Shown one piece after another: positions 1 through 64,000 of a stretch of 64,000 bases of DNA. The translations under genes and the position numbers were made by a program. The stretch is from an uncultured Lachnospiraceae bacterium (lineage in GTDB: Bacteria; Bacillota; Clostridia; Lachnospirales; Lachnospiraceae): assembly GCA_947652925.1 (NCBI GenBank), contig CANTEW010000002.1:1-64000 (forward strand). The letters run 5' to 3'. Each line of letters begins with the position of its first letter. Position 1 is the first letter of the stretch. The notes beneath the pieces are model-generated. The model did not search any database and was not told the DNA's origin. It worked only from the letters and a program-made list of their open reading frames with translations.

Positions 1-110
1 CAATATAATCTTTCAAAAACATCCCCTAAATGAACTGTTTTTACAATCTATGCACATCCAGGAGGGATTAGAATCGCAACAGAGACGATATGAGATATCT
101 TTGAGATAGA

Positions 111-138
111 GCCTGTATCCATATGATCTGATACAGGC
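111..138. terminator. Hairpin near the left edge, possible terminator
   Basis: A perfect 9-bp inverted repeat (GCCTGTATC, 10-base loop, GATACAGGC) lies just past the 3' end of the minus-strand glycosyltransferase gene. There is no T-run on either side, so termination is only a guess. I see nothing else in bases 1-205. Confidence 0.3.
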
Positions 139-205
139 CCAACTGCTAAACTGGAAATCATATAATCTTGAATCGTTTAAAGATATATGCTAAAATGTAA
201 GCAGT

Positions 206-1180
206 TCATCGCTCCTTGTGGGAAGCGGAAGCTGTCTCACACAGAGTGAGCCTTTCTGTGGGAAACTTTTCCTGGCAGCGGATATCCAGGATAGGCAGGG
301 TATTGCGAGCGTTTTCATACCAGTCCCTGGCATTTTCATGATCCTGTATCTCCATATAATAGTCCCCGGCTTCGATGCATAATTCTGCACAAGGTGCCGC
401 GGCAATGCCGTTGAGACAGAGGCTGAGAAACTCTGGATAGTTTTTTTTGATCCGGTTTATCCGGGCCAATATACACAGAGCTTCCATATGCTCATCTTCG
501 CTGCGGGTGGGATCCTGCATGCTTTTATGGAAAAAGCTTTCAGCCTCCTTGAGTTCTTCAGGAGTCCCTGCTATATAAAGTTCCCTGGCATACATATTGT
601 GCAGGCGGGCAGACAGGCGAAAACCTTTTTGGACAGAGGATCTTAAGATCTTAAGATCCCGGCTGGCATGACTGCTGTCCGGCATGTGGAGGATCTCGAT
701 ATCGCTGTCATAGACGACAGGCTGGAGGCGTACCGTTTCGTGTACAGGATCGATCCACTTAAATGTCCGCAGACGTTTGAACAATTTGGGACGGTAGTCT
801 TTTTCAAAATTTTCCGTGGTCCTGTGGTCATGACGGTTTACATAGATCATTTGGACGATCTCGATCTCCGGCAGGAGCGTCTGTTTTAACTGGGAAAATT
901 TTCGACGGGCCTCAGGGGCTAAGACTTCGTCGGCATCCGGTGCATAGATGTAATCACACTGTGCCAGAGAAAAAGCATGATTCCGCGCATGGGCAAAATC
1001 GTCTCTCCATTGGTAGTCATAGATACGGTCGGTATAGCCCTCCGCTATCTTCCTGGTATCATCAGTGGATCCGGTATCCACAATGACCAGTTCGTCCCAC
1101 AGACCCTGCAGGGAATCCAAACACCTTGCCAGGTGTTTTTCTTCGTTTTTTACGATCATACACACACTAATAGTGATCAT
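206..1180 (-). CDS. Family 2 glycosyltransferase with C-terminal TPR-like region
   Basis: A predicted cytoplasmic GT-A fold glycosyltransferase of 324 residues. Residues 1-95 carry the GT2 signature: a VCMIVKNEE start, VDTGSTDDT near 34-42, and a DADE metal/nucleotide-sugar motif at 82-85. From about residue 195 the protein is helical with repeated A/L/Y spacing (AESFFHK, ALCILARI, AGDYYMEI), which resembles TPR repeats. This GT2-TPR layout is known in Firmicutes polysaccharide and glycoprotein loci. The gene is divergent from the sugar-phosphate transferase at 1256, with a 75-bp shared upstream region, which fits a glycan-assembly role. The sugar and acceptor cannot be told from sequence. 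Confidence 0.8.
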   Translation of the reverse strand: MITISVCMIVKNEEKHLARCLDSLQGLWDELVIVDTGSTDDTRKIAEGYTDRIYDYQWRDDFAHARNHAFSLAQCDYIYAPDADEVLAPEARRKFSQLKQTLLPEIEIVQMIYVNRHDHRTTENFEKDYRPKLFKRLRTFKWIDPVHETVRLQPVVYDSDIEILHMPDSSHASRDLKILRSSVQKGFRLSARLHNMYARELYIAGTPEELKEAESFFHKSMQDPTRSEDEHMEALCILARINRIKKNYPEFLSLCLNGIAAAPCAELCIEAGDYYMEIQDHENARDWYENARNTLPILDIRCQEKFPTERLTLCETASASHKER

Positions 1181-1255
1181 GGCGATCCTCCTTCATCAGA
1201 TTTCTTTTCATTGTGGATGATTTACATCGGATCGTCAAGAATGTGAGAGGTACAA

Positions 1256-2665
1256 ATGGGAAAAAAATACGAAAGCACGCCCGGATTATTGGCATTGGAT
1301 CTAGTGTCCCTTGTACTTTCCTATGTTATCGGGTATTATATACGGTTCCATACATTAGGAGGGATCTTGGAGGAACAGCTCTACCGGATCGTTATCGCCT
1401 GTCTGCTGCTGATCTATCTATGCGTGGCCCTGCTCACAGATTGTCTGGAAAAACTAATGGAACGGAGCTATGGGAAAGAGATCCTCCTGGTCTTCCAGAT
1501 AAATTGTATACTTGCCGTCGCTCTAGCGCTGATACTCTATTTCCTCCATATCGCAGGCGATTATTCACGTATGTTCTACGGAGTGATCTTCGTCTCCAAT
1601 GTCACGCTGATGGCTCTGCTGCGCTGCCTGTATAAAAAGATCCTGTGGAAATATTATTCTGTGGAGAAATTCGCCAAGCGTTTTTTGATCTTGACCACCG
1701 GAGAGCTGGCCGGACGTGTATATAACGAATTGACCGGCTCCGTACCTGCTGATTACAGCCTGGTGGGGATGGTCCTGCTGGACGGCAGGAAAAAAGCTGT
1801 CCCCAGCAAACTGCGGAAAATGGTCGTGGCCGACCGGACTTGTATGTACGACTATATCCGCACAGGCGCCATTGACGAAGTCTTCATCAGCGTCAATGAC
1901 TATCCTGTCCGCGAGATCGAGGACATCATCCTGACGCTGCAGCATATGGGTATCGTCGTAAATGTGAACATCCAGACTTTTGGATTAAAGACCAGAGAGA
2001 AAGCCTTGCGGGAATTCGGCACACACTCTGTATTGACATACAGCACGAATATGTTTGACAATACATCTCTGTTCCTGAAAAGAGGGATGGATATCATCGG
2101 GAGCCTGTTCGGCCTGTTTTTTACAGCGATCCTGATGGTGATCATCGGACCGATGATCTACCTGGAATCCCCGGGTCCTGTGATCTTCTCCCAGATCCGT
2201 ATCGGAAAGAACGGCAGACGGTTTAAGATCTATAAATTCCGTTCCATGTATATGGATGCGGAAGAACGGAAAAAAGAACTGATGGAACAAAATGAGATGC
2301 AGGGACAGATGTTTAAGATGACCAATGACCCCCGTATAACGAAAGTGGGCGCATTCATCCGGCGGACCAGTATCGATGAATTCCCGCAGTTTTTCAATGT
2401 TTTTAAAGGCGATATGAGCCTGGTGGGCACCAGGCCGCCCACGGAGGACGAATTTCTCCATTATACGAATGAACAGAAGCGCCGCCTGAGCTTAAAACCA
2501 GGCATCACCGGTCTCTGGCAGGTGAGCGGGCGCAGCGACATCACTGATTTTGACGAAGTTGTAAAACTGGATCTGCAGTACATAGATAATTGGTCCATGT
2601 GGCAGGATATCAAGATCATCGGAAAGACGATCTGGACCGTGGCCCGGGCATCTGGTGCCCATTAA
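1256..2665 (+). CDS. Polyprenyl-phosphate glycosyl-1-phosphate transferase (CpsE/WbaP type)
   Basis: This 469-residue integral membrane protein should start a polysaccharide repeat unit by moving a sugar-1-phosphate from a nucleotide sugar to undecaprenyl phosphate. Four hydrophobic segments occupy about residues 10-130, a nucleotide-binding-like region follows, and a fifth membrane helix begins after KRGMDIIG (about 275). The C-terminal catalytic domain has the family motifs: PVIFSQIRIGKNG, FKIYKFRSM, the Asp-Glu pair in SIDEFPQ, MSLVGTRPP and GITGLWQVSGR. Length and domain order match full-length WbaP/CpsE proteins. The start follows GAGAGG seven bases upstream. No other capsule genes sit directly downstream, so the locus may be split. 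Confidence 0.92.
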   Translation: MGKKYESTPGLLALDLVSLVLSYVIGYYIRFHTLGGILEEQLYRIVIACLLLIYLCVALLTDCLEKLMERSYGKEILLVFQINCILAVALALILYFLHIAGDYSRMFYGVIFVSNVTLMALLRCLYKKILWKYYSVEKFAKRFLILTTGELAGRVYNELTGSVPADYSLVGMVLLDGRKKAVPSKLRKMVVADRTCMYDYIRTGAIDEVFISVNDYPVREIEDIILTLQHMGIVVNVNIQTFGLKTREKALREFGTHSVLTYSTNMFDNTSLFLKRGMDIIGSLFGLFFTAILMVIIGPMIYLESPGPVIFSQIRIGKNGRRFKIYKFRSMYMDAEERKKELMEQNEMQGQMFKMTNDPRITKVGAFIRRTSIDEFPQFFNVFKGDMSLVGTRPPTEDEFLHYTNEQKRRLSLKPGITGLWQVSGRSDITDFDEVVKLDLQYIDNWSMWQDIKIIGKTIWTVARASGAH

Positions 2666-2688
2666 GTGGATCTTCTTGCAGATAATTC

Positions 2689-2718
2689 TTGTCATGGATA
2701 TCTATCCAGGTGTATAAT
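2689..2718 (+). promoter_or_regulatory. Sigma-A-like promoter for the lytic transglycosylase gene
   Basis: A TTGTCA box (2689-2694), an 18-base spacer and a consensus TATAAT (2713-2718) lie 35 bases before the start codon at 2753. AAGGTGAGGGG is the ribosome site. Confidence 0.65.
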
Positions 2719-2752
2719 AGATATGTTCTATAAGTTTGAAAGGTGAGGGGAA

Positions 2753-3529
2753 ATGAGTTTTAGTCTAAATAAAGTGATCAGCAATGGGACCACCCAGCAA
2801 AATGACCAGAACAACCAGATCGTCACTTCCGTCCGTACTGAAGAAAGCAGTACTTTCGGTAATCTTCTGGCCAACGCCATCAGCCGCTGTTTTGCGGATT
2901 CCATTGCCAGTTATAAAGAAAAACAAGAAGCGGCAAAAGCTGCATCCGTCCAAAATACAGTGACCGGCAGCAGACAAGCAGCCGCTAGCTTTCAGATGTC
3001 AGAGAGCATGGACGCTATCTTCCAGGAAGCGGCCAATACATATGGAGTTTCGGTAAATCTGTTGAAAGCTGTGGGGATGGCTGAGTCGAATTTTAACCAG
3101 TATGCCCAATCGGGGGCGGGCGCCCAGGGCGTGATGCAGTTGATGCCGGCCACAGCCGCCAGCCTAGGCGTGACAGACCCTTTTGACGCCCGTCAGAACA
3201 TCATGGGCGGCGCCAAACTCCTGGCGCAAAATCTGTCTATGTACGGCGGGAATATAGATCTGGCTCTGGCTGCCTATAACGCAGGCCCCGGCAATGTAGC
3301 CGCATATGGAGGGATACCACCTTTTGCCGAGACACAGAATTATGTAGTGAAAGTAAAACAGTATATGGGTTCAGATATATCCACAGGACAGACTGTACAG
3401 ACCACAGCCGCTGCCTCCAGCAGTGCTGCGCAAAATGCTGTCGCCCAGAACAATAAAGAGGACGACAATGGCGTCAATTTCCTCTCAGACGCCGTGGAGC
3501 GTGTACGGATACAATCTCAGATGATCTGA
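2753..3529 (+). CDS. Lytic transglycosylase (SLT domain) without a signal peptide
   Basis: A 258-residue protein with a central SLT/lysozyme-like domain at about residues 85-215, which would cleave peptidoglycan between MurNAc and GlcNAc. The catalytic Glu is E111 in MAESNFN, followed by GAQGVMQLMPATA (123-135) and ALAAYNAGPGNV (about 171-182), all diagnostic of the family. The first 80 residues are polar and Gln/Ser-rich and the tail is Ala/Ser/Gln-rich. No N-terminal signal peptide or membrane helix is visible, which is unusual for a cell-wall enzyme and suggests non-Sec export or release. It has its own promoter and a strong terminator, so it is probably monocistronic. Confidence 0.85.
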   Translation: MSFSLNKVISNGTTQQNDQNNQIVTSVRTEESSTFGNLLANAISRCFADSIASYKEKQEAAKAASVQNTVTGSRQAAASFQMSESMDAIFQEAANTYGVSVNLLKAVGMAESNFNQYAQSGAGAQGVMQLMPATAASLGVTDPFDARQNIMGGAKLLAQNLSMYGGNIDLALAAYNAGPGNVAAYGGIPPFAETQNYVVKVKQYMGSDISTGQTVQTTAAASSSAAQNAVAQNNKEDDNGVNFLSDAVERVRIQSQMI

Positions 3530-3538
3530 CAATATACC

Positions 3539-3577
3539 AAAAGGCAGGATCCTATCTCTATAAGGATCCTGCCTTTT
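3539..3577. terminator. Bidirectional rho-independent terminator
   Basis: AAGGCAGGATCCT (3541-3553) pairs perfectly with AGGATCCTGCCTT (3563-3575). Extra A/T pairs extend it, giving a T-run on either strand. It separates the converging transglycosylase and M15 peptidase genes. Confidence 0.85.
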
Positions 3578-3611
3578 ATATCTGTATGTTCCATGACTGC
3601 TGATAAATGAT

Positions 3612-4487
3612 CTATGTCCCGAAATATGAAAAATGCATATAATCCTGGTAGCTATCTGACCAGATCCCTTGCGAAAATCCATATTTTTTGAGGATCCGTG
3701 CCACTTCCCCATTCTTTGCGATAGAATACGGGTCTTTTTTCGGCCGCCAGTATTTTCCCACAAGAGCCTGTCCATCCCTGACCTGATAATTTTCATCCGG
3801 GTTGATATCGATAGCCGTGCCATCGTAATGCTCAGAACGTCCATCACCATAACGCCAGCCGCCCAGATAATGGATAGGGAATTTCCCCGGACTTTTGTAG
3901 ATCTCGTTAAAAGCACGTTTCACCGTACTCACAAGATTCTTGTGGACGTAGATCGTCCATGTACGCGTGATCTTCGCCCCTTTTTTTCCACTGGCAAAGT
4001 CCCACGTCTTGACGGTGACTGCCCTCATGTCTTTATAAGAGGCGCTCTGATCTTTATAAAAACGTCCGTATTTCTCATAGGAAACTTCTTTCCCATAGAT
4101 GGCGATATTTTTGTTGATATATCCCTGGACTGGGTTTGACCAGGCACCATATACGGTCTTCTTTTTCACTGTCCGGTATGCCCGCACTTTATACGTATAC
4201 ATGACGTTGGGGAGATGTCCCCCGATATCCAGCCGGGTGACTTTGCCGCCAGGTACCTTTTTATACTTATACCTGCCGGAAGCGGCTTTATAGGCCACCT
4301 GGTAACCGCTGGCTCTGGGTACACTCTTCCAGATCACACGCTGACAGTCTGCTGTCCTGGTCTTGACATTCTTGACTCTGGTCCCACCCACTGTGGCCGC
4401 CTGTACTTGCAGGGTCATCCCCATGAGCAATAACAGCGCCACTGTAAGGAATACCCCTTTTCTCATAAAGCCTTTCTTTATCTCCAT
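3612..4487 (-). CDS. Secreted M15-type peptidase with N-terminal fibronectin III-like domain
   Basis: A 291-residue exported protein. A basic N-terminus and hydrophobic stretch ending VQA at about residue 30 form a signal peptide. Residues about 35-125 resemble a fibronectin type III domain (VIWKSVPRASGYQVAYK, VMYTYKVRAYRTV). The C-terminal part has the M15 (D-Ala-D-Ala carboxypeptidase/VanY-like) zinc pattern SEHYDGTAIDIN (His and Asp ligands) and a final YMHFSYF His. It probably trims peptidoglycan stem peptides. I chose the second ATG (4487) because AGGGGA lies 7-8 bases upstream of it and only 2 before the first. It ends the minus-strand group after the NYN-LOTUS and YjfB-like genes. Confidence 0.78.
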   Translation of the reverse strand: MEIKKGFMRKGVFLTVALLLLMGMTLQVQAATVGGTRVKNVKTRTADCQRVIWKSVPRASGYQVAYKAASGRYKYKKVPGGKVTRLDIGGHLPNVMYTYKVRAYRTVKKKTVYGAWSNPVQGYINKNIAIYGKEVSYEKYGRFYKDQSASYKDMRAVTVKTWDFASGKKGAKITRTWTIYVHKNLVSTVKRAFNEIYKSPGKFPIHYLGGWRYGDGRSEHYDGTAIDINPDENYQVRDGQALVGKYWRPKKDPYSIAKNGEVARILKKYGFSQGIWSDSYQDYMHFSYFGT

Positions 4488-4499
4488 GGCCATTTCCCC

Positions 4500-4688
4500 T
4501 TAAGCATATACATCGATCATATGCTCTGTGGGCGGCTGCATAGCTGCGTCCACGCCATCCATGATCACATTCAGGCTCTCTTCCTGGGATTCCATTGCTT
4601 TTTTCAACAGGGAGATCGAGACATCCTGCTGCACTTTTGCCGCACTCAATCCCATACTCGCCGCTGCGATCGACATTGTCAGATCCAT
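4500..4688 (-). CDS. YjfB-like putative motility protein (62 aa)
   Basis: A small 62-residue protein that starts MDLTMSIAAASMGLSAAKVQQ and continues with VSISLLKKAME and a conserved-looking IMDGVDAA segment. This matches the YjfB family ('putative motility protein'), which is common in Firmicutes but of unproven function. It is helical, soluble and lacks a signal peptide. It sits 12 bases after the NYN-LOTUS gene and 12 before the peptidase gene, in the same direction, so co-transcription is likely. No flagellar genes are visible nearby. Confidence 0.72.
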   Translation of the reverse strand: MDLTMSIAAASMGLSAAKVQQDVSISLLKKAMESQEESLNVIMDGVDAAMQPPTEHMIDVYA

Positions 4689-4700
4689 ATATCTCCTCCT

Positions 4701-5675
4701 TTACTTGCTGCATTTCCTGGCCATCTTCTGACGCTGATCCGTCTCGTAGACTTCAACGCCGTCCATACTCTGTACGAATTTGGACAGCTGGGAATACCCA
4801 TACTGTTTGACCCGGAAATTCTTAAATTTACTGTGGATCTCATTGCTGAGCTGGTTCATGCCAATACCTTTCTTGCCGTGTTTGCTCACCTCAGCTTTAA
4901 TATATTTTATGATCTCTCCTTTAGTCTTATCGTCACTTTTTACTGATAATATAATAGTGTTCTCCACTCTTTTTAAGTCAAAGATACCACAATCCTCCAA
5001 AAAGCGCGACAATGAACTATAACCAAAATTGCGCACATCAAAGTCTGGGTATTTGTTGAGCAGACGGTTTCCGATCTCGCCTAAACTCGACTCTTTGCCC
5101 TTATCTTCATTATCACTGATCATACCGATGATCGTACTTATGATCTGACGGCTCCTGTCAGGCCCCTGGTCACTTTTGCCCGCGTCTGTCTTCTTACCGG
5201 TGGTCTCTGCGCCCTCCTGGATCTCCTCTCCCTTTTCTTCCTCCTCCAGCAATACCTCCAGATTCGTAAATATCGTACAGGAACTCCGAAAAGAAAGGGG
5301 TGTCTTCTCCTCTCCCATCCCGATCACTGTCATCCCCGATTCCCGCAGACGGCTGGCAAGACGGGTAAAATCGCTGTCACTGGACACCAGGCAGAACCCA
5401 TCCACCTGCTGGCTGTACAAAATATCCATGGCATCGATGATCATCGCAGAGTCTGTCGCATTTTTTCCCGTCGTATTTGCAAACTGCTGGATGGGGACAA
5501 TGGAATGCTCCAGGAGCTTCCCCTTCCAGCGCGAAGCTTTCGTATCTGTCCAGTCACCATAAATCCTTTTGTATGTGGTCGTCCCATATTTGCTCAGCTC
5601 ATCTAAGATAACGGAAATATATTTGGCTGAAACATTGTCAGAATCGATCAGCAGTGCGAATCTTTTATCTGTCAT
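4701..5675 (-). CDS. NYN (PIN-like) nuclease domain protein with two OST-HTH/LOTUS domains
   Basis: A 324-residue predicted RNA-processing protein. Residues 5-140 form a NYN/LabA-like PIN-fold domain with acidic residues of the expected active site: D11 and D13 (LLIDSDN), D75/D81/D84 and D100/D102 (SSDSDF). An acidic, Lys-rich linker follows. Two OST-HTH/LOTUS repeats close the protein, each with the signature GYSSLSRFLED or GYSQLSKFVQS, near 210-245 and 285-320. The family pairs an RNase domain with RNA-binding domains. I place the start at 5675, six codons inside the longest frame, because GGGAGAGG lies just upstream. It heads the group with the YjfB-like and M15 genes. Confidence 0.85.
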   Translation of the reverse strand: MTDKRFALLIDSDNVSAKYISVILDELSKYGTTTYKRIYGDWTDTKASRWKGKLLEHSIVPIQQFANTTGKNATDSAMIIDAMDILYSQQVDGFCLVSSDSDFTRLASRLRESGMTVIGMGEEKTPLSFRSSCTIFTNLEVLLEEEEKGEEIQEGAETTGKKTDAGKSDQGPDRSRQIISTIIGMISDNEDKGKESSLGEIGNRLLNKYPDFDVRNFGYSSLSRFLEDCGIFDLKRVENTIILSVKSDDKTKGEIIKYIKAEVSKHGKKGIGMNQLSNEIHSKFKNFRVKQYGYSQLSKFVQSMDGVEVYETDQRQKMARKCSK

Positions 5676-5748
5676 ACACCTCTCCCTGTACAATTTGTTG
5701 GTAATGTCCTTATCATACCATTATTTCCCACTAGAAGCAAACTGGAAT

Positions 5749-7233
5749 TTATCTTTCTGGGCCGTGCCCACTGCCATGATGACGCGCCATGATACCTAAA
5801 AAAATAAAATAAAGAGGTGTTGTGAACACCTGGGGATTATTGACCAGTCCCTGCATCAGATACGCCAGGATGCCTATGCATCCGAGCAGGAGTACCTGTG
5901 CCTCCTTTCTCCCGCGCAGACAGGAGATAAATAAAGACACCTGCATACCCATATAGGACGCCGCCCCCATGACCCCCGTCACCGCCAAAAACTGCAGGCA
6001 TTCATTGTGCGCATCAATGAACGGATCCTGGTACAGCGCTTCCATCTCCGCACCATAAGCATTCTTTATAGATTGAAAAAAACAATTGGGTCCATATCCG
6101 AAGATCTTATACAAAAGCGGATACTCTCTAAAATTCCAAAGCGTCCTTTTCCAGATATATCCCCGGGAATTTCCAAAGGCATCTTCCATCGGAAAGATCT
6201 GGCCGATCAGCAGGAGTGCGCTGACCGCCACCGCTCCCGCCAGCAGCCAGCTCCCATATCTTCTCACCGGATCCAGGGATCTCTCTTTCATCGAACGGGG
6301 ATCAGCCACTGTGAAAAAAAAGACCAGCAGGGCAAGACCCAACGCCAAAAGTACCTTTTCATCTATGAGCGCATAGAGCATCCCCTGTCCGCGCAGATCT
6401 TCTATATACTTATTGCCCCATCCGGTCACCTTATCCAGCCACTCTGTGACCTTCATGAACGTCAGCCCGCAAAAAAAAGCCGCCGCTACCCCGCACCATT
6501 TCAACAGTCCGCCTTCCCTCATGGATATGCCTAAGAGCAAGAGCATCCCACTGCCCACTGCCAGCAGCCAGCTGTCGCTCCGGGTGCAGCAGCATGCATA
6601 GACACCCAATACAGAGGCACTCCAAAAACAGATCTTTGTCAGACGCCCCTGCCCCAGATGATACAGCCCCATCATGAGTGCCGTACACACGCCTGAATAG
6701 CCGGAATTGATGTTGATGTTCCCCATCGTCCCGATAAAATACATATGCTGGGCCGGATCCAGGCTCTCGTACATCCCTAATGGGTCAAGACCCCAGAGAT
6801 CACATACGACCAGAAGCCACATCCCGCTATTTGCCACCAAAAATGTCCACAACAAGACTCCGCTCTCTTTATAAAATCTTGATACAACGATATACACACC
6901 CCCGCACAAGAGCAGATAAGCGCCGCCCAGACGTCTCCCACTATTTCCCCAGAAAGCCTCTCCCCTTTCCGGACTGATCATGCACGAGATCAGGACCGTC
7001 AAAAGGAAGAGCATCACGCATATATCCGTTGGCAGGATTCTCCTTTTCCAACGTGGGTCCCCATACCCTAATAAGACAACGCTTACGAGGAACAGTATGG
7101 ATACAGCCTGGAAAAAACTCTTTTTCGCTGATACGATATCCAGATAATCATCTCTGAAAAAAAAGGGGAATATCCCCACCATGAAGATCAGGTACAGTAA
7201 CGTGATATTCTCAAGCAATCTTTTTCTTATCAT
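5749..7233 (-). CDS. O-antigen ligase/Wzy polymerase-like membrane protein
   Basis: A 494-residue polytopic membrane protein with about 11-12 hydrophobic segments and a long extracytoplasmic loop. It has the Wzy_C-type features: an Arg-rich loop with CTRSDSWLLAVGSG, a GYGPNCFF segment, and AHNECLQFLAVTGVMG, where the HNxxL pattern is typical of the family. It probably polymerises or ligates surface polysaccharide on lipid carriers at the outer face of the membrane. It is in the same broad region as the GT2 and CpsE-type genes, supporting a glycan-assembly role. Exact substrate and enzyme type (polymerase or ligase) are not visible. Confidence 0.78.
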   Translation of the reverse strand: MIRKRLLENITLLYLIFMVGIFPFFFRDDYLDIVSAKKSFFQAVSILFLVSVVLLGYGDPRWKRRILPTDICVMLFLLTVLISCMISPERGEAFWGNSGRRLGGAYLLLCGGVYIVVSRFYKESGVLLWTFLVANSGMWLLVVCDLWGLDPLGMYESLDPAQHMYFIGTMGNININSGYSGVCTALMMGLYHLGQGRLTKICFWSASVLGVYACCCTRSDSWLLAVGSGMLLLLGISMREGGLLKWCGVAAAFFCGLTFMKVTEWLDKVTGWGNKYIEDLRGQGMLYALIDEKVLLALGLALLVFFFTVADPRSMKERSLDPVRRYGSWLLAGAVAVSALLLIGQIFPMEDAFGNSRGYIWKRTLWNFREYPLLYKIFGYGPNCFFQSIKNAYGAEMEALYQDPFIDAHNECLQFLAVTGVMGAASYMGMQVSLFISCLRGRKEAQVLLLGCIGILAYLMQGLVNNPQVFTTPLYFIFLGIMARHHGSGHGPER

Positions 7234-7253
7234 CCATGCCTCTCAAATGCCAT

Positions 7254-7285
7254 AAAAGAGGATGCATTCTAGAGCATCCCCTTTT
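7254..7285. terminator. Terminator hairpin between the Ig-like gene and the Wzy-like gene
   Basis: AAAAG-A-GGATGC pairs with GCATCC-C-CTTTT with one A/C mismatch and an 8-base loop. The arms give T-rich ends on either strand. On the minus strand it lies 17 bases after the Ig-like protein stop. Confidence 0.75.
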
Positions 7286-7301
7286 ATGTATCAGATAGAT
7301 T

Positions 7302-9038
7302 TTATTTTTTCTTTACAGTAACTGTAAACTTGGCTGTTGCACCACTCTTCATCGTCACGGTTATGACTGCCTTCCCTGGTTTCTTTCCTGTCACGACCCC
7401 TTTGTTGTTTACTGTGGCCACCTTCGTTTTATTGCTCACGCATTTTTTGATCTTGTCTTTTGCAGGGACCGTCTTACCTATCTTGATGGTCATCTTTTTC
7501 CCGACTTTTACTTTGCCTTTGCTCTTCACGAGCTTGACAGAAGCTGTGGGCGCTTTCTTCTTTACTGTGACTGAAAATTGTGCCTTTGCTCCATCCTGCA
7601 TGGTCACGGTTATGGTCGCTCTGCCTGACTTCTTAGCAGTCACCACACCTTTATTATCCACTGACGCAACTTTAGGCGCGCTGCTGCTGCATGCCTTGAT
7701 ACTGCTTGATGTGGATGCTGCCGCGTCTATCTGGATCTTGGTGGTCTTGCCCACCTCCAGAGTCTGTGATCTTTTCACCAATACAGCGGTCGCTGCTTTG
7801 ACTACTTTCACCCTAAAGGCCGCCTGCGCCCCGCTCTCTGTTTTCACTGTGATCGTCACACTGCCCTCTTTGATGCCTTTTACAACGCCTCCATCGGATA
7901 CTGTGGCGATACTCTTATCACTGCTGGTAAAAGTCACCAGATCCTGCTGAGGATTTTTGGCGGCGATGCCTATGGTCACTGTCTTACCGGCCTGGATCGA
8001 TGCACTCTTTGTCTTCAGAGTTATGGAAGCAGTGGATGTCACTTTTACCTTACAGGTAGCTGTCTTGCCGCCTGCTGCCGCAGTGATCACGGCCTCTCCT
8101 TTGCCCATCGCCTGGATGGTCGCCATCTTTGCTCCTGAGTCCTGGATGGCTGCCACTGCCGGGGCGCTGCTCTTCCATTCCACTTCCTGGATAGCCGCAT
8201 CACTGGGCGCAATCGCTGCAGTCAGTGTATCTTTGTCTCCTGTCTGCAGAGCTAAAGATGTCTTATCAAACCGGATACTCTGGACCGCCACTGCTTCGCC
8301 TACTGTCACTTTACAGGATACTGCCATCGTGCCCACTGTTGCTGTGATCGTCGCTTCACCTTTTGTCATGGCTGTGATAGCTATCGTTGACCTCTTTGAA
8401 TCTTCCACAGCCACTACCGCCGGGTCACTGCTCTTCCATTCTACATTTTGTATAGTGGCATTGCTGGGTTCCATCCTGACAGTCAGGTTTTCTTTTCCAC
8501 CTGCTTTCAGCTCCAGAGATGTCCTGCTGAGACTGATGCTTTTCGCCGCTATCTCCCTTGCCTTTACTACGTTTACAGTACAGGAAGCCTCTTTGCCGTT
8601 TATTGTTGCACGGATCGTCGTTGTTCCTTGGGACATTGCCGTTACGATCGCTGTTTTATCATCTAACTCTTTAACTCTCGCAACCCGGCCGTCACTCTCC
8701 CATCTCACCTTCTGATATGTCGCATAACCAGGTATGATCGTCGCGATCAATATACCTGTACTCCCCTCTGTCAGGTTCAGTTCCTTTTTATTAAGTTCTA
8801 TTTCTCTTACTGTTATGGGCTTGCCTTCTCCTGGAGTCTTGCCATCCTCTGGACTCTGTGCATTCTCCTGGCCTTTTGCCTGCTCTTGCTTCTGTTCATT
8901 TCCTTTTTCAGTCTCTTTGCCAGGTCCTGCTGCCCCAACATCCATCACGATCGTCATAGCGAAGATACACGCTGTCATTAAGAGTGCGAGCGCTTTCTTT
9001 AAACTGTTCTTTCCTACAGTCCACTGTAATTCTGTCAT
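7302..9038 (-). CDS. Secreted protein with about six Big_2 (bacterial Ig-like) repeats
   Basis: A 578-residue cell-surface or secreted protein. It has a signal peptide (KKALALLMTACIFAMTIV, cleavage near VGAA), then a Lys/Glu/Gln-rich linker to about residue 75. About six Big_2 domains of about 80-90 residues follow, each with a WKSSDPAVVAV-like turn and a GEATITAT/GKAVITVT strand. The last three are very Lys-rich with near-repeated KGVVTGKKPGKAVITVTMKSG blocks, the cause of its basic C-terminus. No LPXTG motif or SLH domain is seen, so anchoring is unknown. The start is set by GGAGG at ideal spacing. It lies 99 bases after the giant Ig-like gene in the same direction. Confidence 0.85.
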   Translation of the reverse strand: MTELQWTVGKNSLKKALALLMTACIFAMTIVMDVGAAGPGKETEKGNEQKQEQAKGQENAQSPEDGKTPGEGKPITVREIELNKKELNLTEGSTGILIATIIPGYATYQKVRWESDGRVARVKELDDKTAIVTAMSQGTTTIRATINGKEASCTVNVVKAREIAAKSISLSRTSLELKAGGKENLTVRMEPSNATIQNVEWKSSDPAVVAVEDSKRSTIAITAMTKGEATITATVGTMAVSCKVTVGEAVAVQSIRFDKTSLALQTGDKDTLTAAIAPSDAAIQEVEWKSSAPAVAAIQDSGAKMATIQAMGKGEAVITAAAGGKTATCKVKVTSTASITLKTKSASIQAGKTVTIGIAAKNPQQDLVTFTSSDKSIATVSDGGVVKGIKEGSVTITVKTESGAQAAFRVKVVKAATAVLVKRSQTLEVGKTTKIQIDAAASTSSSIKACSSSAPKVASVDNKGVVTAKKSGRATITVTMQDGAKAQFSVTVKKKAPTASVKLVKSKGKVKVGKKMTIKIGKTVPAKDKIKKCVSNKTKVATVNNKGVVTGKKPGKAVITVTMKSGATAKFTVTVKKK

Positions 9039-9137
9039 TTTTACCTCCTTTTTATCAAACAGAGCTCCAAGTTTTACGAAACAGATGTTTTACAAAGGGA
9101 CAGGTCTTGCAGACCCAGCCCTCTGCACATCGTAAAT

Positions 9138-12100
9138 TTATTTGATCTTCACTTTCTTTCCGACACCTTTTGCTTTCAGGATCTTCTTGTAGCTGGCCAG
9201 TTTTTTCTTCGGCACTTTGATCGTTGCTTTTGCATTGATCCCTTTGAATGCCTGGCTCCCTACCTTCTTAGATGTCAGTTTTGTTGTTTTGATCGTAATA
9301 TTATTGAGTTTCGCACAACCCCTGAAAGCCTGTTTTCCAATGGAGGCTATATTGACCTCTATGGTCACTTTCTTCAATTTCTTGCAGTTGTTAAATGCTT
9401 TCGCATCGATCGCGGTAACTTTAAAAGTATATCCAGAGATCTTCACTGTCTTTGATATCGCTGCAGTCGTAAGTGTCTTCTTCTTCACACCCGTCACTGC
9501 TACAGTGCCCGCTTTTGCACTAGATCTGGTGACTTTGTAGATGAGACTGCCAACGGTATGTTTCGTCCCTTTCTTTGGAACTGGTTTCGCAGGTGCGACT
9601 GGTTTTTTAGGTGCAGTATCTACGATACTCTTTGCCTCATAACCATATCCAAGTCCACTCTCATCCACTTTCACAAGGAGCGGATCACCATCGATCGCAT
9701 CTTCTGCCCGTAATCCCTTTGTAAATTCACTGTTTGCAACAAAGATGACTTTATTACCTGTAAGAGTCAGCGTATTTACCTTTCCCTGCTCCTTAGTCAT
9801 ACCCATCCAATGGCCATGTCCAGCAGCATCCACTGCCAACACTCTTTCTGAACGTACATCCAATGTGACCTTGATATTTTTAGCACCGTTTACTTTATAT
9901 CCCTGTACATCCACACGTTTGTTGAACGGATGAGATGTTTTTGGCATTGTTTTTACATAAGTCACGCTCGGGAATACATTCAGTGTATACTCTCCTTCAT
10001 AGCTGTCTTCCTCATCATCCCTGATGATCTCACAGAGATAACCAACCGGCTTATATCCGATCATAGCATGCTTACCCGTAAGCCTTATCCCTGGCGCTTT
10101 TGCCGTATAAGAAGCGATCGCATTGCTGACTTCTTTTTGTGAACCAGTCTCTGGATGTTCTGCATACCATTTATAAGTATATTTTGCATCTGTCGCTCGA
10201 TTGATGATATTAGCTTTAAAAGTAATGCTGTCACCTTTCTCTGCGAATTCCCTGCTCTGGGAATATTCATACATGGTCTTTACGTTATATACATAACTAC
10301 GTTTTTCTCCAGATGTGGAGACTGTACATCTATAATTGCCTAATGATGCTTTTGTGATCTTAGGGATCTTATAAGTGTTTAAAGTCCCTTGTGGGATCAC
10401 TTCCCAGATCCCTTCTTTTATTTCTTCTTTTTCCCACAGATAACTGATCTTCTCGCCCGCATTTGCCTTCGCATCTACAAACATCGTAATCGAACCGTCT
10501 GCTGCAGCCCTAGGATTCAGGATGCTGGGTTCGACAACCAATCCATTATCAACATATACATAGTAATACAATGTTTTCGTCCAATCTGCCCCATCACTGA
10601 CCACACACGTATAATATCCCAGATCATCCAATGTGATGTTTGTCAATCTCAATTCCGATGAAGTAGCATTGTAGATCACCGTATCATCTTCTGTATCGTC
10701 TTCTTTGTACCACTGATAGAATAACTTATGATCTCCTTCTATTTTGGCGTTTGCTATTAATGTGACTTCGCCTCCGATCTTCACTGAATATCCGATCGTA
10801 TCATCGTCATGACGGTAACCGCTGTCTACACTCAGACCAGACCCAACGATCAATGTAACGTATGGGCTGTCTACCCGACGGCCTTCTGCATCCTTCACTT
10901 CACACCAATATATCCCTCTCATGGAAGGCATCACGTATTTGATGGTAAATGCCGCTTCCGTAGCGCCGCCAATAGCTCTTCCACCACTCGTACCGCCGTT
11001 ATACCATGCAGACGCATCTGTATACCACTGATAAGATAAACCCAAGTTTTTGTCGGATCTTGCTGTCACTTCAAATGTCACGCTCTGCCCAGCGGCAACA
11101 GATATCTCAGGTCCAGAATTCAATGATACACTTATATGATCAGTGATGTGCCGTATCTCTACTTCATATACATCTATCTCACAGTCCCCATCGTAGATCT
11201 TGCAGCTATATATCCCGAACTGCTCCTCACCGATCTTAGGGATCTTATAAGTGGGATCTGTCGCCCCATATATGATCGAATCTCCAAAATACCACTGATA
11301 CGTCAATTTCCTGTCGGCGGGATTTTTCTCTACCACGACCGCCAGCTCCACATCATCCCCTGTTTCTTTCTGTACATCTCCTATACTATGATCGATCACA
11401 ACATCTGAATAAAGGAAAGTCGTAAATCTGATCTCCTGGTCCTGGCCCATATAGGACATCACACATCTTATCTCTCCAAAATCTTTTTCTTTCAGACTGT
11501 CAACTATATAAGTCGGACCTGTAGCACCCTCGATACGTCCGCCTTCATTGTCGTACCATTGATATCTGATATCCGCATCGTTGACTGCAGGACTATCAGC
11601 TCTATACCGTACACCGTAGGTAGCGCTGTCCCCTGGCCGCTTATATTGGATCTTCGGCGTGATCCTCTCCAACTCGATATCTTTCGCTGCGTCGATCACC
11701 GCAAAGAAAAATTCTCTAGTCCTATATTCTCCACTGATGTCGGATTTATATCTGACAACGCATCTGTACATCCCAAAATCTTCCTCATTTGAAACTGTAA
11801 ATGTGTAGCTTGATCTCTCTTCATTGAGGATCTGCCAGTTCCGATCAGTAATCGATGTCCCTCCTACATCATTGATATATTTGTCTGTCCGGAACCAGTT
11901 ATAGCTGACTGTTGTAGATGCAGGGATATCCGCTTTAACTTCCATAGTCACAGAGTCACCGACCGATCTACGGAAACTTGTAGACAATGGTGTATAGAAG
12001 ACTATCCCTTTTTTATCAACTGTAAACCGCACTGTCTCAGTGGCATCAGATGGATCAGATACGACCGCCTCATAGATACCATAATCATCTTCTTTTAACT

Positions 12101-14483
12101 GAGCGATCGTATACGTGCTACTCTTATCATTTTGGAGTGTGATCCATTCTCTATCACTCTCTCTTTTTTTCTTTCTCCATTGATAAGAAATATCATAAAG
12201 GGTTGCATTTTTGTTGGAAGCGATCACTTCCAAAGAGACAGACTCGCCCAAGGCGGCGTAGATATCCTTCGTTTTGGCATATGCATCCAGATCCGTATTA
12301 TATACAAGACTGATCGCCCAGATAGAATTTTCTGGCTCCATGTCCTTTTGCGTGGTCTTCATATCTACTATATACGTGCCGCGGTTGTCTGTATACGCTC
12401 CGGCCGCATCTTTTCCAGCCATTGTGTAAACACCGTCTGCCGGTACTGGGATCTCCTGGCCGTATGTTACGACCTTCTCCGTATACATCCTATATCCAGT
12501 ACTACTGCCAGATATCGTTACCGTTTTACGACTCCCTGTATAAACATCCAGAGAATCTATCACTTTCGCCCCGGCCGGTACCTCATTTGGATCTTTTGGC
12601 TCATATTCTAATACGGGGTATCCATATTTATCAAAAAGGTCATTGCCGCTCGTATCTTTTTTACAAATATAGTCCCCGCCGCTCACCTGCTTAGCTACAT
12701 ACTTAACTGTGCCCACCTTCTTATACCATTTTTTCTCAACAGTATATGAAGGGTCGTTGACTGTGGACGTCATATATAATCTTACGTCCTCGCCTCGCTC
12801 TATCTCAGTCTCTGCTACATCATAAGATGTCTCTCCTTTGATCACTTCTTCTAAATTCGAATCGGTCTCAACTGGGAGTTTATCCATCCCTCTGCATGTT
12901 AAGGTAAATGCATACCTAATATCCGTTATTTTTGTCTCAGGTTTCTTTTCCGTCCCTCTATAGACAGTGACTGTCACTTGATAATTGGGTTTCAGATGGC
13001 CATCCGGATCCCCATATACTGGTTTTAGATCCTCTTCCGTAGTCTTCTCTATATGTAATGTATCCGTCTTTTCACTGAGTTCTACGTAGCTTTCTTCCCC
13101 ATTGCTGCTCTGGGTTATCCTCTCCCATTTATGATCAAAACTATATCCAGTATCACTGGCATATTTTATGAATAGAGTTGCCGGTTCCCCAAGTCCCACT
13201 TCCTGCTCGCTCGCCGAACTATCTTTCAAACGATATCCCGTATTTTCAGTCGGACTAAATACACAAGATATCTCTTTCATAACGATATCCGGATATGCCT
13301 GCTGCAGCTTTGTAGCAGAGAATACACATTTATATTGGACCGTATAGTCCTCTACCTTTACATACGTTTCGGAAAGATCCTCTCCCTCCAGTAAGGTCTC
13401 CCCTTTATACCATTGATATCTATGATCGCCTATCTCTTTAGAAGTGCTATCGCATTCTGTAACATTTACGCCCAATCTCTTGGTCTCTCCTTTTCTAAAA
13501 GAAGGAGTTAAATATCCATACATATTAACAGGGGTAAAATATACATCATAGGATGCCTCTCTCGTGCAGATCTCCTCACCAGCATACTTGAAAATGATCT
13601 TCAACTTATAAGAGTCTACCTGTTTCTTTCCGCCCCCATCACCAAAATCAAGACGAAAATCTAGCTTCTCCTGTGGTATATACGAGATATCATTCCCACT
13701 GGCGACCGTCTTCACTAATGAAGGATCGTTTACCGCCTGGGCAGTCCATGTATAGTCCATTCCTGCATACTTTTTACTACTAGATATATAGCGTGAAAAA
13801 TACTGCCCTTCTTGAAGTTTTTCCTCATCATACCCTATTCTTTCATCGCGAAGATCATAGAGATCAAAATAATCCTCAAGTTTCTTAGACCCGTTTTCAT
13901 ACTCCTCTTTTGTGATCCCAGCATAGAAGATCTCATAAACCTTATCTATCTGCCTGCTGACCACTCCAGCTTTTTTCAGATCGATATGGAGTTTATACCT
14001 GGAGACCACTTTACCCTCCCGCATATAAGAAGCAGAAGGTAGACTCCAACTATAAAGACTATTCACCGAGACCATATCCTCCGCGCCTTGGGTGCCATCT
14101 TGACATACCCATGACAATGTGTAGGCGATCTCACTATCCTCACCTAAAGCCCTCACACTAAAGCTATGCTGGCCGCCAAAACTTCCAGATGCTGTCTCTT
14201 TCTTACCTTCGCACCCAAGCTCTTCTGTCTCCTCTGTCAATCCGCTGATCTCAAAGCCATCTACAGATATCGTCTGCTCAGACTCTCCCGCTGCACCGGC
14301 AGGAGCAGGCTCATCTATGAGTTCCTCTACCCCCCCCCCTAGATCTTCGGCATCTGCGGGGATCTCTGCCGCGCTGTTGCCTTCTGCTATGACCTCTGTA
14401 TCCTGCGCCGCATATGCCGTCACTGGTGTGAGCGCCATCGCTGATGCCAGCACTAAGGCCAATACCCTCTTGTACCTTTTCAT
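9138..14483 (-). CDS. Giant (1781 aa) secreted Ig-like repeat protein with C-terminal BspA-type leucine-rich repeats
   Basis: This very large exported protein starts with a clear signal peptide (MKRYKRVLALVLASAMALTP, cleavage near AYAA). The body is a long series of Ig-like domains, recognisable by recurring QWY/NWF/KWY tryptophan strands and DFGxYRC, DLGYYTC, SLGNYRC cysteine strands, at least ten times. Near 1640-1740 lies an LRR_5/BspA-like segment (AFNNCKKLKKVTI, AFRGCAKLNNITI). The end is Lys-rich. Such proteins usually mediate adhesion. Codons 49-52 lie in a G10 run, directly after the signal region, so expression could switch by slippage. The frame is open in this assembly. GGAGA precedes the start. 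Confidence 0.85.
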   Translation of the reverse strand: MKRYKRVLALVLASAMALTPVTAYAAQDTEVIAEGNSAAEIPADAEDLGGGVEELIDEPAPAGAAGESEQTISVDGFEISGLTEETEELGCEGKKETASGSFGGQHSFSVRALGEDSEIAYTLSWVCQDGTQGAEDMVSVNSLYSWSLPSASYMREGKVVSRYKLHIDLKKAGVVSRQIDKVYEIFYAGITKEEYENGSKKLEDYFDLYDLRDERIGYDEEKLQEGQYFSRYISSSKKYAGMDYTWTAQAVNDPSLVKTVASGNDISYIPQEKLDFRLDFGDGGGKKQVDSYKLKIIFKYAGEEICTREASYDVYFTPVNMYGYLTPSFRKGETKRLGVNVTECDSTSKEIGDHRYQWYKGETLLEGEDLSETYVKVEDYTVQYKCVFSATKLQQAYPDIVMKEISCVFSPTENTGYRLKDSSASEQEVGLGEPATLFIKYASDTGYSFDHKWERITQSSNGEESYVELSEKTDTLHIEKTTEEDLKPVYGDPDGHLKPNYQVTVTVYRGTEKKPETKITDIRYAFTLTCRGMDKLPVETDSNLEEVIKGETSYDVAETEIERGEDVRLYMTSTVNDPSYTVEKKWYKKVGTVKYVAKQVSGGDYICKKDTSGNDLFDKYGYPVLEYEPKDPNEVPAGAKVIDSLDVYTGSRKTVTISGSSTGYRMYTEKVVTYGQEIPVPADGVYTMAGKDAAGAYTDNRGTYIVDMKTTQKDMEPENSIWAISLVYNTDLDAYAKTKDIYAALGESVSLEVIASNKNATLYDISYQWRKKKRESDREWITLQNDKSSTYTIAQLKEDDYGIYEAVVSDPSDATETVRFTVDKKGIVFYTPLSTSFRRSVGDSVTMEVKADIPASTTVSYNWFRTDKYINDVGGTSITDRNWQILNEERSSYTFTVSNEEDFGMYRCVVRYKSDISGEYRTREFFFAVIDAAKDIELERITPKIQYKRPGDSATYGVRYRADSPAVNDADIRYQWYDNEGGRIEGATGPTYIVDSLKEKDFGEIRCVMSYMGQDQEIRFTTFLYSDVVIDHSIGDVQKETGDDVELAVVVEKNPADRKLTYQWYFGDSIIYGATDPTYKIPKIGEEQFGIYSCKIYDGDCEIDVYEVEIRHITDHISVSLNSGPEISVAAGQSVTFEVTARSDKNLGLSYQWYTDASAWYNGGTSGGRAIGGATEAAFTIKYVMPSMRGIYWCEVKDAEGRRVDSPYVTLIVGSGLSVDSGYRHDDDTIGYSVKIGGEVTLIANAKIEGDHKLFYQWYKEDDTEDDTVIYNATSSELRLTNITLDDLGYYTCVVSDGADWTKTLYYYVYVDNGLVVEPSILNPRAAADGSITMFVDAKANAGEKISYLWEKEEIKEGIWEVIPQGTLNTYKIPKITKASLGNYRCTVSTSGEKRSYVYNVKTMYEYSQSREFAEKGDSITFKANIINRATDAKYTYKWYAEHPETGSQKEVSNAIASYTAKAPGIRLTGKHAMIGYKPVGYLCEIIRDDEEDSYEGEYTLNVFPSVTYVKTMPKTSHPFNKRVDVQGYKVNGAKNIKVTLDVRSERVLAVDAAGHGHWMGMTKEQGKVNTLTLTGNKVIFVANSEFTKGLRAEDAIDGDPLLVKVDESGLGYGYEAKSIVDTAPKKPVAPAKPVPKKGTKHTVGSLIYKVTRSSAKAGTVAVTGVKKKTLTTAAISKTVKISGYTFKVTAIDAKAFNNCKKLKKVTIEVNIASIGKQAFRGCAKLNNITIKTTKLTSKKVGSQAFKGINAKATIKVPKKKLASYKKILKAKGVGKKVKIK
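14330..14339 (-). repeat. G10 homopolymer tract in the giant Ig-like gene
   Basis: Ten consecutive C on the plus strand (ten G in the coding sense) encode Gly-Gly-Gly-Val at about residues 49-52. Loss or gain of one base would shift the frame right after the signal peptide. Confidence 0.9.
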
Positions 14484-14957
14484 TTTCCATTCTCCTTTTC
14501 TTTCTTTATTTTAACCCGCTGTACTGCCCTGATCGGAAAACTGATAAAGCCCCACATACTGCAGGCATCTGCTCCCTGGGATCATGAGGGTCTATCCCAA
14601 AGTGCCGATCCTGCTCCATGTGTCCTCGATCCAATAAGAGTGTACGCAGTAGGTTAATCCCATAAGACAAGCTCTGTACCCCATCCCTAAAACACTTTTC
14701 GGTCACATCCTAAACTATTTTTATGCATCATTATAGTTAGGTATTATGTTCTATATTACATCTTTTGGCATCTATTTACAAGTTCTTTTTTACAAATGTA
14801 TACGGAGGATCTTCTGATCTCTACCCATCCTGTTCCTATCTTATATTGCTGATATGATCCTAAAATTTGTTTTTTCAATATACTGCCACAGGTTTGAGAT
14901 CAAACCCATGGATAATGGATGATCCGGACCGATATCAACATGTATTTTTAAACCCTG
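14484..14957 (-). other. 474-bp gap: structured leader or gene remnant, palindrome
   Basis: Between the giant Ig-like gene and the methyltransferase. A rod-like set of nested complementary blocks spans 14513-14655 (14646-14655 with 14513-14527; 14627-14631 with 14531-14535; 14610-14622 with 14553-14565; 14594-14602 with 14574-14582). A minus-strand TATAAT at 14735-14730 could start a leader of about 240 bases for the Ig-like gene, although no good -35 box is visible. A 66-codon open frame (14506-14706, GTG start, no convincing ribosome site) covers the same bases and may be chance or a gene remnant. A perfect 16-bp palindrome, GGTTTGA-GA-TCAAACC, lies at 14891-14906. Confidence 0.4.
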
Positions 14958-16370
14958 TCAAAAACAATAATCACCTATATCTTTGACTGATACACGGTAA
15001 GAAGATGTCGTGGTTGGCGTCCCACAGTTTTTTACATATGCAAAAAAATCATCACTTTCAAGTATTTCTTTTGCCTCTTTTAAGCTCATCCCATTATCCG
15101 GAAAGCTTTTTATGTATGCTCCCGCATATGGGATCGCATGATCGGACACTCCATAAACACTGACTTTATTTGTGATGACCATTGACAATATTAATTTAGG
15201 GCCAACAACATCGTTTATCGCCTGACTCCGTCCGTATTCAAACCATTTTACATTTTTACTCAATCTGCGTTTTAGCAGTTTTGCTTTATATCTCATCAAA
15301 TATACATAACAGCCCGGGAATTTTTCTTTCAATTCATCTTCTTCATAATGGGTCACACACCTGTCACCGATCTTATATGGAAAAATGATCTTATCATGCC
15401 CTCTATGATCTTTATCATACCTCTTTTCACTTTTCGTACTGGCGGCATCGAACACTATCTCTTTTTCGATCCTATCCTCCCCAACATAATAAAATCTGTC
15501 ATCCAGCTCATCTGTCCTAAAAACATAAACCTCATTACATAAAGTAGCAACACTGTTTGATACCTTAAAATGATCACCAAATCTGCGATGCCCAACCGGT
15601 CCTTTCTCAAATATCCACTTCCCGTTTAAAGATCGTTTATCGATCATCTTGTGAAAGCCATCTTTTTTATTATGGTATGTGACACTACTCCGTTCCTTCT
15701 TATCACATAAGATGATCACCGATGACGTGACTGTATTTGGAAAGACCTGTATCCCCTTAAGATCGATGAGTTCTTTAAGATCCGCTTTTATAAGATTCCG
15801 TATCTCCTCCGCAGATCCATTTCGCAAGATACTATAGGGGATGATATACGCTAAACATCCATCATCCGCCAGATCCCTTAATCCAGCTTCGACAAAAGCA
15901 TAACAATAATCAAAACGCCCTTGTTTACACCCCAAAAATCTTTCCCTCAAAAGATCGCGTTGTTCTATACCAAGATCATGATATGTTATATAAGGAGGAT
16001 TCCCTATGATATATTGGTATTTCCTACCGGGACACTTTAGATAGTCCTGCTCTTTCACATTCCAATCTATTCCTGATAATCCATATTCCAATGCTGTCTG
16101 ATCCAGATTAAAAACACATCTTTTTACACATTTCGGATCAGCATCGTATCCTATGATATGTTTCTGTAATCCCTCAACTATCTCTTGATCACCATAACCT
16201 TCCTGGCGAGCGCTTATAATATACCTCTTTACGACCTCTTTCAATATATTTCCATCACCACAGGAATTTTCCAATACAGATCTATGATAGAGATCTTGCA
16301 CATAACCAACACGATCCAACAGTTCTTCAACATATTCAGGAGGAGTAGGGACTTGACAATTGTTCGCCAT
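14958..16370 (-). CDS. N6-adenine DNA methyltransferase (Eco57I/TaqI type), last gene of a DUF262-HEPN cassette
   Basis: A 470-residue S-adenosylmethionine-dependent DNA adenine methylase. Motif I is LENSCGDGNIL (CGDG at 37-40), motif II IIGYDADP (72-79), and the catalytic motif IV NPPY is at 124-127. The C-terminal half (about 250-470) resembles the TaqI/Eco57I target-recognition region. There is no endonuclease domain, so this is a stand-alone methylase. I chose ATG 16370, because GAGAGG sits 8 bases upstream; the longer frame would start at GTG 16379 immediately after that site. It overlaps the HEPN gene by 35 bases. Methylation may mark self DNA for the cassette. The A/T-rich composition suggests transfer. 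Confidence 0.85.
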   Translation of the reverse strand: MANNCQVPTPPEYVEELLDRVGYVQDLYHRSVLENSCGDGNILKEVVKRYIISARQEGYGDQEIVEGLQKHIIGYDADPKCVKRCVFNLDQTALEYGLSGIDWNVKEQDYLKCPGRKYQYIIGNPPYITYHDLGIEQRDLLRERFLGCKQGRFDYCYAFVEAGLRDLADDGCLAYIIPYSILRNGSAEEIRNLIKADLKELIDLKGIQVFPNTVTSSVIILCDKKERSSVTYHNKKDGFHKMIDKRSLNGKWIFEKGPVGHRRFGDHFKVSNSVATLCNEVYVFRTDELDDRFYYVGEDRIEKEIVFDAASTKSEKRYDKDHRGHDKIIFPYKIGDRCVTHYEEDELKEKFPGCYVYLMRYKAKLLKRRLSKNVKWFEYGRSQAINDVVGPKLILSMVITNKVSVYGVSDHAIPYAGAYIKSFPDNGMSLKEAKEILESDDFFAYVKNCGTPTTTSSYRVSVKDIGDYCF

Positions 16371-17040
16371 GTACTTCACCTCTCAGATATTTTTTGTTAT
16401 CAGCTGCATCTATGATCAGATCTTTATAATCCTCAATGAGCTTCATGATCATCTCAAATGTGATCAGAAAGTCTTCTTTATCCAGATCGGAAGGTTCTCC
16501 GTGAACGATCCTATGTCTATTCGCTAATAAAGAACTATCAATATATGTAGCTTTTGTCTCAAATATATCCGAACTGATCCCTATCGTTTCTAATATTTCT
16601 TTCAATTCTTCTGAGCTTGGATTTGAATGTGTAGAGATAAAACCTTTATCTTCAGAGAATCTTTCCATAAATTTTTTTCCAAAAAGGTCATCATATTTTA
16701 TCAATAACCTTTTATGGACACTATGCTTTTCAGATCTGGAACATGTCCTAAATTCCTGTTCCATTTTTATTGCCGCAAAGTTCTCTTTCAGATCACTGTA
16801 CAAGATCTTTTGCTCAGCAACAAAGCCAATGTAACAATTTGATGCCCTCTTTATAAACCCTTCAAAATGGGCGCACAACAACGCGATACCTGCCCTGAGC
16901 AAAATGGATCCATCTGCTTTATCTTTCTCTACTAAGATCTTCAGCGAGAGCATCTCTTTCTTCCTCCAGGCAAGATCTTGCATCAAAAGTCCTTCTAACC
17001 TTTCAACAGTCTTTATCCTTATGTTATTTGCCACTTGCAA
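16336..17040 (-). CDS. HEPN-domain protein (MAE_28990/MAE_18760-like), probable nuclease
   Basis: A 234-residue all-helical protein. The C-terminal part has the HEPN RNase signature R-x4-6-H as R175-HRIV-H180 within ANRHRIVHGE, and an upstream CAHFEGFIK segment typical of MAE_28990/MAE_18760-type HEPN proteins. This family is repeatedly found in defence and toxin loci next to DUF262 genes. No membrane or signal sequence is seen. The gene overlaps the DUF262 gene by 17 bases and the methylase by 35, so translation is coupled. It is the most probable effector of the cassette; whether it cuts RNA or DNA is inference. AT-rich and unlike the flanking genes. Confidence 0.75.
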   Translation of the reverse strand: MQVANNIRIKTVERLEGLLMQDLAWRKKEMLSLKILVEKDKADGSILLRAGIALLCAHFEGFIKRASNCYIGFVAEQKILYSDLKENFAAIKMEQEFRTCSRSEKHSVHKRLLIKYDDLFGKKFMERFSEDKGFISTHSNPSSEELKEILETIGISSDIFETKATYIDSSLLANRHRIVHGEPSDLDKEDFLITFEMIMKLIEDYKDLIIDAADNKKYLRGEVHGEQLSSPYSS

Positions 17041-18160
17041 AGTTCTCCTTGCTGGATCTCGCTAATCTTTTTATCCTTCCTATGGGCCGGATACCCCTTC
17101 TCGTCGCTGCTATATATTGATCCGAACTATATATCCCCTGGATCAGACCCTTAAGTTCTTCTTTTTTTTCTTGGAAATGATCGATATTCTCTGTCAGACC
17201 TGGGATGATCGCTTCATAAGCTCCTACTAATACAGCACCGCAGCTTTTTTCTTTTCTTTTATCATATTTTTTAAATGCATTCTCATCCATCACTCTATAC
17301 AACAGATCAAATGTTTTTTTGAATACTTCTGATTCTTTTTCAAGATCTATTATGTCCGCGTTGATCAATCTCAAGATCTCATCTGTCAAAAAATTATTAT
17401 AGTTTTCTGAATCACTGACTTCAAGATCCGAATATCTTAAAATAAAATATTTTACAACGAGTTCAAGATATCCCTGTTCATCCGCATCTTTTTCAGAGAT
17501 CGGGATCGCTTTGACAAAATTCTCATACCGGCTCAGATCCCTCATCTTTTTATATATCTCCTCATTTTTCATGACCAATATGCAATTCCGTATCTCCTGA
17601 GGACTCAGATGACTCCCACCTGTGTTCAGACGCTGGAACATCTCATACTGTGCAAACTCATCGCTGCTTTTATCAATGATGATGATCAGTATCTTCGATC
17701 GTTTTATATATCTGCGCTGTACCTCTGTAAGTGACTTTTGCTCATCTTCATCCTCCCAATACTTTCCCTCAAGAGATGGCAGGAACTTTGTACGAGTCAA
17801 CGGCTCCCTTTCCATGATGTCCTTCAATCCACCATCCGTTTCTCCATCATCTGATATCTTTTTCAAGATACCCATGAATTTAAAGATAGTAGATAACCTC
17901 TGCTGTCCGTCGATCAGATTCCATTTTCCCTTTTCATTTTGATATACATAGATCGGTGGGATCGGGATATTCAATAGGATAGATTCTATCAAAGCTGATT
18001 GCTGTGTTATATCCCAACGGAACATCCTCTGATAAATAGGGCTTATATCCAGATCGCCTACCTGATAAAGATTGGCCAATTCTCCGATCGACATTGGATA
18101 ATTATCTGTTTTGATCGCTTTCGACATGTTTTCTATTTCTTTCTGCAAAGTATTTTCCAT
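17024..18160 (-). CDS. DUF262 (GmrS/SspE-type ParB-like) protein
   Basis: A 378-residue protein with the DUF262 hallmarks: YQRMFRWD at 43-50 and IDGQQRLSTIF with DGQQR at 84-88, the ParB/Srx-like nucleotide-binding core. In GmrSD, BrxU and SspE this domain senses DNA modification and hydrolyses NTP. Here the usual C-terminal DUF1524 HNH nuclease is absent: the C-terminal half is helical and Lys-rich with no H-N-H pattern. The nuclease role may therefore be taken by the HEPN partner encoded next. It is the first gene of the cassette, divergent from the NUDIX gene, with a 182-bp AT-rich intergenic region in between. Confidence 0.82.
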   Translation of the reverse strand: MENTLQKEIENMSKAIKTDNYPMSIGELANLYQVGDLDISPIYQRMFRWDITQQSALIESILLNIPIPPIYVYQNEKGKWNLIDGQQRLSTIFKFMGILKKISDDGETDGGLKDIMEREPLTRTKFLPSLEGKYWEDEDEQKSLTEVQRRYIKRSKILIIIIDKSSDEFAQYEMFQRLNTGGSHLSPQEIRNCILVMKNEEIYKKMRDLSRYENFVKAIPISEKDADEQGYLELVVKYFILRYSDLEVSDSENYNNFLTDEILRLINADIIDLEKESEVFKKTFDLLYRVMDENAFKKYDKRKEKSCGAVLVGAYEAIIPGLTENIDHFQEKKEELKGLIQGIYSSDQYIAATRRGIRPIGRIKRLARSSKENFASGK

Positions 18161-18342
18161 ATAGTTTATCCCTCCAAATACTCATTGATACATATTTTTC
18201 CTATCTATGACACTGTTCTTATGATCATAACATATCTACGACTGATCTTCAAAAAGAACTTATCTGATCCTTTCATTATTGACATCCCCCCAAAAATCAT
18301 GTATGATCAATGACCAGATCATACCTCAGAAAGGAGTTCATC

Positions 18343-18921
18343 ATGGATCCTAACAAACACGATAAAGAAGACCTGACATGGGAAGAGGTCCGTACCGAGC
18401 ATCTCATACAGGATGGATGGATAGATTTCCGGCGGTCAGACTACCGTTTCCCGGACGGAAACGTATCCGGCCCTTTTTACAGTTACAGCCGGAAAGACTA
18501 TGTGGTGATCGTTGCATCGGATGGAGATGGGAGATACCTCTGTGTCCGGCAGTTCCGCCAGGGGATAAAAGAGGTGACGACAGAATTTCCCGCGGGCGGG
18601 ATCGAATATACAAAAGAGAGCGGATACAGCACAGTGGATGCTCTAGAGGCAGCCAAAAGGGAGCTGCGGGAAGAGACCGGGTACACATCTGATAAATGGG
18701 GACATCTGCTCACCGTACCCTCCAACGCAACGATCTCAGATAACTATGCGCATATCTATACGGCAAAAGACTGCCGCCGGTCAGGCGCGCAGTCTCTCGA
18801 TGAAACAGAGTTCCTACATATCAAAAAATATACTGCCGCCCAGATCGAGGACTTGATCCGCAAAGGCGGTTTTCAACAGGCGGTCCACATCATGGCATGG
18901 CTCCTGTCACAAAGGTCTTGA
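18343..18921 (+). CDS. NUDIX hydrolase (ADP-ribose pyrophosphatase-like)
   Basis: A 192-residue NUDIX protein likely to hydrolyse ADP-ribose or a similar nucleoside diphosphate derivative. The C-terminal half of the Nudix box is perfect (REL-REETGY), and EFPAGGIE marks its front. About nine extra residues (around YTKESGYSTVD) lie between the conserved Gly and the AAKREL helix, so the canonical GX5E spacing is displaced. The start at ATG 18343 is fixed by AAAGGAG eight bases upstream; an upstream ATG has no such site. It is divergent from the DUF262 gene and its last 49 bases overlap the converging xdhC remnant, whose stop has probably been lost. Confidence 0.85.
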   Translation: MDPNKHDKEDLTWEEVRTEHLIQDGWIDFRRSDYRFPDGNVSGPFYSYSRKDYVVIVASDGDGRYLCVRQFRQGIKEVTTEFPAGGIEYTKESGYSTVDALEAAKRELREETGYTSDKWGHLLTVPSNATISDNYAHIYTAKDCRRSGAQSLDETEFLHIKKYTAAQIEDLIRKGGFQQAVHIMAWLLSQRS

Positions 18922-19770
18922 CACCACACGGCCTCAAGCCCTGCCCGCACCGCGATCAATTCCCCGGCGATACTGACCGCGATCTCCGCCGGCGTCTCCG
19001 CGCCGATCCGTGTTCCGATCGGCATATGGCAGGCTGCGATCTCCTCCCTGGAGAATCCATCCTTTAACAATCTCTCTGTGACTGCAGTGATCTTATTCCT
19101 GCTGCCGATCACACCCACATAGCGGGGGCGGCACGCCAGCACCTGGCGCTGCACCACATAGTCGCTGGAATGACCGCGTGTCATGATACAGACATAATCT
19201 TTTTCACAGATACTCAGATGATCCGCTATCTGCTCCATGTCCCCCACCACCGTGCGGGACGCCATGGGAAACCGCTGGGGACTGCAAAATCCTTCCCGAT
19301 CATCCATGACCACGCAGCGGAACCCCACGCGGGCCAGCACGGGCACCAATTCCCAGGCCACATGGCCTCTGCCAAATATATAGACGGTCCCCGCCTGCAC
19401 CAGCGGCTCGACATAGAGCGTATGGCCTCCTGCCTGATACTGCCGGGCACGGCAGCTGAAGATATCCGGCTCTCTTCCCAACAGCTTCTTCAGCATCCCG
19501 GCAAAAGGCGTCTTTTCCCACCCCTCCCGACTGCAGATACCCATCTGCCAGCAAGTCTCTTCCGAGATATCTAACAACAGCCAGGTATCCTCATCCCGCC
19601 GGAACGCTTCCAGCACCTGCTCACACACACCGGACGGCGCTGTCCTCCGGACTGATATACTGGAAATAGACTGTCACATCTCCCCCGCAGACCATGCCGA
19701 TATCCGACGCCTGATCCCCGGTCAGAGTAAACCCTTCTATATAAGATGTCCTTTCTTTCATGGCTTCCAG
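18873..19770 (-). pseudogene. xdhC/CoxI-family remnant, fused at its 5' end to the permease remnant
   Basis: XdhC proteins help insert sulfurated molybdenum cofactor into xanthine dehydrogenase. This copy lacks its N-terminal domain: the recognisable sequence begins about at LEAMKERTSYIEG and continues GMVCGGDVTVYFQYI, then shifts frame near 19635 (inside a TG-repeat) to CEQVLEAFRRDEDTW. The Rossmann part VYIFGRGHVAWELVPVL and the C-terminal GVIGSRNK...IGAETPAEIAVSI block are present. After SIAGELIAVRAG, where the family normally ends, the frame runs on into sequence antisense to the NUDIX gene, so the original end has been lost. The first part is joined in frame to permease sequence at about 19770, a deletion junction. 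Non-functional. Confidence 0.85.
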
Positions 19771-20749
19771 CGCGATCAGCAAGATCCCTGCCGCCATCCC
19801 CAACACCACTCTGTTGATCACTTTCGTCGTAGTGACAATCCCCACATTCTGGCTGTAACTGGATGTGGGCAGACCACCCAGGAACGCACCAGCACATTGG
19901 TGCATCCATAACCCACGATCGCGCCTTTTAACTCTATATCTGTTGGTTCCCGGTCCATACTCCCTGTGGTGGTCGCCGTAAAATCCCCGATCGCCTGTAT
20001 CGCATTGATGGCAAAAAGGAGTCCCAGCGCCACACAGGAGGACGGTTCAAATCCTACCCCAAAATGCATAAAACTGGGTGTATGGAATATATGCGCCTGC
20101 GCCACCGGGCTCAGATCCACCATCCCCATAAAGCAGCCTATGATATAACCGCCCGCCATCCCTGTCAGGATCGAAGTCAGCTTCAAGAGACCTGTGGTAA
20201 AATGATCCACAAACGTCACAATCGCCAATGTCAGAAAGGCCACGAGCCAATTTTTCCAACTCCCGTAATCAGGACTGGACACGCCCCCCGCCATGTAATT
20301 GATGGCCGTAGGATACAAGGACAGCCCGATCGTAAACACCACAGTGCCCGTCACCAGCGGCGGGAACAGCTTCCGGATCCGCTCGAGAACTGCGCCCCGA
20401 AGATAACGGCGATACTGAAGTCCTCTGCGATAGCCTGCATACTGGCCACATATGCAAAACTCACCCCCATGATCACCGGCAGGCCAGAGCCCAGCCGCAG
20501 GCCGCCCTTCTTCCCCAATGGGAACAGCTGCAAAAAAGTGGAGAGGGCCGGCACCACCAGCGCCGCCTGGATCAAGATCACACGTTCTCCATTATCCAGC
20601 CCTCCCGCCCCCGCCTCGATGATCGCCGGCGTGACACATCCCACGATCATCGCCACCACATGCTGCAGAGCCAGAGGGAGCGACTCACAGATCCCCGGGA
20701 CCCCGTCCAGTCCAAAAATAGAACCCTTTTTCTTCGTACTTTTCTCCAT
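19771..20749 (-). pseudogene. NCS2-family xanthine/uric acid permease, truncated and frameshifted
   Basis: A purine-type nucleobase:cation symporter remnant. It starts normally (IFGLDGVPGICESLPLALQH, then GLRLGSGLPVIMGVSFAYV), shifts frame near 20355 with apparent loss of the segment after FGAQF, resumes with TGTVVFTIGLSLYPTAINYMAGG, and runs through FAINAIQAIGDFTATT (the substrate-binding helix region). Near 19900 it shifts again to GGLPTSSYSQNVGIVTTTKVINR. After MAAGILLI the C-terminal helices are missing and xdhC sequence follows. At least two frameshifts and two deletions make it inactive. It would have imported urate or xanthine for the neighbouring catabolic genes. Confidence 0.85.
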
Positions 20750-20842
20750 CCCTACATACCCCCATACTGTATGTATGATCGATCACTCGATCTATCTATC
20801 CCGCAGGACAGCCTTTGGAGCTACGGGCCGCCTGCTCTTATT

Positions 20843-21457
20843 TTATCCTTTCCCTCTGTCCGCGGCATCTTTTACATGCCCCAGGATGATCTTCTCTGCC
20901 ATCTCAAAATACCCGTCCGCATCAAAATCCTTCTTATCTACCAGCATCTGGATCGACGCCCCCTCCAGGAGCGAAACAGCCAGATAAGGGATCAATTCCT
21001 TCTCCTTCTCATCCATCTCCGGACAGAACCGGATCAAGATCTCCCGGATGCTGTCCCGCCATTCCATATAAGCCGTCTGAAAACGTCCCTGGATCGTGGG
21101 ATTGATCTTGGACTGGACGATGAAATCCAATTCAGCAAAATCATAATCCCTCTTCCTCGTGATCATCTGCTTCTTCTGCTGAAAAAAGACATGGAGCTGT
21201 TCCTCCAGCGTATCGCCGCTCTTTTTCTTCAATGTGTCCTGGAGTGTGTAGAACTCGTTCAGGACATGCTCCTGTAAGCCTTCCAAGAGATCCTCCTTTG
21301 TTTTATAATAATAGTGGACGTTGGACTGCACCATCTGTGCCTCTTCTGCGATCAGGTGCATCCTCGTCCCACTGATCGTCGCTTGGTCTACAACTTTCAG
21401 AGCTGCCTTCAGGATCTTTTCATTTGTATTTGAATACTGTGATGAACCGTCTTTCAT
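20843..21457 (-). CDS. TetR/AcrR-family transcriptional regulator
   Basis: An intact TetR-type repressor of about 204 residues. The N-terminal HTH runs from ILKAALKVVDQA to VQSNVHYYYKTKEDLL, the family's DNA-recognition pattern, and the C-terminal helical ligand domain is complete (FAELDFIVQSKINP, AVSLLEGASIQML). I prefer ATG 21457, which has GGAGG five bases upstream; the open frame extends to 21490. It sits between the permease remnant and ridA in the same direction and probably controlled purine-related genes in this island. Unlike the catabolic genes around it, it shows no lesion. Confidence 0.85.
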   Translation of the reverse strand: MKDGSSQYSNTNEKILKAALKVVDQATISGTRMHLIAEEAQMVQSNVHYYYKTKEDLLEGLQEHVLNEFYTLQDTLKKKSGDTLEEQLHVFFQQKKQMITRKRDYDFAELDFIVQSKINPTIQGRFQTAYMEWRDSIREILIRFCPEMDEKEKELIPYLAVSLLEGASIQMLVDKKDFDADGYFEMAEKIILGHVKDAADRGKG

Positions 21458-21535
21458 GTTTTCCTCCATACCGTTTATTCTCTGATCCATCTATCAGTAT
21501 ATCAATTACACCCCTGTTTGGCAATCTCCTTCCAG

Positions 21536-21913
21536 CTATGCGGTGACCGCCACCGCCTCGATCTCCACCAGCCCGTCTTTCGGGAGCCTTGCCACCTCCA
21601 CACAGGATCTGGCGGGCACTGCATCCCTGAAATACCCGGCGTAGATCTCATTTACCCTGGCAAAATCTCCCATGTCCGCCAGGAAGATCGTCGTCTTGCA
21701 TACATGGTCGAGATCCAATCCGCATCCTTCAAGGATCGTCTTCAGATTCTCCAGGCTCTGCCTGGTCTGGGCTTCTACTCCTTCCGGAAGGGACCCGTCC
21801 GCCGGATCCAGCCCCAGCTGTCCGGAGATGAAGATCATCTCCCCTGTCTTTACCGCATGTACATAAGGGCCGACCGCCGCCGGAGCCCCCTCCACATTTA
21901 TAGATCGTCTCAT
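21536..21913 (-). CDS. ridA: RidA family enamine/imine deaminase
   Basis: A 125-residue intact RidA/YjgF protein: APAAVGPYVHAV, IFISGQLGLDP, QTRQSLENLKTILEGCG, VCKTTIFLADMGDFARVNEIYAGYF and PARSCVEVARLP, with the substrate-binding Arg in the last motif. RidA deaminates reactive 2-aminoacrylate. That fits its neighbourhood, because 2,3-diaminopropionate ammonia-lyase (broken ygeX in this island) releases such an intermediate. Ribosome site AAGGAG upstream. It follows the hydantoinase remnant on the same strand. Its survival may reflect a general protective role. Confidence 0.92.
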   Translation of the reverse strand: MRRSINVEGAPAAVGPYVHAVKTGEMIFISGQLGLDPADGSLPEGVEAQTRQSLENLKTILEGCGLDLDHVCKTTIFLADMGDFARVNEIYAGYFRDAVPARSCVEVARLPKDGLVEIEAVAVTA

Positions 21914-22002
21914 GATCTAAAACTCCTTTCTTGTGCCTGTTATAATGTCTATATTATACAACAGATGTCTGGAAAAATATATATGTCGCGACCGCCTATC
22001 TG

Positions 22003-23298
22003 TTACAACTGCCTTCTCCCCCTGGACAGATATCTTCTGGCTGTCCCTGCGCGCACTTTCCCATCCTCGGCCGCCAGCCTGCCCCGCAGAAAGACTTTCT
22101 GGGCGCGTCTTTTCACCTGTATGCCCTCATAAGGCGTATAGTCCACATTCTGCACCTGCCTTTCCGCCGCGATCGTCCACTCTGCCTCAGGATCCCAGAC
22201 CACCAGATCTGCGTCGCTGCCCGGGGACAGGCTCCCTTTCTTCGGATACATACCGAATACTCTGGCTGGACGCTCTGATAACAGACGGCACATCTGCTCC
22301 ACCGTTGCTCTTCCCACGTTGACGCCAAAATGATAAAACAGAGCCGGACGGTGTTCCACCCCGATCATATCGATCTCATCCCCGGCTACTGCCGTCCACA
22401 GAGCCCTGACATCTTCCTTTTTCCGCAGTGGGGGAGCGCAGACATACGCCGCTCCCCCAAAACCGGGCTGGTCATATACAGAGTCGTCCAGGATGAGATA
22501 CTGGGGGCAGGTCTCCGCGAACACCTGCTGCCCGTCCTCCCGGACCCGCCTCAGTTCCCGAAGTCCCAGCGCACAACTCAGATGTACGATATTGACAGGC
22601 GTCTCTGCTATCTTTGCCAGCGTCAGCAGACGGTGGATAGCTTCCGCTTCCGCCTCCGCCGGACGGCTCTTTGGATGCGGGGCAGGGCTGTCCTCTCTCC
22701 CTCTTTTCAGCCTGGCTGTGACGCCCTAAATGATCTGATGGTCTTCACAGTGGACGCCCACGATCCCGGCCTCCTCTTCCACCGCCGCAAGGATCTCCAT
22801 GATCTCCCTGTCGTCCACCCTCAGGTCCTCATAAGCCATATAGAGCTTATAGGAGGTGACCCCCAGCCGGGCCATGTCCCTGATCTCCGCCCGCACGGCG
22901 GGAGTCCAGTCTGTGATCGACATATGGGACCCATAGTCGCAGCAGGCTTTCCCCTCCGCCAGTCTGTGCCACTTCTCCAGGGCTTTTTTTTAACTCTCAC
23001 CTTTTTCCTGGGTGGTAAAATCCAGGATAGATGTGGTCCCCCCGGCAAGAGCGGCTCTCGTCCCCGAGGCGAAGTCATCAGCCGTATGGAAATCCCCCGC
23101 GTCCAGGTCAAAATGCGTATGCTTGTCGATAAAACTGGGGAAAATGTATCTGCCAGATACATCGACCTCCTGGTCGTCCCCAGCGGACAGATCCTGTCCC
23201 ACCTGCACGATCTTCTCCCTATCGGTCAGAAGATCGGCCCGGAAACATCCGGCGGAAGAGACCAATGTGCCGTTTTTAAATAAATATCTCATGCTCAT
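22003..23298 (-). pseudogene. Hydantoinase/dihydropyrimidinase-type amidohydrolase with two nonsense codons and a deletion
   Basis: A cyclic-amidase gene of the purine island (HyuA/YgeZ position). The start MSMRYLFKNGTLVSS and metal site SFIDKHTHFDLDAG are present. One frame then holds an in-frame TAA (22990-22992, before KKALEKWHRLAEG) and an in-frame TAG (22726-22728, after GVHCEDHQII), with clear family sequence on both sides (LGVTSYKLYMAYED; FAETCPQYLILDD). The late catalytic block reads IGVEHRPALFYHFGV: the usual Asp-His-Cys-Pro is altered to Glu-His-Arg-Pro and about 30 residues before the NPAK-like segment are gone. The C-terminal FGMYPKKGSLSPGSDADLV is recognisable. Surely inactive. 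Confidence 0.88.
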
Positions 23299-23313
23299 AC
23301 CTTCATCTTTTCT

Positions 23314-24605
23314 CTATAGATATAGATAACTGTAGCTCTGCTCCATGGTGAGGATCGTCTGTTTCAGACCTTCCTCCAACGCACATGATGTGTTTTTCAG
23401 ATCATAGACGGCTGTCTGTCCCTCCAGGCGCACTCGCACGCGCATCGCCTGGTGATCCAGCATCACAAATCCCTGGTTGCTGCTGTCCTCAAAGTCTCCT
23501 TCATTTGCAAAAAGGGTGAATTTATCCTGGTACGGCGCGCTGCTGTACGGGCAGAAGCTCTTACGATCCCCACATCCGTTGCACATATAGTCCACATGGA
23601 CGATGACCGGCATCTTATGCCCCGGGATCTGGACGGCCACGTTCGCCCGGTTCGGGCATACATCTACGCAGTTTTCGCAGATATGGCTGCATTCCAGACA
23701 GCGTTCTTTCTCACTGGACACCTCATGGGAATGGCACAAGATACCTTTTTTCTCCGCGGCCGCTCCTATATCGCAGATATCCTCAAGAGGAGCAGGACCC
23801 GCTGTTCTCAAGATCGCGTCGGCGGCGGTCCTGGCATCCCGGATAGCCAGGACGATCGTCGCGGCTCCTGCGGCTCCGTCGCCGATAGCGTAGACGCCTG
23901 CCTCGCTGGTCTCCATGGTGGACGGATCCAGGACCGGGAGGCCCCTGTCGCTGACCTGGATGCCGAAGCGTTCATATACAGCGCTGTCCACCCGTTCCCC
24001 CAGGGAAGCTATGATCGTATCTGCCGGGATGGTCACTTCTCCATCCGTCTCTACCGGACGCTGTCTGCCGCTCTCATCCAACTCGCCCAGGACCACCCGG
24101 CGGCAGGTGAGGAGTCCGTTCTCCTGGACTTTCGGAGCCAGGAGTTCCCGGAACAGCACGCCCTCTTCCAGGGCTTCTGCCAACTCCTCCTCATCGGCGG
24201 GCATGTAACATTTCGTCCTCCTGTAGACCACCGTCACATCTTCCACGCCCTGGATACGTTTTGCCATCCGCGCCGCATCCATGGCTGTGTTCCCGGCGCC
24301 GATCACCACCACATGTTTTCCCAGATCCAGGGCCGCGGGATCTGCTCTGGCAGTCTCCAGGAACTCAACAGCGTTGTATGCCCTCTCTGTATCCACGCCG
24401 ATCGCCAGCACGATCGCGTCATATCCCTGCTCTCTCAGTCCATCCAGGTTGTGTATCTCTGTACCGTTTTCAAAACGGCCTCGCTGCTGATGCGGAAATC
24501 CGGGATCACATGGCGTACTGTGCCCCCAGGTCCACTGGAACGGTCAAACACTCTCACCTGGGCGCCAGCCCGGGCTAGGAATGACGCACAGGCGATCCCC
24601 GCAGG
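23314..24605 (-). pseudogene. ygfK: ygfK remnant (C-terminal glutamate-synthase-like flavoprotein/Fe-S half)
   Basis: YgfK is a large (about 1000 residues) flavin/Fe-S oxidoreductase essential to anaerobic urate breakdown. Only the C-terminal part remains: a first Rossmann segment PAGIACASFLARAGAQV, a frameshift plus deletion near 24470, then AIVLAIGVDTERAYN, the second dinucleotide fold VVVIGAGNTAMDAARMAKR, GVYAIGDGAAGAATIV, and ferredoxin-like clusters. The first cluster CLECSHICENCVDVCP is complete; the second reads CNGCGDRKSFCP, with the third Cys replaced by Arg. The N-terminal half is absent and the 5' end is joined in frame to the ssnA start. Inactive. Confidence 0.88.
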
Positions 24606-24710
24606 CCCCACCTCGCGGATCGTCTTTCCATCCAGCAGCACACCCCCGCCCTGGATCAGAGGATCTTGCGGATCCCTTGTGATGACAGTCCCTTTCCCTA
24701 TAAGGATCAT
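24606..24710 (-). pseudogene. ssnA: ssnA 5' fragment fused to ygfK
   Basis: The first 35 codons (MILIGKGTVITRDPQDP, then GGGVLLDGKTIREVG) match the N-terminus of SsnA, the amidohydrolase of the purine island. At about 24605 the frame runs directly into the ygfK flavoprotein fold (PAGIACAS). The rest of ssnA and the first half of ygfK have therefore been deleted in one event. It was the first gene of the minus-strand arm, with its promoter region shared with the plus-strand regulator. Confidence 0.82.
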
Positions 24711-24855
24711 TTTTTCCCTTCTCCTTTCATATTGACCAGTCTGCACTATTTTATTGACTATTCAATCTAAACATAACTATATTCTATTGAAAGTATAAAG
24801 TTAACACTAAAAACAAAAACATTTTTTTAACCTAAAAAATTTTTAGAGTTTTCTA

Positions 24856-24881
24856 TTGACATCTTTTTTTTCTGGTATGAT
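24856..24881 (+). promoter_or_regulatory. Probable promoter of the plus-strand purine arm
   Basis: TTGACA (24856-24861) and TATGAT (24876-24881) are only 14 bases apart. TGG directly before the second box makes an extended -10, which could compensate for the short spacer. It lies in the 237-bp AT-rich divergent region between ssnA and the YheO-like regulator start. Confidence 0.45.
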
Positions 24882-24947
24882 GGGATCATGACACGAAGTC
24901 ATGACACAAAGATAAGGAAAAACATAAAGACACAGGTGGACGTTTAT

Positions 24948-25592
24948 ATGAGACTATCATTTTTAAAACAGATGGCTAAAGCCCTTTCCGTACAATTCGG
25001 AAAAGACTGTGAGATCGTCATCCATGACCTGACCCGCAAGAGCCTGGGCAGATCTATCGTATATGTAGAAAACGGACATGTGACCGACAGAAAGCCCGGA
25101 GACGGGCCTTCACAGATCGTATTGGAAACTTTGAAAAAAGACCCGTCCAAGATCCAGGACCGTCTCGGCTACCTGACCCGTACCGCAAACGGCAAGACTT
25201 TAAAGTCTTCCACCGTTTTCGTCCGGGACGACGCCGGCGAAAAAGTCCAATATATCTTTTCTATCAATCATGATATAACGAAACTCCTCTATCTGCAGGA
25301 TTCTATCCATGCACTGGTGAGCGGGGAGACTCAGGAAGGCCCTTCCGGCCGCCAGCAGGCCGAACCTGGGAAGATCCACACCAACGTAGCCGACATCCTG
25401 GACGACCTGATCGCACAGTCTGTGGCTCTGGTGGGAAAACCAGCCTCCCTGATGACTAAAGACGAGAAAGTGGAAGCCATACAGTTCCTGAACAACTCCG
25501 GTGCTTTCCTTATCACAAGATCTGGCGATAAAGTATCCCAATATTTCGGGATATCCAAGTACACACTATACAGCTATATCAAATCAGAATAA
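24948..25592 (+). CDS. YheO-like PAS/HTH transcriptional regulator
   Basis: A 214-residue regulator of the YheO type. The N-terminal PAS-like part shows SFLKQMAKALSVQFGKDCEIVIHDL and a conserved FSINHDITKLLYLQ strand. The C-terminal winged/HTH part ends GAFLITRSGDKVSQYFGISKYTLYSYI, the usual DNA-recognition end of the family. I chose ATG 24948 (AGGTGG upstream) because family members begin at this point; the frame extends to 24888. Proteins of this type commonly precede purine or amino-acid catabolic genes in clostridia, and this one leads directly into ygeX, 13 bases away. It is intact while its presumed targets are broken. Confidence 0.82.
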   Translation: MRLSFLKQMAKALSVQFGKDCEIVIHDLTRKSLGRSIVYVENGHVTDRKPGDGPSQIVLETLKKDPSKIQDRLGYLTRTANGKTLKSSTVFVRDDAGEKVQYIFSINHDITKLLYLQDSIHALVSGETQEGPSGRQQAEPGKIHTNVADILDDLIAQSVALVGKPASLMTKDEKVEAIQFLNNSGAFLITRSGDKVSQYFGISKYTLYSYIKSE

Positions 25593-25605
25593 GAAAGGAA
25601 ATCTG

Positions 25606-26814
25606 ATGAGACCGATCAAATGGGTCAAGAACACCATGCCCAAGACAGAAGACGCTGATCTGCGCATCATGGCTCTGGACGAAGTAGAAAAGGCGAGGGC
25701 CTTCCACATGACCATCCCCGGCTATCAGCCGACGCCGCTGGCTCACCTCTCTCGTATGGCCAGCCATCTGGGACTGAAAGACGTCTGTGTGAAAGACGAA
25801 TCCTACCGCTTCGGCTTAAATGCCTTCAAAGTATTGGGCGGCTCTTTCGCCATGGCAAAATACATCGCCAAACAGACTGGGCGCGATATCGCCACACTGG
25901 ATTTCGCCACACTGACGTCCGACCAGCTCCGGGAGGAATTCGGCCAGGCCACATTTTTCACAGCTACGGATGGAAACCATGGGCGCGGCGTTGCCTGAGC
26001 AGCCAACCAGTTGAAGCAAAAAGCCGTTGTCTTCATGCCGAAAGGTTCCACCCAGAACCGCTTAAACCACATCCTGGCGGAAAATGCCGCCGCCACGATC
26101 GAGGAAGTCAACTATGATGCATGTGTCCGTATGGCCGCCACCGAAGCCGCCAAGGTAAAAAACGGCGTTGTAATACAGGACACAGCCTGGAAGGGTTACG
26201 AAGAGATCCCCTCCTGGATCATGCAGGGCTACGGCAGCATGGCCATGGAAGCCGACGAACAGCTCCACCAGCTGGGCATCGACCGACCTACCCATATCTT
26301 CGTACAGGCAGGCGTAGGATCCCTCGCCGGGGGCGTCCAGGGATTCTTCGCCAACCGTTATCCCAAATGTCCGCCCATCGTATGTGTAGTGGAAGCGGAT
26401 ACTGCCGCCTGTCTCTATAAAGGCGCAGCCGCCGGGGACGGAGCAGAATATAATGTGGAAGGCGATATGCCCACGATCATGGCGGGGCTTGCCTGCGGAG
26501 AACCCAACACCATTTCCTGGGACATCCTGAAGGACCATGTCTCCGTATTCGCAGCCGCACCCGACTGGGTAGCAGCCAAAGCCATGCGGATGCTGGCCGC
26601 ACCGATCAAAGGGGATCCCCAGGTGACCTCCGGCGAATCCGGCGCCGTCACCTTCGGCGTACAGTGCGAGGTCATGACAAACCCGGACTACATAGGTTTA
26701 AAAGAGGCTTTGAGACTGGACGGGGATTCACGGGTACTGCTCTTCTCCACCGAAGGGGACACAGATCCCGAACGTTACCAGGAGATCGTATGGGACGGTA
26801 AAGACTACAAATAG
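25606..26814 (+). pseudogene. ygeX: Diaminopropionate ammonia-lyase with one in-frame TGA
   Basis: YgeX is a fold-type II PLP enzyme that splits 2,3-diaminopropionate to pyruvate and ammonia in the anaerobic urate pathway. The gene has full family length (402 codons plus stop). The PLP-lysine region VKDESYRFGLNAFKVLGGSFAM and ATDGNHGRGVA are perfect, then TGA at 25996-25998 replaces the conserved Trp (GVAW to GVA-stop), a single G-to-A change. The same frame continues AANQLKQKAVVFMPKGSTQNR to a normal end, with the GSLAGGVQGF phosphate-binding loop. Ribosome site AAAGGAAA. Otherwise well preserved, so the mutation seems recent; only a truncated protein is expected. Confidence 0.88.
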
Positions 26815-26882
26815 ATGCAAAGGACATCTTTCTGTCTGTATTAGATCGAACAGTCAAACAAATATATGGAGGTATTTTTCTT

Positions 26883-28194
26883 ATGGACTACAACATGATC
26901 AAAACTGATGCTGAAAACTATAAAGCTGATATGACCCGCTTCTTACGGGAGATCGTCAGGCACCCCGGCGAGAGCTGTGATGAAAAAGCACACATCACCC
27001 GCATCGCAGAAGAGATGGAGACTCTGGGATTTGACAAGGTAGAGATCGATCCCATGGGCAACGTATTAGGCTTCATGGGGACCGGTGAAAAACTGATCGC
27101 CTTCGACGCCCACATCGACACTGTAGGGATCGGTAACCGGGACAACTGGACGTTCGATCCCTATGAAGGCTACGAGAACGACGAAGAGATCGGAGGCCGC
27201 GGCGTATCCGACCAGTGCGGCGGCATCGCATCCGCCGTCTATGGTGCCAAGATCATGAAAGACCTTGGGCTCCTGAGCGATAAGTACACAGGCCTGGTCA
27301 CTGGGACTGTGCAGGAAGAGGACTGCGACGGACTCTGCTGGCAGTATATCATTAAAGAAGACAACATCCGTCCGGAATTTGTCGTCTCCACCGAACCTAC
27401 CGACGGCGGCATCTACCGGGGACAGAGAGGGCGCATGGAGATCCGCGTGGATGTGCAAGGCGTCTCCTGCCATGGTTCCGCACCGGAAAGGGGCGACAAT
27501 GCGATCTATAAGATGGCAGACATCCTCCAGGATATCCGCGCCCTGAACGAAAACGACGCCGCAGATGGGACAGCGGTCAAAGGCCTTATGAAGATGTTAG
27601 ATGAAAGATACAACCCAGAGTGGAGAGAAGCGCGCTTCCTGGGCCGGGGTACAGTCACCGCATCTGAGATCTTCTTCACCTCCCCCAGCCGCTGTGCCGT
27701 CGCCGACTCATGCGCCGTCTCTCTAGACCGCCGTATGACTGCCGGAGAGACCTGGGAGAGCTGCCTGGACGAGATCCGCGCCCTGCCCGCTGTGAAAAAA
27801 TACGGCAGCGACGTGACTGTATCCATGTATGACTACGAACGTCCCTCCTATACGGACCTGGTATACCCCATCGAATGCTACTTCCCCACCTGGGTGATTC
27901 CCGGAAGACCACAAAGTGACCAGATCCCTGGAAGAAGCTTATAAAAACCTCTTCGGAGAAGAACGTATCGGGAACGCTGAGACGGAGGCTATGCGAAAAG
28001 CCCGTCCGCTGACTGACAAATGGACTTTCTCCACCAACGGCGTGACCATCATGGGCAGAAACGGCATCCCATGTATCGGTTTCGGCCCGGGCGCAGAGGC
28101 GCAGGCCCACGCGCCCAATGAAAAGACCTGGAAACAAGACCTTGTCACATGTGCGGCCGTCTATGCCGCCCTGCCCACCGTTTACTGTAAGTAA
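26883..28194 (+). pseudogene. ygeY: YgeY-family M20 metallopeptidase with a +1 frameshift
   Basis: YgeY-type M20 peptidases belong to the purine/urate cluster. The first 340 codons are intact, with the zinc-site motif [27 protein letters not shown] and [14 protein letters not shown]. Near 27899-27901 one extra C (ATT-CCC-GGA instead of ATT-CCG-GAA) shifts the frame. The remaining C-terminus continues in the next frame as [18 protein letters not shown] through [15 protein letters not shown], which holds the last metal-site His. Total length fits the family if the base is removed. It follows ygeX by 68 bases and precedes ygeW by 32. Confidence 0.88.
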
Positions 28195-28226
28195 AACCCT
28201 CATATAAAAAGAAAGGATGACCTCTC

Positions 28227-29420
28227 ATGAAAAGATCACAGGACTATATCGATCGATTAAACAGATTAGATTTTAAAGAAATGTACAACAACGACTTCTT
28301 CCTGACCTGGGAAAAGTCCGAGGACAAGCTGGAAGCCGTCTTCACCGTTGCCGATGCCCTCCGCTATATGCGCGAGAACAACATTTCCACAAAAGTATTC
28401 GAGAGCGGCCTGGGCATCTCCCTGTTCCGCGACAACTCCACCCGCACCCGTTTCTCCTTCGCCTCCGCCTGCAACCTTCTGGGCCTGGAAGTGCAGGACC
28501 TGGACGAGGGAAAATCCCAGGTGGCCCACGGAGAGACTGTCCGCGAGACAGCCAACATGATCTCCTTCATGGCAGATGTGATCGGTATCCGCGACGATAT
28601 GTACATCGGCAAAGGGAACACCTATATGCATGAAGTCTCCGACTCTGTAAAACAGGGGAACGAAGACGGGATCCTGGAGCAGCGCCCCACTCTGGTCAAT
28701 CTGCAGTGCGACATCGACCATCCCACCCAGGCCATGGCAGACGCCCTGCATCTGATCCATGAATTCGGCGGCATTGAGAACCTGAAAGGCAAGAAAATAG
28801 CCATGACATGGGCCTACTCACCTTCCTATGGCAAACCTCTCTCTGTCCCCCAGGGTATCATCGGCCTGATGACCCGCTTCGGCATGGACGTGGTGCTGGC
28901 TCATCCGGAGGGTTATGAAGTCATGCCGGAAGTAGAAGAAGTGGCCAAAGAAAACGCCAGAAGATCCGGCGGATCCTTCACCCGCACCAACAGCATGCAA
29001 GAAGCATTCAAAGACGCAGATGTGGTCTACCCCAAGAGCTGGGCTCCGTTCGCCGCTATGGAAAAACGTACGGATCTGTACGGCAAAGGCGACACAGCAG
29101 GCATCGACGCACTTGAAAAAGAGCTGCTGGCCCAGAACGCCAGCCACAAAGACTGGTGATGTACGGAAAGACTGATGAAGACCACAAAAGACGGCAAAGC
29201 CCTGTATCTGCACTGCCTGCCCGCAGACATCAACGACGTGAGCTGTACAGACGGCGAAGTGGAAGCCTCCGTCTTCGACCGCTACCGCAACCCGCTCTAC
29301 AAAGAAGCCAGCTACAAGCCTTACATCATCGCCGCCATGATCTTCCTGAGCAAATTTGAAAACCCACAGGATATCCTGAAAAAACTGGAAGAACGTGCTT
29401 CCAAGAGAGTTTTTAGATAA
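28227..29420 (+). pseudogene. ygeW: YgeW-family knotted carbamoyltransferase with one in-frame TGA
   Basis: A transcarbamoylase of the aspartate/ornithine carbamoyltransferase fold, acting in the urate-degradation cluster. The carbamoyl-phosphate loop is SLFRDNSTRTRFSFASA and the downstream conserved blocks DIDHPTQAMADALHL and WAYSPSYGKPLSVPQG are present. At 29157-29159 an in-frame TGA interrupts the gene after NASHKDW; the same frame continues CTERLMKTTKDGKALYLHC, with the conserved HCLPAD active-site motif, to a normal end. Without the stop the length (397 residues) matches the family. Frame and spacing are otherwise undisturbed. Confidence 0.88.
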
Positions 29421-29432
29421 AAGATCCATAAC

Positions 29433-29855
29433 CGGCGGGTGGTGGCCTCGCCAAAACCCGCCGAGATCGTAGAACTGGACACTGTCAAAGACTTATTAGA
29501 CGCCGGTGAGATCGTCATCGCCAGCGGAGGCGTCGGCGCCGTGATCGACAAAGACTTCGCCAGCTGCCTCCTGGCCAAAGAATTGGACGCCGATCTCCTG
29601 ATCGTCCTCACCGCCGTAGAAAAAGTGGCCCTCCACTTCGGCACCCCTCAGGAAACCTGGCTGGGAGAGATCACTCCTGCACAGGCCGAGAGCTATGCTT
29701 CCGAAGGACATTTCGCCCCCGGCTCCATGCTCCCGAAAGTACAGGCCGGTATCTCTTTCGCATCTTCCGCGCCTGGCCGCACCGCTCTGATCACATTATT
29801 ACAAAAAGCAAAAGACGGCGTGGACGGAAAGACCGGGACGCGTATCGTAGGATAG
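29433..29855 (+). pseudogene. Carbamate kinase remnant, N-terminal half deleted
   Basis: Carbamate kinase makes ATP from carbamoyl phosphate, the energy-yielding step after YgeW. Only the C-terminal part is present. Homology begins abruptly at 29433 with RRVVASPKP, 13 bases after the ygeW stop, so about 170 residues are missing. The catalytic AVIDKDFASCLLAKEL, LIVLTAVEKV and HFAPGSMLPKVQAGI motifs remain, but the glycine loop IVIASGGVGAVID has lost about 13-17 residues that normally separate GGGGIP from GVEAVID. The frame is open from a GTG at 29439 but the product cannot be active. Confidence 0.88.
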
Positions 29856-29882
29856 GACAGCCTTTTTCAGGTTGTCCTTTTT
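29855..29882 (+). terminator. Rho-independent terminator of the plus-strand purine arm
   Basis: GGACAGCC (29855-29862) pairs with GGTTGTCC (29870-29877) with one G/T wobble, followed by TTTTT. It begins on the last base of the carbamate-kinase stop codon. Confidence 0.8.
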
Positions 29883-29975
29883 CAGTAGCCAGGCCATCCA
29901 GATCCCATCCTCTTGTATCTTATAGGAACATGGTCTATAATAAAATGATCCTAAGTCAAAGGAGCTGTAAAGAAT

Positions 29976-31373
29976 ATGCATCCACAGACAAATACAGTCT
30001 TATTTGAAAAAGAGACCGTCCCTTCCGCCGTGATGAAGCTTGCGGTCCCTACGATCGTCAGTTCGCTCGTCATGGTGATCTATAATCTTGCAGATACTTA
30101 TTTTGTGGGTCTGCTCAATGACCCTGTCCAGACAGCCGCCGTCACCCTGGCAGGTCCCGCTCTGCTGGCATTTAACGCGGTCAACAATCTATTCGGCGTG
30201 GGGACTTCCAGCGCCATGAGCCGTCTGCTGGGTAAAGGCGATACGAAAGCAGTCAAAGACTGTTCCGCCTTTGGGTTTTATTGCGCACTGCTCTGTGCAG
30301 TCCTGTTCTCTGTCTTTACATGGATATCCCAGGATCCACTGATCCGCCTTTTGGGAGCGGATGCCGACAATCTCGCGGCCACTGCCGGTTATGTGAGATG
30401 GGCGATCTCCCTTGGCGCAGTCCCCTCTATCCTGAATGTGGTCTTTGCCTATCTTGTCCGTTCTGAGGGAAATTCCCTCCACGCCAGCATAGGCACCATG
30501 AGCGGATGCCTGCTGAACATGGTCCTGGATCCTATCTTTATCCTGCCCTGGGGACTGGATATGGGGGCGGCCGGTGCAGGGATGGCCACGTGCCTCTCCA
30601 ACTGCGCCGCATGCCTGTATTTTCTCATCCTGCTCTATGTAAGGAGAAAGACCACCTTCGTATGCATCGATCCGAGACGGATCTCATTCCAAAGATCCAT
30701 CGCCGCCGATATATTCGGCATAGGTATCCCGGCAGCTATACAGAATCTCCTGAATGTAACAGGCATGACAGTATTCAATAATTTTGCCATGGCTTATGGT
30801 TCAGAAGTGGTGGCGGCCATGGGGATCGTCCAGAAGGTCCAGATGGTGCCCGTGCAGATCGTGCTGGGCGGGGCGCAGGGAATCATGCCTTTTATCGGAT
30901 ATAACCATGCAAAAGGGGACCGTGGACGGATGAAGGAAGCCATCTTTTATCTTTTAAAACGTGCGCTCCTCCTCATGGCGGCTGTGGTCGTCATCGGGAC
31001 CGCTTTTTCCAGGAGCCTGGTCCGCTTTTTTATCAAAACAGACACTGTAGTCGCATATGGTTCCCGGTTCCTGATCGGTTTTTTGCTGGCTCTGCCTTTT
31101 ATATGTATTGATTATGTGACGGTGGGCGTCTTCCAGGCGATCGGAGATGGAAAAAGGTCCCTTCTGTTCGCGGTGCTGCGGAAGATCATCCTGGAGATCC
31201 CCGCACTGGTACTCCTGGACCATCTCATACCCCTGTATGGTATGCCGTATGCTTCCATGTGCGCGGAGATCATCCTGGCAGCGCTGGCATTGAAGATGCT
31301 GCATGATATCTTATCCGTCCGGAAAAATGTTCAGGGTCACGATCGCACCGACCACCAGGACAACTCCCGTTAA
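29976..31373 (+). CDS. MATE-family multidrug/cation efflux transporter
   Basis: A 465-residue, 12-helix membrane protein of the MATE (NorM/DinF) family, which exports organic cations in exchange for H+ or Na+. Family traits include the opening LAVPTIVSSLVMVIYNLADTYFVG, AFNAVNNLFGVGTSSAMSRLLGKGD, and the mirrored second-half IGIPAAIQNLLNVTGMTVFNNFA. AAGGAG lies upstream of the ATG. The last 63 bases overlap the converging EamA transporter gene, so the hydrophilic C-terminal tail (after LSVRKN) is of doubtful importance. Its own upstream region follows the purine-arm terminator, so it is not part of that operon. Confidence 0.9.
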   Translation: MHPQTNTVLFEKETVPSAVMKLAVPTIVSSLVMVIYNLADTYFVGLLNDPVQTAAVTLAGPALLAFNAVNNLFGVGTSSAMSRLLGKGDTKAVKDCSAFGFYCALLCAVLFSVFTWISQDPLIRLLGADADNLAATAGYVRWAISLGAVPSILNVVFAYLVRSEGNSLHASIGTMSGCLLNMVLDPIFILPWGLDMGAAGAGMATCLSNCAACLYFLILLYVRRKTTFVCIDPRRISFQRSIAADIFGIGIPAAIQNLLNVTGMTVFNNFAMAYGSEVVAAMGIVQKVQMVPVQIVLGGAQGIMPFIGYNHAKGDRGRMKEAIFYLLKRALLLMAAVVVIGTAFSRSLVRFFIKTDTVVAYGSRFLIGFLLALPFICIDYVTVGVFQAIGDGKRSLLFAVLRKIILEIPALVLLDHLIPLYGMPYASMCAEIILAALALKMLHDILSVRKNVQGHDRTDHQDNSR

Positions 31374-32192
31374 GGACAGCGGCGTGAGGGCTTCGCCAAA
31401 CACAACGCACCCGGCAATGGTGGCCACCACAGGTTCAACAGAAGCCATGATAGAAGCAGAACTGGCCCTCACCGAAGACAGACCGATGGTGTAGAACAGA
31501 TATGGGAGTACAGCAGTCACAACAGCGGTGAGCAGGATCAGCAGAAAAACATGCCCCGGTCTTCGCGCGCTCTGTATCTTTCTGCATATATCCGGCAGGT
31601 CACAGATGAACAGCGCCCCAACCCCTCCGCAGAGGAAAGAATATGTTGTCACAGTGACAGGTCCATAGCGTCTGAGGACAAACGTCCCCAAGATACTATA
31701 CAGGCCATATCCAAAGGCAGAGACCAGCCCAAAGCCCACTGCCGCCGCAGGTGTATGCCCACTGCCGCCTATGCCTGTCACAAAGACACAGCCCAAAAAC
31801 GCCAGCAGCAAAGCCGCCGCCTTCTGCCTGGTCAGTTTTTCCTTAAATACGACCAATGACATGAGCATCACTATGATCGGAGCAGTGTACAGCAAGATCG
31901 CTGCCACAGACAGGGAAGCCATCGAGATCGTCCGAAAATAACACACCGTGAAAAGGAGGATGCTGGCGATCCCCGTCCCTATAAACCATACGATATCCCG
32001 CGGCCGGATCTTCAGGAGCTTTCGGTCTTTCATAAACGCTATGAGTAAAAAAACTGCTGCTCCCCCGATGATGCGCAGAGAAGCTATCTGGAGAGATGTG
32101 AACTGATACGTTTCCAGTCTGCGGACAAAGATGCCCATGATCCCCCACAAAACCCCCGCAGTCAGTATAAAAACTGGTGCCATCTTCTTCAT
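31311..32192 (-). CDS. EamA/DMT-superfamily transporter
   Basis: A 293-residue protein with ten hydrophobic segments in two EamA repeats: GVLWGIMGIFVRRL begins the first and GFGLVSAFGYGLYSILGTF the second. It ends near the membrane with EPVVATIAGCVVFGEALTPLSLTG, the classic DMT signature. Members export amino acids or other metabolites; the substrate cannot be inferred. It is monocistronic, converging on the MATE gene with a 63-bp overlap, and divergent from the SGNH-hydrolase operon. Confidence 0.88.
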   Translation of the reverse strand: MKKMAPVFILTAGVLWGIMGIFVRRLETYQFTSLQIASLRIIGGAAVFLLIAFMKDRKLLKIRPRDIVWFIGTGIASILLFTVCYFRTISMASLSVAAILLYTAPIIVMLMSLVVFKEKLTRQKAAALLLAFLGCVFVTGIGGSGHTPAAAVGFGLVSAFGYGLYSILGTFVLRRYGPVTVTTYSFLCGGVGALFICDLPDICRKIQSARRPGHVFLLILLTAVVTAVLPYLFYTIGLSSVRASSASIMASVEPVVATIAGCVVFGEALTPLSLTGVVLVVGAIVTLNIFPDG

Positions 32193-32334
32193 GTTCTTCT
32201 ATGGATCCTCCTCTTTATTTATCTGATCATCCAGATTATAACATCTTCTCTTAGATTTTTCCATACTCCTCCATCCTCCTTGAAAAAGCATCCTGCATAT
32301 GTTATCATAAAGATATAGCATATATCTATAAAAA

Positions 32335-32349
32335 CAATGTATAACATTG
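32335..32349. promoter_or_regulatory. 15-bp palindrome before the SGNH-aldolase operon
   Basis: CAATGT-ATA-ACATTG is a perfect inverted repeat directly ahead of the AAAAGGAGAG ribosome site and just after AT-rich -10-like sequence. Its place suits a repressor operator for the sugar operon that starts at 32374. Confidence 0.4.
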
Positions 32350-32373
32350 CTTTTTAAAAGGAGAGATGTTGAG

Positions 32374-33054
32374 ATGCCAGAGATACCATCTGATAGAGCA
32401 AAAACGATCCTCTGCTATGGGGATTCCAATACTTACGGCTTCGATCCCCAAAACGGCCTGCGTTACCCTTCCAAGATCCGATGGACAGGGGTACTCCAGA
32501 AGATCCTCGGGTCAGGGTACAAGATCATAGAAGAGGGATGCAACGGAAGGACCACTCTGTACGATGACCCCTATGAAAGCTGGAAAAACGGGCTGTATCA
32601 CTTAAAGCCGTGCCTCAATTCCCATAAACCGATCGATCTGGTGATCCTCATGCTGGGGACCAATGACCTGAAACAGTATTTTCACGCGTCTGCAGAGACC
32701 ATTGGAAAAAATGCAGAGACATTGGTAAACGTCATACAGACTTTTACAGAAGAAAAACAAGGCTACCAGCCCGCGGTCATCCTGGTCTCCCCTCCGGAGA
32801 TAGGGAGCGGCATCGCTGCGTCGCCTTTTGGCGATATCTTCTCAGAAGATGCTGTGGCTGAGTCAAAGAGATTCCCTGTATACTATAGACAAGCTGCAGA
32901 ACATACGGGATGTATTTTTTTTGACGCCGCAAGATATATCCAGCCCTCTCCGGCGGATTCCCTGCATCTGTCTCCCAGTTCCCATGCTGTCTTGGCAAAA
33001 GGACTGGCGGAGGTGATATCAAAAGGATCTATCAAAACACAAGGAGGCACATAA
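32374..33054 (+). CDS. SGNH/GDSL hydrolase
   Basis: A 226-residue SGNH-fold esterase or deacetylase, with the nucleophile Ser in CYGDSNTYG near the start, block III LMLGTND and the C-terminal Asp-His pair in DSLHLSPSSH. There is no signal peptide, so it should act in the cytoplasm, perhaps removing acyl groups from a carbohydrate. ATG 32374 is eight bases after AAAAGGAGAG; a TTG-initiated longer frame is not supported. It is the first gene of an operon with an amidohydrolase (adjacent at 33055), a class II aldolase and rhamnulokinase. Confidence 0.85.
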   Translation: MPEIPSDRAKTILCYGDSNTYGFDPQNGLRYPSKIRWTGVLQKILGSGYKIIEEGCNGRTTLYDDPYESWKNGLYHLKPCLNSHKPIDLVILMLGTNDLKQYFHASAETIGKNAETLVNVIQTFTEEKQGYQPAVILVSPPEIGSGIAASPFGDIFSEDAVAESKRFPVYYRQAAEHTGCIFFDAARYIQPSPADSLHLSPSSHAVLAKGLAEVISKGSIKTQGGT

Positions 33055-33924
33055 ATGTTTGGAGAGTGTCATGAACATATCTTTATGGATGGGGTGGATT
33101 ATCTGGCGGCGGTGCGCACACACCGGGACGCGCCCTGTGAGTCAGTGATCCGCGCCCATTTACAGGAATATCAGAAAAGGGGGATCACCTATATCAGAGA
33201 CGGCGGGGACAAGTACGGCGCTTCCACCCTTGCCCGGAGGCTGGCGGGGGAATATGGGATCACCTACAGGACCCCTGTCTTCGGGATCCATAAAAATGGG
33301 CAGTATGGAAAGATCGTGGGCTATGGTTTTTCTGATATGAAAGGATACCACGATCTGGTCAAGCAGGCCATCCGGCAGGATGCCGACTTCATCAAGATCA
33401 TGACCACAGGGCTCATGGACTTTGACCATCAGGGAGAGGTGACCGGGGAACCTCTATCCCTGGGGGAAGTCAAAGAGATGGTACATATCGCCCATGAGGA
33501 AGGGATGGCCGTCATGTCCCATACCAATGGGATAAAAGGGACATCGATCGCCATCGAGGCTGGTGTGGACAGCCTGGAACACGGGAATTTCCTGGATGCG
33601 GAGACGGTGGAAGCCTTGTCCCAGAGCAGGACCACATGGGTCCCCACAGCTGTGACAGTCCGGAATCTCTTAGGAGATGGACGTTTTCCGGATAAGACGC
33701 TGCGCACGATCTGTGAATGTACAGAAAATGCACTCCGGGTGGCCTACCGCTGCAAAGCTTCCGTTGCCCTGGGCAGCGACGGGGGCGCTTACCGGGTCCT
33801 CCATGGCCAGGGACTTGTAGACGAATACCATGCATTCCAGCAGATCTTAGGCGCCGGGGAGGAGCTGGACAGCTGGCTGCACGCTGCAGAGAAAAAAATA
33901 CAGGAAGTCTTTCAACGAAGATAA
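33055..33924 (+). CDS. Amidohydrolase (imidazolonepropionase-like metal-dependent hydrolase)
   Basis: A 289-residue TIM-barrel amidohydrolase. Metal-ligand motifs are visible in order: CHEHIF at the N-terminus, the bridging Lys in ADFIKIMTTG, His in VMSHTNGI, His in DSLEHGNF, and the catalytic Asp in ALGSDGG. It is shorter than most members (usually about 400) because the N- and C-terminal composite beta-domain is missing; the start lies directly at the first metal motif. It begins at the base after the SGNH-hydrolase stop codon, which points to translational coupling. A GGAGG precedes the ATG. The substrate is unknown; the operon suggests a carbohydrate-linked amide or lactone. Confidence 0.78.
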   Translation: MFGECHEHIFMDGVDYLAAVRTHRDAPCESVIRAHLQEYQKRGITYIRDGGDKYGASTLARRLAGEYGITYRTPVFGIHKNGQYGKIVGYGFSDMKGYHDLVKQAIRQDADFIKIMTTGLMDFDHQGEVTGEPLSLGEVKEMVHIAHEEGMAVMSHTNGIKGTSIAIEAGVDSLEHGNFLDAETVEALSQSRTTWVPTAVTVRNLLGDGRFPDKTLRTICECTENALRVAYRCKASVALGSDGGAYRVLHGQGLVDEYHAFQQILGAGEELDSWLHAAEKKIQEVFQRR

Positions 33925-33942
33925 GAGGAGGGGATGAGCAAG

Positions 33943-34617
33943 ATGAAGAGTGAACATGAGATCAAGGAAGAGATGTGCGCGATCGGAAAACGTGTATATG
34001 ACCGGGGGATGGTGGCATCCAACGACGGGAATTTTTCCGTAAGATTAAATGAACATGAATATCTATGTACGCCGACAGGGGTCAGCAAAGGATTTATGAC
34101 CCCGGAATTTATCTGTAAAGTGGATGGGGATGGAAATGTATTGGAGGCAAACGAGGGATTCCGCCCTTCTTCGGAGATCAAAATGCATCTGAGGATCTAT
34201 CAGAAGAGAGAGGATGTACACGCTGTCGTCCATGCCCATCCCATGTACGCCACGACTTTTGCCATCGCCGGACAGCCCTTGATGGATCCCATCATGCCGG
34301 AAGCCGTGATCTTCCTGGGCGGCGTTCCTCTGGCGAGATACGGGACGCCGGGGACTGTGGAAGTCCCTGATTCTGTGGAACCATTTCTGGACCGGTATGA
34401 TGCGGTCCTGCTGGAGAACCATGGGGCGCTGACCTATTCTGATACGTTGCTGAATGCGTATCACAAGATGGAATCTGTAGAATTTTACGCGCGTCTCCTC
34501 TATCAGACGAAGATGATCGGAGGCCCACAGATCCTATCTCCCGATCGGGTGGAGCAGCTATATGAGACCAGGAGAGGGCTGGACATAGCAGGACGGCATC
34601 CTGCTATCGATAAATAG
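33943..34617 (+). CDS. Class II aldolase, L-fuculose-phosphate aldolase-like
   Basis: A 224-residue zinc-dependent class II aldolase/adducin-family protein. It has the expected GNFSVRL and TPTGVSKG phosphate-site segments, catalytic Glu in SSEIKMH, zinc His pair in VVHAHPMYA and the later His in ENHGALTY. Its size resembles FucA (about 215) rather than RhaD (about 275). It would split a deoxyketose 1-phosphate to dihydroxyacetone phosphate and lactaldehyde. ATG 33943 is preferred because AGGAGGGG is nine bases upstream; the ATG at 33934 touches that site. It lies ten bases before rhaB, which supports a rhamnulose/fuculose-type pathway. Confidence 0.85.
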   Translation: MKSEHEIKEEMCAIGKRVYDRGMVASNDGNFSVRLNEHEYLCTPTGVSKGFMTPEFICKVDGDGNVLEANEGFRPSSEIKMHLRIYQKREDVHAVVHAHPMYATTFAIAGQPLMDPIMPEAVIFLGGVPLARYGTPGTVEVPDSVEPFLDRYDAVLLENHGALTYSDTLLNAYHKMESVEFYARLLYQTKMIGGPQILSPDRVEQLYETRRGLDIAGRHPAIDK

Positions 34618-34627
34618 AGGATCCGCT

Positions 34628-36127
34628 ATGGAAAAGACAGCAAAAGGAGCCTTGGCTTTTGATCTGGGTGCTTCCAGCGGCCGGGCCATATTGGGGACTC
34701 TGGAGGATGGGAAGATAACGATGGAAGAAGTCCATCGCTTCCCCAACGACCCGGTGATCGTAAACGGGACGATGTACTGGGATACGCTGCGCCAGTTTTA
34801 TGAGATCAAACAGGGGATCGTGAAGGCAAAAAACCATGGCTCATTTGAGAGTATGGGGATCGATACGTGGGGTGTGGATTTTGGGCTTCTCGACGCACAT
34901 GGGGATCTTTTGGAGAATGCAGTCCACTACCGGGATAGACGGACCCAGGGGATGATCGGACATGTATTTTCCAAGATCCCAAGGGAACGCCTCTATGAGA
35001 TCACCGGCAATGAATTTATGTATTTCAATACGGTCTTCCAGATGGCCGCTTTAAAAGAAAAGCGCCCCTGGCTCCTGGAGAGGGCCGCCCGGTCCCTGTT
35101 CACGCCGGATCTGTTCAACTATTTTCTCACAGGAGAGCAAAAATGCGAGTATACGATGGCCACCACCTCATCTATGTTCGATATCCGCAAGAAAGAGTGG
35201 TCCCGGGAGATCACTGGAGCGCTGGGACTCCCGGAAAGCCTTTTCCCGGAGATCATCGAGAGCGGGACCATCGTGGGAGAGCTGAAGCAGGAGATATGCG
35301 AGGAATTGGGTCTCTCTCCGAAAAAAGTCATCGCAGTGGCCTCCCATGACACGCAGAGCGCTTCTGTGGCGATCCCCACACAGGAGGAGGATCCCATCTT
35401 TATCAGCTGCGGCACCTGGAGCCTCTACGGTACAGAATCATCAGAGCCTGTCATCAATGCCAAGTCTCTGCAGCTCTCCGTGACCAATGAGGGGAGCTAT
35501 GGAGGGAAGATAAATTTCTTGAAAAATATCACCGGACTCTGGATGATACAGGAATGCCGCCGTCAATGGATCCGGGAGGGACATGACTACAGCTTCGGAG
35601 AGCTGGAAGCACTGGCTCAGGATGCAGGACCTTTCCAGAGTTATATCGATGTGAACGCACCGGAATTCATACCTGCCGGAGATATGCCAGAGCGTATCCG
35701 GGACTACTGCCAAAAGACAGGACAGCCCGTCCCTGACACCGTAGGCGGGATCATACGCTGCATCTACCAGAGCCTGGCACTGCGGTACCGCTATGTATTG
35801 GAACAGATCCAGTACTGCCTGGATAAAAGATACCGCCGCATCCACATGATCGGAGGCGGGATCCAGAGCAAAATGCTCTGCCAGATGACAGCCAGCGCCA
35901 CCAACTGTGAGGTAGCTGCAGGTCCTATGGAGGCCACTGCACTGGGAAATCTGGCTGTACAATTCATGGCTCTGGGCGAGATCTTAGACCTCAAAGAAGC
36001 GCGCGCCATCGTCGCCCGTTCTGAACAGGTGACGATCTACCATCCAGAGAACACGGCCGCCTGGGATGCTGCCTATGAGGATCACAAAAAATATATGAAA
36101 AGGACTGACGGCGATCACCAGATCTGA
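34628..36127 (+). CDS. rhaB: Rhamnulokinase (FGGY family)
   Basis: A 499-residue FGGY-family sugar kinase that most resembles rhamnulokinase, phosphorylating L-rhamnulose (or a related ketose) at O1. The N-terminal ATPase domain shows FDLGASSGRAILG; MGIDTWGVDFGLLD supplies the catalytic Asp; the ATP-binding C-terminal domain has ISCGTWSLYG and HMIGGGIQSKMLCQMTA. It is full length. It is the last gene of the operon beginning with the SGNH hydrolase. No rhamnose isomerase or transporter is encoded here, so the pathway must be completed elsewhere or the substrate is different. Confidence 0.9.
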   Translation: MEKTAKGALAFDLGASSGRAILGTLEDGKITMEEVHRFPNDPVIVNGTMYWDTLRQFYEIKQGIVKAKNHGSFESMGIDTWGVDFGLLDAHGDLLENAVHYRDRRTQGMIGHVFSKIPRERLYEITGNEFMYFNTVFQMAALKEKRPWLLERAARSLFTPDLFNYFLTGEQKCEYTMATTSSMFDIRKKEWSREITGALGLPESLFPEIIESGTIVGELKQEICEELGLSPKKVIAVASHDTQSASVAIPTQEEDPIFISCGTWSLYGTESSEPVINAKSLQLSVTNEGSYGGKINFLKNITGLWMIQECRRQWIREGHDYSFGELEALAQDAGPFQSYIDVNAPEFIPAGDMPERIRDYCQKTGQPVPDTVGGIIRCIYQSLALRYRYVLEQIQYCLDKRYRRIHMIGGGIQSKMLCQMTASATNCEVAAGPMEATALGNLAVQFMALGEILDLKEARAIVARSEQVTIYHPENTAAWDAAYEDHKKYMKRTDGDHQI

Positions 36128-36147
36128 CAAATTTAAGAAAAAAAACA

Positions 36148-36176
36148 TTGTGATATCAAAAAGATCAGAGTATAAT
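36148..36176 (+). promoter_or_regulatory. Sigma-A promoter of the nitroreductase-like gene
   Basis: TTGTGA (36148-36153), 17-base spacer and TATAAT (36171-36176), about 80 bases before the start codon. Confidence 0.8.
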
Positions 36177-36257
36177 AGATCCATATAGAGGATCAGATCT
36201 TAGGATATGGGTTTTGATATGCAGTACATTATAGATCAAGAGGGAAGGAGTAAACAA

Positions 36258-37115
36258 ATGGATGTTTTTACATTAGCGACCAACAGAAGATCGAACCGTG
36301 AATTTTCCAAAAGAGAGGTAAGTGCGGACAACCTTGGAGGATTGAAGGACTATTTTGCATCGTGTCCCCGTCTGGTACCGGATATCGATGTGGAGATGCT
36401 CATTTTGGGTGAGGATGCGTCCGAAAGATTAAATGCATGCGTGGGGTATCACAGATTTCTGATCAAGGCAGCCCATTATATCGTACTTCTTTCTGATGTG
36501 GACGAGCATTATATGGAAAATGCAGGATATATCGGTGAAGAGTTGGTACTGAAACTTACAGAGATGGGGATCCAGACCTGCTGGGAAACGATCGCAGACG
36601 GACCGCTCTTGAAAAAGAGGCTGAACCTGTCCGGTGACAAGTCAGTGGCTGCGGTGATCGCCTTCGGATATGAAGACGCAGGGCTGTTCGCAAGATTAGG
36701 GATCAAAAGTCCCGCAGAGATCTTCCTGAAGAAAAAACCCGGCACAGCCGTGCCCAAATTGACGATCCCCCAGATGTTCTATGACGATGAATGGGGAAAA
36801 GCTGAAACGATCTCCGCTCTGGATCCGGATGATGATCTGTACAGAGCTTGTGCTGCTGCGTGTTATGCACCTTCTTTCCTGAACCTGCAGCCTTTCCGTC
36901 TTATCCATGACGGCGATAAGATCGTGCTGGTGGCTGTCCTGGATGAGATGACAGATGCCGCAGACGCCAGATTAAATCTGGGGATCACGATGATGCATTT
37001 CGAAGGTGCAGTCTCCAGACAGAGCAGCGGTTTCCAGGGATGGAAGCTGGAAACTCCGGACAAAGACTATAAGCTCCCGGATGGCGCTTATGTAGTGGGC
37101 TATTATCAATTGTAG
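36258..37115 (+). CDS. Nitroreductase-like flavoprotein (tandem-domain type)
   Basis: A 285-residue putative FMN-dependent oxidoreductase of the TM_1586-like nitroreductase group. The first half starts with the FMN-phosphate-binding pattern RRSNREFS and has an IGEELVLKLTEMGIQTCW segment, the usual helix near the flavin. The second half repeats the fold with ACYAPSFLNLQPFRLI, which matches the PSxxNxQP flavin motif. Substrate is unknown. The start ATG 36258 follows GGAAGGAG; the upstream in-frame ATG at 36207 has no ribosome site. It has its own promoter and a strong terminator, so it is a single-gene unit. Confidence 0.82.
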   Translation: MDVFTLATNRRSNREFSKREVSADNLGGLKDYFASCPRLVPDIDVEMLILGEDASERLNACVGYHRFLIKAAHYIVLLSDVDEHYMENAGYIGEELVLKLTEMGIQTCWETIADGPLLKKRLNLSGDKSVAAVIAFGYEDAGLFARLGIKSPAEIFLKKKPGTAVPKLTIPQMFYDDEWGKAETISALDPDDDLYRACAAACYAPSFLNLQPFRLIHDGDKIVLVAVLDEMTDAADARLNLGITMMHFEGAVSRQSSGFQGWKLETPDKDYKLPDGAYVVGYYQL

Positions 37116-37155
37116 ACAAAGATCGGATGGATCACTGAATCCGTACAGTGCAGGC

Positions 37156-37204
37156 GCGGCGTTTTTGTATCCCCGCAGAGGGAGGGCAGAAACGCCGCTT
37201 TTTT
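37156..37204 (+). terminator. Rho-independent terminator
   Basis: GCGGCGTTT (37156-37164) pairs with AAACGCCGC (37190-37198), followed by six T. Confidence 0.85.
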
Positions 37205-37256
37205 GCCTATCACTCCATCCAATCAGAAAATAGGATTTTGCTCTGTGCCAGTGCTA

Positions 37257-37492
37257 GAGTGTGTTTGAAAACCTCAAATATCCTTGGATCATATAAAATT
37301 TACAGATAAAAGATGAGTACATTCCAAAAACAGCGTTTTAAGGGGTCCGGGGGAAATCCGCAATCCCCCGGCGCTTTTGGTACTTTTCTCGTAGAAACGT
37401 ACATAGAAAAATTTGAGCAGCCGCGGATCATATCAAATATTTGTAAAATTTAAGCTATTTACAGGATCCAGAAGGTTTTCAAATACGCTCCG
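37257..37492. mobile_element. MITE-like repeat with imperfect terminal inverted repeats
   Basis: GAGTGTGTTTGAAAACC (37257-37273) is inverted at 37474-37490 with 2 of 17 mismatches. A GCTA tetranucleotide lies outside both ends (37253-37256 and 37493-37496), as a target duplication would. The interior has no gene but carries a strong CCGGGGG/CCCCCGG hairpin (37347-37371). The size (about 236 bp) and layout suit a non-autonomous element. It fills most of the 556-bp gap between the nitroreductase-like gene and carbonic anhydrase. Confidence 0.5.
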
Positions 37493-37530
37493 GCTATCTT
37501 TTTACAGAAAATTTTTTCAAAAGAGTGATA

Positions 37531-37559
37531 TTGTTTCTATAACGGAAATATGATACAAT
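37531..37559 (+). promoter_or_regulatory. Promoter of the carbonic anhydrase-LysR genes
   Basis: TTGTTT (37531-37536), 17-base spacer, TACAAT (37554-37559). It lies just outside the MITE-like element and leaves an approximately 105-base leader. Confidence 0.6.
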
Positions 37560-37580
37560 TGGAAGATAGATAAGTAGGAC

Positions 37581-37650
37581 GGTAGCCCGGAGCATGGATA
37601 CAGATCGGTCTGTGGGAGTATGCGGCTGCAGAGCAGTCATGCCGGTTACC
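37581..37650 (+). promoter_or_regulatory. Predicted three-way-junction leader RNA before carbonic anhydrase
   Basis: A closing stem of 7 pairs (37581-37587 with 37644-37650, one G/T) encloses two hairpins: 37592-37595/37620-37623 with an inner 37600-37604/37609-37613 stem, and 37624-37629/37633-37638. The motif ends 10 bases before the ribosome site GGGAGG. I do not recognise it as a known riboswitch class. An in-frame ATG at 37594 inside it could instead give a 26-residue N-terminal extension, but it has no ribosome site. Confidence 0.4.
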
Positions 37651-37671
37651 ATACACAATGGGAGGAAGATC

Positions 37672-38238
37672 ATGCATAAAGAAAATCTATCTGCATCTGA
37701 AGCGTTAAAAAAATTAAAAGAGGGAAACCAGCGTTATCTGTCTGCCACATCAAATCCAGGCGATGTATCCCCGGCTATCCGCCACGAGACCTGTGAGAAC
37801 GGGCAGAGTCCATACGCGATCGTCATAACCTGCTCTGACTCCAGGGTGATCCCGGAGAGCATCTTCACCGCCGGGATCGGGGAATTGTTCGTGATCCGTG
37901 TAGCCGGCAATGTGATGGACAAACACCAGCTGGGCAGCGTGGAATATGCCGCCGGACATCTGGGATGCAACTTAGTGGTGGTACTGGGACATGATCACTG
38001 CGGCGCAGTGGATGCCGCTATCAACCATAAACCAGGCGGCTACGTCAAATACATAACCGATGAGATCTTAAGAGCGATCGGAAGCGAGAAAGACCCGCTG
38101 CGTGCAAGCTGCCTGAATGTGGAGAGGGCTGTCTCAGTCATCAAAGAGAGCCTGGACATCAAAGAAGGGGAAGGGCCTGCCGTATGCGGCGCGGTCTATC
38201 ACATCAACAGCGGAGAAGTGGAGTTTTTGGATCAGTAA
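37672..38238 (+). CDS. Beta-class carbonic anhydrase
   Basis: A 188-residue beta-carbonic anhydrase that interconverts CO2 and bicarbonate. Zinc ligands are visible: Cys in TCSDSRVIPE (with the Asp-Arg dyad), and the His and Cys of LGHDHCGAVDA. Length fits the small beta-CA type. ATG 37672 follows GGGAGGAAG. The LysR gene begins three bases after its stop and cooS-acsB lie next downstream, so it may feed CO2 or bicarbonate balance for the Wood-Ljungdahl enzymes; this link is inference. Confidence 0.92.
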   Translation: MHKENLSASEALKKLKEGNQRYLSATSNPGDVSPAIRHETCENGQSPYAIVITCSDSRVIPESIFTAGIGELFVIRVAGNVMDKHQLGSVEYAAGHLGCNLVVVLGHDHCGAVDAAINHKPGGYVKYITDEILRAIGSEKDPLRASCLNVERAVSVIKESLDIKEGEGPAVCGAVYHINSGEVEFLDQ

Positions 38239-38241
38239 AAG

Positions 38242-39150
38242 ATGAATACAAGGGATATGGACTGCTTTTGTACGATCACCAGAGAAAAGAGTATCACAAA
38301 AGCGTCAAAAGTCTTGTATATGTCTCCCCAGGGACTGAGCAAGATCATCAAAAATATCGAAAATGAACTGGACGCCAAGCTCTTGATCCGCACCACCAGC
38401 GGTATAGAATTGACTGAGAGCGGCAAATGTTTCTATGAAAAGGCAGAGAAGATCCTTTCTGATTACAGGGAGATGAAGAATGACATCCTGCACATCGAAC
38501 AGCGCTATGCCGGTGTGATCGACCTTCTCTCCGCCTATGGGATCCTCAGACTGGTCACCCCCGCATGCATCCTGGAATTTCGCAGGCTCCATCCGGAGAT
38601 CGGATTCACTTATCGGGAATACCCGGACAGGGAAGTGGAACGGAGATTTCAGAAGAAAGACGGCAACGTGGCATTTTCCATCGGACCTTTTGAGAAGGAC
38701 TTATATGAGATGACAAAACTTGTCAGCTACCCTGTAAGACTCCTGGTCCATGACAGCCATCCGCTGGCATCCCGGGAAAATGTCTCCATAGAAGACATCA
38801 AAGGAGAGAGGCTCTTTATCGAGAGCAGCGAGTTCAAGATCCACCATCTGATCCTGGATAAATGCCAGAAAGCGGGCTTTGTCCCGGATATCGCTTTTGA
38901 GACCAGTGGGTTCAGCCTTTGCCATAAAATGTGCAGGGAGAAGAGGGGGATTTCTGTGACAGTGGATTTTATGTCGGAGGATATGTCTATGGAGCATCTC
39001 GTCAGTATTCCCTTTTCGGGCGAAGGATACGAATGGACAGCTTACATGCTGACCAGAAAAGGGGAACCTCTGACAGCAGAGATGGATCTGTTCCGCAGGC
39101 ATGTAGACAGATGGCTGGAGGATATCAGAAAAGGCCTTATCACCAGATGA
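38242..39150 (+). CDS. LysR-family transcriptional regulator
   Basis: A 302-residue LysR-type regulator. Residues 1-60 are the winged HTH (FCTITREKSITKASKVLYMSPQGLSKIIKNIE), with the conserved LTESGKCFYEKAE linker. The periplasmic-binding-like effector domain spans about 90-290 (VIDLLSAYGILRLVTP, FSIGPF, LVHDSHPLA). It is co-transcribed with carbonic anhydrase (3-base gap) and lies 250 bases before cooS, so it is a candidate regulator of one or both, perhaps sensing a C1-related metabolite. Unlike the usual divergent LysR layout, it points in the same direction as its neighbours. Confidence 0.9.
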   Translation: MNTRDMDCFCTITREKSITKASKVLYMSPQGLSKIIKNIENELDAKLLIRTTSGIELTESGKCFYEKAEKILSDYREMKNDILHIEQRYAGVIDLLSAYGILRLVTPACILEFRRLHPEIGFTYREYPDREVERRFQKKDGNVAFSIGPFEKDLYEMTKLVSYPVRLLVHDSHPLASRENVSIEDIKGERLFIESSEFKIHHLILDKCQKAGFVPDIAFETSGFSLCHKMCREKRGISVTVDFMSEDMSMEHLVSIPFSGEGYEWTAYMLTRKGEPLTAEMDLFRRHVDRWLEDIRKGLITR

Positions 39151-39228
39151 GCTATCCCCTGCAAAAGATCCTTGATACCAGATCACAAATATCTGTGTTA
39201 TCATACAGGCAACTCATTTATAAACCGA

Positions 39229-39276
39229 AAAAGAGTGGCGGGAAAAGATATGATATCTTCCCGCCGCTCTTTTTTG
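39229..39276 (+). terminator. Rho-independent terminator before cooS
   Basis: AAGAGTGGCGGGAA pairs with TTCCCGCCGCTCTT (one G/T wobble), followed by a T-run. A second small CCCTCA/TGAGGG hairpin lies at 39280-39298. It separates the LysR gene from cooS, which needs its own promoter; TATAAT near 39340 is a candidate. Confidence 0.8.
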
Positions 39277-39402
39277 CGCCCTCATCTGTTCGTTGAGGGG
39301 AGGCAACCGTTAGATGCTATCGGAAAAAAGGTAAATCCAGTATAATCCTCTTATACGATACAGATCACAAAATATCTTTAAACATGTAGGAGGGTTTATT
39401 GA

Positions 39403-41298
39403 ATGATGGATGGATTCACATTAACGACAGTCGAAGAGATGGAAGCCGCTACCCAGCGTCTACTGGAAACGGGCGCCCGAGTAGGAGCGGATTCATGGCA
39501 GGTGCGTGTAAAACAACAGACACCCCACTGTAAATTTGGCGAAGAAGGGATGTGCTGCCGGATCTGCTCCATGGGGCCGTGCCGGATCACAAAAAAAGCA
39601 CCGAAAGGGATCTGCGGATGCGATGTCCATGGGATCGTAGGGCGGAACTTCCTGCGTTTTGTGGCAGGCGGAGCCGCCACCCATTCCGACCATGGACGGG
39701 AAATCTGCCATACCCTGAGTAACGTAGCTCCCGATGGAAATTACAAAGTAAAAGATCCAGAGAAACTGATCCGCATCGCCAAAGAATGGGATGTGGAGAC
39801 AGAGGGCAGAGATATCTATGAACTGGCCCATGAGATGGCGGAGATGGCACTTCTGGAGTACGGGAAACCCCACGGTGTATCCAGATGGCTGAGCCGTGCG
39901 CCCAAACATACCCAGGAGATCTGGAAACGGGAAGAGATCGAGCCGCGCGCCATCGACCGGGAAGTATCTACAGCCATGCACATGACTCATATGGGGAACT
40001 CCTCGAAGGCAGAAGCACTGATCAGACAATCCCTGCGCTCCGGTATGTCAGACGGTTGGGGCGGCTCTATGTGCGGGACAGAATTTTCCGATGTGATGTT
40101 CGGCACACCCCATGAAGTGGAGACAGAAGCCAATCTGGGCGTCATGTCAGAAGAAAATGTGAACATCGTTGTCCATGGACACGATCCGTCCCTGTCAGAG
40201 ATGATCGTAGAATATTCCGAGCATCCCGATATGATCGCCTACGCCAAAGAAATGGGCGCAAAAGGTATCACCGTCTCCGGCGTCTGCTGTACATCCAACG
40301 AAGTAGCCATGCGCCGGGGCATCCCCATGGCAGGGAATTTCCTGCAGCAGGAAAATGTGGTCCTGACCGGAGCCTGTGAGGCGATCGTGGTGGACGTGCA
40401 ATGTATCTTCCCCGCGTTGGGACCTCTGAGCAAATGCTTCCATACAAAATTTATCACCACATCTCCCATCGCCCAGATGCCGGATTCTGAATTTATCCGT
40501 TTCAATTCAGCCACAGCGGGGGAGAACGCGAAACAGATCGTAAGAGCGGCCATTGAAAATTTCAAGAACAGGAAACCAGAACTGGTACATATCCCCCAGA
40601 TGAAGCAGAAAGCCTTCGTAGGTTATTCCGTAGAAGAGATCGCGCGCAAACTGGACGGCGTGACCAATTCCCAGGTAGACGAACGTGGGACCATGAAACC
40701 GCTGATCGACTGTGTAAGATCCGGTGTGCTGCGGGGAGCCGTAGCCATGGTAGGATGCAACAATCCGAAAGTACGCCCTGACTATGCCCATATCGAACTG
40801 ATGAAAAAACTCCTAGCCAACGATATCATCCTGGTCGTATCCGGCTGTTCCGCCCAGGCAGCGGCGAAAGCCGGACTGATGGATAAGCGAGCAAAAGAAT
40901 TCTGCGGCGCTGGCTTAAAGCGTGTCTGCGAGCTGGCTGATATCCCGCCTGTCCTCCATATGGGTTCCTGTGTAGATATCAGCCGTATGGTCGTATTGGC
41001 ATCCAGGATCGCTATCGATTCAGGCTGGAACATCTCCCAGATCCCGCTGGTGGGCTGCGCACCGGAATGGATGTCCGAAAAAGCAGTCTCCATCGGCAAT
41101 TACGTTGTAGCCACGGGTATCGATACATACCTGGGTGTGGAACCTTATGCGAGCGGATCCGAGAAAGTGGACGGATTATTAAAAGGCGGTATCCGCGACT
41201 GGGTGGAAGCAGCCTATACCGTAGAACACGATATTGAGAAACTGGGTGATATGATGATCGCACGCATTGAGGAAAAACGTGCGGCATTGGGCATATGA
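39403..41298 (+). CDS. cooS: Anaerobic Ni-Fe-S carbon monoxide dehydrogenase catalytic subunit
   Basis: A 631-residue CODH (CooS/AcsA) that interconverts CO and CO2 at a Ni-4Fe-4S C-cluster. Cys ligands of clusters D and B lie near the N-terminus (CKFGEEGMCCRICSMGPC, then GICGCDVHG). All C-cluster ligand motifs are present: His in VVHGHDPS, Cys in GVCCTSNEV, VDVQCIF, VGCNNPK, SGCSAQAAAKAG and GSCVDISR. AGGAGGG lies before the start. A following ATG at 39406 is equally possible. Its stop overlaps an ATG upstream of acsB, so the two form one operon. No cooC nickel chaperone or acsCDE corrinoid genes are adjacent, unlike in most acetogens. Confidence 0.95.
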   Translation: MMDGFTLTTVEEMEAATQRLLETGARVGADSWQVRVKQQTPHCKFGEEGMCCRICSMGPCRITKKAPKGICGCDVHGIVGRNFLRFVAGGAATHSDHGREICHTLSNVAPDGNYKVKDPEKLIRIAKEWDVETEGRDIYELAHEMAEMALLEYGKPHGVSRWLSRAPKHTQEIWKREEIEPRAIDREVSTAMHMTHMGNSSKAEALIRQSLRSGMSDGWGGSMCGTEFSDVMFGTPHEVETEANLGVMSEENVNIVVHGHDPSLSEMIVEYSEHPDMIAYAKEMGAKGITVSGVCCTSNEVAMRRGIPMAGNFLQQENVVLTGACEAIVVDVQCIFPALGPLSKCFHTKFITTSPIAQMPDSEFIRFNSATAGENAKQIVRAAIENFKNRKPELVHIPQMKQKAFVGYSVEEIARKLDGVTNSQVDERGTMKPLIDCVRSGVLRGAVAMVGCNNPKVRPDYAHIELMKKLLANDIILVVSGCSAQAAAKAGLMDKRAKEFCGAGLKRVCELADIPPVLHMGSCVDISRMVVLASRIAIDSGWNISQIPLVGCAPEWMSEKAVSIGNYVVATGIDTYLGVEPYASGSEKVDGLLKGGIRDWVEAAYTVEHDIEKLGDMMIARIEEKRAALGI

Positions 41299-41315
41299 TA
41301 TTTGGAGGTATGGAC

Positions 41316-43451
41316 ATGCTGTTATTTGATACTGTTTTCAACGGAAACGATAAAGTATATACACTCACAGAAGAGGCTGTAGATAAGGCGATCGCACAGC
41401 ACGGCGGAGATAAGGCCGTTGGCTTCCCAGATACAGCGTACGGCCTTCCCTGCTACAACGCTGTGACAGGTACGAAGATCAAGTCTCTGAAAGATATCAA
41501 AGACGCCATGGGGGTTGTGAAGAGCCTGATGACAAGAGAGAGGAGGATAGGCGATGCTTTCATGTCAGGTGTTGCTACAGCTCTCTGCGCAGAATTTATC
41601 GAAGCGTTGAAATACATCGATGGTGCAACTCCCTATGCAGAGCCATGCTATGGCCATCTGGCAGATGCGATCATCCGTGAACTGGGTGTGCCGCTGGTAA
41701 CAGGCGATATCCCAGGCGTAGCTGTCATCTTGGGTTCCGCTCCGACAGCACAGGAAGGCGCTGATCTCGTAAAGAGCTATCAGGAACAGGGTATCCTCGT
41801 TACTTTAGTAGGCGGGATCATCGACCAGGTTGCAGAAGTGGGCATGAAGACTGGTGCAAATGTGCGTGTCATCCCTCTGGGTAAAGACGTGACATCTGTT
41901 ATCCATGTTGTGTCCGTAGCTCTGCGTGCTGCATTGATCTTTGGTAACATCAGACCAGGTGATGCTGCAAACCTGATGAAATATACATTCGAACGTGTAC
42001 CGGCATTCGTGAACGCATTCAGACCATTGGATGACGTGATCGTAGCCTGTGGTGCAGGCGCGATCGCACTGGGCTTCCCGGTAGTGACCAACGACATGGA
42101 CTATGCAGACGGCGTTAAAGTACCCAAGAGCCTGATCAGGCTGGAAGACGTATCCAAGTTCAACGCTGCTTCCCTTGAAGCACGCGACATCAAGATCAAG
42201 ATCACACATATCGATATCCCTGTATCCTATGCATCCGCCTTCGAAGGCGAGATCATCCGCAGGGGCGATATGCAGGTAGAGTTCGACGGCTCCAGGGTTG
42301 ACTGCTTCGAGCTGGTACAGATAAAAGAATCTGCTGAGATCGAAGACCATAAGATCGAGCTGATCGGTCCGGACATCGATGGATTTGAAGTGGGCAGCAA
42401 GCACAGCATCGGCTTTGTTGTCGAAGTGGGCGGCAAGAAGATGCAGCCAGACTTCGAATCCGTTATCGAGCGTAAGTTCCATACTTACATCAACGGCGGC
42501 GAGGGTATCATGCATACAGGCCAGAGGGATATGATCCGTATCCGTATCAGCAAGAATGCTTACAATGCCGGCTTCCGTGCAAGACATCTTGGCGAGATCC
42601 TCTATGCGAAAGTAAAGAATGATTACGAAGCAGTCGTTGACAGATGCCAGGTGAAGATCTATACCGACCCAGAAGATTGTAAGAAGCTGCGCCACGGCCT
42701 CGTATCCAACGTATTTGAGAAACGTGATGAGAGACTCCTGAGCCTCACAGACGAATCTGTGGACGTATACTACAGCTGTATCCTCTGCCAGGCATTCTCA
42801 CCGTCACACGTATGTGTGGTCACACCGGAGAGACTCGGACTGTGCGGCGCTGTATCATGGCTGGACGCGAAAGCGACCAACGAACTGGAACCAGAAGGCG
42901 CCTGCCAGATCATCACCAAAGAAGGTGTGATCGACGAGAAACTGGGTGCTTACGAGTCGGTAAATACGGCTGTCAAGAAGTACTCTATGGGGGCACTGGA
43001 GAAGGTCACATTGTACTCCATCATGCAAGACCCCATGACCTCCTGTGGATGTTTCGAGTGTATCTGCGGTATCGAGCCTTTGTCAAATGGTGTGGCCATC
43101 GCTAACCGTGAATATGCAGGCGCGACACCTCTGGGCATGACCTTCTCGGAGATGGCTTCTATGACAGGCGGCGGTGTACAAACTCCTGGTTTCATGGGAC
43201 ATGGCAAACACTTCATCTCCTCTAAGAAATTCATGGCAGCTGAAGGCGGTGTAGAACGCATCGTATGGATGCCCAAGGAACTGAAAGGGTTTGTCGCTGA
43301 AAGGCTGAACGCTACAGCAAAAGAGATGTACGGGATCGACAACTTCACTGATATGATCGGTGACGAGACGATCGCTGAAGATCCGGAGACATTGCTCACT
43401 TTCTTACAGGAAAAAGGGCATCCGGCACTTAAGATGGATCCACTTATGTAG
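41316..43451 (+). CDS. acsB: CO-methylating acetyl-CoA synthase
   Basis: A 711-residue acetyl-CoA synthase (AcsB), which joins CO, a corrinoid-bound methyl group and CoA at the A-cluster. A-cluster ligands are visible: CILC plus two more Cys in the pattern C-x2-C-x8-C-x9-C at about 488-510 and the Cys-Gly-Cys nickel site in TSCGCFECIC near 575. The start is set at ATG 41316, seven bases after GGAGG; two earlier in-frame ATGs (41295, 41310) lie before or against that site. Length fits the family (about 710-730). Coupled to cooS, followed by an 18-bp stem terminator. Presence of both genes argues for a Wood-Ljungdahl acetogen. Confidence 0.95.
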   Translation: MLLFDTVFNGNDKVYTLTEEAVDKAIAQHGGDKAVGFPDTAYGLPCYNAVTGTKIKSLKDIKDAMGVVKSLMTRERRIGDAFMSGVATALCAEFIEALKYIDGATPYAEPCYGHLADAIIRELGVPLVTGDIPGVAVILGSAPTAQEGADLVKSYQEQGILVTLVGGIIDQVAEVGMKTGANVRVIPLGKDVTSVIHVVSVALRAALIFGNIRPGDAANLMKYTFERVPAFVNAFRPLDDVIVACGAGAIALGFPVVTNDMDYADGVKVPKSLIRLEDVSKFNAASLEARDIKIKITHIDIPVSYASAFEGEIIRRGDMQVEFDGSRVDCFELVQIKESAEIEDHKIELIGPDIDGFEVGSKHSIGFVVEVGGKKMQPDFESVIERKFHTYINGGEGIMHTGQRDMIRIRISKNAYNAGFRARHLGEILYAKVKNDYEAVVDRCQVKIYTDPEDCKKLRHGLVSNVFEKRDERLLSLTDESVDVYYSCILCQAFSPSHVCVVTPERLGLCGAVSWLDAKATNELEPEGACQIITKEGVIDEKLGAYESVNTAVKKYSMGALEKVTLYSIMQDPMTSCGCFECICGIEPLSNGVAIANREYAGATPLGMTFSEMASMTGGGVQTPGFMGHGKHFISSKKFMAAEGGVERIVWMPKELKGFVAERLNATAKEMYGIDNFTDMIGDETIAEDPETLLTFLQEKGHPALKMDPLM

Positions 43452-43467
43452 ATATGATAGTCAATAT

Positions 43468-43510
43468 ATAGAAAAACCGGTCGCATCCACCCTGCGGCCG
43501 GTTTTTCTAT
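43468..43510 (+). terminator. Rho-independent terminator after acsB
   Basis: ATAGAAAAACCGGTCGCA (43468-43485) pairs over 18 bases with 43493-43510 (one G/T), with a 7-base loop; the 3' arm carries TTTTT. Confidence 0.85.
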
Positions 43511-43584
43511 TTCCACCAGTGGAAAAGCACGAAGACCGCACCCTCCACATAGACTATAAAGAAATCCCCAAAGAGGTGTGATCT

Positions 43585-44211
43585 TTGAAGACTTTTCAAA
43601 AGCCCCTAACGGTAGACGAGGAAAGGGATTACCTGGAAAGATACCGATCAGGGGATCAACAGGCCAAAGATGTACTAGTGGAGAGGAACCTGCGACTGGT
43701 GGCGCACATCGCCAAAAAGTACCAGGGACTGGACGAAGACCTGGATGACCTGATCTCCATCGGGACGATCGGCCTGATAAAAGCCGTTACCACTTTCAAC
43801 TTGGATAAGCAGACACGCCTGAGTACCTATGCAGCCCGTTGTATCGACAACGAACTCCTCATGTTCCTCAGAGCCAGAAAAAAATATTCCCGGGAAGTTT
43901 CCTTATATGAACCGATCGGTACAGATAAAGAGGGAAATGAGATCAGCCTCCTGGATATCATGGAAAGCCCCCCGGTAGATGTGATAGAACAGTATACACA
44001 GAAAGAACAGCTAAAGAAATTATCAAAACTCATAGCAGACGCCCTGAACACCAAAGAATTCCAGGTCATCAAATATCGATACGGCCTGTACGGAGAAGAT
44101 GAACTCACACAGCGGGAGATCGCACAGAAGCTGGGGATCAGCCGCTCCTACGTCTCCCGGATCGAGAAGAACGCCCTCGCCAAACTGCGCCAGCTATTCC
44201 TCCCTACGTAA
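43585..44211 (+). CDS. sigK: SigK-type RNA polymerase sigma factor without pro-sequence
   Basis: A 208-residue sigma-70 family protein most like sporulation sigma-K. Region 2 reads RNLRLVAHIAKKYQG, DLISIGTIGLIKAV and STYAARCIDNE; region 4.2 is TQREIAQKLGISRSYVSRIEK. SigK hallmarks such as EPIGTDKEGNEISLLDI are present. The start is TTG with AGAGGTG upstream. Unlike B. subtilis, the protein begins at the mature sequence (FQKPLT), so it has no inhibitory N-terminal pro-peptide, as reported for Clostridioides difficile. It implies sporulation ability or ancestry. The 3' end overlaps the converging U32 gene by 18 bases. Confidence 0.85.
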   Translation: MKTFQKPLTVDEERDYLERYRSGDQQAKDVLVERNLRLVAHIAKKYQGLDEDLDDLISIGTIGLIKAVTTFNLDKQTRLSTYAARCIDNELLMFLRARKKYSREVSLYEPIGTDKEGNEISLLDIMESPPVDVIEQYTQKEQLKKLSKLIADALNTKEFQVIKYRYGLYGEDELTQREIAQKLGISRSYVSRIEKNALAKLRQLFLPT

Positions 44212-45444
44212 GATATCATATTCCTCCATACTCTGATCCAGTTGTACATATAATACTTCACGGGAATGGGGAGCGCTCTCCCGATGCCTGCCCTCTGTGT
44301 CCAGCAATCCCTGGACCACAGCCTTTATATCTGAGCCATCCGGCTTCATGATCTCTATAGTATCTCCTACAGAGAACTTATTCTTCTGGGTGATCCGGCC
44401 AAGCCCCCGGCTGTCCACAGCTTCCACGCGACCCAGATACGTGTACCCTCTCATATAAGTACTCTCATCATATATCTGCGTATGTTCGTTCGGTTTGCCA
44501 TAAAAAAATCCCGTGGTAAACTGACGATACGTACAGCCTCCGATCTGCTCCCGGTACCAGTCCATATTTTCCCTATACTTCTCCACACTCTCCAGACAGT
44601 CGTCGATCGCTCTACGGTACGTCCGCGCCACGGTAGCCACATAAAGTGCCGCCCGCATACGTCCTTCTATCTTAAAGCTGTCGATGCCCGCCCCCATAAG
44701 ATCGTCTATATGCTCGATCATACACAGATCCTTTGAGTTGAACAGATACGTCCCTCTGTCATTCTCATACACGGGCAGATATTCGCCGGGCCTCTGCTCC
44801 TCCACCACCGCGTATTTCCAGCGGCAGGGATGGGTACAGGCTCCCTGGTTGGCGTCCCGCCCGGTAAGATAATTGCTGAGCAGACATCTGCCAGAATAAG
44901 ATATGCACATAGCACCGTGGATAAAACTCTCGATCTCCATATCCGGCGGAATCTTCCCACGGATCTGCCGTATCTCTTCCAGAGACAGCTCCCTGGCGGA
45001 AACAACACGCTTCGCCCCCATCCGGTGCCAGAACAGATACGTTCCATAATTCGTATTATTTGCCTGGGTGCTGATATGCCGTTCGATCTCAGGACAGATC
45101 TCACAGGCAATATCATAGATGCCCGGATCCGAGATGATCAGTGCATCCGGCTTTATCTCCTTTAATTCCTGAAAGTACGCACGGACTCCCTCCAGATCCT
45201 GGTTATGGGCCAGGATATTCGCCGTCACATATACTTTCACTCCACGCTGATGGGCAAAGGAGATCCCCTCCTGGATCTCTCCCATGGAGAAATTATGGGC
45301 CTTGGCCCGCAGCCCATAAGCCTCACCGCCCACATACACAGCGTCTGCCCCGTAGATCACAGCTATCTTCAGCACATCCAGACTATTGGCTGGTATGAGC
45401 AGTTCCGGTCTCTTCCTTTTGATCTCGTCCAATCCTCCCTCCAT
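44194..45444 (-). CDS. trhP: U32 peptidase-family tRNA hydroxylation protein (TrhP-like)
   Basis: A 416-residue U32-family protein. Family traits are RPELLIPANSLDVLKIAVIYGADAVYVGG, the conserved Cys set in SYSGRCLLSNYLTGRDANQGAC and CRWKY (iron-sulfur ligands), and SFKIEGRMR. In bacteria these proteins (YrrN/YrrO, TrhP) hydroxylate the tRNA wobble uridine. That fits the upstream neighbour trmR, which methylates the same base. The exact start is uncertain: GTG 45450, ATG 45444 and a TTG after GAGGGAGG (about 45432) are candidates; any choice overlaps the trmR C-terminus. Last gene of the long minus-strand operon. Confidence 0.85.
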   Translation of the reverse strand: MEGGLDEIKRKRPELLIPANSLDVLKIAVIYGADAVYVGGEAYGLRAKAHNFSMGEIQEGISFAHQRGVKVYVTANILAHNQDLEGVRAYFQELKEIKPDALIISDPGIYDIACEICPEIERHISTQANNTNYGTYLFWHRMGAKRVVSARELSLEEIRQIRGKIPPDMEIESFIHGAMCISYSGRCLLSNYLTGRDANQGACTHPCRWKYAVVEEQRPGEYLPVYENDRGTYLFNSKDLCMIEHIDDLMGAGIDSFKIEGRMRAALYVATVARTYRRAIDDCLESVEKYRENMDWYREQIGGCTYRQFTTGFFYGKPNEHTQIYDESTYMRGYTYLGRVEAVDSRGLGRITQKNKFSVGDTIEIMKPDGSDIKAVVQGLLDTEGRHRESAPHSREVLYVQLDQSMEEYDILRREE

Positions 45445-46090
45445 TCTCACGGTCTTTCACGCTCACAGCCAGACCATCCCCTATGGGCAGTACACTGGTA
45501 TACAGCTCCGGATGATGGGTCAGCGCGTACAGATATTCCCGCATCCTTTTATGGATCGTCCGGTCCCTGCGCTCTACCAGGAACCTGGATTCTATGATAT
45601 CACCATCCTGCAGCACATTGTCCGACAGGAGCATCCCTCCAGGGAGCAGCAAACGCACCATATCCGGCAGCCAATGGAAATACTGCCCTTTCGCCGCATC
45701 CAAAAAAATCAGGTCATAAGGCCCTTCCAGAGCAGACAACAGTCCTCTCGCATCCCCCTCCAGCAGATGGATCTGCCCTTCCCGTCCATATCTCCTAAAA
45801 TTCTCCCTGGCGGTTTTTACGCGCGGTCCATAGTTCTCAATAGTGGTGATCTGACAATCTCTGGGTGCATATTCACACATCAGCAATGCAGAAAACCCCA
45901 CAGCCGTTCCTACTTCCAGGATGCTTTGGGGCTGTCCCATGGATAGAGCCATCCGCAAGAAACTCTGGATCTCCTTCCGTATGATCGGTATGGATGCCGC
46001 CCTGGCTTCTCTTTCAATCTGCTGGAGATAAGAGGGGTATCCCTGATCCAGAGAATCGATATAAGCAGTCAGCCTCTCATTTGCGATCAC
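45383..46090 (-). CDS. trmR: tRNA 5-hydroxyuridine O-methyltransferase (YrrM/TrmR-like)
   Basis: A 235-residue class I SAM-dependent O-methyltransferase (methyltransf_3). SAM-binding motif I is ILEVGTAVGFSALLM, with ITTIENYGPR next; metal/substrate-site Asp lies in LIFLDAAKGQY and LLSDNVLQDG. The family end is DGLAVSVK; about 25 further residues overlap the start of trhP. In B. subtilis the homologue YrrM methylates ho5U34 in tRNA. Its 3-base overlap with the MltG-like gene and its place before the U32 gene repeat the conserved yrrL-yrrM-yrrN order. Confidence 0.87.
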   Translation of the reverse strand: MIANERLTAYIDSLDQGYPSYLQQIEREARAASIPIIRKEIQSFLRMALSMGQPQSILEVGTAVGFSALLMCEYAPRDCQITTIENYGPRVKTARENFRRYGREGQIHLLEGDARGLLSALEGPYDLIFLDAAKGQYFHWLPDMVRLLLPGGMLLSDNVLQDGDIIESRFLVERRDRTIHKRMREYLYALTHHPELYTSVLPIGDGLAVSVKDRENGGRIGRDQKEETGTAHTSQ

Positions 46091-46497
46091 CAGGCTTCCT
46101 CCTCTTCACTGCTCTCATCTTCCTGCTCTCCTGACAGGACAGCCATGATCTGATCCGGTGTAAAAGCCGTACTCAGGATGTATGTCCCCGGCTTCAATCT
46201 ATCCTTGTAGACGGAGAGTTTCTCCTGGACATAGAATACCTTGGCATCCTCGATCAGACCTTTTTTCTTCAGAGTCTTCCCGATATTATATACAGAGGCC
46301 CCTTCCTTGATGACCACTGTCACCTCCTGGCCGTCCCCCGGGCTTACGGCCTGCTGGTTGAATATATCATACCCAAAGCTATAGGCCGACTTTCCCAGCC
46401 AGATCACCAGGACAAGGACACCGATATAAAGTACGATGCGGAAAAAACCGCTGGCCATCGCCACCCCATGATCTTGATCTGTACTGATATTTGACAT
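46087..46497 (-). CDS. Short MltG-like (YceG N-terminal) membrane protein
   Basis: A 136-residue protein with one membrane helix (FFRIVLYIGVLVLVIWLG) and an extracellular LysM-like module typical of the N-terminal part of endolytic transglycosylase MltG: VVIKEGASVYNIGKTLKKKGLI and LKPGTYILS. The catalytic MltG domain with its Glu is absent, and the protein ends in an acidic tail (EDESSEEEEAW), so it cannot cut glycan by itself. The short form in this position is seen in other Clostridia. ATG 46497 (GAGGGTGAGC upstream) is preferred. In an operon with ylbF and trmR. Confidence 0.72.
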   Translation of the reverse strand: MSNISTDQDHGVAMASGFFRIVLYIGVLVLVIWLGKSAYSFGYDIFNQQAVSPGDGQEVTVVIKEGASVYNIGKTLKKKGLIEDAKVFYVQEKLSVYKDRLKPGTYILSTAFTPDQIMAVLSGEQEDESSEEEEAW

Positions 46498-46526
46498 GCT
46501 GCTCACCCTCATACATCATTTCCTGG

Positions 46527-46877
46527 TCACTCATACAACGCTGTCCCGGGGACATGGATATCGATGCCTCCATTGATCTCAAGGCTTATATACTGGAGGA
46601 GTTTGCACAGATCCAATTCTGCCTGGAGATAGGCATTCACCTGGGGGATCCTCTTCAGCTCTTTTGATCTCTCATTCAGTCCACGGATCTCTTGGAATAA
46701 TTTCTGGGGATCTTTCTGTGTATGGAGCCGATGATTTGCCCTGTTCAGATCGTCTACCCGGAGCTTGAGTTTGGGATCTTCATTCAGGTCGGCTTCCGCC
46801 TGTTTGTACAAGCGGTATTCGCTGCTCTCCTTGATCGCCCGGATCAAAAGCTCCATATATTTCGTGATATCATCCAT
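46527..46877 (-). CDS. YlbF/YmcA-family protein
   Basis: A 116-residue all-helical protein of the Com_YlbF family (YEYRLYKQAEADLNEDP-like helix, RVDDLNRANHRL). In B. subtilis, YlbF with YmcA and YaaT forms a complex that steers RNase Y mRNA processing. Its position directly downstream of the ribonuclease J gene fits RNA metabolism. ATG 46877 is chosen because of AGAGGTAG and because the family begins at this point; the frame is open farther upstream. It lies 11 bases after the rnj stop. Confidence 0.8.
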   Translation of the reverse strand: MDDITKYMELLIRAIKESSEYRLYKQAEADLNEDPKLKLRVDDLNRANHRLHTQKDPQKLFQEIRGLNERSKELKRIPQVNAYLQAELDLCKLLQYISLEINGGIDIHVPGTALYE

Positions 46878-46888
46878 AAAACTACCTC

Positions 46889-48730
46889 TTATGCTTCCAT
46901 GATGATGGGCAGGATCATCGGCCTCCTCTTTGTACGTTTCCACAGAAAATCACTCAGGGAATCTTTGACCACCGTCTTGATCTTCCCCCAGTCGCTCACA
47001 TGCCTGTCCAGGCAGCCTTGCAGAGCATCCTCCACCACATTCCTGGCCTGTCCCATCAGATCCTCTGATTCACGCACATAGACAAAGCCTCTCGACACGA
47101 TATCTGGCCCTGATAAGACGATATTGCTCCGGCGTTCCAGCGTCATGACCACGATCATGATCCCGTCCTCCGCCAGGTGCTGGCGGTCCCGCAGCACGAT
47201 ATTGCCCACATCGCCCACGCCCAGGCCATCCACCAGGATCGCGCCCACTGGCACATTCTCCGTATGTTCTGCACTGTACTCGTCCACTTCAAGTACATTC
47301 CCGGAATGTAAGATAAAGATATTCTCTTTCGGTATACCCAGGCTCTCCGCCACCTGTGCCTGCGCTTTCAGATGCCTGTATTCCCCATGCACCGGTATGG
47401 CGTATTTGGGATGGACCAGGGAATAGATCAGTTTGATCTCCTCCTGGCATGCATGCCCGGACACATGGGCATCCTGGAAGATCACATCCGCCCCTTTCTG
47501 GGAAAGTTCATTGATGACCTTGGACACAGCCTTCTCATTTCCCGGGATAGGATTGGAACTGAAGATGATCGTATCCCCCGGTTTTATAGTGATCTTCTTG
47601 TGTATATTATAAGCCATCCTTGACAACGCGGCCATGGATTCACCCTGGCTCCCCGTTGTGATCAGGACGACCTTATCATCCGGATAATTTTTCAGCTGAT
47701 CCACTTCTATCAGTGTGTTCTGCGGTATCTTCAGATACCCCAGCTCCGAGGCAGTCCCGATCACATTGACCATGCTGCGCCCCTCCACCACCACTTTTCT
47801 TCCATATTTATAGGCAGAATTGATGATCTGCTGGACCCTGTCCACATTCGAAGCGAAAGTTGCGATGATGATCCTGGTATTCCTGTGTTCATTAAAGATA
47901 TTGTCAAAGACATGGCCCACCGTGCGCTCAGACATGGTAAAGCCCGTCCTTTCCGCATTGGTGCTGTCGCACATGAGCGCCAGGACGCCTTTCTTGCCTA
48001 TCTCCGCAAATCTCTGCAGATCGATGGCGTCCCCGAACACCGGCGTATAGTCCACCTTGAAATCTCCCGTGTGCATCACGATCCCGGCGGGAGAATAGAT
48101 GGCCAGCGCCGCGGCATCCTGGATGCTGTGGTTCGTCTTTATGAATTCTACGGAAAGATCCCCCAGGTTGATCACCTGTCCATGTTTTACCACTTTGCGT
48201 TTCACGGTCCTCAGGAGCCCATGCTCCTTTAGTTTATTCTCGATCAGTCCAATGGTCAGTTTGGTGGCATAGACCGGGACATTCAATTCCTTCAGCACAT
48301 AGGGCAGCGCACCGATATGATCTTCATGTCCATGGGTGATCACAAATCCCTTGACTTTATTGCGGTTGTCTTTCAGATACGTGATATCCGGGATCACAAG
48401 ATCGATCCCCAGCATATCATCCTCCGGAAAAGCCAATCCGCAGTCTACCACAATGATGTTATCCTCGTATTCAAACGCCGTGATGTTCATCCCGATCTGT
48501 TCCAGTCCGCCCAACGGGATGATCTTCAATTTTGAACTGTTCCTTTTATTTTTACGGGAAGAAGGCCTGGCTGCCCTGACTGGGAGCTGCCTGGCGGGAA
48601 GATTCTTCTTTACGTTATTCTTCCCGTTGTTCCTGTTCCCATTATACATATTTTTCTTCACATATGCCCGATCTGCACCTGCATTTCTCCTGCCGCCGTT
48701 CACGTTATTATTTATTGTGTCGTTACTCAA
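46889..48730 (-). CDS. rnj: Ribonuclease J
   Basis: A 613-residue RNase J with metallo-beta-lactamase/beta-CASP core: PLGGLEQIGMN, zinc motif THGHEDHIGA near residue 130, later ligands in HTGDFKVD, GSQGE beta-CASP Asp/Glu segment, VSGHACQEEI and PVHGEYRHL. It degrades RNA 5'-to-3' and internally. The first about 60 residues form an unusual Asn/Lys/Arg-rich extension (NGNRNNGKNNVKKN). I place the start at TTG 48730, since GGAGGTG lies inside the longer frame that begins at ATG 48745. Part of the conserved operon between fur and ylbF. Confidence 0.9.
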   Translation of the reverse strand: MSNDTINNNVNGGRRNAGADRAYVKKNMYNGNRNNGKNNVKKNLPARQLPVRAARPSSRKNKRNSSKLKIIPLGGLEQIGMNITAFEYEDNIIVVDCGLAFPEDDMLGIDLVIPDITYLKDNRNKVKGFVITHGHEDHIGALPYVLKELNVPVYATKLTIGLIENKLKEHGLLRTVKRKVVKHGQVINLGDLSVEFIKTNHSIQDAAALAIYSPAGIVMHTGDFKVDYTPVFGDAIDLQRFAEIGKKGVLALMCDSTNAERTGFTMSERTVGHVFDNIFNEHRNTRIIIATFASNVDRVQQIINSAYKYGRKVVVEGRSMVNVIGTASELGYLKIPQNTLIEVDQLKNYPDDKVVLITTGSQGESMAALSRMAYNIHKKITIKPGDTIIFSSNPIPGNEKAVSKVINELSQKGADVIFQDAHVSGHACQEEIKLIYSLVHPKYAIPVHGEYRHLKAQAQVAESLGIPKENIFILHSGNVLEVDEYSAEHTENVPVGAILVDGLGVGDVGNIVLRDRQHLAEDGIMIVVMTLERRSNIVLSGPDIVSRGFVYVRESEDLMGQARNVVEDALQGCLDRHVSDWGKIKTVVKDSLSDFLWKRTKRRPMILPIIMEA

Positions 48731-48760
48731 AAATTGCACCTCCATTATCCATGCGGCACA

Positions 48761-49207
48761 TTATTCCATATTTTTCTGACATTCCTTACAATAGCCATAA
48801 AGCTGCACTTTATGGTCCACTACCTGGAATCCATCTCTATCCAGGATATATTCTTCCAGCGTCTCCAACAGATCGCCGTCAAAAGAAAAGACTTTACCAC
48901 AAGAAAGACATATCAAATGGTGATGATGGTGCCGCCCTCCTGCATCCTCTGTACGCATCTCGTAGCGCACGCACCCATCATCCAGATTTATCTGATCGAT
49001 CAAATGTAATCTCAAAAAAAGCTGTATGGTCCGGTACACGGTCGCTAATCCGATCTCCGGATATCTCACCCTGACCACATCATATATCTCTTCCGCAGTC
49101 AGATGGCTGTCCTCACTGCCTGACAGCACCTCCAGCACTCCGATCCTCTGGTTTGTCACTTTCAGGCCCTTTTCCCTGAGAAACTGCGTAAAATACTCTC
49201 TGTCCAT
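48761..49207 (-). CDS. Fur-family metalloregulator
   Basis: A 148-residue Fur/PerR/Zur-type repressor. N-terminal winged helix (REKGLKVTNQRIGVLEVL, LTAEEIYDVVRVRYPEIGLATVYRTIQLF), His-rich metal site GGRHHHHHLICLSCGKV, and the C-terminal structural zinc Cys pair (YGYCKECQ). Which metal or signal is sensed cannot be decided from motifs. ATG 49207 preferred over upstream starts, because GAGGG is just ahead. In the conserved order DUF1292-fur-rnj. Confidence 0.88.
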   Translation of the reverse strand: MDREYFTQFLREKGLKVTNQRIGVLEVLSGSEDSHLTAEEIYDVVRVRYPEIGLATVYRTIQLFLRLHLIDQINLDDGCVRYEMRTEDAGGRHHHHHLICLSCGKVFSFDGDLLETLEEYILDRDGFQVVDHKVQLYGYCKECQKNME

Positions 49208-49269
49208 GACCGCCCTCATATAGAATAATATGCTGTCCACTCACTCTATGACCTCACTGCAGTATGAAG

Positions 49270-49539
49270 TCAAAATTCCAGATCCACGTCCTCCAGCATC
49301 TGTTCAAAAACTTTTGATACTGCTTCCAGTTCTCCTTCGTCCTCTACAAATACATATGCGGCCATCTCATCATCTTCCGTCGAGATATCTTTCAAGATAT
49401 ACGCCTGGGATCCTCCATCCTGTGGATCAGAGACCAACAGATAATCACAGCCGCTGATCCTGGCCCGTTCTTCCACACAAAGCTCCAGTTCCTGGCCGTC
49501 TTCTGCCTCTAATCTTATTTTCTTCATATCCTCTTTCAT
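49270..49539 (-). CDS. DUF1292 small acidic protein
   Basis: An 89-residue acidic protein of the DUF1292 (YrzB-like) family: EDGQELELCVEERARISGCDYLLVSDP, AYILKD and a DEGELEAVSKVFEQMLED end. Function unknown. Its start overlaps the ruvX stop region (TGAAATG), which suggests coupled translation. The arrangement ireB-ruvX-DUF1292 is conserved across Firmicutes. Confidence 0.85.
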   Translation of the reverse strand: MKEDMKKIRLEAEDGQELELCVEERARISGCDYLLVSDPQDGGSQAYILKDISTEDDEMAAYVFVEDEGELEAVSKVFEQMLEDVDLEF

Positions 49540-49540
49540 T

Positions 49541-49963
49541 TCACTCTCTATTGAAATCCAAATATCCCTGCAAGATAAACATTGCAGCCAGTTCGTCCAC
49601 GTATTTTTTTCTGTCTTCCCTGCGTACTCTCGTCTCTGTCATCGTCCGGTTGGCCTCTATCGTAGTCAGCCTCTCGTCCCACATGACAACAGGCAGGCCT
49701 GTCCGCTTTTTCAAGATCTCCTGAAACTCCAGCGACTTTTCAGCCCTGTCCCCTATCGTATTATCCATATTTTTCGGAAATCCCAATACTATGGATCCCA
49801 CCTGGTACTCTTCTATCAACTCATCGATCCGCGCCAAAGTCTGGCGCAGTCTCTTTTCCGATCTTCTGCGGATGATCTCCACACCCTGGGCAGTGAGACC
49901 CAGAGCATCACTGACAGCTACCCCGACGGTCTTCGAACCGTAATCCAGCCCCATGATCCTCAT
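49541..49963 (-). CDS. ruvX: Holliday-junction resolvase-like RuvX/YqgF
   Basis: A 140-residue RNase H-fold protein: [22 protein letters not shown] with catalytic Asp, [16 protein letters not shown], and [10 protein letters not shown] near the C-terminus. The family is linked to Holliday-junction resolution and to pre-16S rRNA processing. It begins three bases after the ireB stop codon and is followed at once by DUF1292, the classic Firmicutes order. Confidence 0.93.
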
Positions 49964-49966
49964 ATG

Positions 49967-50257
49967 TCAGCGTTCCCAGGATCTGTTCCTGATATACTCT
50001 GTCAACAGTTCTTCCACAAGTTCGTCACGTTCCACTTTCATGATCATGCTCCGCGCACCCTTATGGCTGGTAATGTAAGTGGGATCTCCGGACATAATGT
50101 ACCCTACGATCTGATTGACCGGATTATAGCCTTTCTCATCCATTGCATTGTAGACCAGATCCAGTACTTCCTTCACCTGGATCTCTACTTCTGGCTTTGT
50201 CTTAAAATATTGTGTATTATCAATACTTTCTCCCATACTCTCCACGTCCTCACTCAT
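49967..50257 (-). CDS. ireB: IreB-family regulatory phosphoprotein
   Basis: A 96-residue IreB (DUF965) protein: two Thr near the N-terminus in DNTQYFKTKPE fit the phosphorylation site region, followed by VLDLVYNAMDEKGYNPVNQIVGYIMSGDPTYITSH, diagnostic for the family. In Enterococcus, IreB is phosphorylated by the Ser/Thr kinase IreK and controls cephalosporin tolerance. The open frame starts with GTG at 50266; ATG 50257 with AAGTGG upstream is preferred. Confidence 0.92.
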   Translation of the reverse strand: MSEDVESMGESIDNTQYFKTKPEVEIQVKEVLDLVYNAMDEKGYNPVNQIVGYIMSGDPTYITSHKGARSMIMKVERDELVEELLTEYIRNRSWER

Positions 50258-50321
50258 ATTTTCCACTTATTGTCTATTCTAATATAAAAAACTCCAAATT
50301 ACAATGAAAAATTTCTTAATT

Positions 50322-51692
50322 CTATTCTTCCCATTCTCTGCAGAGCAATACATGCGGCTCGATATGACCCAGGAGTCCCACCTGTATCCTCCTATTCACC
50401 TGCCCTGCCGTCTGCGTCCCTTTGAGTACTGCCTTCACATATTCCCTGGTGTGGCCTGTCAGGCATACCTCCCCAGAGTCTGTCGCATGCGCCTCTTCGA
50501 TCAGCAATTCTGCCTGCCTGTGGCACCATCTCTCCTCGTATATCCTGGACTGTCGTTCATGCAGCTGTATCATCTGCCTGCTGCGTTCATGTTTTACCTG
50601 ACGGGGCACCTGCCCGTCCATAGCGGCCGCCTTCGTCCCCGCCCGCCTGGAATACTGGAAGATATGTGTCTCGTAGAACCCGATACTCTCCACGAATGCA
50701 TAAGATTCCCGGAACTCTTCTTCCGTCTCTCCGGGAAAGCCCACGATGATATCCGTAGTCAGCGCCGGGTCAGAAAAATATCTCCTCAAGAGGCTGCAAC
50801 GATCCCGGTACTCTCCCGCCGTGTATCTCCGGTGCATCCTCCCCAGCACACTGTCACAGCCACTCTGCAGGGACAGATGAAAATGGGGACATATCTTCGG
50901 GAGAGATGCCAATCCTTCTGCGAATCTCTCCGTGATGATCCCCGGCTCCAGCGATCCGAGACGGATCCGGGCGATCCCTTCCACCTGATGTACCTGACGG
51001 ATCAGATCCAGAAGATCGATCCGCTCCCCATGAGGATCCGTATCAAGATCTTTATCCAGATCCTTACCATACGAACTGAGATGGATGCCAGTCAGCACGA
51101 TCTCCTGATAACCCTGGCCCGCCAGGCCCCTAACTTCTTCCAGTACGTCCTCCGGCCTGCGGCTCCTCACCCTGCCCCGGGCATAGGGGATGATACAATA
51201 GGAGCAGAACTGATCGCATCCATCCTGCACTTTCACATTCACCCGGATATGTCCATCCATCCCGGATCCTTGTCTCTCCTGACACCCCTCCGCCGGATAT
51301 CCCCGTATCTTTCTTATATCCTCTACATATTCCCGTTGCTGCCTGTCCTGCTGATACGCCTCCAGGATCTCCCCGATACGTTCTTTCTGGCTGTTCCCCA
51401 CGACCAGATCCACCATATCATCTTTTGCCAGCCGGTCTGCACCCGTCTGCACATAGCATCCGACAGCCACCACGATAGCCTGGGGATCCATCTTCCTCGC
51501 TTTATGGAGCATCTGCCTTGATTTCTTATCCGCGATATCTGTCACGGTACATGTATTGATGATATATATATCCGCCCCAGGTGCAAAAGGACATATCTCA
51601 TACCCGGCGCCCTCCAAAAGCCGCCGCATGGTCTCCGTTTCATAAGCATTCACTTTACATCCCAAGTTATGGAAGGCTACTTTTTTCTTCAT
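50322..51692 (-). CDS. mtaB: tRNA t6A37 methylthiotransferase MtaB
   Basis: A 456-residue methylthiotransferase (radical SAM) that turns N6-threonylcarbamoyladenosine-37 of tRNA into its 2-methylthio form. Order of parts: UPF0004 domain with Cys ligands (HNLGCKVNAYET, INTCTVTDIADKKSRQ, VVAVGCYVQTGAD), radical SAM motif CDQFCSYCIIPYARG, TTDIIVGFPGETEEEF, and a C-terminal TRAM domain. The HNLGCKVN opening identifies the MtaB rather than MiaB type. It is the most upstream gene of the minus-strand group, 55 bases or so before ireB. Confidence 0.93.
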   Translation of the reverse strand: MKKKVAFHNLGCKVNAYETETMRRLLEGAGYEICPFAPGADIYIINTCTVTDIADKKSRQMLHKARKMDPQAIVVAVGCYVQTGADRLAKDDMVDLVVGNSQKERIGEILEAYQQDRQQREYVEDIRKIRGYPAEGCQERQGSGMDGHIRVNVKVQDGCDQFCSYCIIPYARGRVRSRRPEDVLEEVRGLAGQGYQEIVLTGIHLSSYGKDLDKDLDTDPHGERIDLLDLIRQVHQVEGIARIRLGSLEPGIITERFAEGLASLPKICPHFHLSLQSGCDSVLGRMHRRYTAGEYRDRCSLLRRYFSDPALTTDIIVGFPGETEEEFRESYAFVESIGFYETHIFQYSRRAGTKAAAMDGQVPRQVKHERSRQMIQLHERQSRIYEERWCHRQAELLIEEAHATDSGEVCLTGHTREYVKAVLKGTQTAGQVNRRIQVGLLGHIEPHVLLCREWEE

Positions 51693-51795
51693 CTATATGA
51701 TACCTCTTCATCAGTCTGCTGCAAGGGGACGCCGCAAAGGATGGATCTTCCCACACTTTCATCAATGTTCCCGCAAAACTTTATAGTTTTTGTTC

Positions 51796-51824
51796 TTGAC
51801 TTTTAAAATATCAAATTGTAATAT
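51796..51824 (+). promoter_or_regulatory. Sigma-A promoter of the HPr-like gene
   Basis: TTGACT (51796-51801), 17-base AT-rich spacer, TAATAT (51819-51824), about 50 bases before the start codon, followed by the ribosome site GGGAGGA. Confidence 0.8.
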
Positions 51825-51874
51825 ATTTCTAAACACCGAAAAGCAAACAATAATCTCACGGGAGGACCTCAAAA

Positions 51875-52108
51875 ATGAAAACAGTACAGATCTCACTGAA
51901 CTCGATCGATAAAGTAAAAGCTTTTGTCAACGAGATCGCGAAATTCGATCACGACTTCGACTTAGTATCCGGAAGATATGTGATCGATGCAAAATCTATC
52001 ATGGGCATCTTCAGCCTGGATCTGTCCAAGCCGATCGACTTGAACATCCACGCAGATGGGAGCGCCCTGGACGAAGTGATGGAAAAGATCAAAGCTTATA
52101 TCATATAG
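51875..52108 (+). CDS. HPr-like protein lacking the phosphorylatable histidine
   Basis: A 77-residue protein with the HPr fold pattern. The Ser-46 region is clear: VIDAKSIMGIFSLDLSKPI. At the place of the GLHARPA active site the sequence is NSIDKVKAF, so His-15 and Arg-17 are both missing and PTS phosphotransfer is impossible. That recalls Crh of Bacillus, a regulatory HPr homologue active only through Ser-46. It is monocistronic with a good promoter, a strong ribosome site and a terminator, so it is probably well expressed. A regulatory role in catabolite control is inference. Confidence 0.82.
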   Translation: MKTVQISLNSIDKVKAFVNEIAKFDHDFDLVSGRYVIDAKSIMGIFSLDLSKPIDLNIHADGSALDEVMEKIKAYII

Positions 52109-52129
52109 CTTCATATAGCTCTTTTCCCT

Positions 52130-52155
52130 GGTGTTGCACATGCAGCACCTTTTTT
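52130..52155 (+). terminator. Rho-independent terminator after the HPr-like gene
   Basis: GGTGTTGC (52130-52137) pairs with GCAGCACC (52142-52149, one G/T) around ACAT, then six T. Just before it, TCATATAGCT is duplicated in tandem (52101-52120), the first copy holding the stop codon. Confidence 0.85.
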
Positions 52156-52162
52156 CTTTTTC

Positions 52163-53359
52163 TTATATGCTCTGCACACCGACTTCTATGATCTCTGTGG
52201 TCTCTATAGCCTGCTCCACCAATCCCTGGATCTTCTCTTTCAATCTCTCTTGTGATCTTTCAATAGACTTCAATGAGGGTTTGGTCACCGGATGTTTGGC
52301 CACGAATATGGTACAGCAGTCCTCAAAAGGAAGGACCGAAGTCTCATATGTCCCTATCTTCTGTGCGATCTCGATGATATCCTGTTTATCAAAGGCGATC
52401 AAAGGACGGTACACCGGGAGTGTACATACCTGGTCCGTGGCAGCCAGGCTCTGCATGGTCTGGCTGGCTACCTGTCCGATGCTCTCCCCTGTGACCAGCC
52501 CCTGGCACTTATCTTCCACGGCAAAATGCTCCGCGATGCGCATCATATAACGGCGCATGTGGATCGTCAGTTCGTCGTGGGGACACTGGTCGTAGATATA
52601 GAGCTGTATATCTGTAAAATTTACTATATATAAGCGCACCGGGCCGCAATATCTGGACACCTGCTCCGCCAGATCCACCACTTTCTGCTTGGCGCGTTCG
52701 CTGGTATAGGGCGGCGCGTGAAAATACACAGCCTCTATAGAGACTCCCCGGCGTGAGATCATATACCCGGCCACCGGGCTGTCGATCCCCCCTGACAACA
52801 GCAGCATCGCCTTTCCGTTACATCCGGTCGGCATCCCCCCAAGCCCCCGTATCTCCTGGGAGTATACATAGATCTTTTCCCGTACCTCTACATTTAACAT
52901 CAATCCCGGATGATGGACATCCACTTTTGTCTTGGGGAATGCATCCAGTATGACTCCGCCCAGACGGGCGTTGATCTCCATAGACTGGAGCGGATATGAT
53001 TTTCTCGCCCGGCGCGCATTCACCTTGAACGTCTGGCTGCAGTCCGGATAAAATGTTTCCATATAACGGACCACATCTCCTGCCAGTTTTTCAAATCCCT
53101 GGTCTTCCAGGATCACCACCGGGCAAATGCCCACGATCCCGAACACCCTCGTGAGGACCTGTATACATTCCTCATAGTCATAAGTCTCAGAATGGCATTC
53201 CACATAGATACGCCCTTGTTCTTTGCGCACCCGCAGATCCCCCTCCACACTTTTAAGCGCCCGGCGGATCTGATCCACCAGGGCATTCTCAAACAGATAG
53301 CGGTTCTTCCCTTTTAAGGCGATCTCCGCATATTTTATCAAAAAAGCACGATATCCCAT
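52163..53359 (-). CDS. thiI: tRNA 4-thiouridine synthase ThiI
   Basis: A 398-residue ThiI: N-terminal ferredoxin-like and THUMP domains (FLIKYAEIALKGKNRYLFE to YVYSQEIRGLGG), then the PP-loop ATPase domain with LLSGGIDSPVAGY. It has no C-terminal rhodanese domain, which is normal for Firmicutes and means sulfur transfer depends on a dedicated desulfurase, encoded directly upstream. ATG 53359 follows GGAAGGAGGG; the longer frame overlapping the desulfurase gene is not supported. It probably makes s4U8 in tRNA and may also serve thiamine thiazole synthesis. Confidence 0.93.
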   Translation of the reverse strand: MGYRAFLIKYAEIALKGKNRYLFENALVDQIRRALKSVEGDLRVRKEQGRIYVECHSETYDYEECIQVLTRVFGIVGICPVVILEDQGFEKLAGDVVRYMETFYPDCSQTFKVNARRARKSYPLQSMEINARLGGVILDAFPKTKVDVHHPGLMLNVEVREKIYVYSQEIRGLGGMPTGCNGKAMLLLSGGIDSPVAGYMISRRGVSIEAVYFHAPPYTSERAKQKVVDLAEQVSRYCGPVRLYIVNFTDIQLYIYDQCPHDELTIHMRRYMMRIAEHFAVEDKCQGLVTGESIGQVASQTMQSLAATDQVCTLPVYRPLIAFDKQDIIEIAQKIGTYETSVLPFEDCCTIFVAKHPVTKPSLKSIERSQERLKEKIQGLVEQAIETTEIIEVGVQSI

Positions 53360-53417
53360 CGGCTCCCTCCTTCCATCCCTGTCCTCGCGGAACAGATCAT
53401 CTCGATATACCATCCCT

Positions 53418-54578
53418 TTAACGGCGGGCATATTTTTTCAGTATGGGGATCAACTCTTTCAATGCCTGCAGACAGTACCGTATCTCTTCTTCCGTAGTCT
53501 CTTCACAGAAACTGAAACGGACTGCAGACTCCCGCTGCCCCTTATCCACACCCATGGCGTCCAACGGGCTGTTCTTCTGACGCTTGTGTGTGGAGCAGGC
53601 GGATCCGGCAGACACATAGATCCCTCTGTCCTCCAGTGCATGGAGCATCACCTCGCTGCGGATCCCGGGAAAACTGACATTCACGATGTGCGGAGCACCC
53701 TGGAGTACAGGCATCCCATGGATGACGGCCTTTTCCCCATCGAGTCCTTTGAGCCCATCTGTCAAGAGTCCTTTTATCTGATACATATGCGCCACTTTTT
53801 TATCAAGATCTCGGTATACTTCTTCCACAGCAGCCCCCAGCCCCGCGATCCCCGGTACATTATCGGTACCGGAACGCATGCCGTCCTGCTGCCCACCGCC
53901 TAAGATCTGCGGCTGGACTTTTGTCTGTCCGCGTATATAGAGAAAACCCACGCCTTTCGGCCCATGGATCTTATGTCCGCTGGCGCAGAGCAGATCGATC
54001 CCCATCCGGCCCGGGTAGATATGATATTTTCCCAATGCCTGGATAGCATCCACATGGAACAGGGCCCCGGGGACTTTCTCATGTACCAGCGTCCCTATCT
54101 CTTCGATCGGCTGCACGGATCCCACTTCGTTATTCACATGCATCACAGATACAAGGATCGTCTCCGGGGTCAGAGCTCCCTCCAGCGCCGCCAGGGACAC
54201 TACCCCCTGCCCGTCCACAGGGATCTCCACCGTCTCAAACCCCTGTTCTTCCAGACGCTTCATCGGCTCTTTCACCGCCGCATGTTCCATAGCTGAATAA
54301 AGGATCCTGCGCCCCTGCCTCCGGTTGGCCCAGGCCGCTCCCATAAGAGCCAGATTGTTGGATTCTGTCCCTCCGGATGTAAAAAGGATCTCCTTATCCT
54401 GTACCTTCAGCTGACGGGCCACAGCCCCCCTCGCTTTTTTTACATATGCTTCTGCAACCACGCCTTTCCTGTGCATAGAAGATGGATTCCCATAATCCTC
54501 CATCATGGTCTTTATGACCATATCCCGCACGCTCTCATAACACCATGTGGTCGCCGCATGATCCAAATACACTTCCAT
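53418..54578 (-). CDS. Cysteine desulfurase (NifS/IscS-like) paired with ThiI
   Basis: A 386-residue PLP-dependent desulfurase that takes sulfur from cysteine. Traits: YLDHAATTWCYESV, FTSGGTESNNLAL, PLP Lys in CASGHKIHGPKG near residue 200, and the active-site Cys in SAGSACSTHKRQ near 322. It sits immediately before thiI on the same strand, as in B. subtilis nifZ-thiI, so its likely main job is to persulfurate ThiI. A role in iron-sulfur assembly cannot be excluded. The neighbouring rsmE gene ends 17 bases before its start. Confidence 0.92.
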   Translation of the reverse strand: MEVYLDHAATTWCYESVRDMVIKTMMEDYGNPSSMHRKGVVAEAYVKKARGAVARQLKVQDKEILFTSGGTESNNLALMGAAWANRRQGRRILYSAMEHAAVKEPMKRLEEQGFETVEIPVDGQGVVSLAALEGALTPETILVSVMHVNNEVGSVQPIEEIGTLVHEKVPGALFHVDAIQALGKYHIYPGRMGIDLLCASGHKIHGPKGVGFLYIRGQTKVQPQILGGGQQDGMRSGTDNVPGIAGLGAAVEEVYRDLDKKVAHMYQIKGLLTDGLKGLDGEKAVIHGMPVLQGAPHIVNVSFPGIRSEVMLHALEDRGIYVSAGSACSTHKRQKNSPLDAMGVDKGQRESAVRFSFCEETTEEEIRYCLQALKELIPILKKYARR

Positions 54579-54595
54579 ATCACATATGTTCTCCT

Positions 54596-55339
54596 CTATA
54601 CCTTATCATCCAGCCGGAACATCAGCACCGACAGCAAAGCCAGGCCCGCCGTCTCCGTCCGCAGGATCCGCCTGCCCAGTGTGAGCGGCACATATCCTTT
54701 CTCCATAGCCGCCTGGATCTCCCTCTCGTCAAAACCTCCCTCGGGACCGATAAAGACTGCTATATCCTGGCCCGGTACCAGATCCTCCACCCTCTTTCGT
54801 GCCGCCTCCATCCCTTCCGCCCGCTCATAAGGGATCCATCTCACCTGACATCTCTGCCCGTATCCCAATGCCTGGGCAAAGCTGCACACAGGATGGATCT
54901 GGGGGATGTGCCCCCTCCCGGATTGCTTGGCCGCGCTCTCTGCGATCTGCTGCCACCGCTGCACTTTTTTTGCCGCCTTTTTCTCATCCAGGCGCACCAC
55001 TGTCCGCATGGTCTCCACCGGGATCACCTCATAGACGCCCAGCTCCACAGCTTTCTGGATGATCCATTCCATCTTGTCGCTCTTCGGAAGGCCCTGGAAC
55101 AGATATATCTTACTGGACAGTTCCGCCTGGGTATCCTGCACATACATGATATGGGCTGTGATCTCCTGCTCATCCATCTGTTCAATGTAACAGGTATATT
55201 CCCGTCCGTCCTGACAGCCGATCACGAGAGTGTCCTTTAAAGACATGCGCAGTACGTTGCGGATATGGTTCACATCGCTGCCCGTGATATGGATCGCAGA
55301 CTCTCCCACCTGCTCTGGCTCTACAAAAAAACGCCGCAT
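54596..55339 (-). CDS. rsmE: 16S rRNA m3U1498 methyltransferase RsmE
   Basis: A 247-residue SPOUT-class methyltransferase: N-terminal PUA-like part (MRRFFVEPEQ, HITGSDVNHIRNVLRM), then knot-fold motifs VFIGPEGGFDEREI and LTLGRRILRTETA, diagnostic for RsmE. ATG 55339 after GAGAGGTGG is preferred over the longer frame. The prmA-rsmE pair is a conserved arrangement. Confidence 0.93.
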   Translation of the reverse strand: MRRFFVEPEQVGESAIHITGSDVNHIRNVLRMSLKDTLVIGCQDGREYTCYIEQMDEQEITAHIMYVQDTQAELSSKIYLFQGLPKSDKMEWIIQKAVELGVYEVIPVETMRTVVRLDEKKAAKKVQRWQQIAESAAKQSGRGHIPQIHPVCSFAQALGYGQRCQVRWIPYERAEGMEAARKRVEDLVPGQDIAVFIGPEGGFDEREIQAAMEKGYVPLTLGRRILRTETAGLALLSVLMFRLDDKV

Positions 55340-55350
55340 GCCGCCACCTC

Positions 55351-56301
55351 TCATTTCTTCCGTGCCGCCAGGGATACCCATTCTCCCTGCACAGCCGTAT
55401 TGATGATCTCCATCCCGGCCTGCTCCACCGCATGCCGTACTTCTGTCTCTTTCACATCCAGGATACCGGAAGTGATGTAGATCCCGCCTGCCTTCATAGA
55501 ACGGGCCGCCACCGGCGAGAGCGGAACCAGCACATCTGCCAGGATATTCGCGGTCACCAGGTCAAAAGCTCCCTCTCCAGCCTTCTCCTGTACGTCCCGG
55601 TCCGTGATGATGTTTCCGATCACCATCTCGAAACCCGCATCCTCCAGATCGTTGGCCTGGAGATTTTCCCGGACTGCTGAGGCCGCACAGGGATCCAGAT
55701 CTGTACCCAGCACGTATGCCGCGCCCAGTTTACATCCGATCATCCCCAGGATGCCGCTGCCTGTGCCCACATCCAGCATCCGCATCCCTGGCCGGATATA
55801 TTTCTTTATCTGACGGATACACAGCTGTGTGGTCTCATGCATCCCCGTGCCGAAAGCCGTTCCCGGATCCATGTGGAGCAGCATGGTGCCGGGGCCCATT
55901 TCCTGCGGTTCTTCCCAAGAAGGCACGATCAGGATATCATCCACATAAAATTGATGGAAATATTCTTTCCAGTTATTGATCCAGTCTTTATCCTCTGTCT
56001 GGGAACTGCTGATCGCGCCGGAGCCGATATCCGTGAAACTCTTCAGCTCTTCCAGAGCCTGCCGCACTCTCTCCAGGATCTTTTCTGTATCCTCCTGCCC
56101 ATCCAGATAAAAACTCAGATGAGCGATACCGTCATCCTGCGGCATTTCCGGCAGGATATCCACAAACATCTGCTCGCACTCTTCCTTTGTCAGCGGCTGG
56201 CCATCCTGGATCTCCACTCCCTGGATCCCCAGCTCCGCCAACGTAGCCGCCACCAGGTCTTCGGCTTTTGTGACTGTCTCTATCGTATACCGATCCCATT
56301 T
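55351..56301 (-). CDS. prmA: Ribosomal protein L11 methyltransferase PrmA
   Basis: A 316-residue PrmA, trimethylating ribosomal protein L11. The N-terminal recognition domain holds the WNNYFHQ-like NNWKEYFHQF motif and the C-terminal SAM domain has DPGTAFGTGMHETTQLC, MLDVGTGSGILGM and VTANILADVL. ATG 56301 is chosen (AAAGGACAGG upstream); the longer frame overlaps the AEC transporter gene. It lies 11 bases before rsmE. Confidence 0.93.
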   Translation of the reverse strand, partial: KWDRYTIETVTKAEDLVAATLAELGIQGVEIQDGQPLTKEECEQMFVDILPEMPQDDGIAHLSFYLDGQEDTEKILERVRQALEELKSFTDIGSGAISSSQTEDKDWINNWKEYFHQFYVDDILIVPSWEEPQEMGPGTMLLHMDPGTAFGTGMHETTQLCIRQIKKYIRPGMRMLDVGTGSGILGMIGCKLGAAYVLGTDLDPCAASAVRENLQANDLEDAGFEMVIGNIITDRDVQEKAGEGAFDLVTANILADVLVPLSPVAARSMKAGGIYITSGILDVKETEVRHAVEQAGMEIINTAVQGEWVSLAARKK

Positions 56302-56335
56302 CATTTCACGTACCTGTCCTTTCTTTGATGATCCA

Positions 56336-57253
56336 CTATATCCCACAGACCACCAGGGGTATGGTGACCAGTGAACACAATGTACTCAATACGATCCCTT
56401 TCGACAGGAGCGTACCGTCCACCCCCGTTTCCTCACACATCATCAGGGGCATATTTGCCACGGGCATGCCTATGAGCAATACAAATGTCCCCACCATCTC
56501 TGTATCCCTGATCAAAAGACCCAATACCCATCCCATGGCTATGGGGAGCAGGATGTGGCGCACCAGGATATAGATATATAACCGCGTCTCCCGGAATATC
56601 TTCCCCAGGGGCATATCTGCCAGAGAGATCCCGATCACCAGCATGCTCAGGAAGGTAGTCGCAGAACCTACATAGTCCACACTCTTTACCAGGACTTCCG
56701 GCAGATGCGGCTTAAATATAAAGAGCAGCACGCAGGCCACACCCACCACAGTACCCGTATTCACGATACCCCCGGAACGGACAGTCGTCTGGCCGCTGTG
56801 TCTGTATACCAGATACCTGCCATACGTGTAGATCAGGATATTGAATATTATATTGCAGATGATCACATATATCAGGACCTCTGTCCCCAGGACGGCCGAG
56901 ATCACAGGTATACCGATGAACCCGATATTCCCAAACAGGACCATCAATGTATACTGATCCCGCTCCAGGCTGTCTTTTCCAAAGAAAAGAGGCAGCACCT
57001 GACCGGCCAGGAAGAGACATGCATAGATCCCCAGACCTGCCCCTGCAGCCAGTAAGAGTTTCTCATTGCTGATGCCCCCGCCGCTCTCCAGCACACTGGT
57101 CAGCATCAGAGCGGGATTACAGATATTGACCACGATCGCCGACACCGCTTTTCCAGCTCTATCATCTGCGATCCCTCTCTTACAGGCTATATACCCTACA
57201 GCGATCAGCAGAAAGATCATACACATCTGCCGGAAGATCACGCTTGCATCCAT
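56336..57253 (-). CDS. AEC-family (auxin efflux carrier-like) transporter
   Basis: A 305-residue membrane protein with about ten hydrophobic segments in two inverted five-helix halves. AEC/malonate-permease traits: AVSAIVVNICNPALMLTS in helix 2 and GMPVANMPLMMCEETG near the C-terminus, the Asn/Pro crossover motif. Members carry organic acids or related compounds; the substrate is not predictable here. It is upstream of prmA in the same direction, probably co-transcribed. Confidence 0.87.
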   Translation of the reverse strand: MDASVIFRQMCMIFLLIAVGYIACKRGIADDRAGKAVSAIVVNICNPALMLTSVLESGGGISNEKLLLAAGAGLGIYACLFLAGQVLPLFFGKDSLERDQYTLMVLFGNIGFIGIPVISAVLGTEVLIYVIICNIIFNILIYTYGRYLVYRHSGQTTVRSGGIVNTGTVVGVACVLLFIFKPHLPEVLVKSVDYVGSATTFLSMLVIGISLADMPLGKIFRETRLYIYILVRHILLPIAMGWVLGLLIRDTEMVGTFVLLIGMPVANMPLMMCEETGVDGTLLSKGIVLSTLCSLVTIPLVVCGI

Positions 57254-57291
57254 GATGTATCCCCCTTTATCATCTCATTTTATCCAGTCGG

Positions 57292-58134
57292 TCATCTTAC
57301 AGTCACTTTACAGACAGCTTTTTTTCCACTCCCATCCCGTGCTGTCGCTGTGATCGACGCTCTGCCCTTTTTTAACCCTCTCACGACCCCACGGGCATCC
57401 ACTTTCGCGATCTTGGGGCGGCTGCTCTTCCAGGTGACTTTTTTATCATAGGCATTGGAGGGGCTGGCAGATGCCTTCAGTCTGACTTTCTTTCCTTTTT
57501 TCAATGTCAGTTTCGTTCTGTCCAGTGATACTTTTTTTACCGCACGGTCGATCTTTCCATAATCTTTGTAACGGAATACGGATACATTAGAGGAAGTACC
57601 GCTCCACAATGCCTGGTCATCCCAGGGCCACAGATGATCGTACCAGACGCGGTTGTAATCACTGCCAAAATTTGCTTCATATACCTGGATCCCCACGGGA
57701 TGATCTTCCAAAAAGATCGCCTGATGCCTCCCGCCCCTGCCTGTCCAGCGGATCACATCCCCGATCTTTGCCTTGGAAAATAATATCTTCATCTCTGCGA
57801 TATTTTTTGTACTCACAGTCTTATATACTTTACGATAAGAAGGCGAACCGTTATAATAAGTTTCCTGAAAAGCTTTATCCGTCACATACATCACAAAGCC
57901 CGCACATTCATGCCCGATATAAGTCTGACGTTCACCGTCCTTTATATGATCCACAGACATATAGCCATTGTAATAGGAACCGCCGGGATAGATCCTTGCC
58001 ACTGCTCTTACCCGGTCAGCGACCACTGCTGCCTGCACAGTCTCTAAAGGATGACCTGCCGACAGGATCATCAAAAGGGTCATCCCCACACACAGGACCG
58101 TCCGACAAACACACCATCTTCTCTTCTTTTCCAT
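57292..58134 (-). CDS. Secreted NlpC/P60- or CHAP-like hydrolase with C-terminal Big_2 domain
   Basis: A 280-residue exported protein. Signal peptide: CRTVLCVGMTLLMILSAGHPL to about VQAA. The middle domain has a Cys-containing helix (YIGHECAGFVMYVTD) and a later His strand (GRGGRHQAIFLED), the order found in papain-like NlpC/P60 and CHAP peptidoglycan hydrolases. The end is one Big_2 Ig-like domain (KSSRPKIAKVDARGVVRGLKKGRASITATA), very like the repeats at 7.3-9.0 kb. I chose ATG 58134 (MEKKRRW); the frame extends nine codons farther. Catalytic assignment is by pattern only. Confidence 0.7.
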   Translation of the reverse strand: MEKKRRWCVCRTVLCVGMTLLMILSAGHPLETVQAAVVADRVRAVARIYPGGSYYNGYMSVDHIKDGERQTYIGHECAGFVMYVTDKAFQETYYNGSPSYRKVYKTVSTKNIAEMKILFSKAKIGDVIRWTGRGGRHQAIFLEDHPVGIQVYEANFGSDYNRVWYDHLWPWDDQALWSGTSSNVSVFRYKDYGKIDRAVKKVSLDRTKLTLKKGKKVRLKASASPSNAYDKKVTWKSSRPKIAKVDARGVVRGLKKGRASITATARDGSGKKAVCKVTVR

Positions 58135-58202
58135 ACACCATCCCCCTGGATCTTTTATCATCAGGCTTTATTATAACTGAAAAATAAGGTCACTACAACT
58201 AC

Positions 58203-58235
58203 AAAAAGGGAGTACCGCATAAAAACGATACCCCC
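58203..58235 (-). terminator. Terminator of the gat-type operon
   Basis: On the minus strand GGGGGTATCG pairs over ten positions with CGGTACTCCC (two wobbles), followed by TTTTT. It lies seven bases after the gatY stop. Confidence 0.8.
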
Positions 58236-58241
58236 ATTTTC

Positions 58242-59090
58242 CTACGCCTTTCCGTCGCTCCCGCACACACGGATCCTTTTCATCACCAGTTCCTTGACAG
58301 CGGGTATCCCCACATTCCCAAACGCTTTCGGATCGTAAGTCTCCGGCTTTTCTTCCAATAACTTTTTCACCGCATCTGTGTAAGCCGCCCGCAGTTCGGT
58401 GGCAAAATTCACTTTACACATCCCCCGCTCTACACATTCCCTCACATCCGCGTCACTGAGCCCGGAAGATCCGTGGAGGACAAGGGGTATGGACACCACT
58501 TTCTTTATCTCTGTGATCCGCTCCTTATCAAGCACCGGCGTACCTTCATAAAATCCATGGGCTGTCCCGATGGCTACTGCCAGAGAATCCACCTGTGTCC
58601 GTTCCACAAATTCTTTTGCCTCCATAGGGTCTGTATTGGTATCAGCTTCGGCTTCATGGTCATCTTCTTTTCCGCCCACTTTTCCCAGCTCTGCCTCTAC
58701 AGGGATCCCTTTTGCATGGGCGTCCTCCACAACTTTTCTGGTCAGGGCCACATTTTCCTCAAAACCCTCCCCGGATCCGTCGATCATCACAGAGGTATAG
58801 CCGTTTTCCATACACTGACAGGCCAGCTCATGACTGCTGCCATGATCTAAATGCAGACATACAGGCACTTTCGCTTTTTTCGCCTCTGCGGCCACGATCG
58901 CCGCATAGGTCTCCACCGTCCCATATCTCACTGTAGAAGGCGTGGTCTGCAGCATGACAGGCGCGCACAGCTCTTCTGCCGCCTGGATAACGGCCTTCAC
59001 CATCTCCATATTCTCTACATTAAAAGCGCCTACTGCATAGCCGCCGGACTGGGCATTTTTTAACATTTCCTTTGACGTTACAAGTGGCAT
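58242..59090 (-). CDS. gatY: Class II tagatose/fructose-bisphosphate aldolase catalytic subunit (GatY/KbaY-like)
   Basis: A 282-residue zinc-dependent class II aldolase. Motifs in order: VGAFNVENMEMVKAV, the zinc-site CLHLDHGSS, SVMIDGSGEGFEENV, VEAELGKVGGKEDD, AIGTAHGFY and LVLHGSSGL. It splits tagatose-1,6-bisphosphate (or fructose-1,6-bisphosphate) to dihydroxyacetone phosphate and glyceraldehyde-3-phosphate. The GatZ-like subunit gene directly upstream indicates the tagatose-type two-subunit enzyme. Last gene of the operon. Confidence 0.9.
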   Translation of the reverse strand: MPLVTSKEMLKNAQSGGYAVGAFNVENMEMVKAVIQAAEELCAPVMLQTTPSTVRYGTVETYAAIVAAEAKKAKVPVCLHLDHGSSHELACQCMENGYTSVMIDGSGEGFEENVALTRKVVEDAHAKGIPVEAELGKVGGKEDDHEAEADTNTDPMEAKEFVERTQVDSLAVAIGTAHGFYEGTPVLDKERITEIKKVVSIPLVLHGSSGLSDADVRECVERGMCKVNFATELRAAYTDAVKKLLEEKPETYDPKAFGNVGIPAVKELVMKRIRVCGSDGKA

Positions 59091-59120
59091 ATCCCCTCTT
59101 CCTTTCTCTCGATATCAGTA

Positions 59121-60422
59121 CTACATCCCTGCCGCATATTCATAATCCAGCATAAACTGTACCACACCATCCTTGGCCAGTGTCCTGGGATCCGCCGCAA
59201 GTTTCCCCCGGATCACCTGTCCATATTGGAGAGGCATATACTGATGCAGGATCGTCAACGGGATCTCTTTCTCTGACAGATTTTTGAACAATCTGTCGAT
59301 GGCCGCCGTGACCTCCGGCGCGCCCATATAATACCGGCACCTGTCAGAGAAACTGTATTTTCTGGCAAAAGCCAGCTCCTCTTCTGTACCGTGGTAATGT
59401 TTCTGCCAATTTCCCGGCTCTGCCAGCATGACCTTTTCCAGGACTGCGGGGAGATCCGCTCTCTCCTCCTGCGGTATCAGCTCCCTCTCGATCATACTCA
59501 AGGAAAAAAGAGCTTCGCGCAGGCCGAAAGTCAATGCCGGCCCCACTTTCAGGATCGCGATGCCGTCTTCCACCATCTCCCGCAGACACTCTTTTGTCTG
59601 ATAATCTGTGGAATGTCCTTCGAATACCACTTCCGGATATCCCTCCAGCTTTTTGCAGAGAGAGGCCGCCTCTCCCCTGTCATAGAAGAATACCTGGGAA
59701 TCACCAAACTCCACACCCGGCTGTACCACCACGGCGATCACATCTTTCCAGCCGTCAGCGACTCCGTTCTCCGCAAATATCTTTTTGTATGTCTGCACCG
59801 TATCTGCAAAGTCTTCCGGCCTGGTAACGCTGATGCCTTCTTCCTCTTCCTGGGCGCCCCCCGGGATAGGCACTTCACTCCCTATTATAAACACCGGGCG
59901 CAGGGCGTCAGGTTCCTGTGCCAGACGTTTTTCATAAGCTTCCATACATACTTTATATAACTCCACGCCCCGGCGTGCGATCACTTCCGTGGACAAAGGC
60001 GCGTCGACAGCGTCATCCCCCAGCTTCATACTGGTGTCCAGATGGATCTTCGTAAACCCTGCCTCTACGAACTGCCGTACCAGTTCCCTTGCCTTTTCCA
60101 TAGCAGAAGCTTCCGGCTCGTCCACCCAGGTCAGCGGCCCCAAATGGTCGCCCCCAGGGATCAGCAGATCTCGGTCCATCCCCACTTTATCCGCAAGGTC
60201 AAGGACAAATCTCATAAAATCTGCCGGTCTCATCCCTGTATAACCGCCGAACTGGTTCACCTGATTGGCTGTAGCCTCGATCAGGACCGGTCTGTTGAGA
60301 GTCTTTGCCCTCTCCATCACAGCTTCAAGGACCAGTTCATTCGCTGTACAATAAGAAGGGATCCCACATTTTTCCCCCTCTCTCCTGCGCTGCATCATTT
60401 CCTGTAATGGATGTATCCTCAT
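59121..60422 (-). CDS. gatZ: Tagatose-bisphosphate aldolase non-catalytic subunit (GatZ/KbaZ-like)
   Basis: A 433-residue GatZ/KbaZ-family protein, needed for full activity and stability of the GatY/KbaY aldolase. Traits: GIPSYCTANELVLEAVMERA, VLIEATANQVNQFGGYTGM, LIPGGDHLGPLTW, KIHLDTSM and IGSEVPIPGGAQ. ATG 60422 follows AAGGAGGAG at good spacing; the longer frame is unlikely. It overlaps nothing and is 30 bases before gatY. Confidence 0.92.
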   Translation of the reverse strand: MRIHPLQEMMQRRREGEKCGIPSYCTANELVLEAVMERAKTLNRPVLIEATANQVNQFGGYTGMRPADFMRFVLDLADKVGMDRDLLIPGGDHLGPLTWVDEPEASAMEKARELVRQFVEAGFTKIHLDTSMKLGDDAVDAPLSTEVIARRGVELYKVCMEAYEKRLAQEPDALRPVFIIGSEVPIPGGAQEEEEGISVTRPEDFADTVQTYKKIFAENGVADGWKDVIAVVVQPGVEFGDSQVFFYDRGEAASLCKKLEGYPEVVFEGHSTDYQTKECLREMVEDGIAILKVGPALTFGLREALFSLSMIERELIPQEERADLPAVLEKVMLAEPGNWQKHYHGTEEELAFARKYSFSDRCRYYMGAPEVTAAIDRLFKNLSEKEIPLTILHQYMPLQYGQVIRGKLAADPRTLAKDGVVQFMLDYEYAAGM

Positions 60423-60432
60423 GCTCTCCTCC

Positions 60433-61482
60433 TTATGCCTCACTGTCGATCAGTATCTTGCCTTTTACGGCTCCAGGTGTCTTATATAAACCAAAAGCCT
60501 CCGCGATCTGGCTGAGCGGGATCTTGCGGAAGATAAAGGACTCGTCAAACTTAAGGGCGCCCGTCTGGAAATAGTGGGAAGTGAGTTCCCATTCATGTCC
60601 CGGGAAAGGCGCGCTGTAAGACATCCACGAACCTGTCAGATTAAATTCTTTCCTGTTCATATTTTCCCATTCATCCACAGTAAAACTCAATTCTCTCGTA
60701 GGCGTCCCCACGAAACAAACGCCAGCCTTATTAGCCGCCAGAGCAAACGCCATCTTCATAGTGATCGTATTTCCAGCTGTCTCATACACATAGTCAAAAC
60801 CTTTGCCCCCAGTCAGAGCCATGGCTTTTTCCATAAAATCTTTTTCCCTGGTATCGATGCCTGCTGTGGCTCCCAGCCTTTTGCCCAACTCCAGCCGTTC
60901 CGGTGCGATATCAAATACCACAGCCTCCTTAGCGCCGAAGATCTTCGCCCACTGCATCACGAACATACCGATCGTACCGCCGCCCAGGACAGCCACCGTC
61001 TTGCCGCCTGTATACTGGAGCCGCTCCAGACCATGGAGGGCTACCGTGGCCGGTTCAAAGAAAGCTCCCTGTTCAAAGGAGACATCCTGGGAAAACTTTA
61101 CTGCATTGGCTTCCGGCACCACCACATACTCTGCAAAGCTCCCAAACTCACGGGAACCGATAAAACTATAATGCCTGCACAGAGAGTAGTTTCCTTTCTG
61201 GCAGTCTTCACATTTCATACAAGGCACCAACGGGACACCCGCCACACGGTCGCCCGGCCTGAGGCTGGTCACACCTTCTCCCAGCTCTTCCACTGTCCCC
61301 GAAAATTCATGCCCCAGCACATTTGGGAAAAAATGGCACGCGTCCCCATTGACCCGGGGCACATCCGAGCCGCAGATCCCCGTATATTTTACTTTGATCA
61401 GCACCTGGCCTTTTTTCGGCACTGGCTTTTCGATATCCTCATACCTGATGTCTTCCCGTGCATGTACGACTCCTGCTTTCAT
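60433..61482 (-). CDS. gatD: Zinc-dependent alcohol dehydrogenase, galactitol-1-phosphate 5-dehydrogenase-like
   Basis: A 349-residue medium-chain dehydrogenase. Catalytic zinc ligands are in GICGSDVPRVNG and LGHEFSGTVEELG; the structural-zinc Cys set is CMKCEDCQKGNYSLC; the NAD-binding fold is VAVLGGGTIGMFVMQWA. Closest by motif to GatD, which oxidises galactitol-1-phosphate to tagatose-6-phosphate. The gatYZ neighbours support that, but sorbitol- or other polyol-phosphate activity is possible. Start overlaps the kinase stop by four bases (ATGA), so translation is coupled. Confidence 0.85.
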   Translation of the reverse strand: MKAGVVHAREDIRYEDIEKPVPKKGQVLIKVKYTGICGSDVPRVNGDACHFFPNVLGHEFSGTVEELGEGVTSLRPGDRVAGVPLVPCMKCEDCQKGNYSLCRHYSFIGSREFGSFAEYVVVPEANAVKFSQDVSFEQGAFFEPATVALHGLERLQYTGGKTVAVLGGGTIGMFVMQWAKIFGAKEAVVFDIAPERLELGKRLGATAGIDTREKDFMEKAMALTGGKGFDYVYETAGNTITMKMAFALAANKAGVCFVGTPTRELSFTVDEWENMNRKEFNLTGSWMSYSAPFPGHEWELTSHYFQTGALKFDESFIFRKIPLSQIAEAFGLYKTPGAVKGKILIDSEA

Positions 61483-62999
61483 TGATTACCTCCCGTTTTG
61501 TCCATTAATCCTTTCAGATCTTCATACAGTTGCAGATACGTATCATAATATTGCTGATATCGCTCATGTTTCTCCATATCCGGCTCGTGGACCCTGTTGA
61601 CTTTCACTGTCATCTCCACCGCTTCCTCAAAACTTCCGTACATCCCGATGCCCACTCCGGCTAAGATCACCGCACCCAGAGCCGCCGCCGTATCCGACGA
61701 GGGCACTACGATCCTCTTTCCGGTCACATCCGCTTTGATCTGCGTCCACAGACGAGAATTGGCCGATCCGCCTACTGCCCGCAGTTCCTCTACTGCTGCC
61801 CCTGCTCTCTCCGCCACTTCCAGATTATGACGCAGGGCATACGCCACCCCTTCCATAGATGCCCGGACAAAATGCCCTTTCGTCTTGGAAAGATCTACAC
61901 CATAATATACTCCTTTTGCCCGATCATCCCAGATAGGACTGCGCTCACCGGCCATATAAGGAAGGAACACCAGACCTTCACTCCCGCAAGGGATCTCCCC
62001 TGCTATATCATTCAACTGATCCAGTGAGGATCTGCCCACTTTATCCTGCTGGGCTCTCTCATGATCGGCAAATTCTTTTTCGAACCAGCGCATGACACTC
62101 CCGCCTCCGGTGGTGCCTCCCTGCAGCAGCCACTTCCCTGGTACCACATGATGGCTCAAGATCAGCCTGGGATCCGCAGCGCAGGTATCCATACAGACAC
62201 TCATACCGCCCGCCTGTCCGCCCTGTTCCTGGGTCTCTCCTGCCTCCAACACCCCTGCACCCAGCGCACTGCATGCAGCATCCAATCCTCCGGCGGCTAC
62301 AGGCGTACCCTCCAGCAATCCGGTGAGTCCGGCCGCCTCTTTCGAGACACCGCCCACGATCTTATGACAGGGATAGATGTCCGGCAGAAAATGTCCCGGG
62401 ATGCCCAACCTCTCCCGCATCCGCTCATCCCAGACACCCTGTCCCATATCAAAACAATGGAGACCATATCCCTGGGACATATCCTGAGTAGGCATTCCCG
62501 TAAGGCGGTATACCAAAAAACTATTGCATTGGAGTATCTTGTCGATCTTATCATATACCTGGGGCATCTTTTCTTTATACCAGAGGATCTTTCCCGTGGT
62601 ATAAAAGGGCTGCAGCGGATTGCCGCTCACCCGGAAAAAATCCTCCTCCCCATATCGCTCCCTGAGCCTGGCACAGATCTCGCCAGATCTGATATCCATC
62701 CACAGCGGTGTATCTGCCAGGACTTCCCCTTCCCGGTCCACCGCCACAGCCGCCCAGCTCATCCCGTCCACGCCGATACCTTTCACATCTGACGGGAAGA
62801 TACTGTTTTCTTCCAATAACCGCCGGATAGTCTGGCATACAGCCGTCCACCAATCCTGAGGAGACTGTTCCGCCCACCCCGGTCTCGGATGATATATGGG
62901 ATATCTGCCTGTACCCGCAGCCACTACTGTCCCATCTTTCTGGAAAAAAGCAACTTTACAGGAACTTGTCCCCACGTCGATCCCTAATAATAGTTCCAT
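61479..62999 (-). CDS. FGGY-family carbohydrate kinase (xylulokinase-like)
   Basis: A 506-residue sugar kinase. It opens LLGIDVGTSSCKVAFF; the catalytic Asp is in GIGVDGMSWAAVAVD; C-terminal domain motifs are GGTTGGGSVMRWFE, FLPYMAGERSPIWDDRAKG and AVGGSANSRLW. It is full length. ATG 62999 with GGAGG upstream is the true start. As first gene of the gat-type operon, it may phosphorylate a free polyol or ketose taken up by the ABC permease whose 3' end lies at the window edge, replacing the PTS step of the enterobacterial galactitol route. The substrate is not known. Confidence 0.88.
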   Translation of the reverse strand: MELLLGIDVGTSSCKVAFFQKDGTVVAAGTGRYPIYHPRPGWAEQSPQDWWTAVCQTIRRLLEENSIFPSDVKGIGVDGMSWAAVAVDREGEVLADTPLWMDIRSGEICARLRERYGEEDFFRVSGNPLQPFYTTGKILWYKEKMPQVYDKIDKILQCNSFLVYRLTGMPTQDMSQGYGLHCFDMGQGVWDERMRERLGIPGHFLPDIYPCHKIVGGVSKEAAGLTGLLEGTPVAAGGLDAACSALGAGVLEAGETQEQGGQAGGMSVCMDTCAADPRLILSHHVVPGKWLLQGGTTGGGSVMRWFEKEFADHERAQQDKVGRSSLDQLNDIAGEIPCGSEGLVFLPYMAGERSPIWDDRAKGVYYGVDLSKTKGHFVRASMEGVAYALRHNLEVAERAGAAVEELRAVGGSANSRLWTQIKADVTGKRIVVPSSDTAAALGAVILAGVGIGMYGSFEEAVEMTVKVNRVHEPDMEKHERYQQYYDTYLQLYEDLKGLMDKTGGNQ

Positions 63000-63442
63000 G
63001 ACTACCTCCGTCACAGCAAAACACCTGACTGCTACAACTGTACTGCCCATATCCATCAAAACCCCTCGCCTGATCTCCCATCAGACCGTGTTGGCGCCCA
63101 TCAATGATGCCATCCCATCACCTCACTCAGCCGCCCTGCTGCTGAAAGATCGTTCGGCGGATCTTTGCTAAACATGAATGGTACACTACTTTCACTTTAC
63201 ACACATACTTTACCAGCCTTCAAAACTTTTGTAAATAAAAAAAAGCCATAAATTTTTTCTAAAGTGTACATTTGATGATCATAATGTATATTTTATATTA
63301 TCCATATAATATATTGTAAAAATAAATAAATAATAAAATGTTTTTTAAAATCCAAAAAAAGCATTGATTATCCCCCTGAAAAAATGTTACTCTAGATATG
63401 TATCAAAGAGACTGCTCCAAATTGAAAAAAAGGATATAAAAT
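63000..63442. promoter_or_regulatory. 443-bp AT-rich divergent intergenic region with a candidate operator
   Basis: The bases from 63180 on are very AT-rich and should hold promoters for the minus-strand kinase operon and the plus-strand coiled-coil gene. TGTACATT (63265-63272) and AATGTATA (63283-63290) form an interrupted inverted repeat (one G/T mismatch) around ATGATCAT, a possible operator. I cannot fix a -35/-10 pair with confidence, and I see no gene here. Confidence 0.4.
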
Positions 63443-63817
63443 ATGTTTGATAAAAATGATATATCTTTATTAAAAAATATGTTTGCACAGCTGGAGTCCA
63501 AAATGGACAAACGTTTCGCAGGATTTAATGCAAGGACCGACAAGCTCATTGCCAAGATGCAGGCTGACACTGACAAACGTCTGAAAGAATCCGATGCCAT
63601 GAACAATGAGCGGATCATCCAGTCTGAAAGTTTTCTTTTAGATGAGATAGCGCGTATGCAGAGGATATCAGACGAAAAATTCTCTGCCGTTTGTGAAAAA
63701 CTTGACGAATTAAAACAATACTATCATATTGCAGAACTGGACAGTGACACGATCACCATACTCTTAAGGTCGGTCAGCGATCTGCAGAAACGCGTTGAAA
63801 TCTTAGAGCATAGATAA
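63443..63817 (+). CDS. Small coiled-coil protein of unknown function
   Basis: A 124-residue, highly charged protein without signal peptide or membrane helix. Heptad-like spacing of hydrophobic residues runs almost end to end (ISLLKNMFAQLESKMDKRF, KLIAKMQADTDKRL, ISDEKFSAVCEKLDELK, VSDLQKRVEILEH), so it should form a long coiled coil. AAAGGATATAAAAT precedes the ATG. I do not recognise a family with certainty; similar short coiled-coil proteins are common in Lachnospiraceae. It sits between two minus-strand sugar genes, alone on its strand. Confidence 0.65.
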   Translation: MFDKNDISLLKNMFAQLESKMDKRFAGFNARTDKLIAKMQADTDKRLKESDAMNNERIIQSESFLLDEIARMQRISDEKFSAVCEKLDELKQYYHIAELDSDTITILLRSVSDLQKRVEILEHR

Positions 63818-63837
63818 TGTGGTCTTTTACATAAGAA

Positions 63838-63861
63838 GATCCCAGTATCTCTACTGGGATC
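63838..63861. terminator. Hairpin between the coiled-coil gene and the permease gene
   Basis: GATCCCAGTA (63838-63847) pairs perfectly with TACTGGGATC (63852-63861) around TCTC. T-runs are weak on both sides, so it may end both converging transcripts only moderately well. Confidence 0.55.
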
Positions 63862-63891
63862 CCATGATCTTATGATATGATCATATTGACC

Positions 63892-64000
63892 TTAGTTTGA
63901 CTGTTTCTTTTTCTGGATACAGTCGAATCCAACTGCAAGTGCGAGTACAACACCCATAACTATGTTCTGTACATAAGAATTGATATTCATAAGTACCATA
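63892..64000 (-). CDS. 3' end of an RbsC-type ABC sugar permease (partial)
   Basis: Only the last 36 residues are inside the window, in the frame MNINSYVQNIVMGVVLALAV then GFDCIQKKKQSN and stop. The pattern 'N-x-NSYYQ...GxVixxAVxxD' followed by a short basic tail is typical of the C-terminal helix of RbsC/XylH-family sugar permeases. It runs toward the gat-type operon on the same strand, which suggests that an ABC transporter imports the substrate of the FGGY kinase. Confidence 0.6.
   Translation of the reverse strand, partial: MVLMNINSYVQNIVMGVVLALAVGFDCIQKKKQSN

Follow-up and report, generated by a model that had tools for sequence, protein, structure and literature searches.

The window, that is, the whole 64,000-nucleotide stretch analysed from an uncultured Lachnospiraceae genome (G000), carries at 18873..29855 an island of 10,983 bases, in which 15 lesion events were counted by frame-aware alignment of the island with the proteins of relatives. 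On the minus strand, the island begins with a pseudogene of xdhC, coding for an XdhC-family molybdenum-hydroxylase maturation factor (18873..19776), which has lost about 55 codons at the 5' end and has a frameshift near 19643. It is joined by an NCS2 xanthine/urate permease pseudogene (19771..20761, minus strand), in which we found a 12-codon deletion and a frameshift near 20390, another frameshift near 19890, and the absence of about 107 codons at the 3' end, at the junction with the xdhC remnant. Two open genes follow on the same strand, one for a TetR-family regulator (20843..21490, 215 aa) and the other for a RidA-family enamine/imine deaminase (21536..21913, 125 aa). The D-hydantoinase/dihydropyrimidinase (HyuA) pseudogene (22006..23295, minus strand) contains in-frame stops at 22992 and 22728 and a 28-codon deletion near 22351. 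In the ygfK pseudogene (23317..24605, minus strand), about 540 first codons of 1002 are lost, and there are a frameshift near 24459 and gaps of 14 and 8 codons. It is fused in mid-gene to an ssnA remnant (24606..24710, minus strand) that retains codons 1–35 of 443 only, and this join is apparently the product of one deletion.

The remaining genes lie on the plus strand. A YheO-like regulator gene (24888..25592), with PAS (PF08348) and HTH_22 (PF13309) domains, is open and codes for 234 aa. It is followed by pseudogenes of ygeX, coding for 2,3-diaminopropionate ammonia-lyase (25603..26808), with a single in-frame TGA at 25996; of ygeY, coding for an M20-family hydrolase (26883..28191), with a single frameshift near 27901; and of ygeW, coding for a knotted carbamoyltransferase (28227..29414), with a single in-frame TGA at 29157. 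The carbamate kinase pseudogene (29433..29852, plus strand) has lost 158 of its 312 codons at the 5' end and has a 14-codon deletion near 29528. Thus, as a preliminary description of this DNA had claimed, all the catabolic and transport genes and carbamate kinase are damaged (9/9), with the TetR, RidA and YheO-like genes intact, all three being open and matching their families. The graded series of lesions also described there runs, by our alignment, from one stop in ygeX to the loss of 92% of ssnA.

The gene identities given in that description were also borne out by NCBIfam matches to the island pieces, namely TIGR03315 (YgfK), TIGR02033 (D-hydantoinase), TIGR03316 (YgeW), TIGR03526 (YgeY) and TIGR03528 (YgeX), together with a weak match of 36 residues to NF005540 (SsnA). 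Many gut microbes use genes of this kind to degrade uric acid anaerobically. The pathway concerned was biochemically reconstructed only in 2025, and a working cluster imports urate, reduces it by XdhD, with XdhC as its maturation factor, and dearomatises the product by YgfK, after which the rings are opened by SsnA and hydantoinase, ureido groups are removed by YgeW with carbamate kinase and by YgeY, and diaminopropionate is split to pyruvate by YgeX (PMC12507026; PMC12990295). One of these papers presents SsnA as a robust marker of reductive urate-degradation clusters and gives the E. coli cluster as xdhD-ygfM, ygfK, ssnA, hyuA, ygeW, yqeA, ygeY and ygeX (PMC12507026). The G000 island is like the E. 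coli cluster in its enzyme families and its YgfK variant, as judged from the NCBIfam matches, but unlike it in that the catabolic and transport genes are broken, that XdhD is on another contig, and that the TetR, RidA and YheO-like genes are interleaved. As homologues of YgfK, SsnA, hydantoinase, YgeW, YgeY and YgeX adjoin in it, the island is a cluster of this kind by descent, and it is very probably a degraded remnant, about 11 kb long, of a YgfK-type reductive (anaerobic) urate-degradation cluster. It represents ordinary pseudogenisation of a recently described pathway and not a new system.

The island had been called complete, which did not hold for the pathway entry enzyme: the XdhD-type molybdenum reductase was not seen within the island, and its gene sits on contig C1 (about 168.7–170.9 kb), itself broken by a frameshift next to a gap of 10 codons as well as by losses at both ends. 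To look for second intact copies, a family search of the G000 assembly (100 contigs, estimated to be 98% complete, so that about 2% of the genome is absent) covered the six enzymes YgfK, SsnA, YgeX, YgeY, YgeW and XdhD. No intact copy of any of the six was found. There was no match over the cut-off for SsnA anywhere in the assembly, nor for YgfK outside the island, whose own YgfK piece was below the cut-off as well; YgeW and YgeX gave no further match over the cut-off beyond the island; the island's own piece was the only such match for YgeY; and MoCoBD_1 matched the genome solely at the two pieces of the broken xdhD. On contig C43, a stretch of 58 bases matches the carbamate kinase gene and probably belongs to a further gene of that kind. 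The open frames that a working pathway requires are lacking, as every enzyme gene is broken, xdhD included, and we infer from these sequences that the strain has lost urate use by this route.

Sequencing or assembly error might be suspected as the source of the apparent lesions, since the genome is a 100-contig assembly and three genes (ygeX, ygeY and ygeW) have one small lesion each. However, ssnA, ygfK, the permease gene and the carbamate kinase gene have lost hundreds of bases, beyond what base-call errors produce, xdhD is broken too on a separate contig, and the flank genes are open. For 18 of 20 flank proteins picked, a Pfam match spanned 85% or more of the profile. When 15 open frames of the congener G004 were mapped to the window flank, drawing on 6 of the 9 returned loci, 13 were free of stop or frameshift; the other two had a single lesion, at residue 31 in one stop-to-stop frame and at residue 13 in the other, which may lie before the real start codon, and a gap of 11 or 13 codons was seen in two more frames. 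The first flank control, in which 2 of 15 genes gave no match and were dropped, is circular where lesions are counted, because its ORFs had been selected as open. On the flank controls, error was rejected as the cause of the lesions, and we consider it highly improbable. If ygeX, ygeY and ygeW each had a leaky stop or a single assembly error, these three would be spared, but ygfK, ssnA, hydantoinase, permease and carbamate kinase would still be broken. In the first flank control, the gene at 45383-46090 showed, towards its end, a frameshift and a stop when aligned to G004.

Because both single stops, in ygeX and ygeW, are TGA, and a tRNA-Sec above the gathering score is present in 3/5 genomes of the genus (G000, G001 and G004), we also examined whether TGA is recoded as tryptophan or selenocysteine, so that both proteins are made. 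The ygeX site is Trp in 69/69 relatives' copies examined. Among 80 relatives, the ygeW site varies (A in 47, C in 26, E in 5 and T in 2) and is thus not a conserved Cys/Sec position. Folding of 50 bases from each TGA was no better than that of shuffled sequences (z = +0.88 and +1.24), 11 of 37 flank ORFs terminate at TGA, and recoding would leave the remaining island genes broken. Despite the tRNA-Sec, YgeW therefore lacks the marks of a selenoprotein, having neither a conserved Cys/Sec site nor a SECIS stem. With the variable ygeW site, the lack of a stable stem and the flank TGA terminators, either form of recoding was rejected and is regarded as extremely improbable.

The three open genes raise the question of a reduced role, in which selection for some other function maintains RidA and both regulators. 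They are whole in G000 and align without lesions in G004, and the G000–G004 omega is low for RidA and YheO (0.047 and 0.084). Low omega, however, tells little here, because the broken genes also have low values (0.037–0.211), and genes covering 15.8% of the 10,983 bases would escape 15 events by chance with p = 0.076. Thus, the case for the three genes as retained is weak, and a reduced role is rather unlikely.

Comparison with congeners indicated that decay of this cluster extends beyond G000. The island of G004 (contigs C33 and C10) has the same gene set, with the TetR, RidA and YheO genes interleaved, at an identity to the G000 pieces of about 60% (xdhC) up to 91% (RidA and YgeY), the TetR copy being 83% identical across 206 residues. 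Its lesions differ, consisting of a permease stop, a ygfK frameshift, a 5' loss in ygeW, and a stop and a frameshift in carbamate kinase. The G004 xdhD, with a frameshift and a 3' loss, adjoins carbamate kinase, unlike its placement on contig C1 in G000. Alignments of the G004 hydantoinase, ssnA, ygeX and ygeY were free of stop or frameshift. From these sequences, parallel loss within one genus is likely. In the congeners G001 and G002, the island is absent and no cluster enzyme was over the cut-off, and the fifth genome of the genus, of poor quality, has a diverged and mostly open version. The nearest named relative with open frames is bacterium 1XD21-70 (L024), whose ygeX-ygeY-ygeW-carbamate kinase block is identical to that of G000 by 93% (YgeW), 91% (YgeY) and 91% (YgeX) over the aligned pieces and has a YheO-like regulator upstream, as in G000; the xdhC/permease/hydantoinase/ygfK/ssnA side was not seen in the 10 kb upstream of the block. 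At 77 of 80 loci in relatives, no stop, frameshift or internal truncation was present in those copies of ygeX, ygeY, ygeW and carbamate kinase that were found, in a count that disregards losses at contig edges. Ten loci were flagged, seven of them solely for gaps of 8–22 codons at two shared ygeY loops, which were not counted as broken, leaving L025, L032 and L085. YgeW stops are likewise rare, found in 1 of 34 over-cut-off matches in 200 family genomes.

Another candidate history is acquisition of the island by horizontal transfer. Ten island genes, the intact RidA and YheO genes among them, had G000–G004 dS values of 0.64–1.36, lower than those of 13 flank genes, two of which had saturated values set to 9 (Mann-Whitney p = 0.0004), and for GltD, IlvA and MoaA, G000 is by dS nearest to the island-less G001. 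However, a MATE homologue lies directly beyond the carbamate kinase of G000 and about 3.7 kb beyond that of G003. No empty island site was shown in G001, where the flank matches are spread over several contigs.

The inactivation looks recent, because the broken genes lack a detectable excess of amino-acid change, and this substitution clock agrees with the earlier claim of recent loss. Private amino-acid changes across eight broken genes numbered 128 in G000 and 133 in G004, and N:S was 40:283 vs 25:248 (p = 0.24), in counts that exclude ssnA and xdhD, take ygfK by its C-terminal part only, and are confounded in that G004 is itself decaying. Against the open frames of L024, a comparison that covers the right arm only, the values were 28/1040 vs 21/1033 sites (p = 0.39). 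Under relaxed selection, where urate is scarce or other energy sources are used, stops, frameshifts and deletions may have become fixed, and the larger deletions would have joined neighbours, ssnA to ygfK and permease to xdhC. Since G004 decays by different lesions, relaxation of this kind is apparently recurrent within the genus.

It is also conceivable that selection did not simply tolerate the loss but favoured it, and that such loss is recurrent in the genus. Many disabling events stand beside ordinary amino-acid change without detectable excess, the lesions of G004 differ from those of G000, and G001 and G002 have no cluster enzyme over the cut-off. However, absence from these two genomes need not mean loss, the sample is one genome per species, the four stops are roughly what a short neutral period could yield (a rough estimate, not a test), and the data agree with a neutral model that includes many deletions. 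We therefore regard selected loss as doubtful. Similarly, it seems unlikely that the related islands of the two species were independently and quickly disabled, in both arms and the separate xdhD, outpacing neutral drift, so that carrying the pathway would have become costly there.

Decay of this kind has a bearing on how urate degraders are counted. At least one survey detects the cluster by a six-marker-gene rule (PMC12542679). The YgeW of G000, stop included, reaches 799.7 bits where the cut-off is 500, so that counts based on gene presence could take a genome like this for that of a urate degrader. Among the literature matches listed (titles and starts of abstracts, a weak guide), there was no description of a gut anaerobe in which this cluster decays. 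Gene surveys could miscount such bacteria as uric-acid degraders, and with the pair of G000 and G004, nature provides a comparison of the timing and causes of the loss of urate use in a gut bacterium.

The assembly of the genome that carries the window, G000, comprises 2.92 Mb in 100 contigs and is 98% complete, and the window occupies bases 1-64000 of its contig C2. The urate-degradation island is bounded by a NUDIX gene (18310-18921) on the left and a MATE transporter gene (29976-31373) on the right. Between them are encoded xdhC, the NCS2 permease, tetR, ridA, hydantoinase, ygfK and ssnA, in this order on the minus strand (left arm), and the YheO-like regulator, ygeX, ygeY, ygeW and carbamate kinase, in this order on the plus strand, with the four enzyme genes in the right arm. 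By YgeW comparison, bacterium 1XD21-70 was the closest named record, ahead of uncultured Eubacterium, Lachnospiraceae and Mediterraneibacter-type genomes, which points to a member of the Lachnospiraceae. Outside the island, two adjacent open genes, for a Prismane-family CO dehydrogenase and for acetyl-CoA synthase beta, suggest acetogenic metabolism. The stretch at 14958-18160, adjoining the island, encodes an Eco57I-type methylase, a 234-aa protein with no PADLOC match and a GmrSD_N (DUF262) protein matched by PADLOC to NsnA and PD-T4-2_A, and is a candidate defence locus.

The preliminary description had reported lesions in all eight catabolic or transport genes and in carbamate kinase, with two regulators and ridA intact, and had proposed an alignment with relatives' homologues. 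Frame-aware alignment of relatives' proteins with the window DNA confirmed this picture, in that all enzyme and transport genes were broken (9/9), with 15 disabling events counted over the island, and TetR, RidA and the YheO-like regulator were whole. The damage was heavier in the left arm than in the right arm. The ssnA remnant retained 35 of 443 codons, fused to mid-ygfK, hydantoinase carried a 28-codon deletion and two stops, and the permease had two frameshifts and had lost its 3' end, which abuts an xdhC itself truncated at its 5' end; ygeX, ygeY and ygeW carried a single lesion apiece, and half of the carbamate kinase gene was gone. The escape of the three whole genes (15.8% of 10,983 bases) under 15 scattered events had a chance probability of p = 0.076, and their retention by selection is weakly suggested.

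Urate reduction requires XdhD, as stated in two reports (PMC12507026; PMC12990295). The island had been described as complete, which did not hold, since XdhD was absent from it and the sole G000 copy, at 5681-7934 of L129 (contig C1, ~168.7-170.9 kb), was broken. In the genus search, MoCoBD_1 occurred in G000 only as two pieces in different frames, both on contig C1. Frame-aware alignment of this xdhD indicated a frameshift next to a 10-codon gap, with one alignment beginning at residue 49 and one stopping at residue 789 of 867, and a comparison of ORF lists by eye indicated that the cysteine-rich stretch of the [2Fe-2S] domain went with the 5' loss. Its neighbours are glycosyltransferase-like genes. 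Because the xdhD homologue of G004, a congener with a closely related island, adjoins carbamate kinase and that of G000 lies away from the island, a rearrangement is suggested to have parted the two genes. Thus, with XdhD broken as well as the island genes, the urate pathway in G000 is, as judged from the sequence, broken from its first step to its last. The search for a second intact copy, also proposed earlier, covered six proteins and yielded none: YgfK, YgeW, YgeX, SsnA and YgeY had no match over the cut-off elsewhere in the assembly, and the only XdhD is the broken one. Outside the island, a DNA search gave a single other match, a 58-base stretch of the carbamate kinase gene found on contig C43 (L002 / L117, ~20.4-20.5 kb), which probably belongs to another carbamate kinase gene.

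The possibility that the lesions are an artefact was rejected, as the flank genes were open by both Pfam coverage and G004 frame mapping. In a hand-picked set, 18 of 20 flank proteins, including those encoded by the CO dehydrogenase/acetyl-CoA synthase gene pair (39403-43451), had a Pfam match that covered at least 85% of the family profile. Furthermore, 13 of 15 G004 open frames mapped to the flank without a stop or frameshift; in the two exceptions the event fell at residue 31 or residue 13 of the stop-to-stop frame, and two more frames had an 11- or 13-codon gap. TGA was taken as a stop because it ends 11 of 37 flank ORFs. Recoding of TGA in ygeX and ygeW was also rejected despite the tRNA-Sec found in G000, since the YgeW site is variable among relatives, the YgeX site is tryptophan in 69/69 relatives, and no stable stem was found after either TGA.

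A long release from selection should have left more private amino-acid changes in G000. Over eight of the broken genes, however, G000 had 128 and G004 133, and single-nucleotide branch counts (N:S) were 40:283 and 25:248, respectively (p = 0.24). Because G004 is itself decaying, the right arm was compared again with L024, the locus of bacterium 1XD21-70, whose frames are open, giving 28/1040 versus 21/1033 sites with L026 as outgroup (p = 0.39) and 23/1006 versus 20/1003 with L057 (p = 0.76). The N:S and L024 comparisons tilted slightly to more change in G000, none significantly. In the absence of a significant excess, the loss looks recent on the substitution clock, in support of the earlier proposal.

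Two of the four congeners, G001 and G002, had no YgfK, SsnA, YgeX, YgeY or MoCoBD_1 match over the cut-off. G003 (61% complete, ~380 contigs) carries a more distant version, the pieces of which are open save for a single frameshift called at residue 14 of the permease, and its XdhD is open. G004 shares the gene set of G000, and its lesions are different ones: the permease carries a stop, ygfK a frameshift and carbamate kinase one of each, ygeW has lost 5' sequence, and xdhD is broken; a frameshift call in xdhC at reference residue 28 was read as the start region. None of the comparable G000 and G004 lesions coincide, the comparison leaving aside G004 sites in stretches missing from G000. The G004 permease remnant continues in frame into a 742-residue chimera (L112 4375-6603), apparently built by deletions, of the permease C-terminal part, dihydropyrimidine-dehydrogenase domain II, an FAD domain fragment and [FeFe] hydrogenase. 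The G000-G004 dS was lower for the island than for flank genes (p = 0.0004), and G001, which has no island, was closest to G000 by dS of three marker genes; together these hint that the island moved between lineages. In G000 and G003 alike, carbamate kinase has a MATE homologue beyond it, which argues for a single island location. The comparable lesions differ whichever origin holds.

YgeW exceeded the cut-off in 33 of 200 family genomes, and of the 34 matches a single one, that of the window itself, bore a stop, a count that takes in stops and leaves frameshifts and copies below the cut-off outside it. Over 80 relatives' loci, a sample biased towards good copies because they were chosen as best YgeW matches, ygeW and ygeY were found in all 80, and carbamate kinase and ygeX in 79 and 69, respectively; a stop, frameshift or internal truncation occurred in three (L025, L032 and L085), and a further seven were flagged for loop-length gaps alone. 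In L025, ygeX is truncated and ygeY has a TGA and a frameshift, and this locus is possibly a third decaying case.

Overall, the preliminary description was right in its observation and nearly so in its interpretation. Pathway loss through pseudogenes is an ordinary process, and the system and mechanism were already known. The interest lies in how thorough and recent the loss is and in the second decaying island of the genus, and the case is a caution for surveys that count marker genes, such as the one described in PMC12542679.
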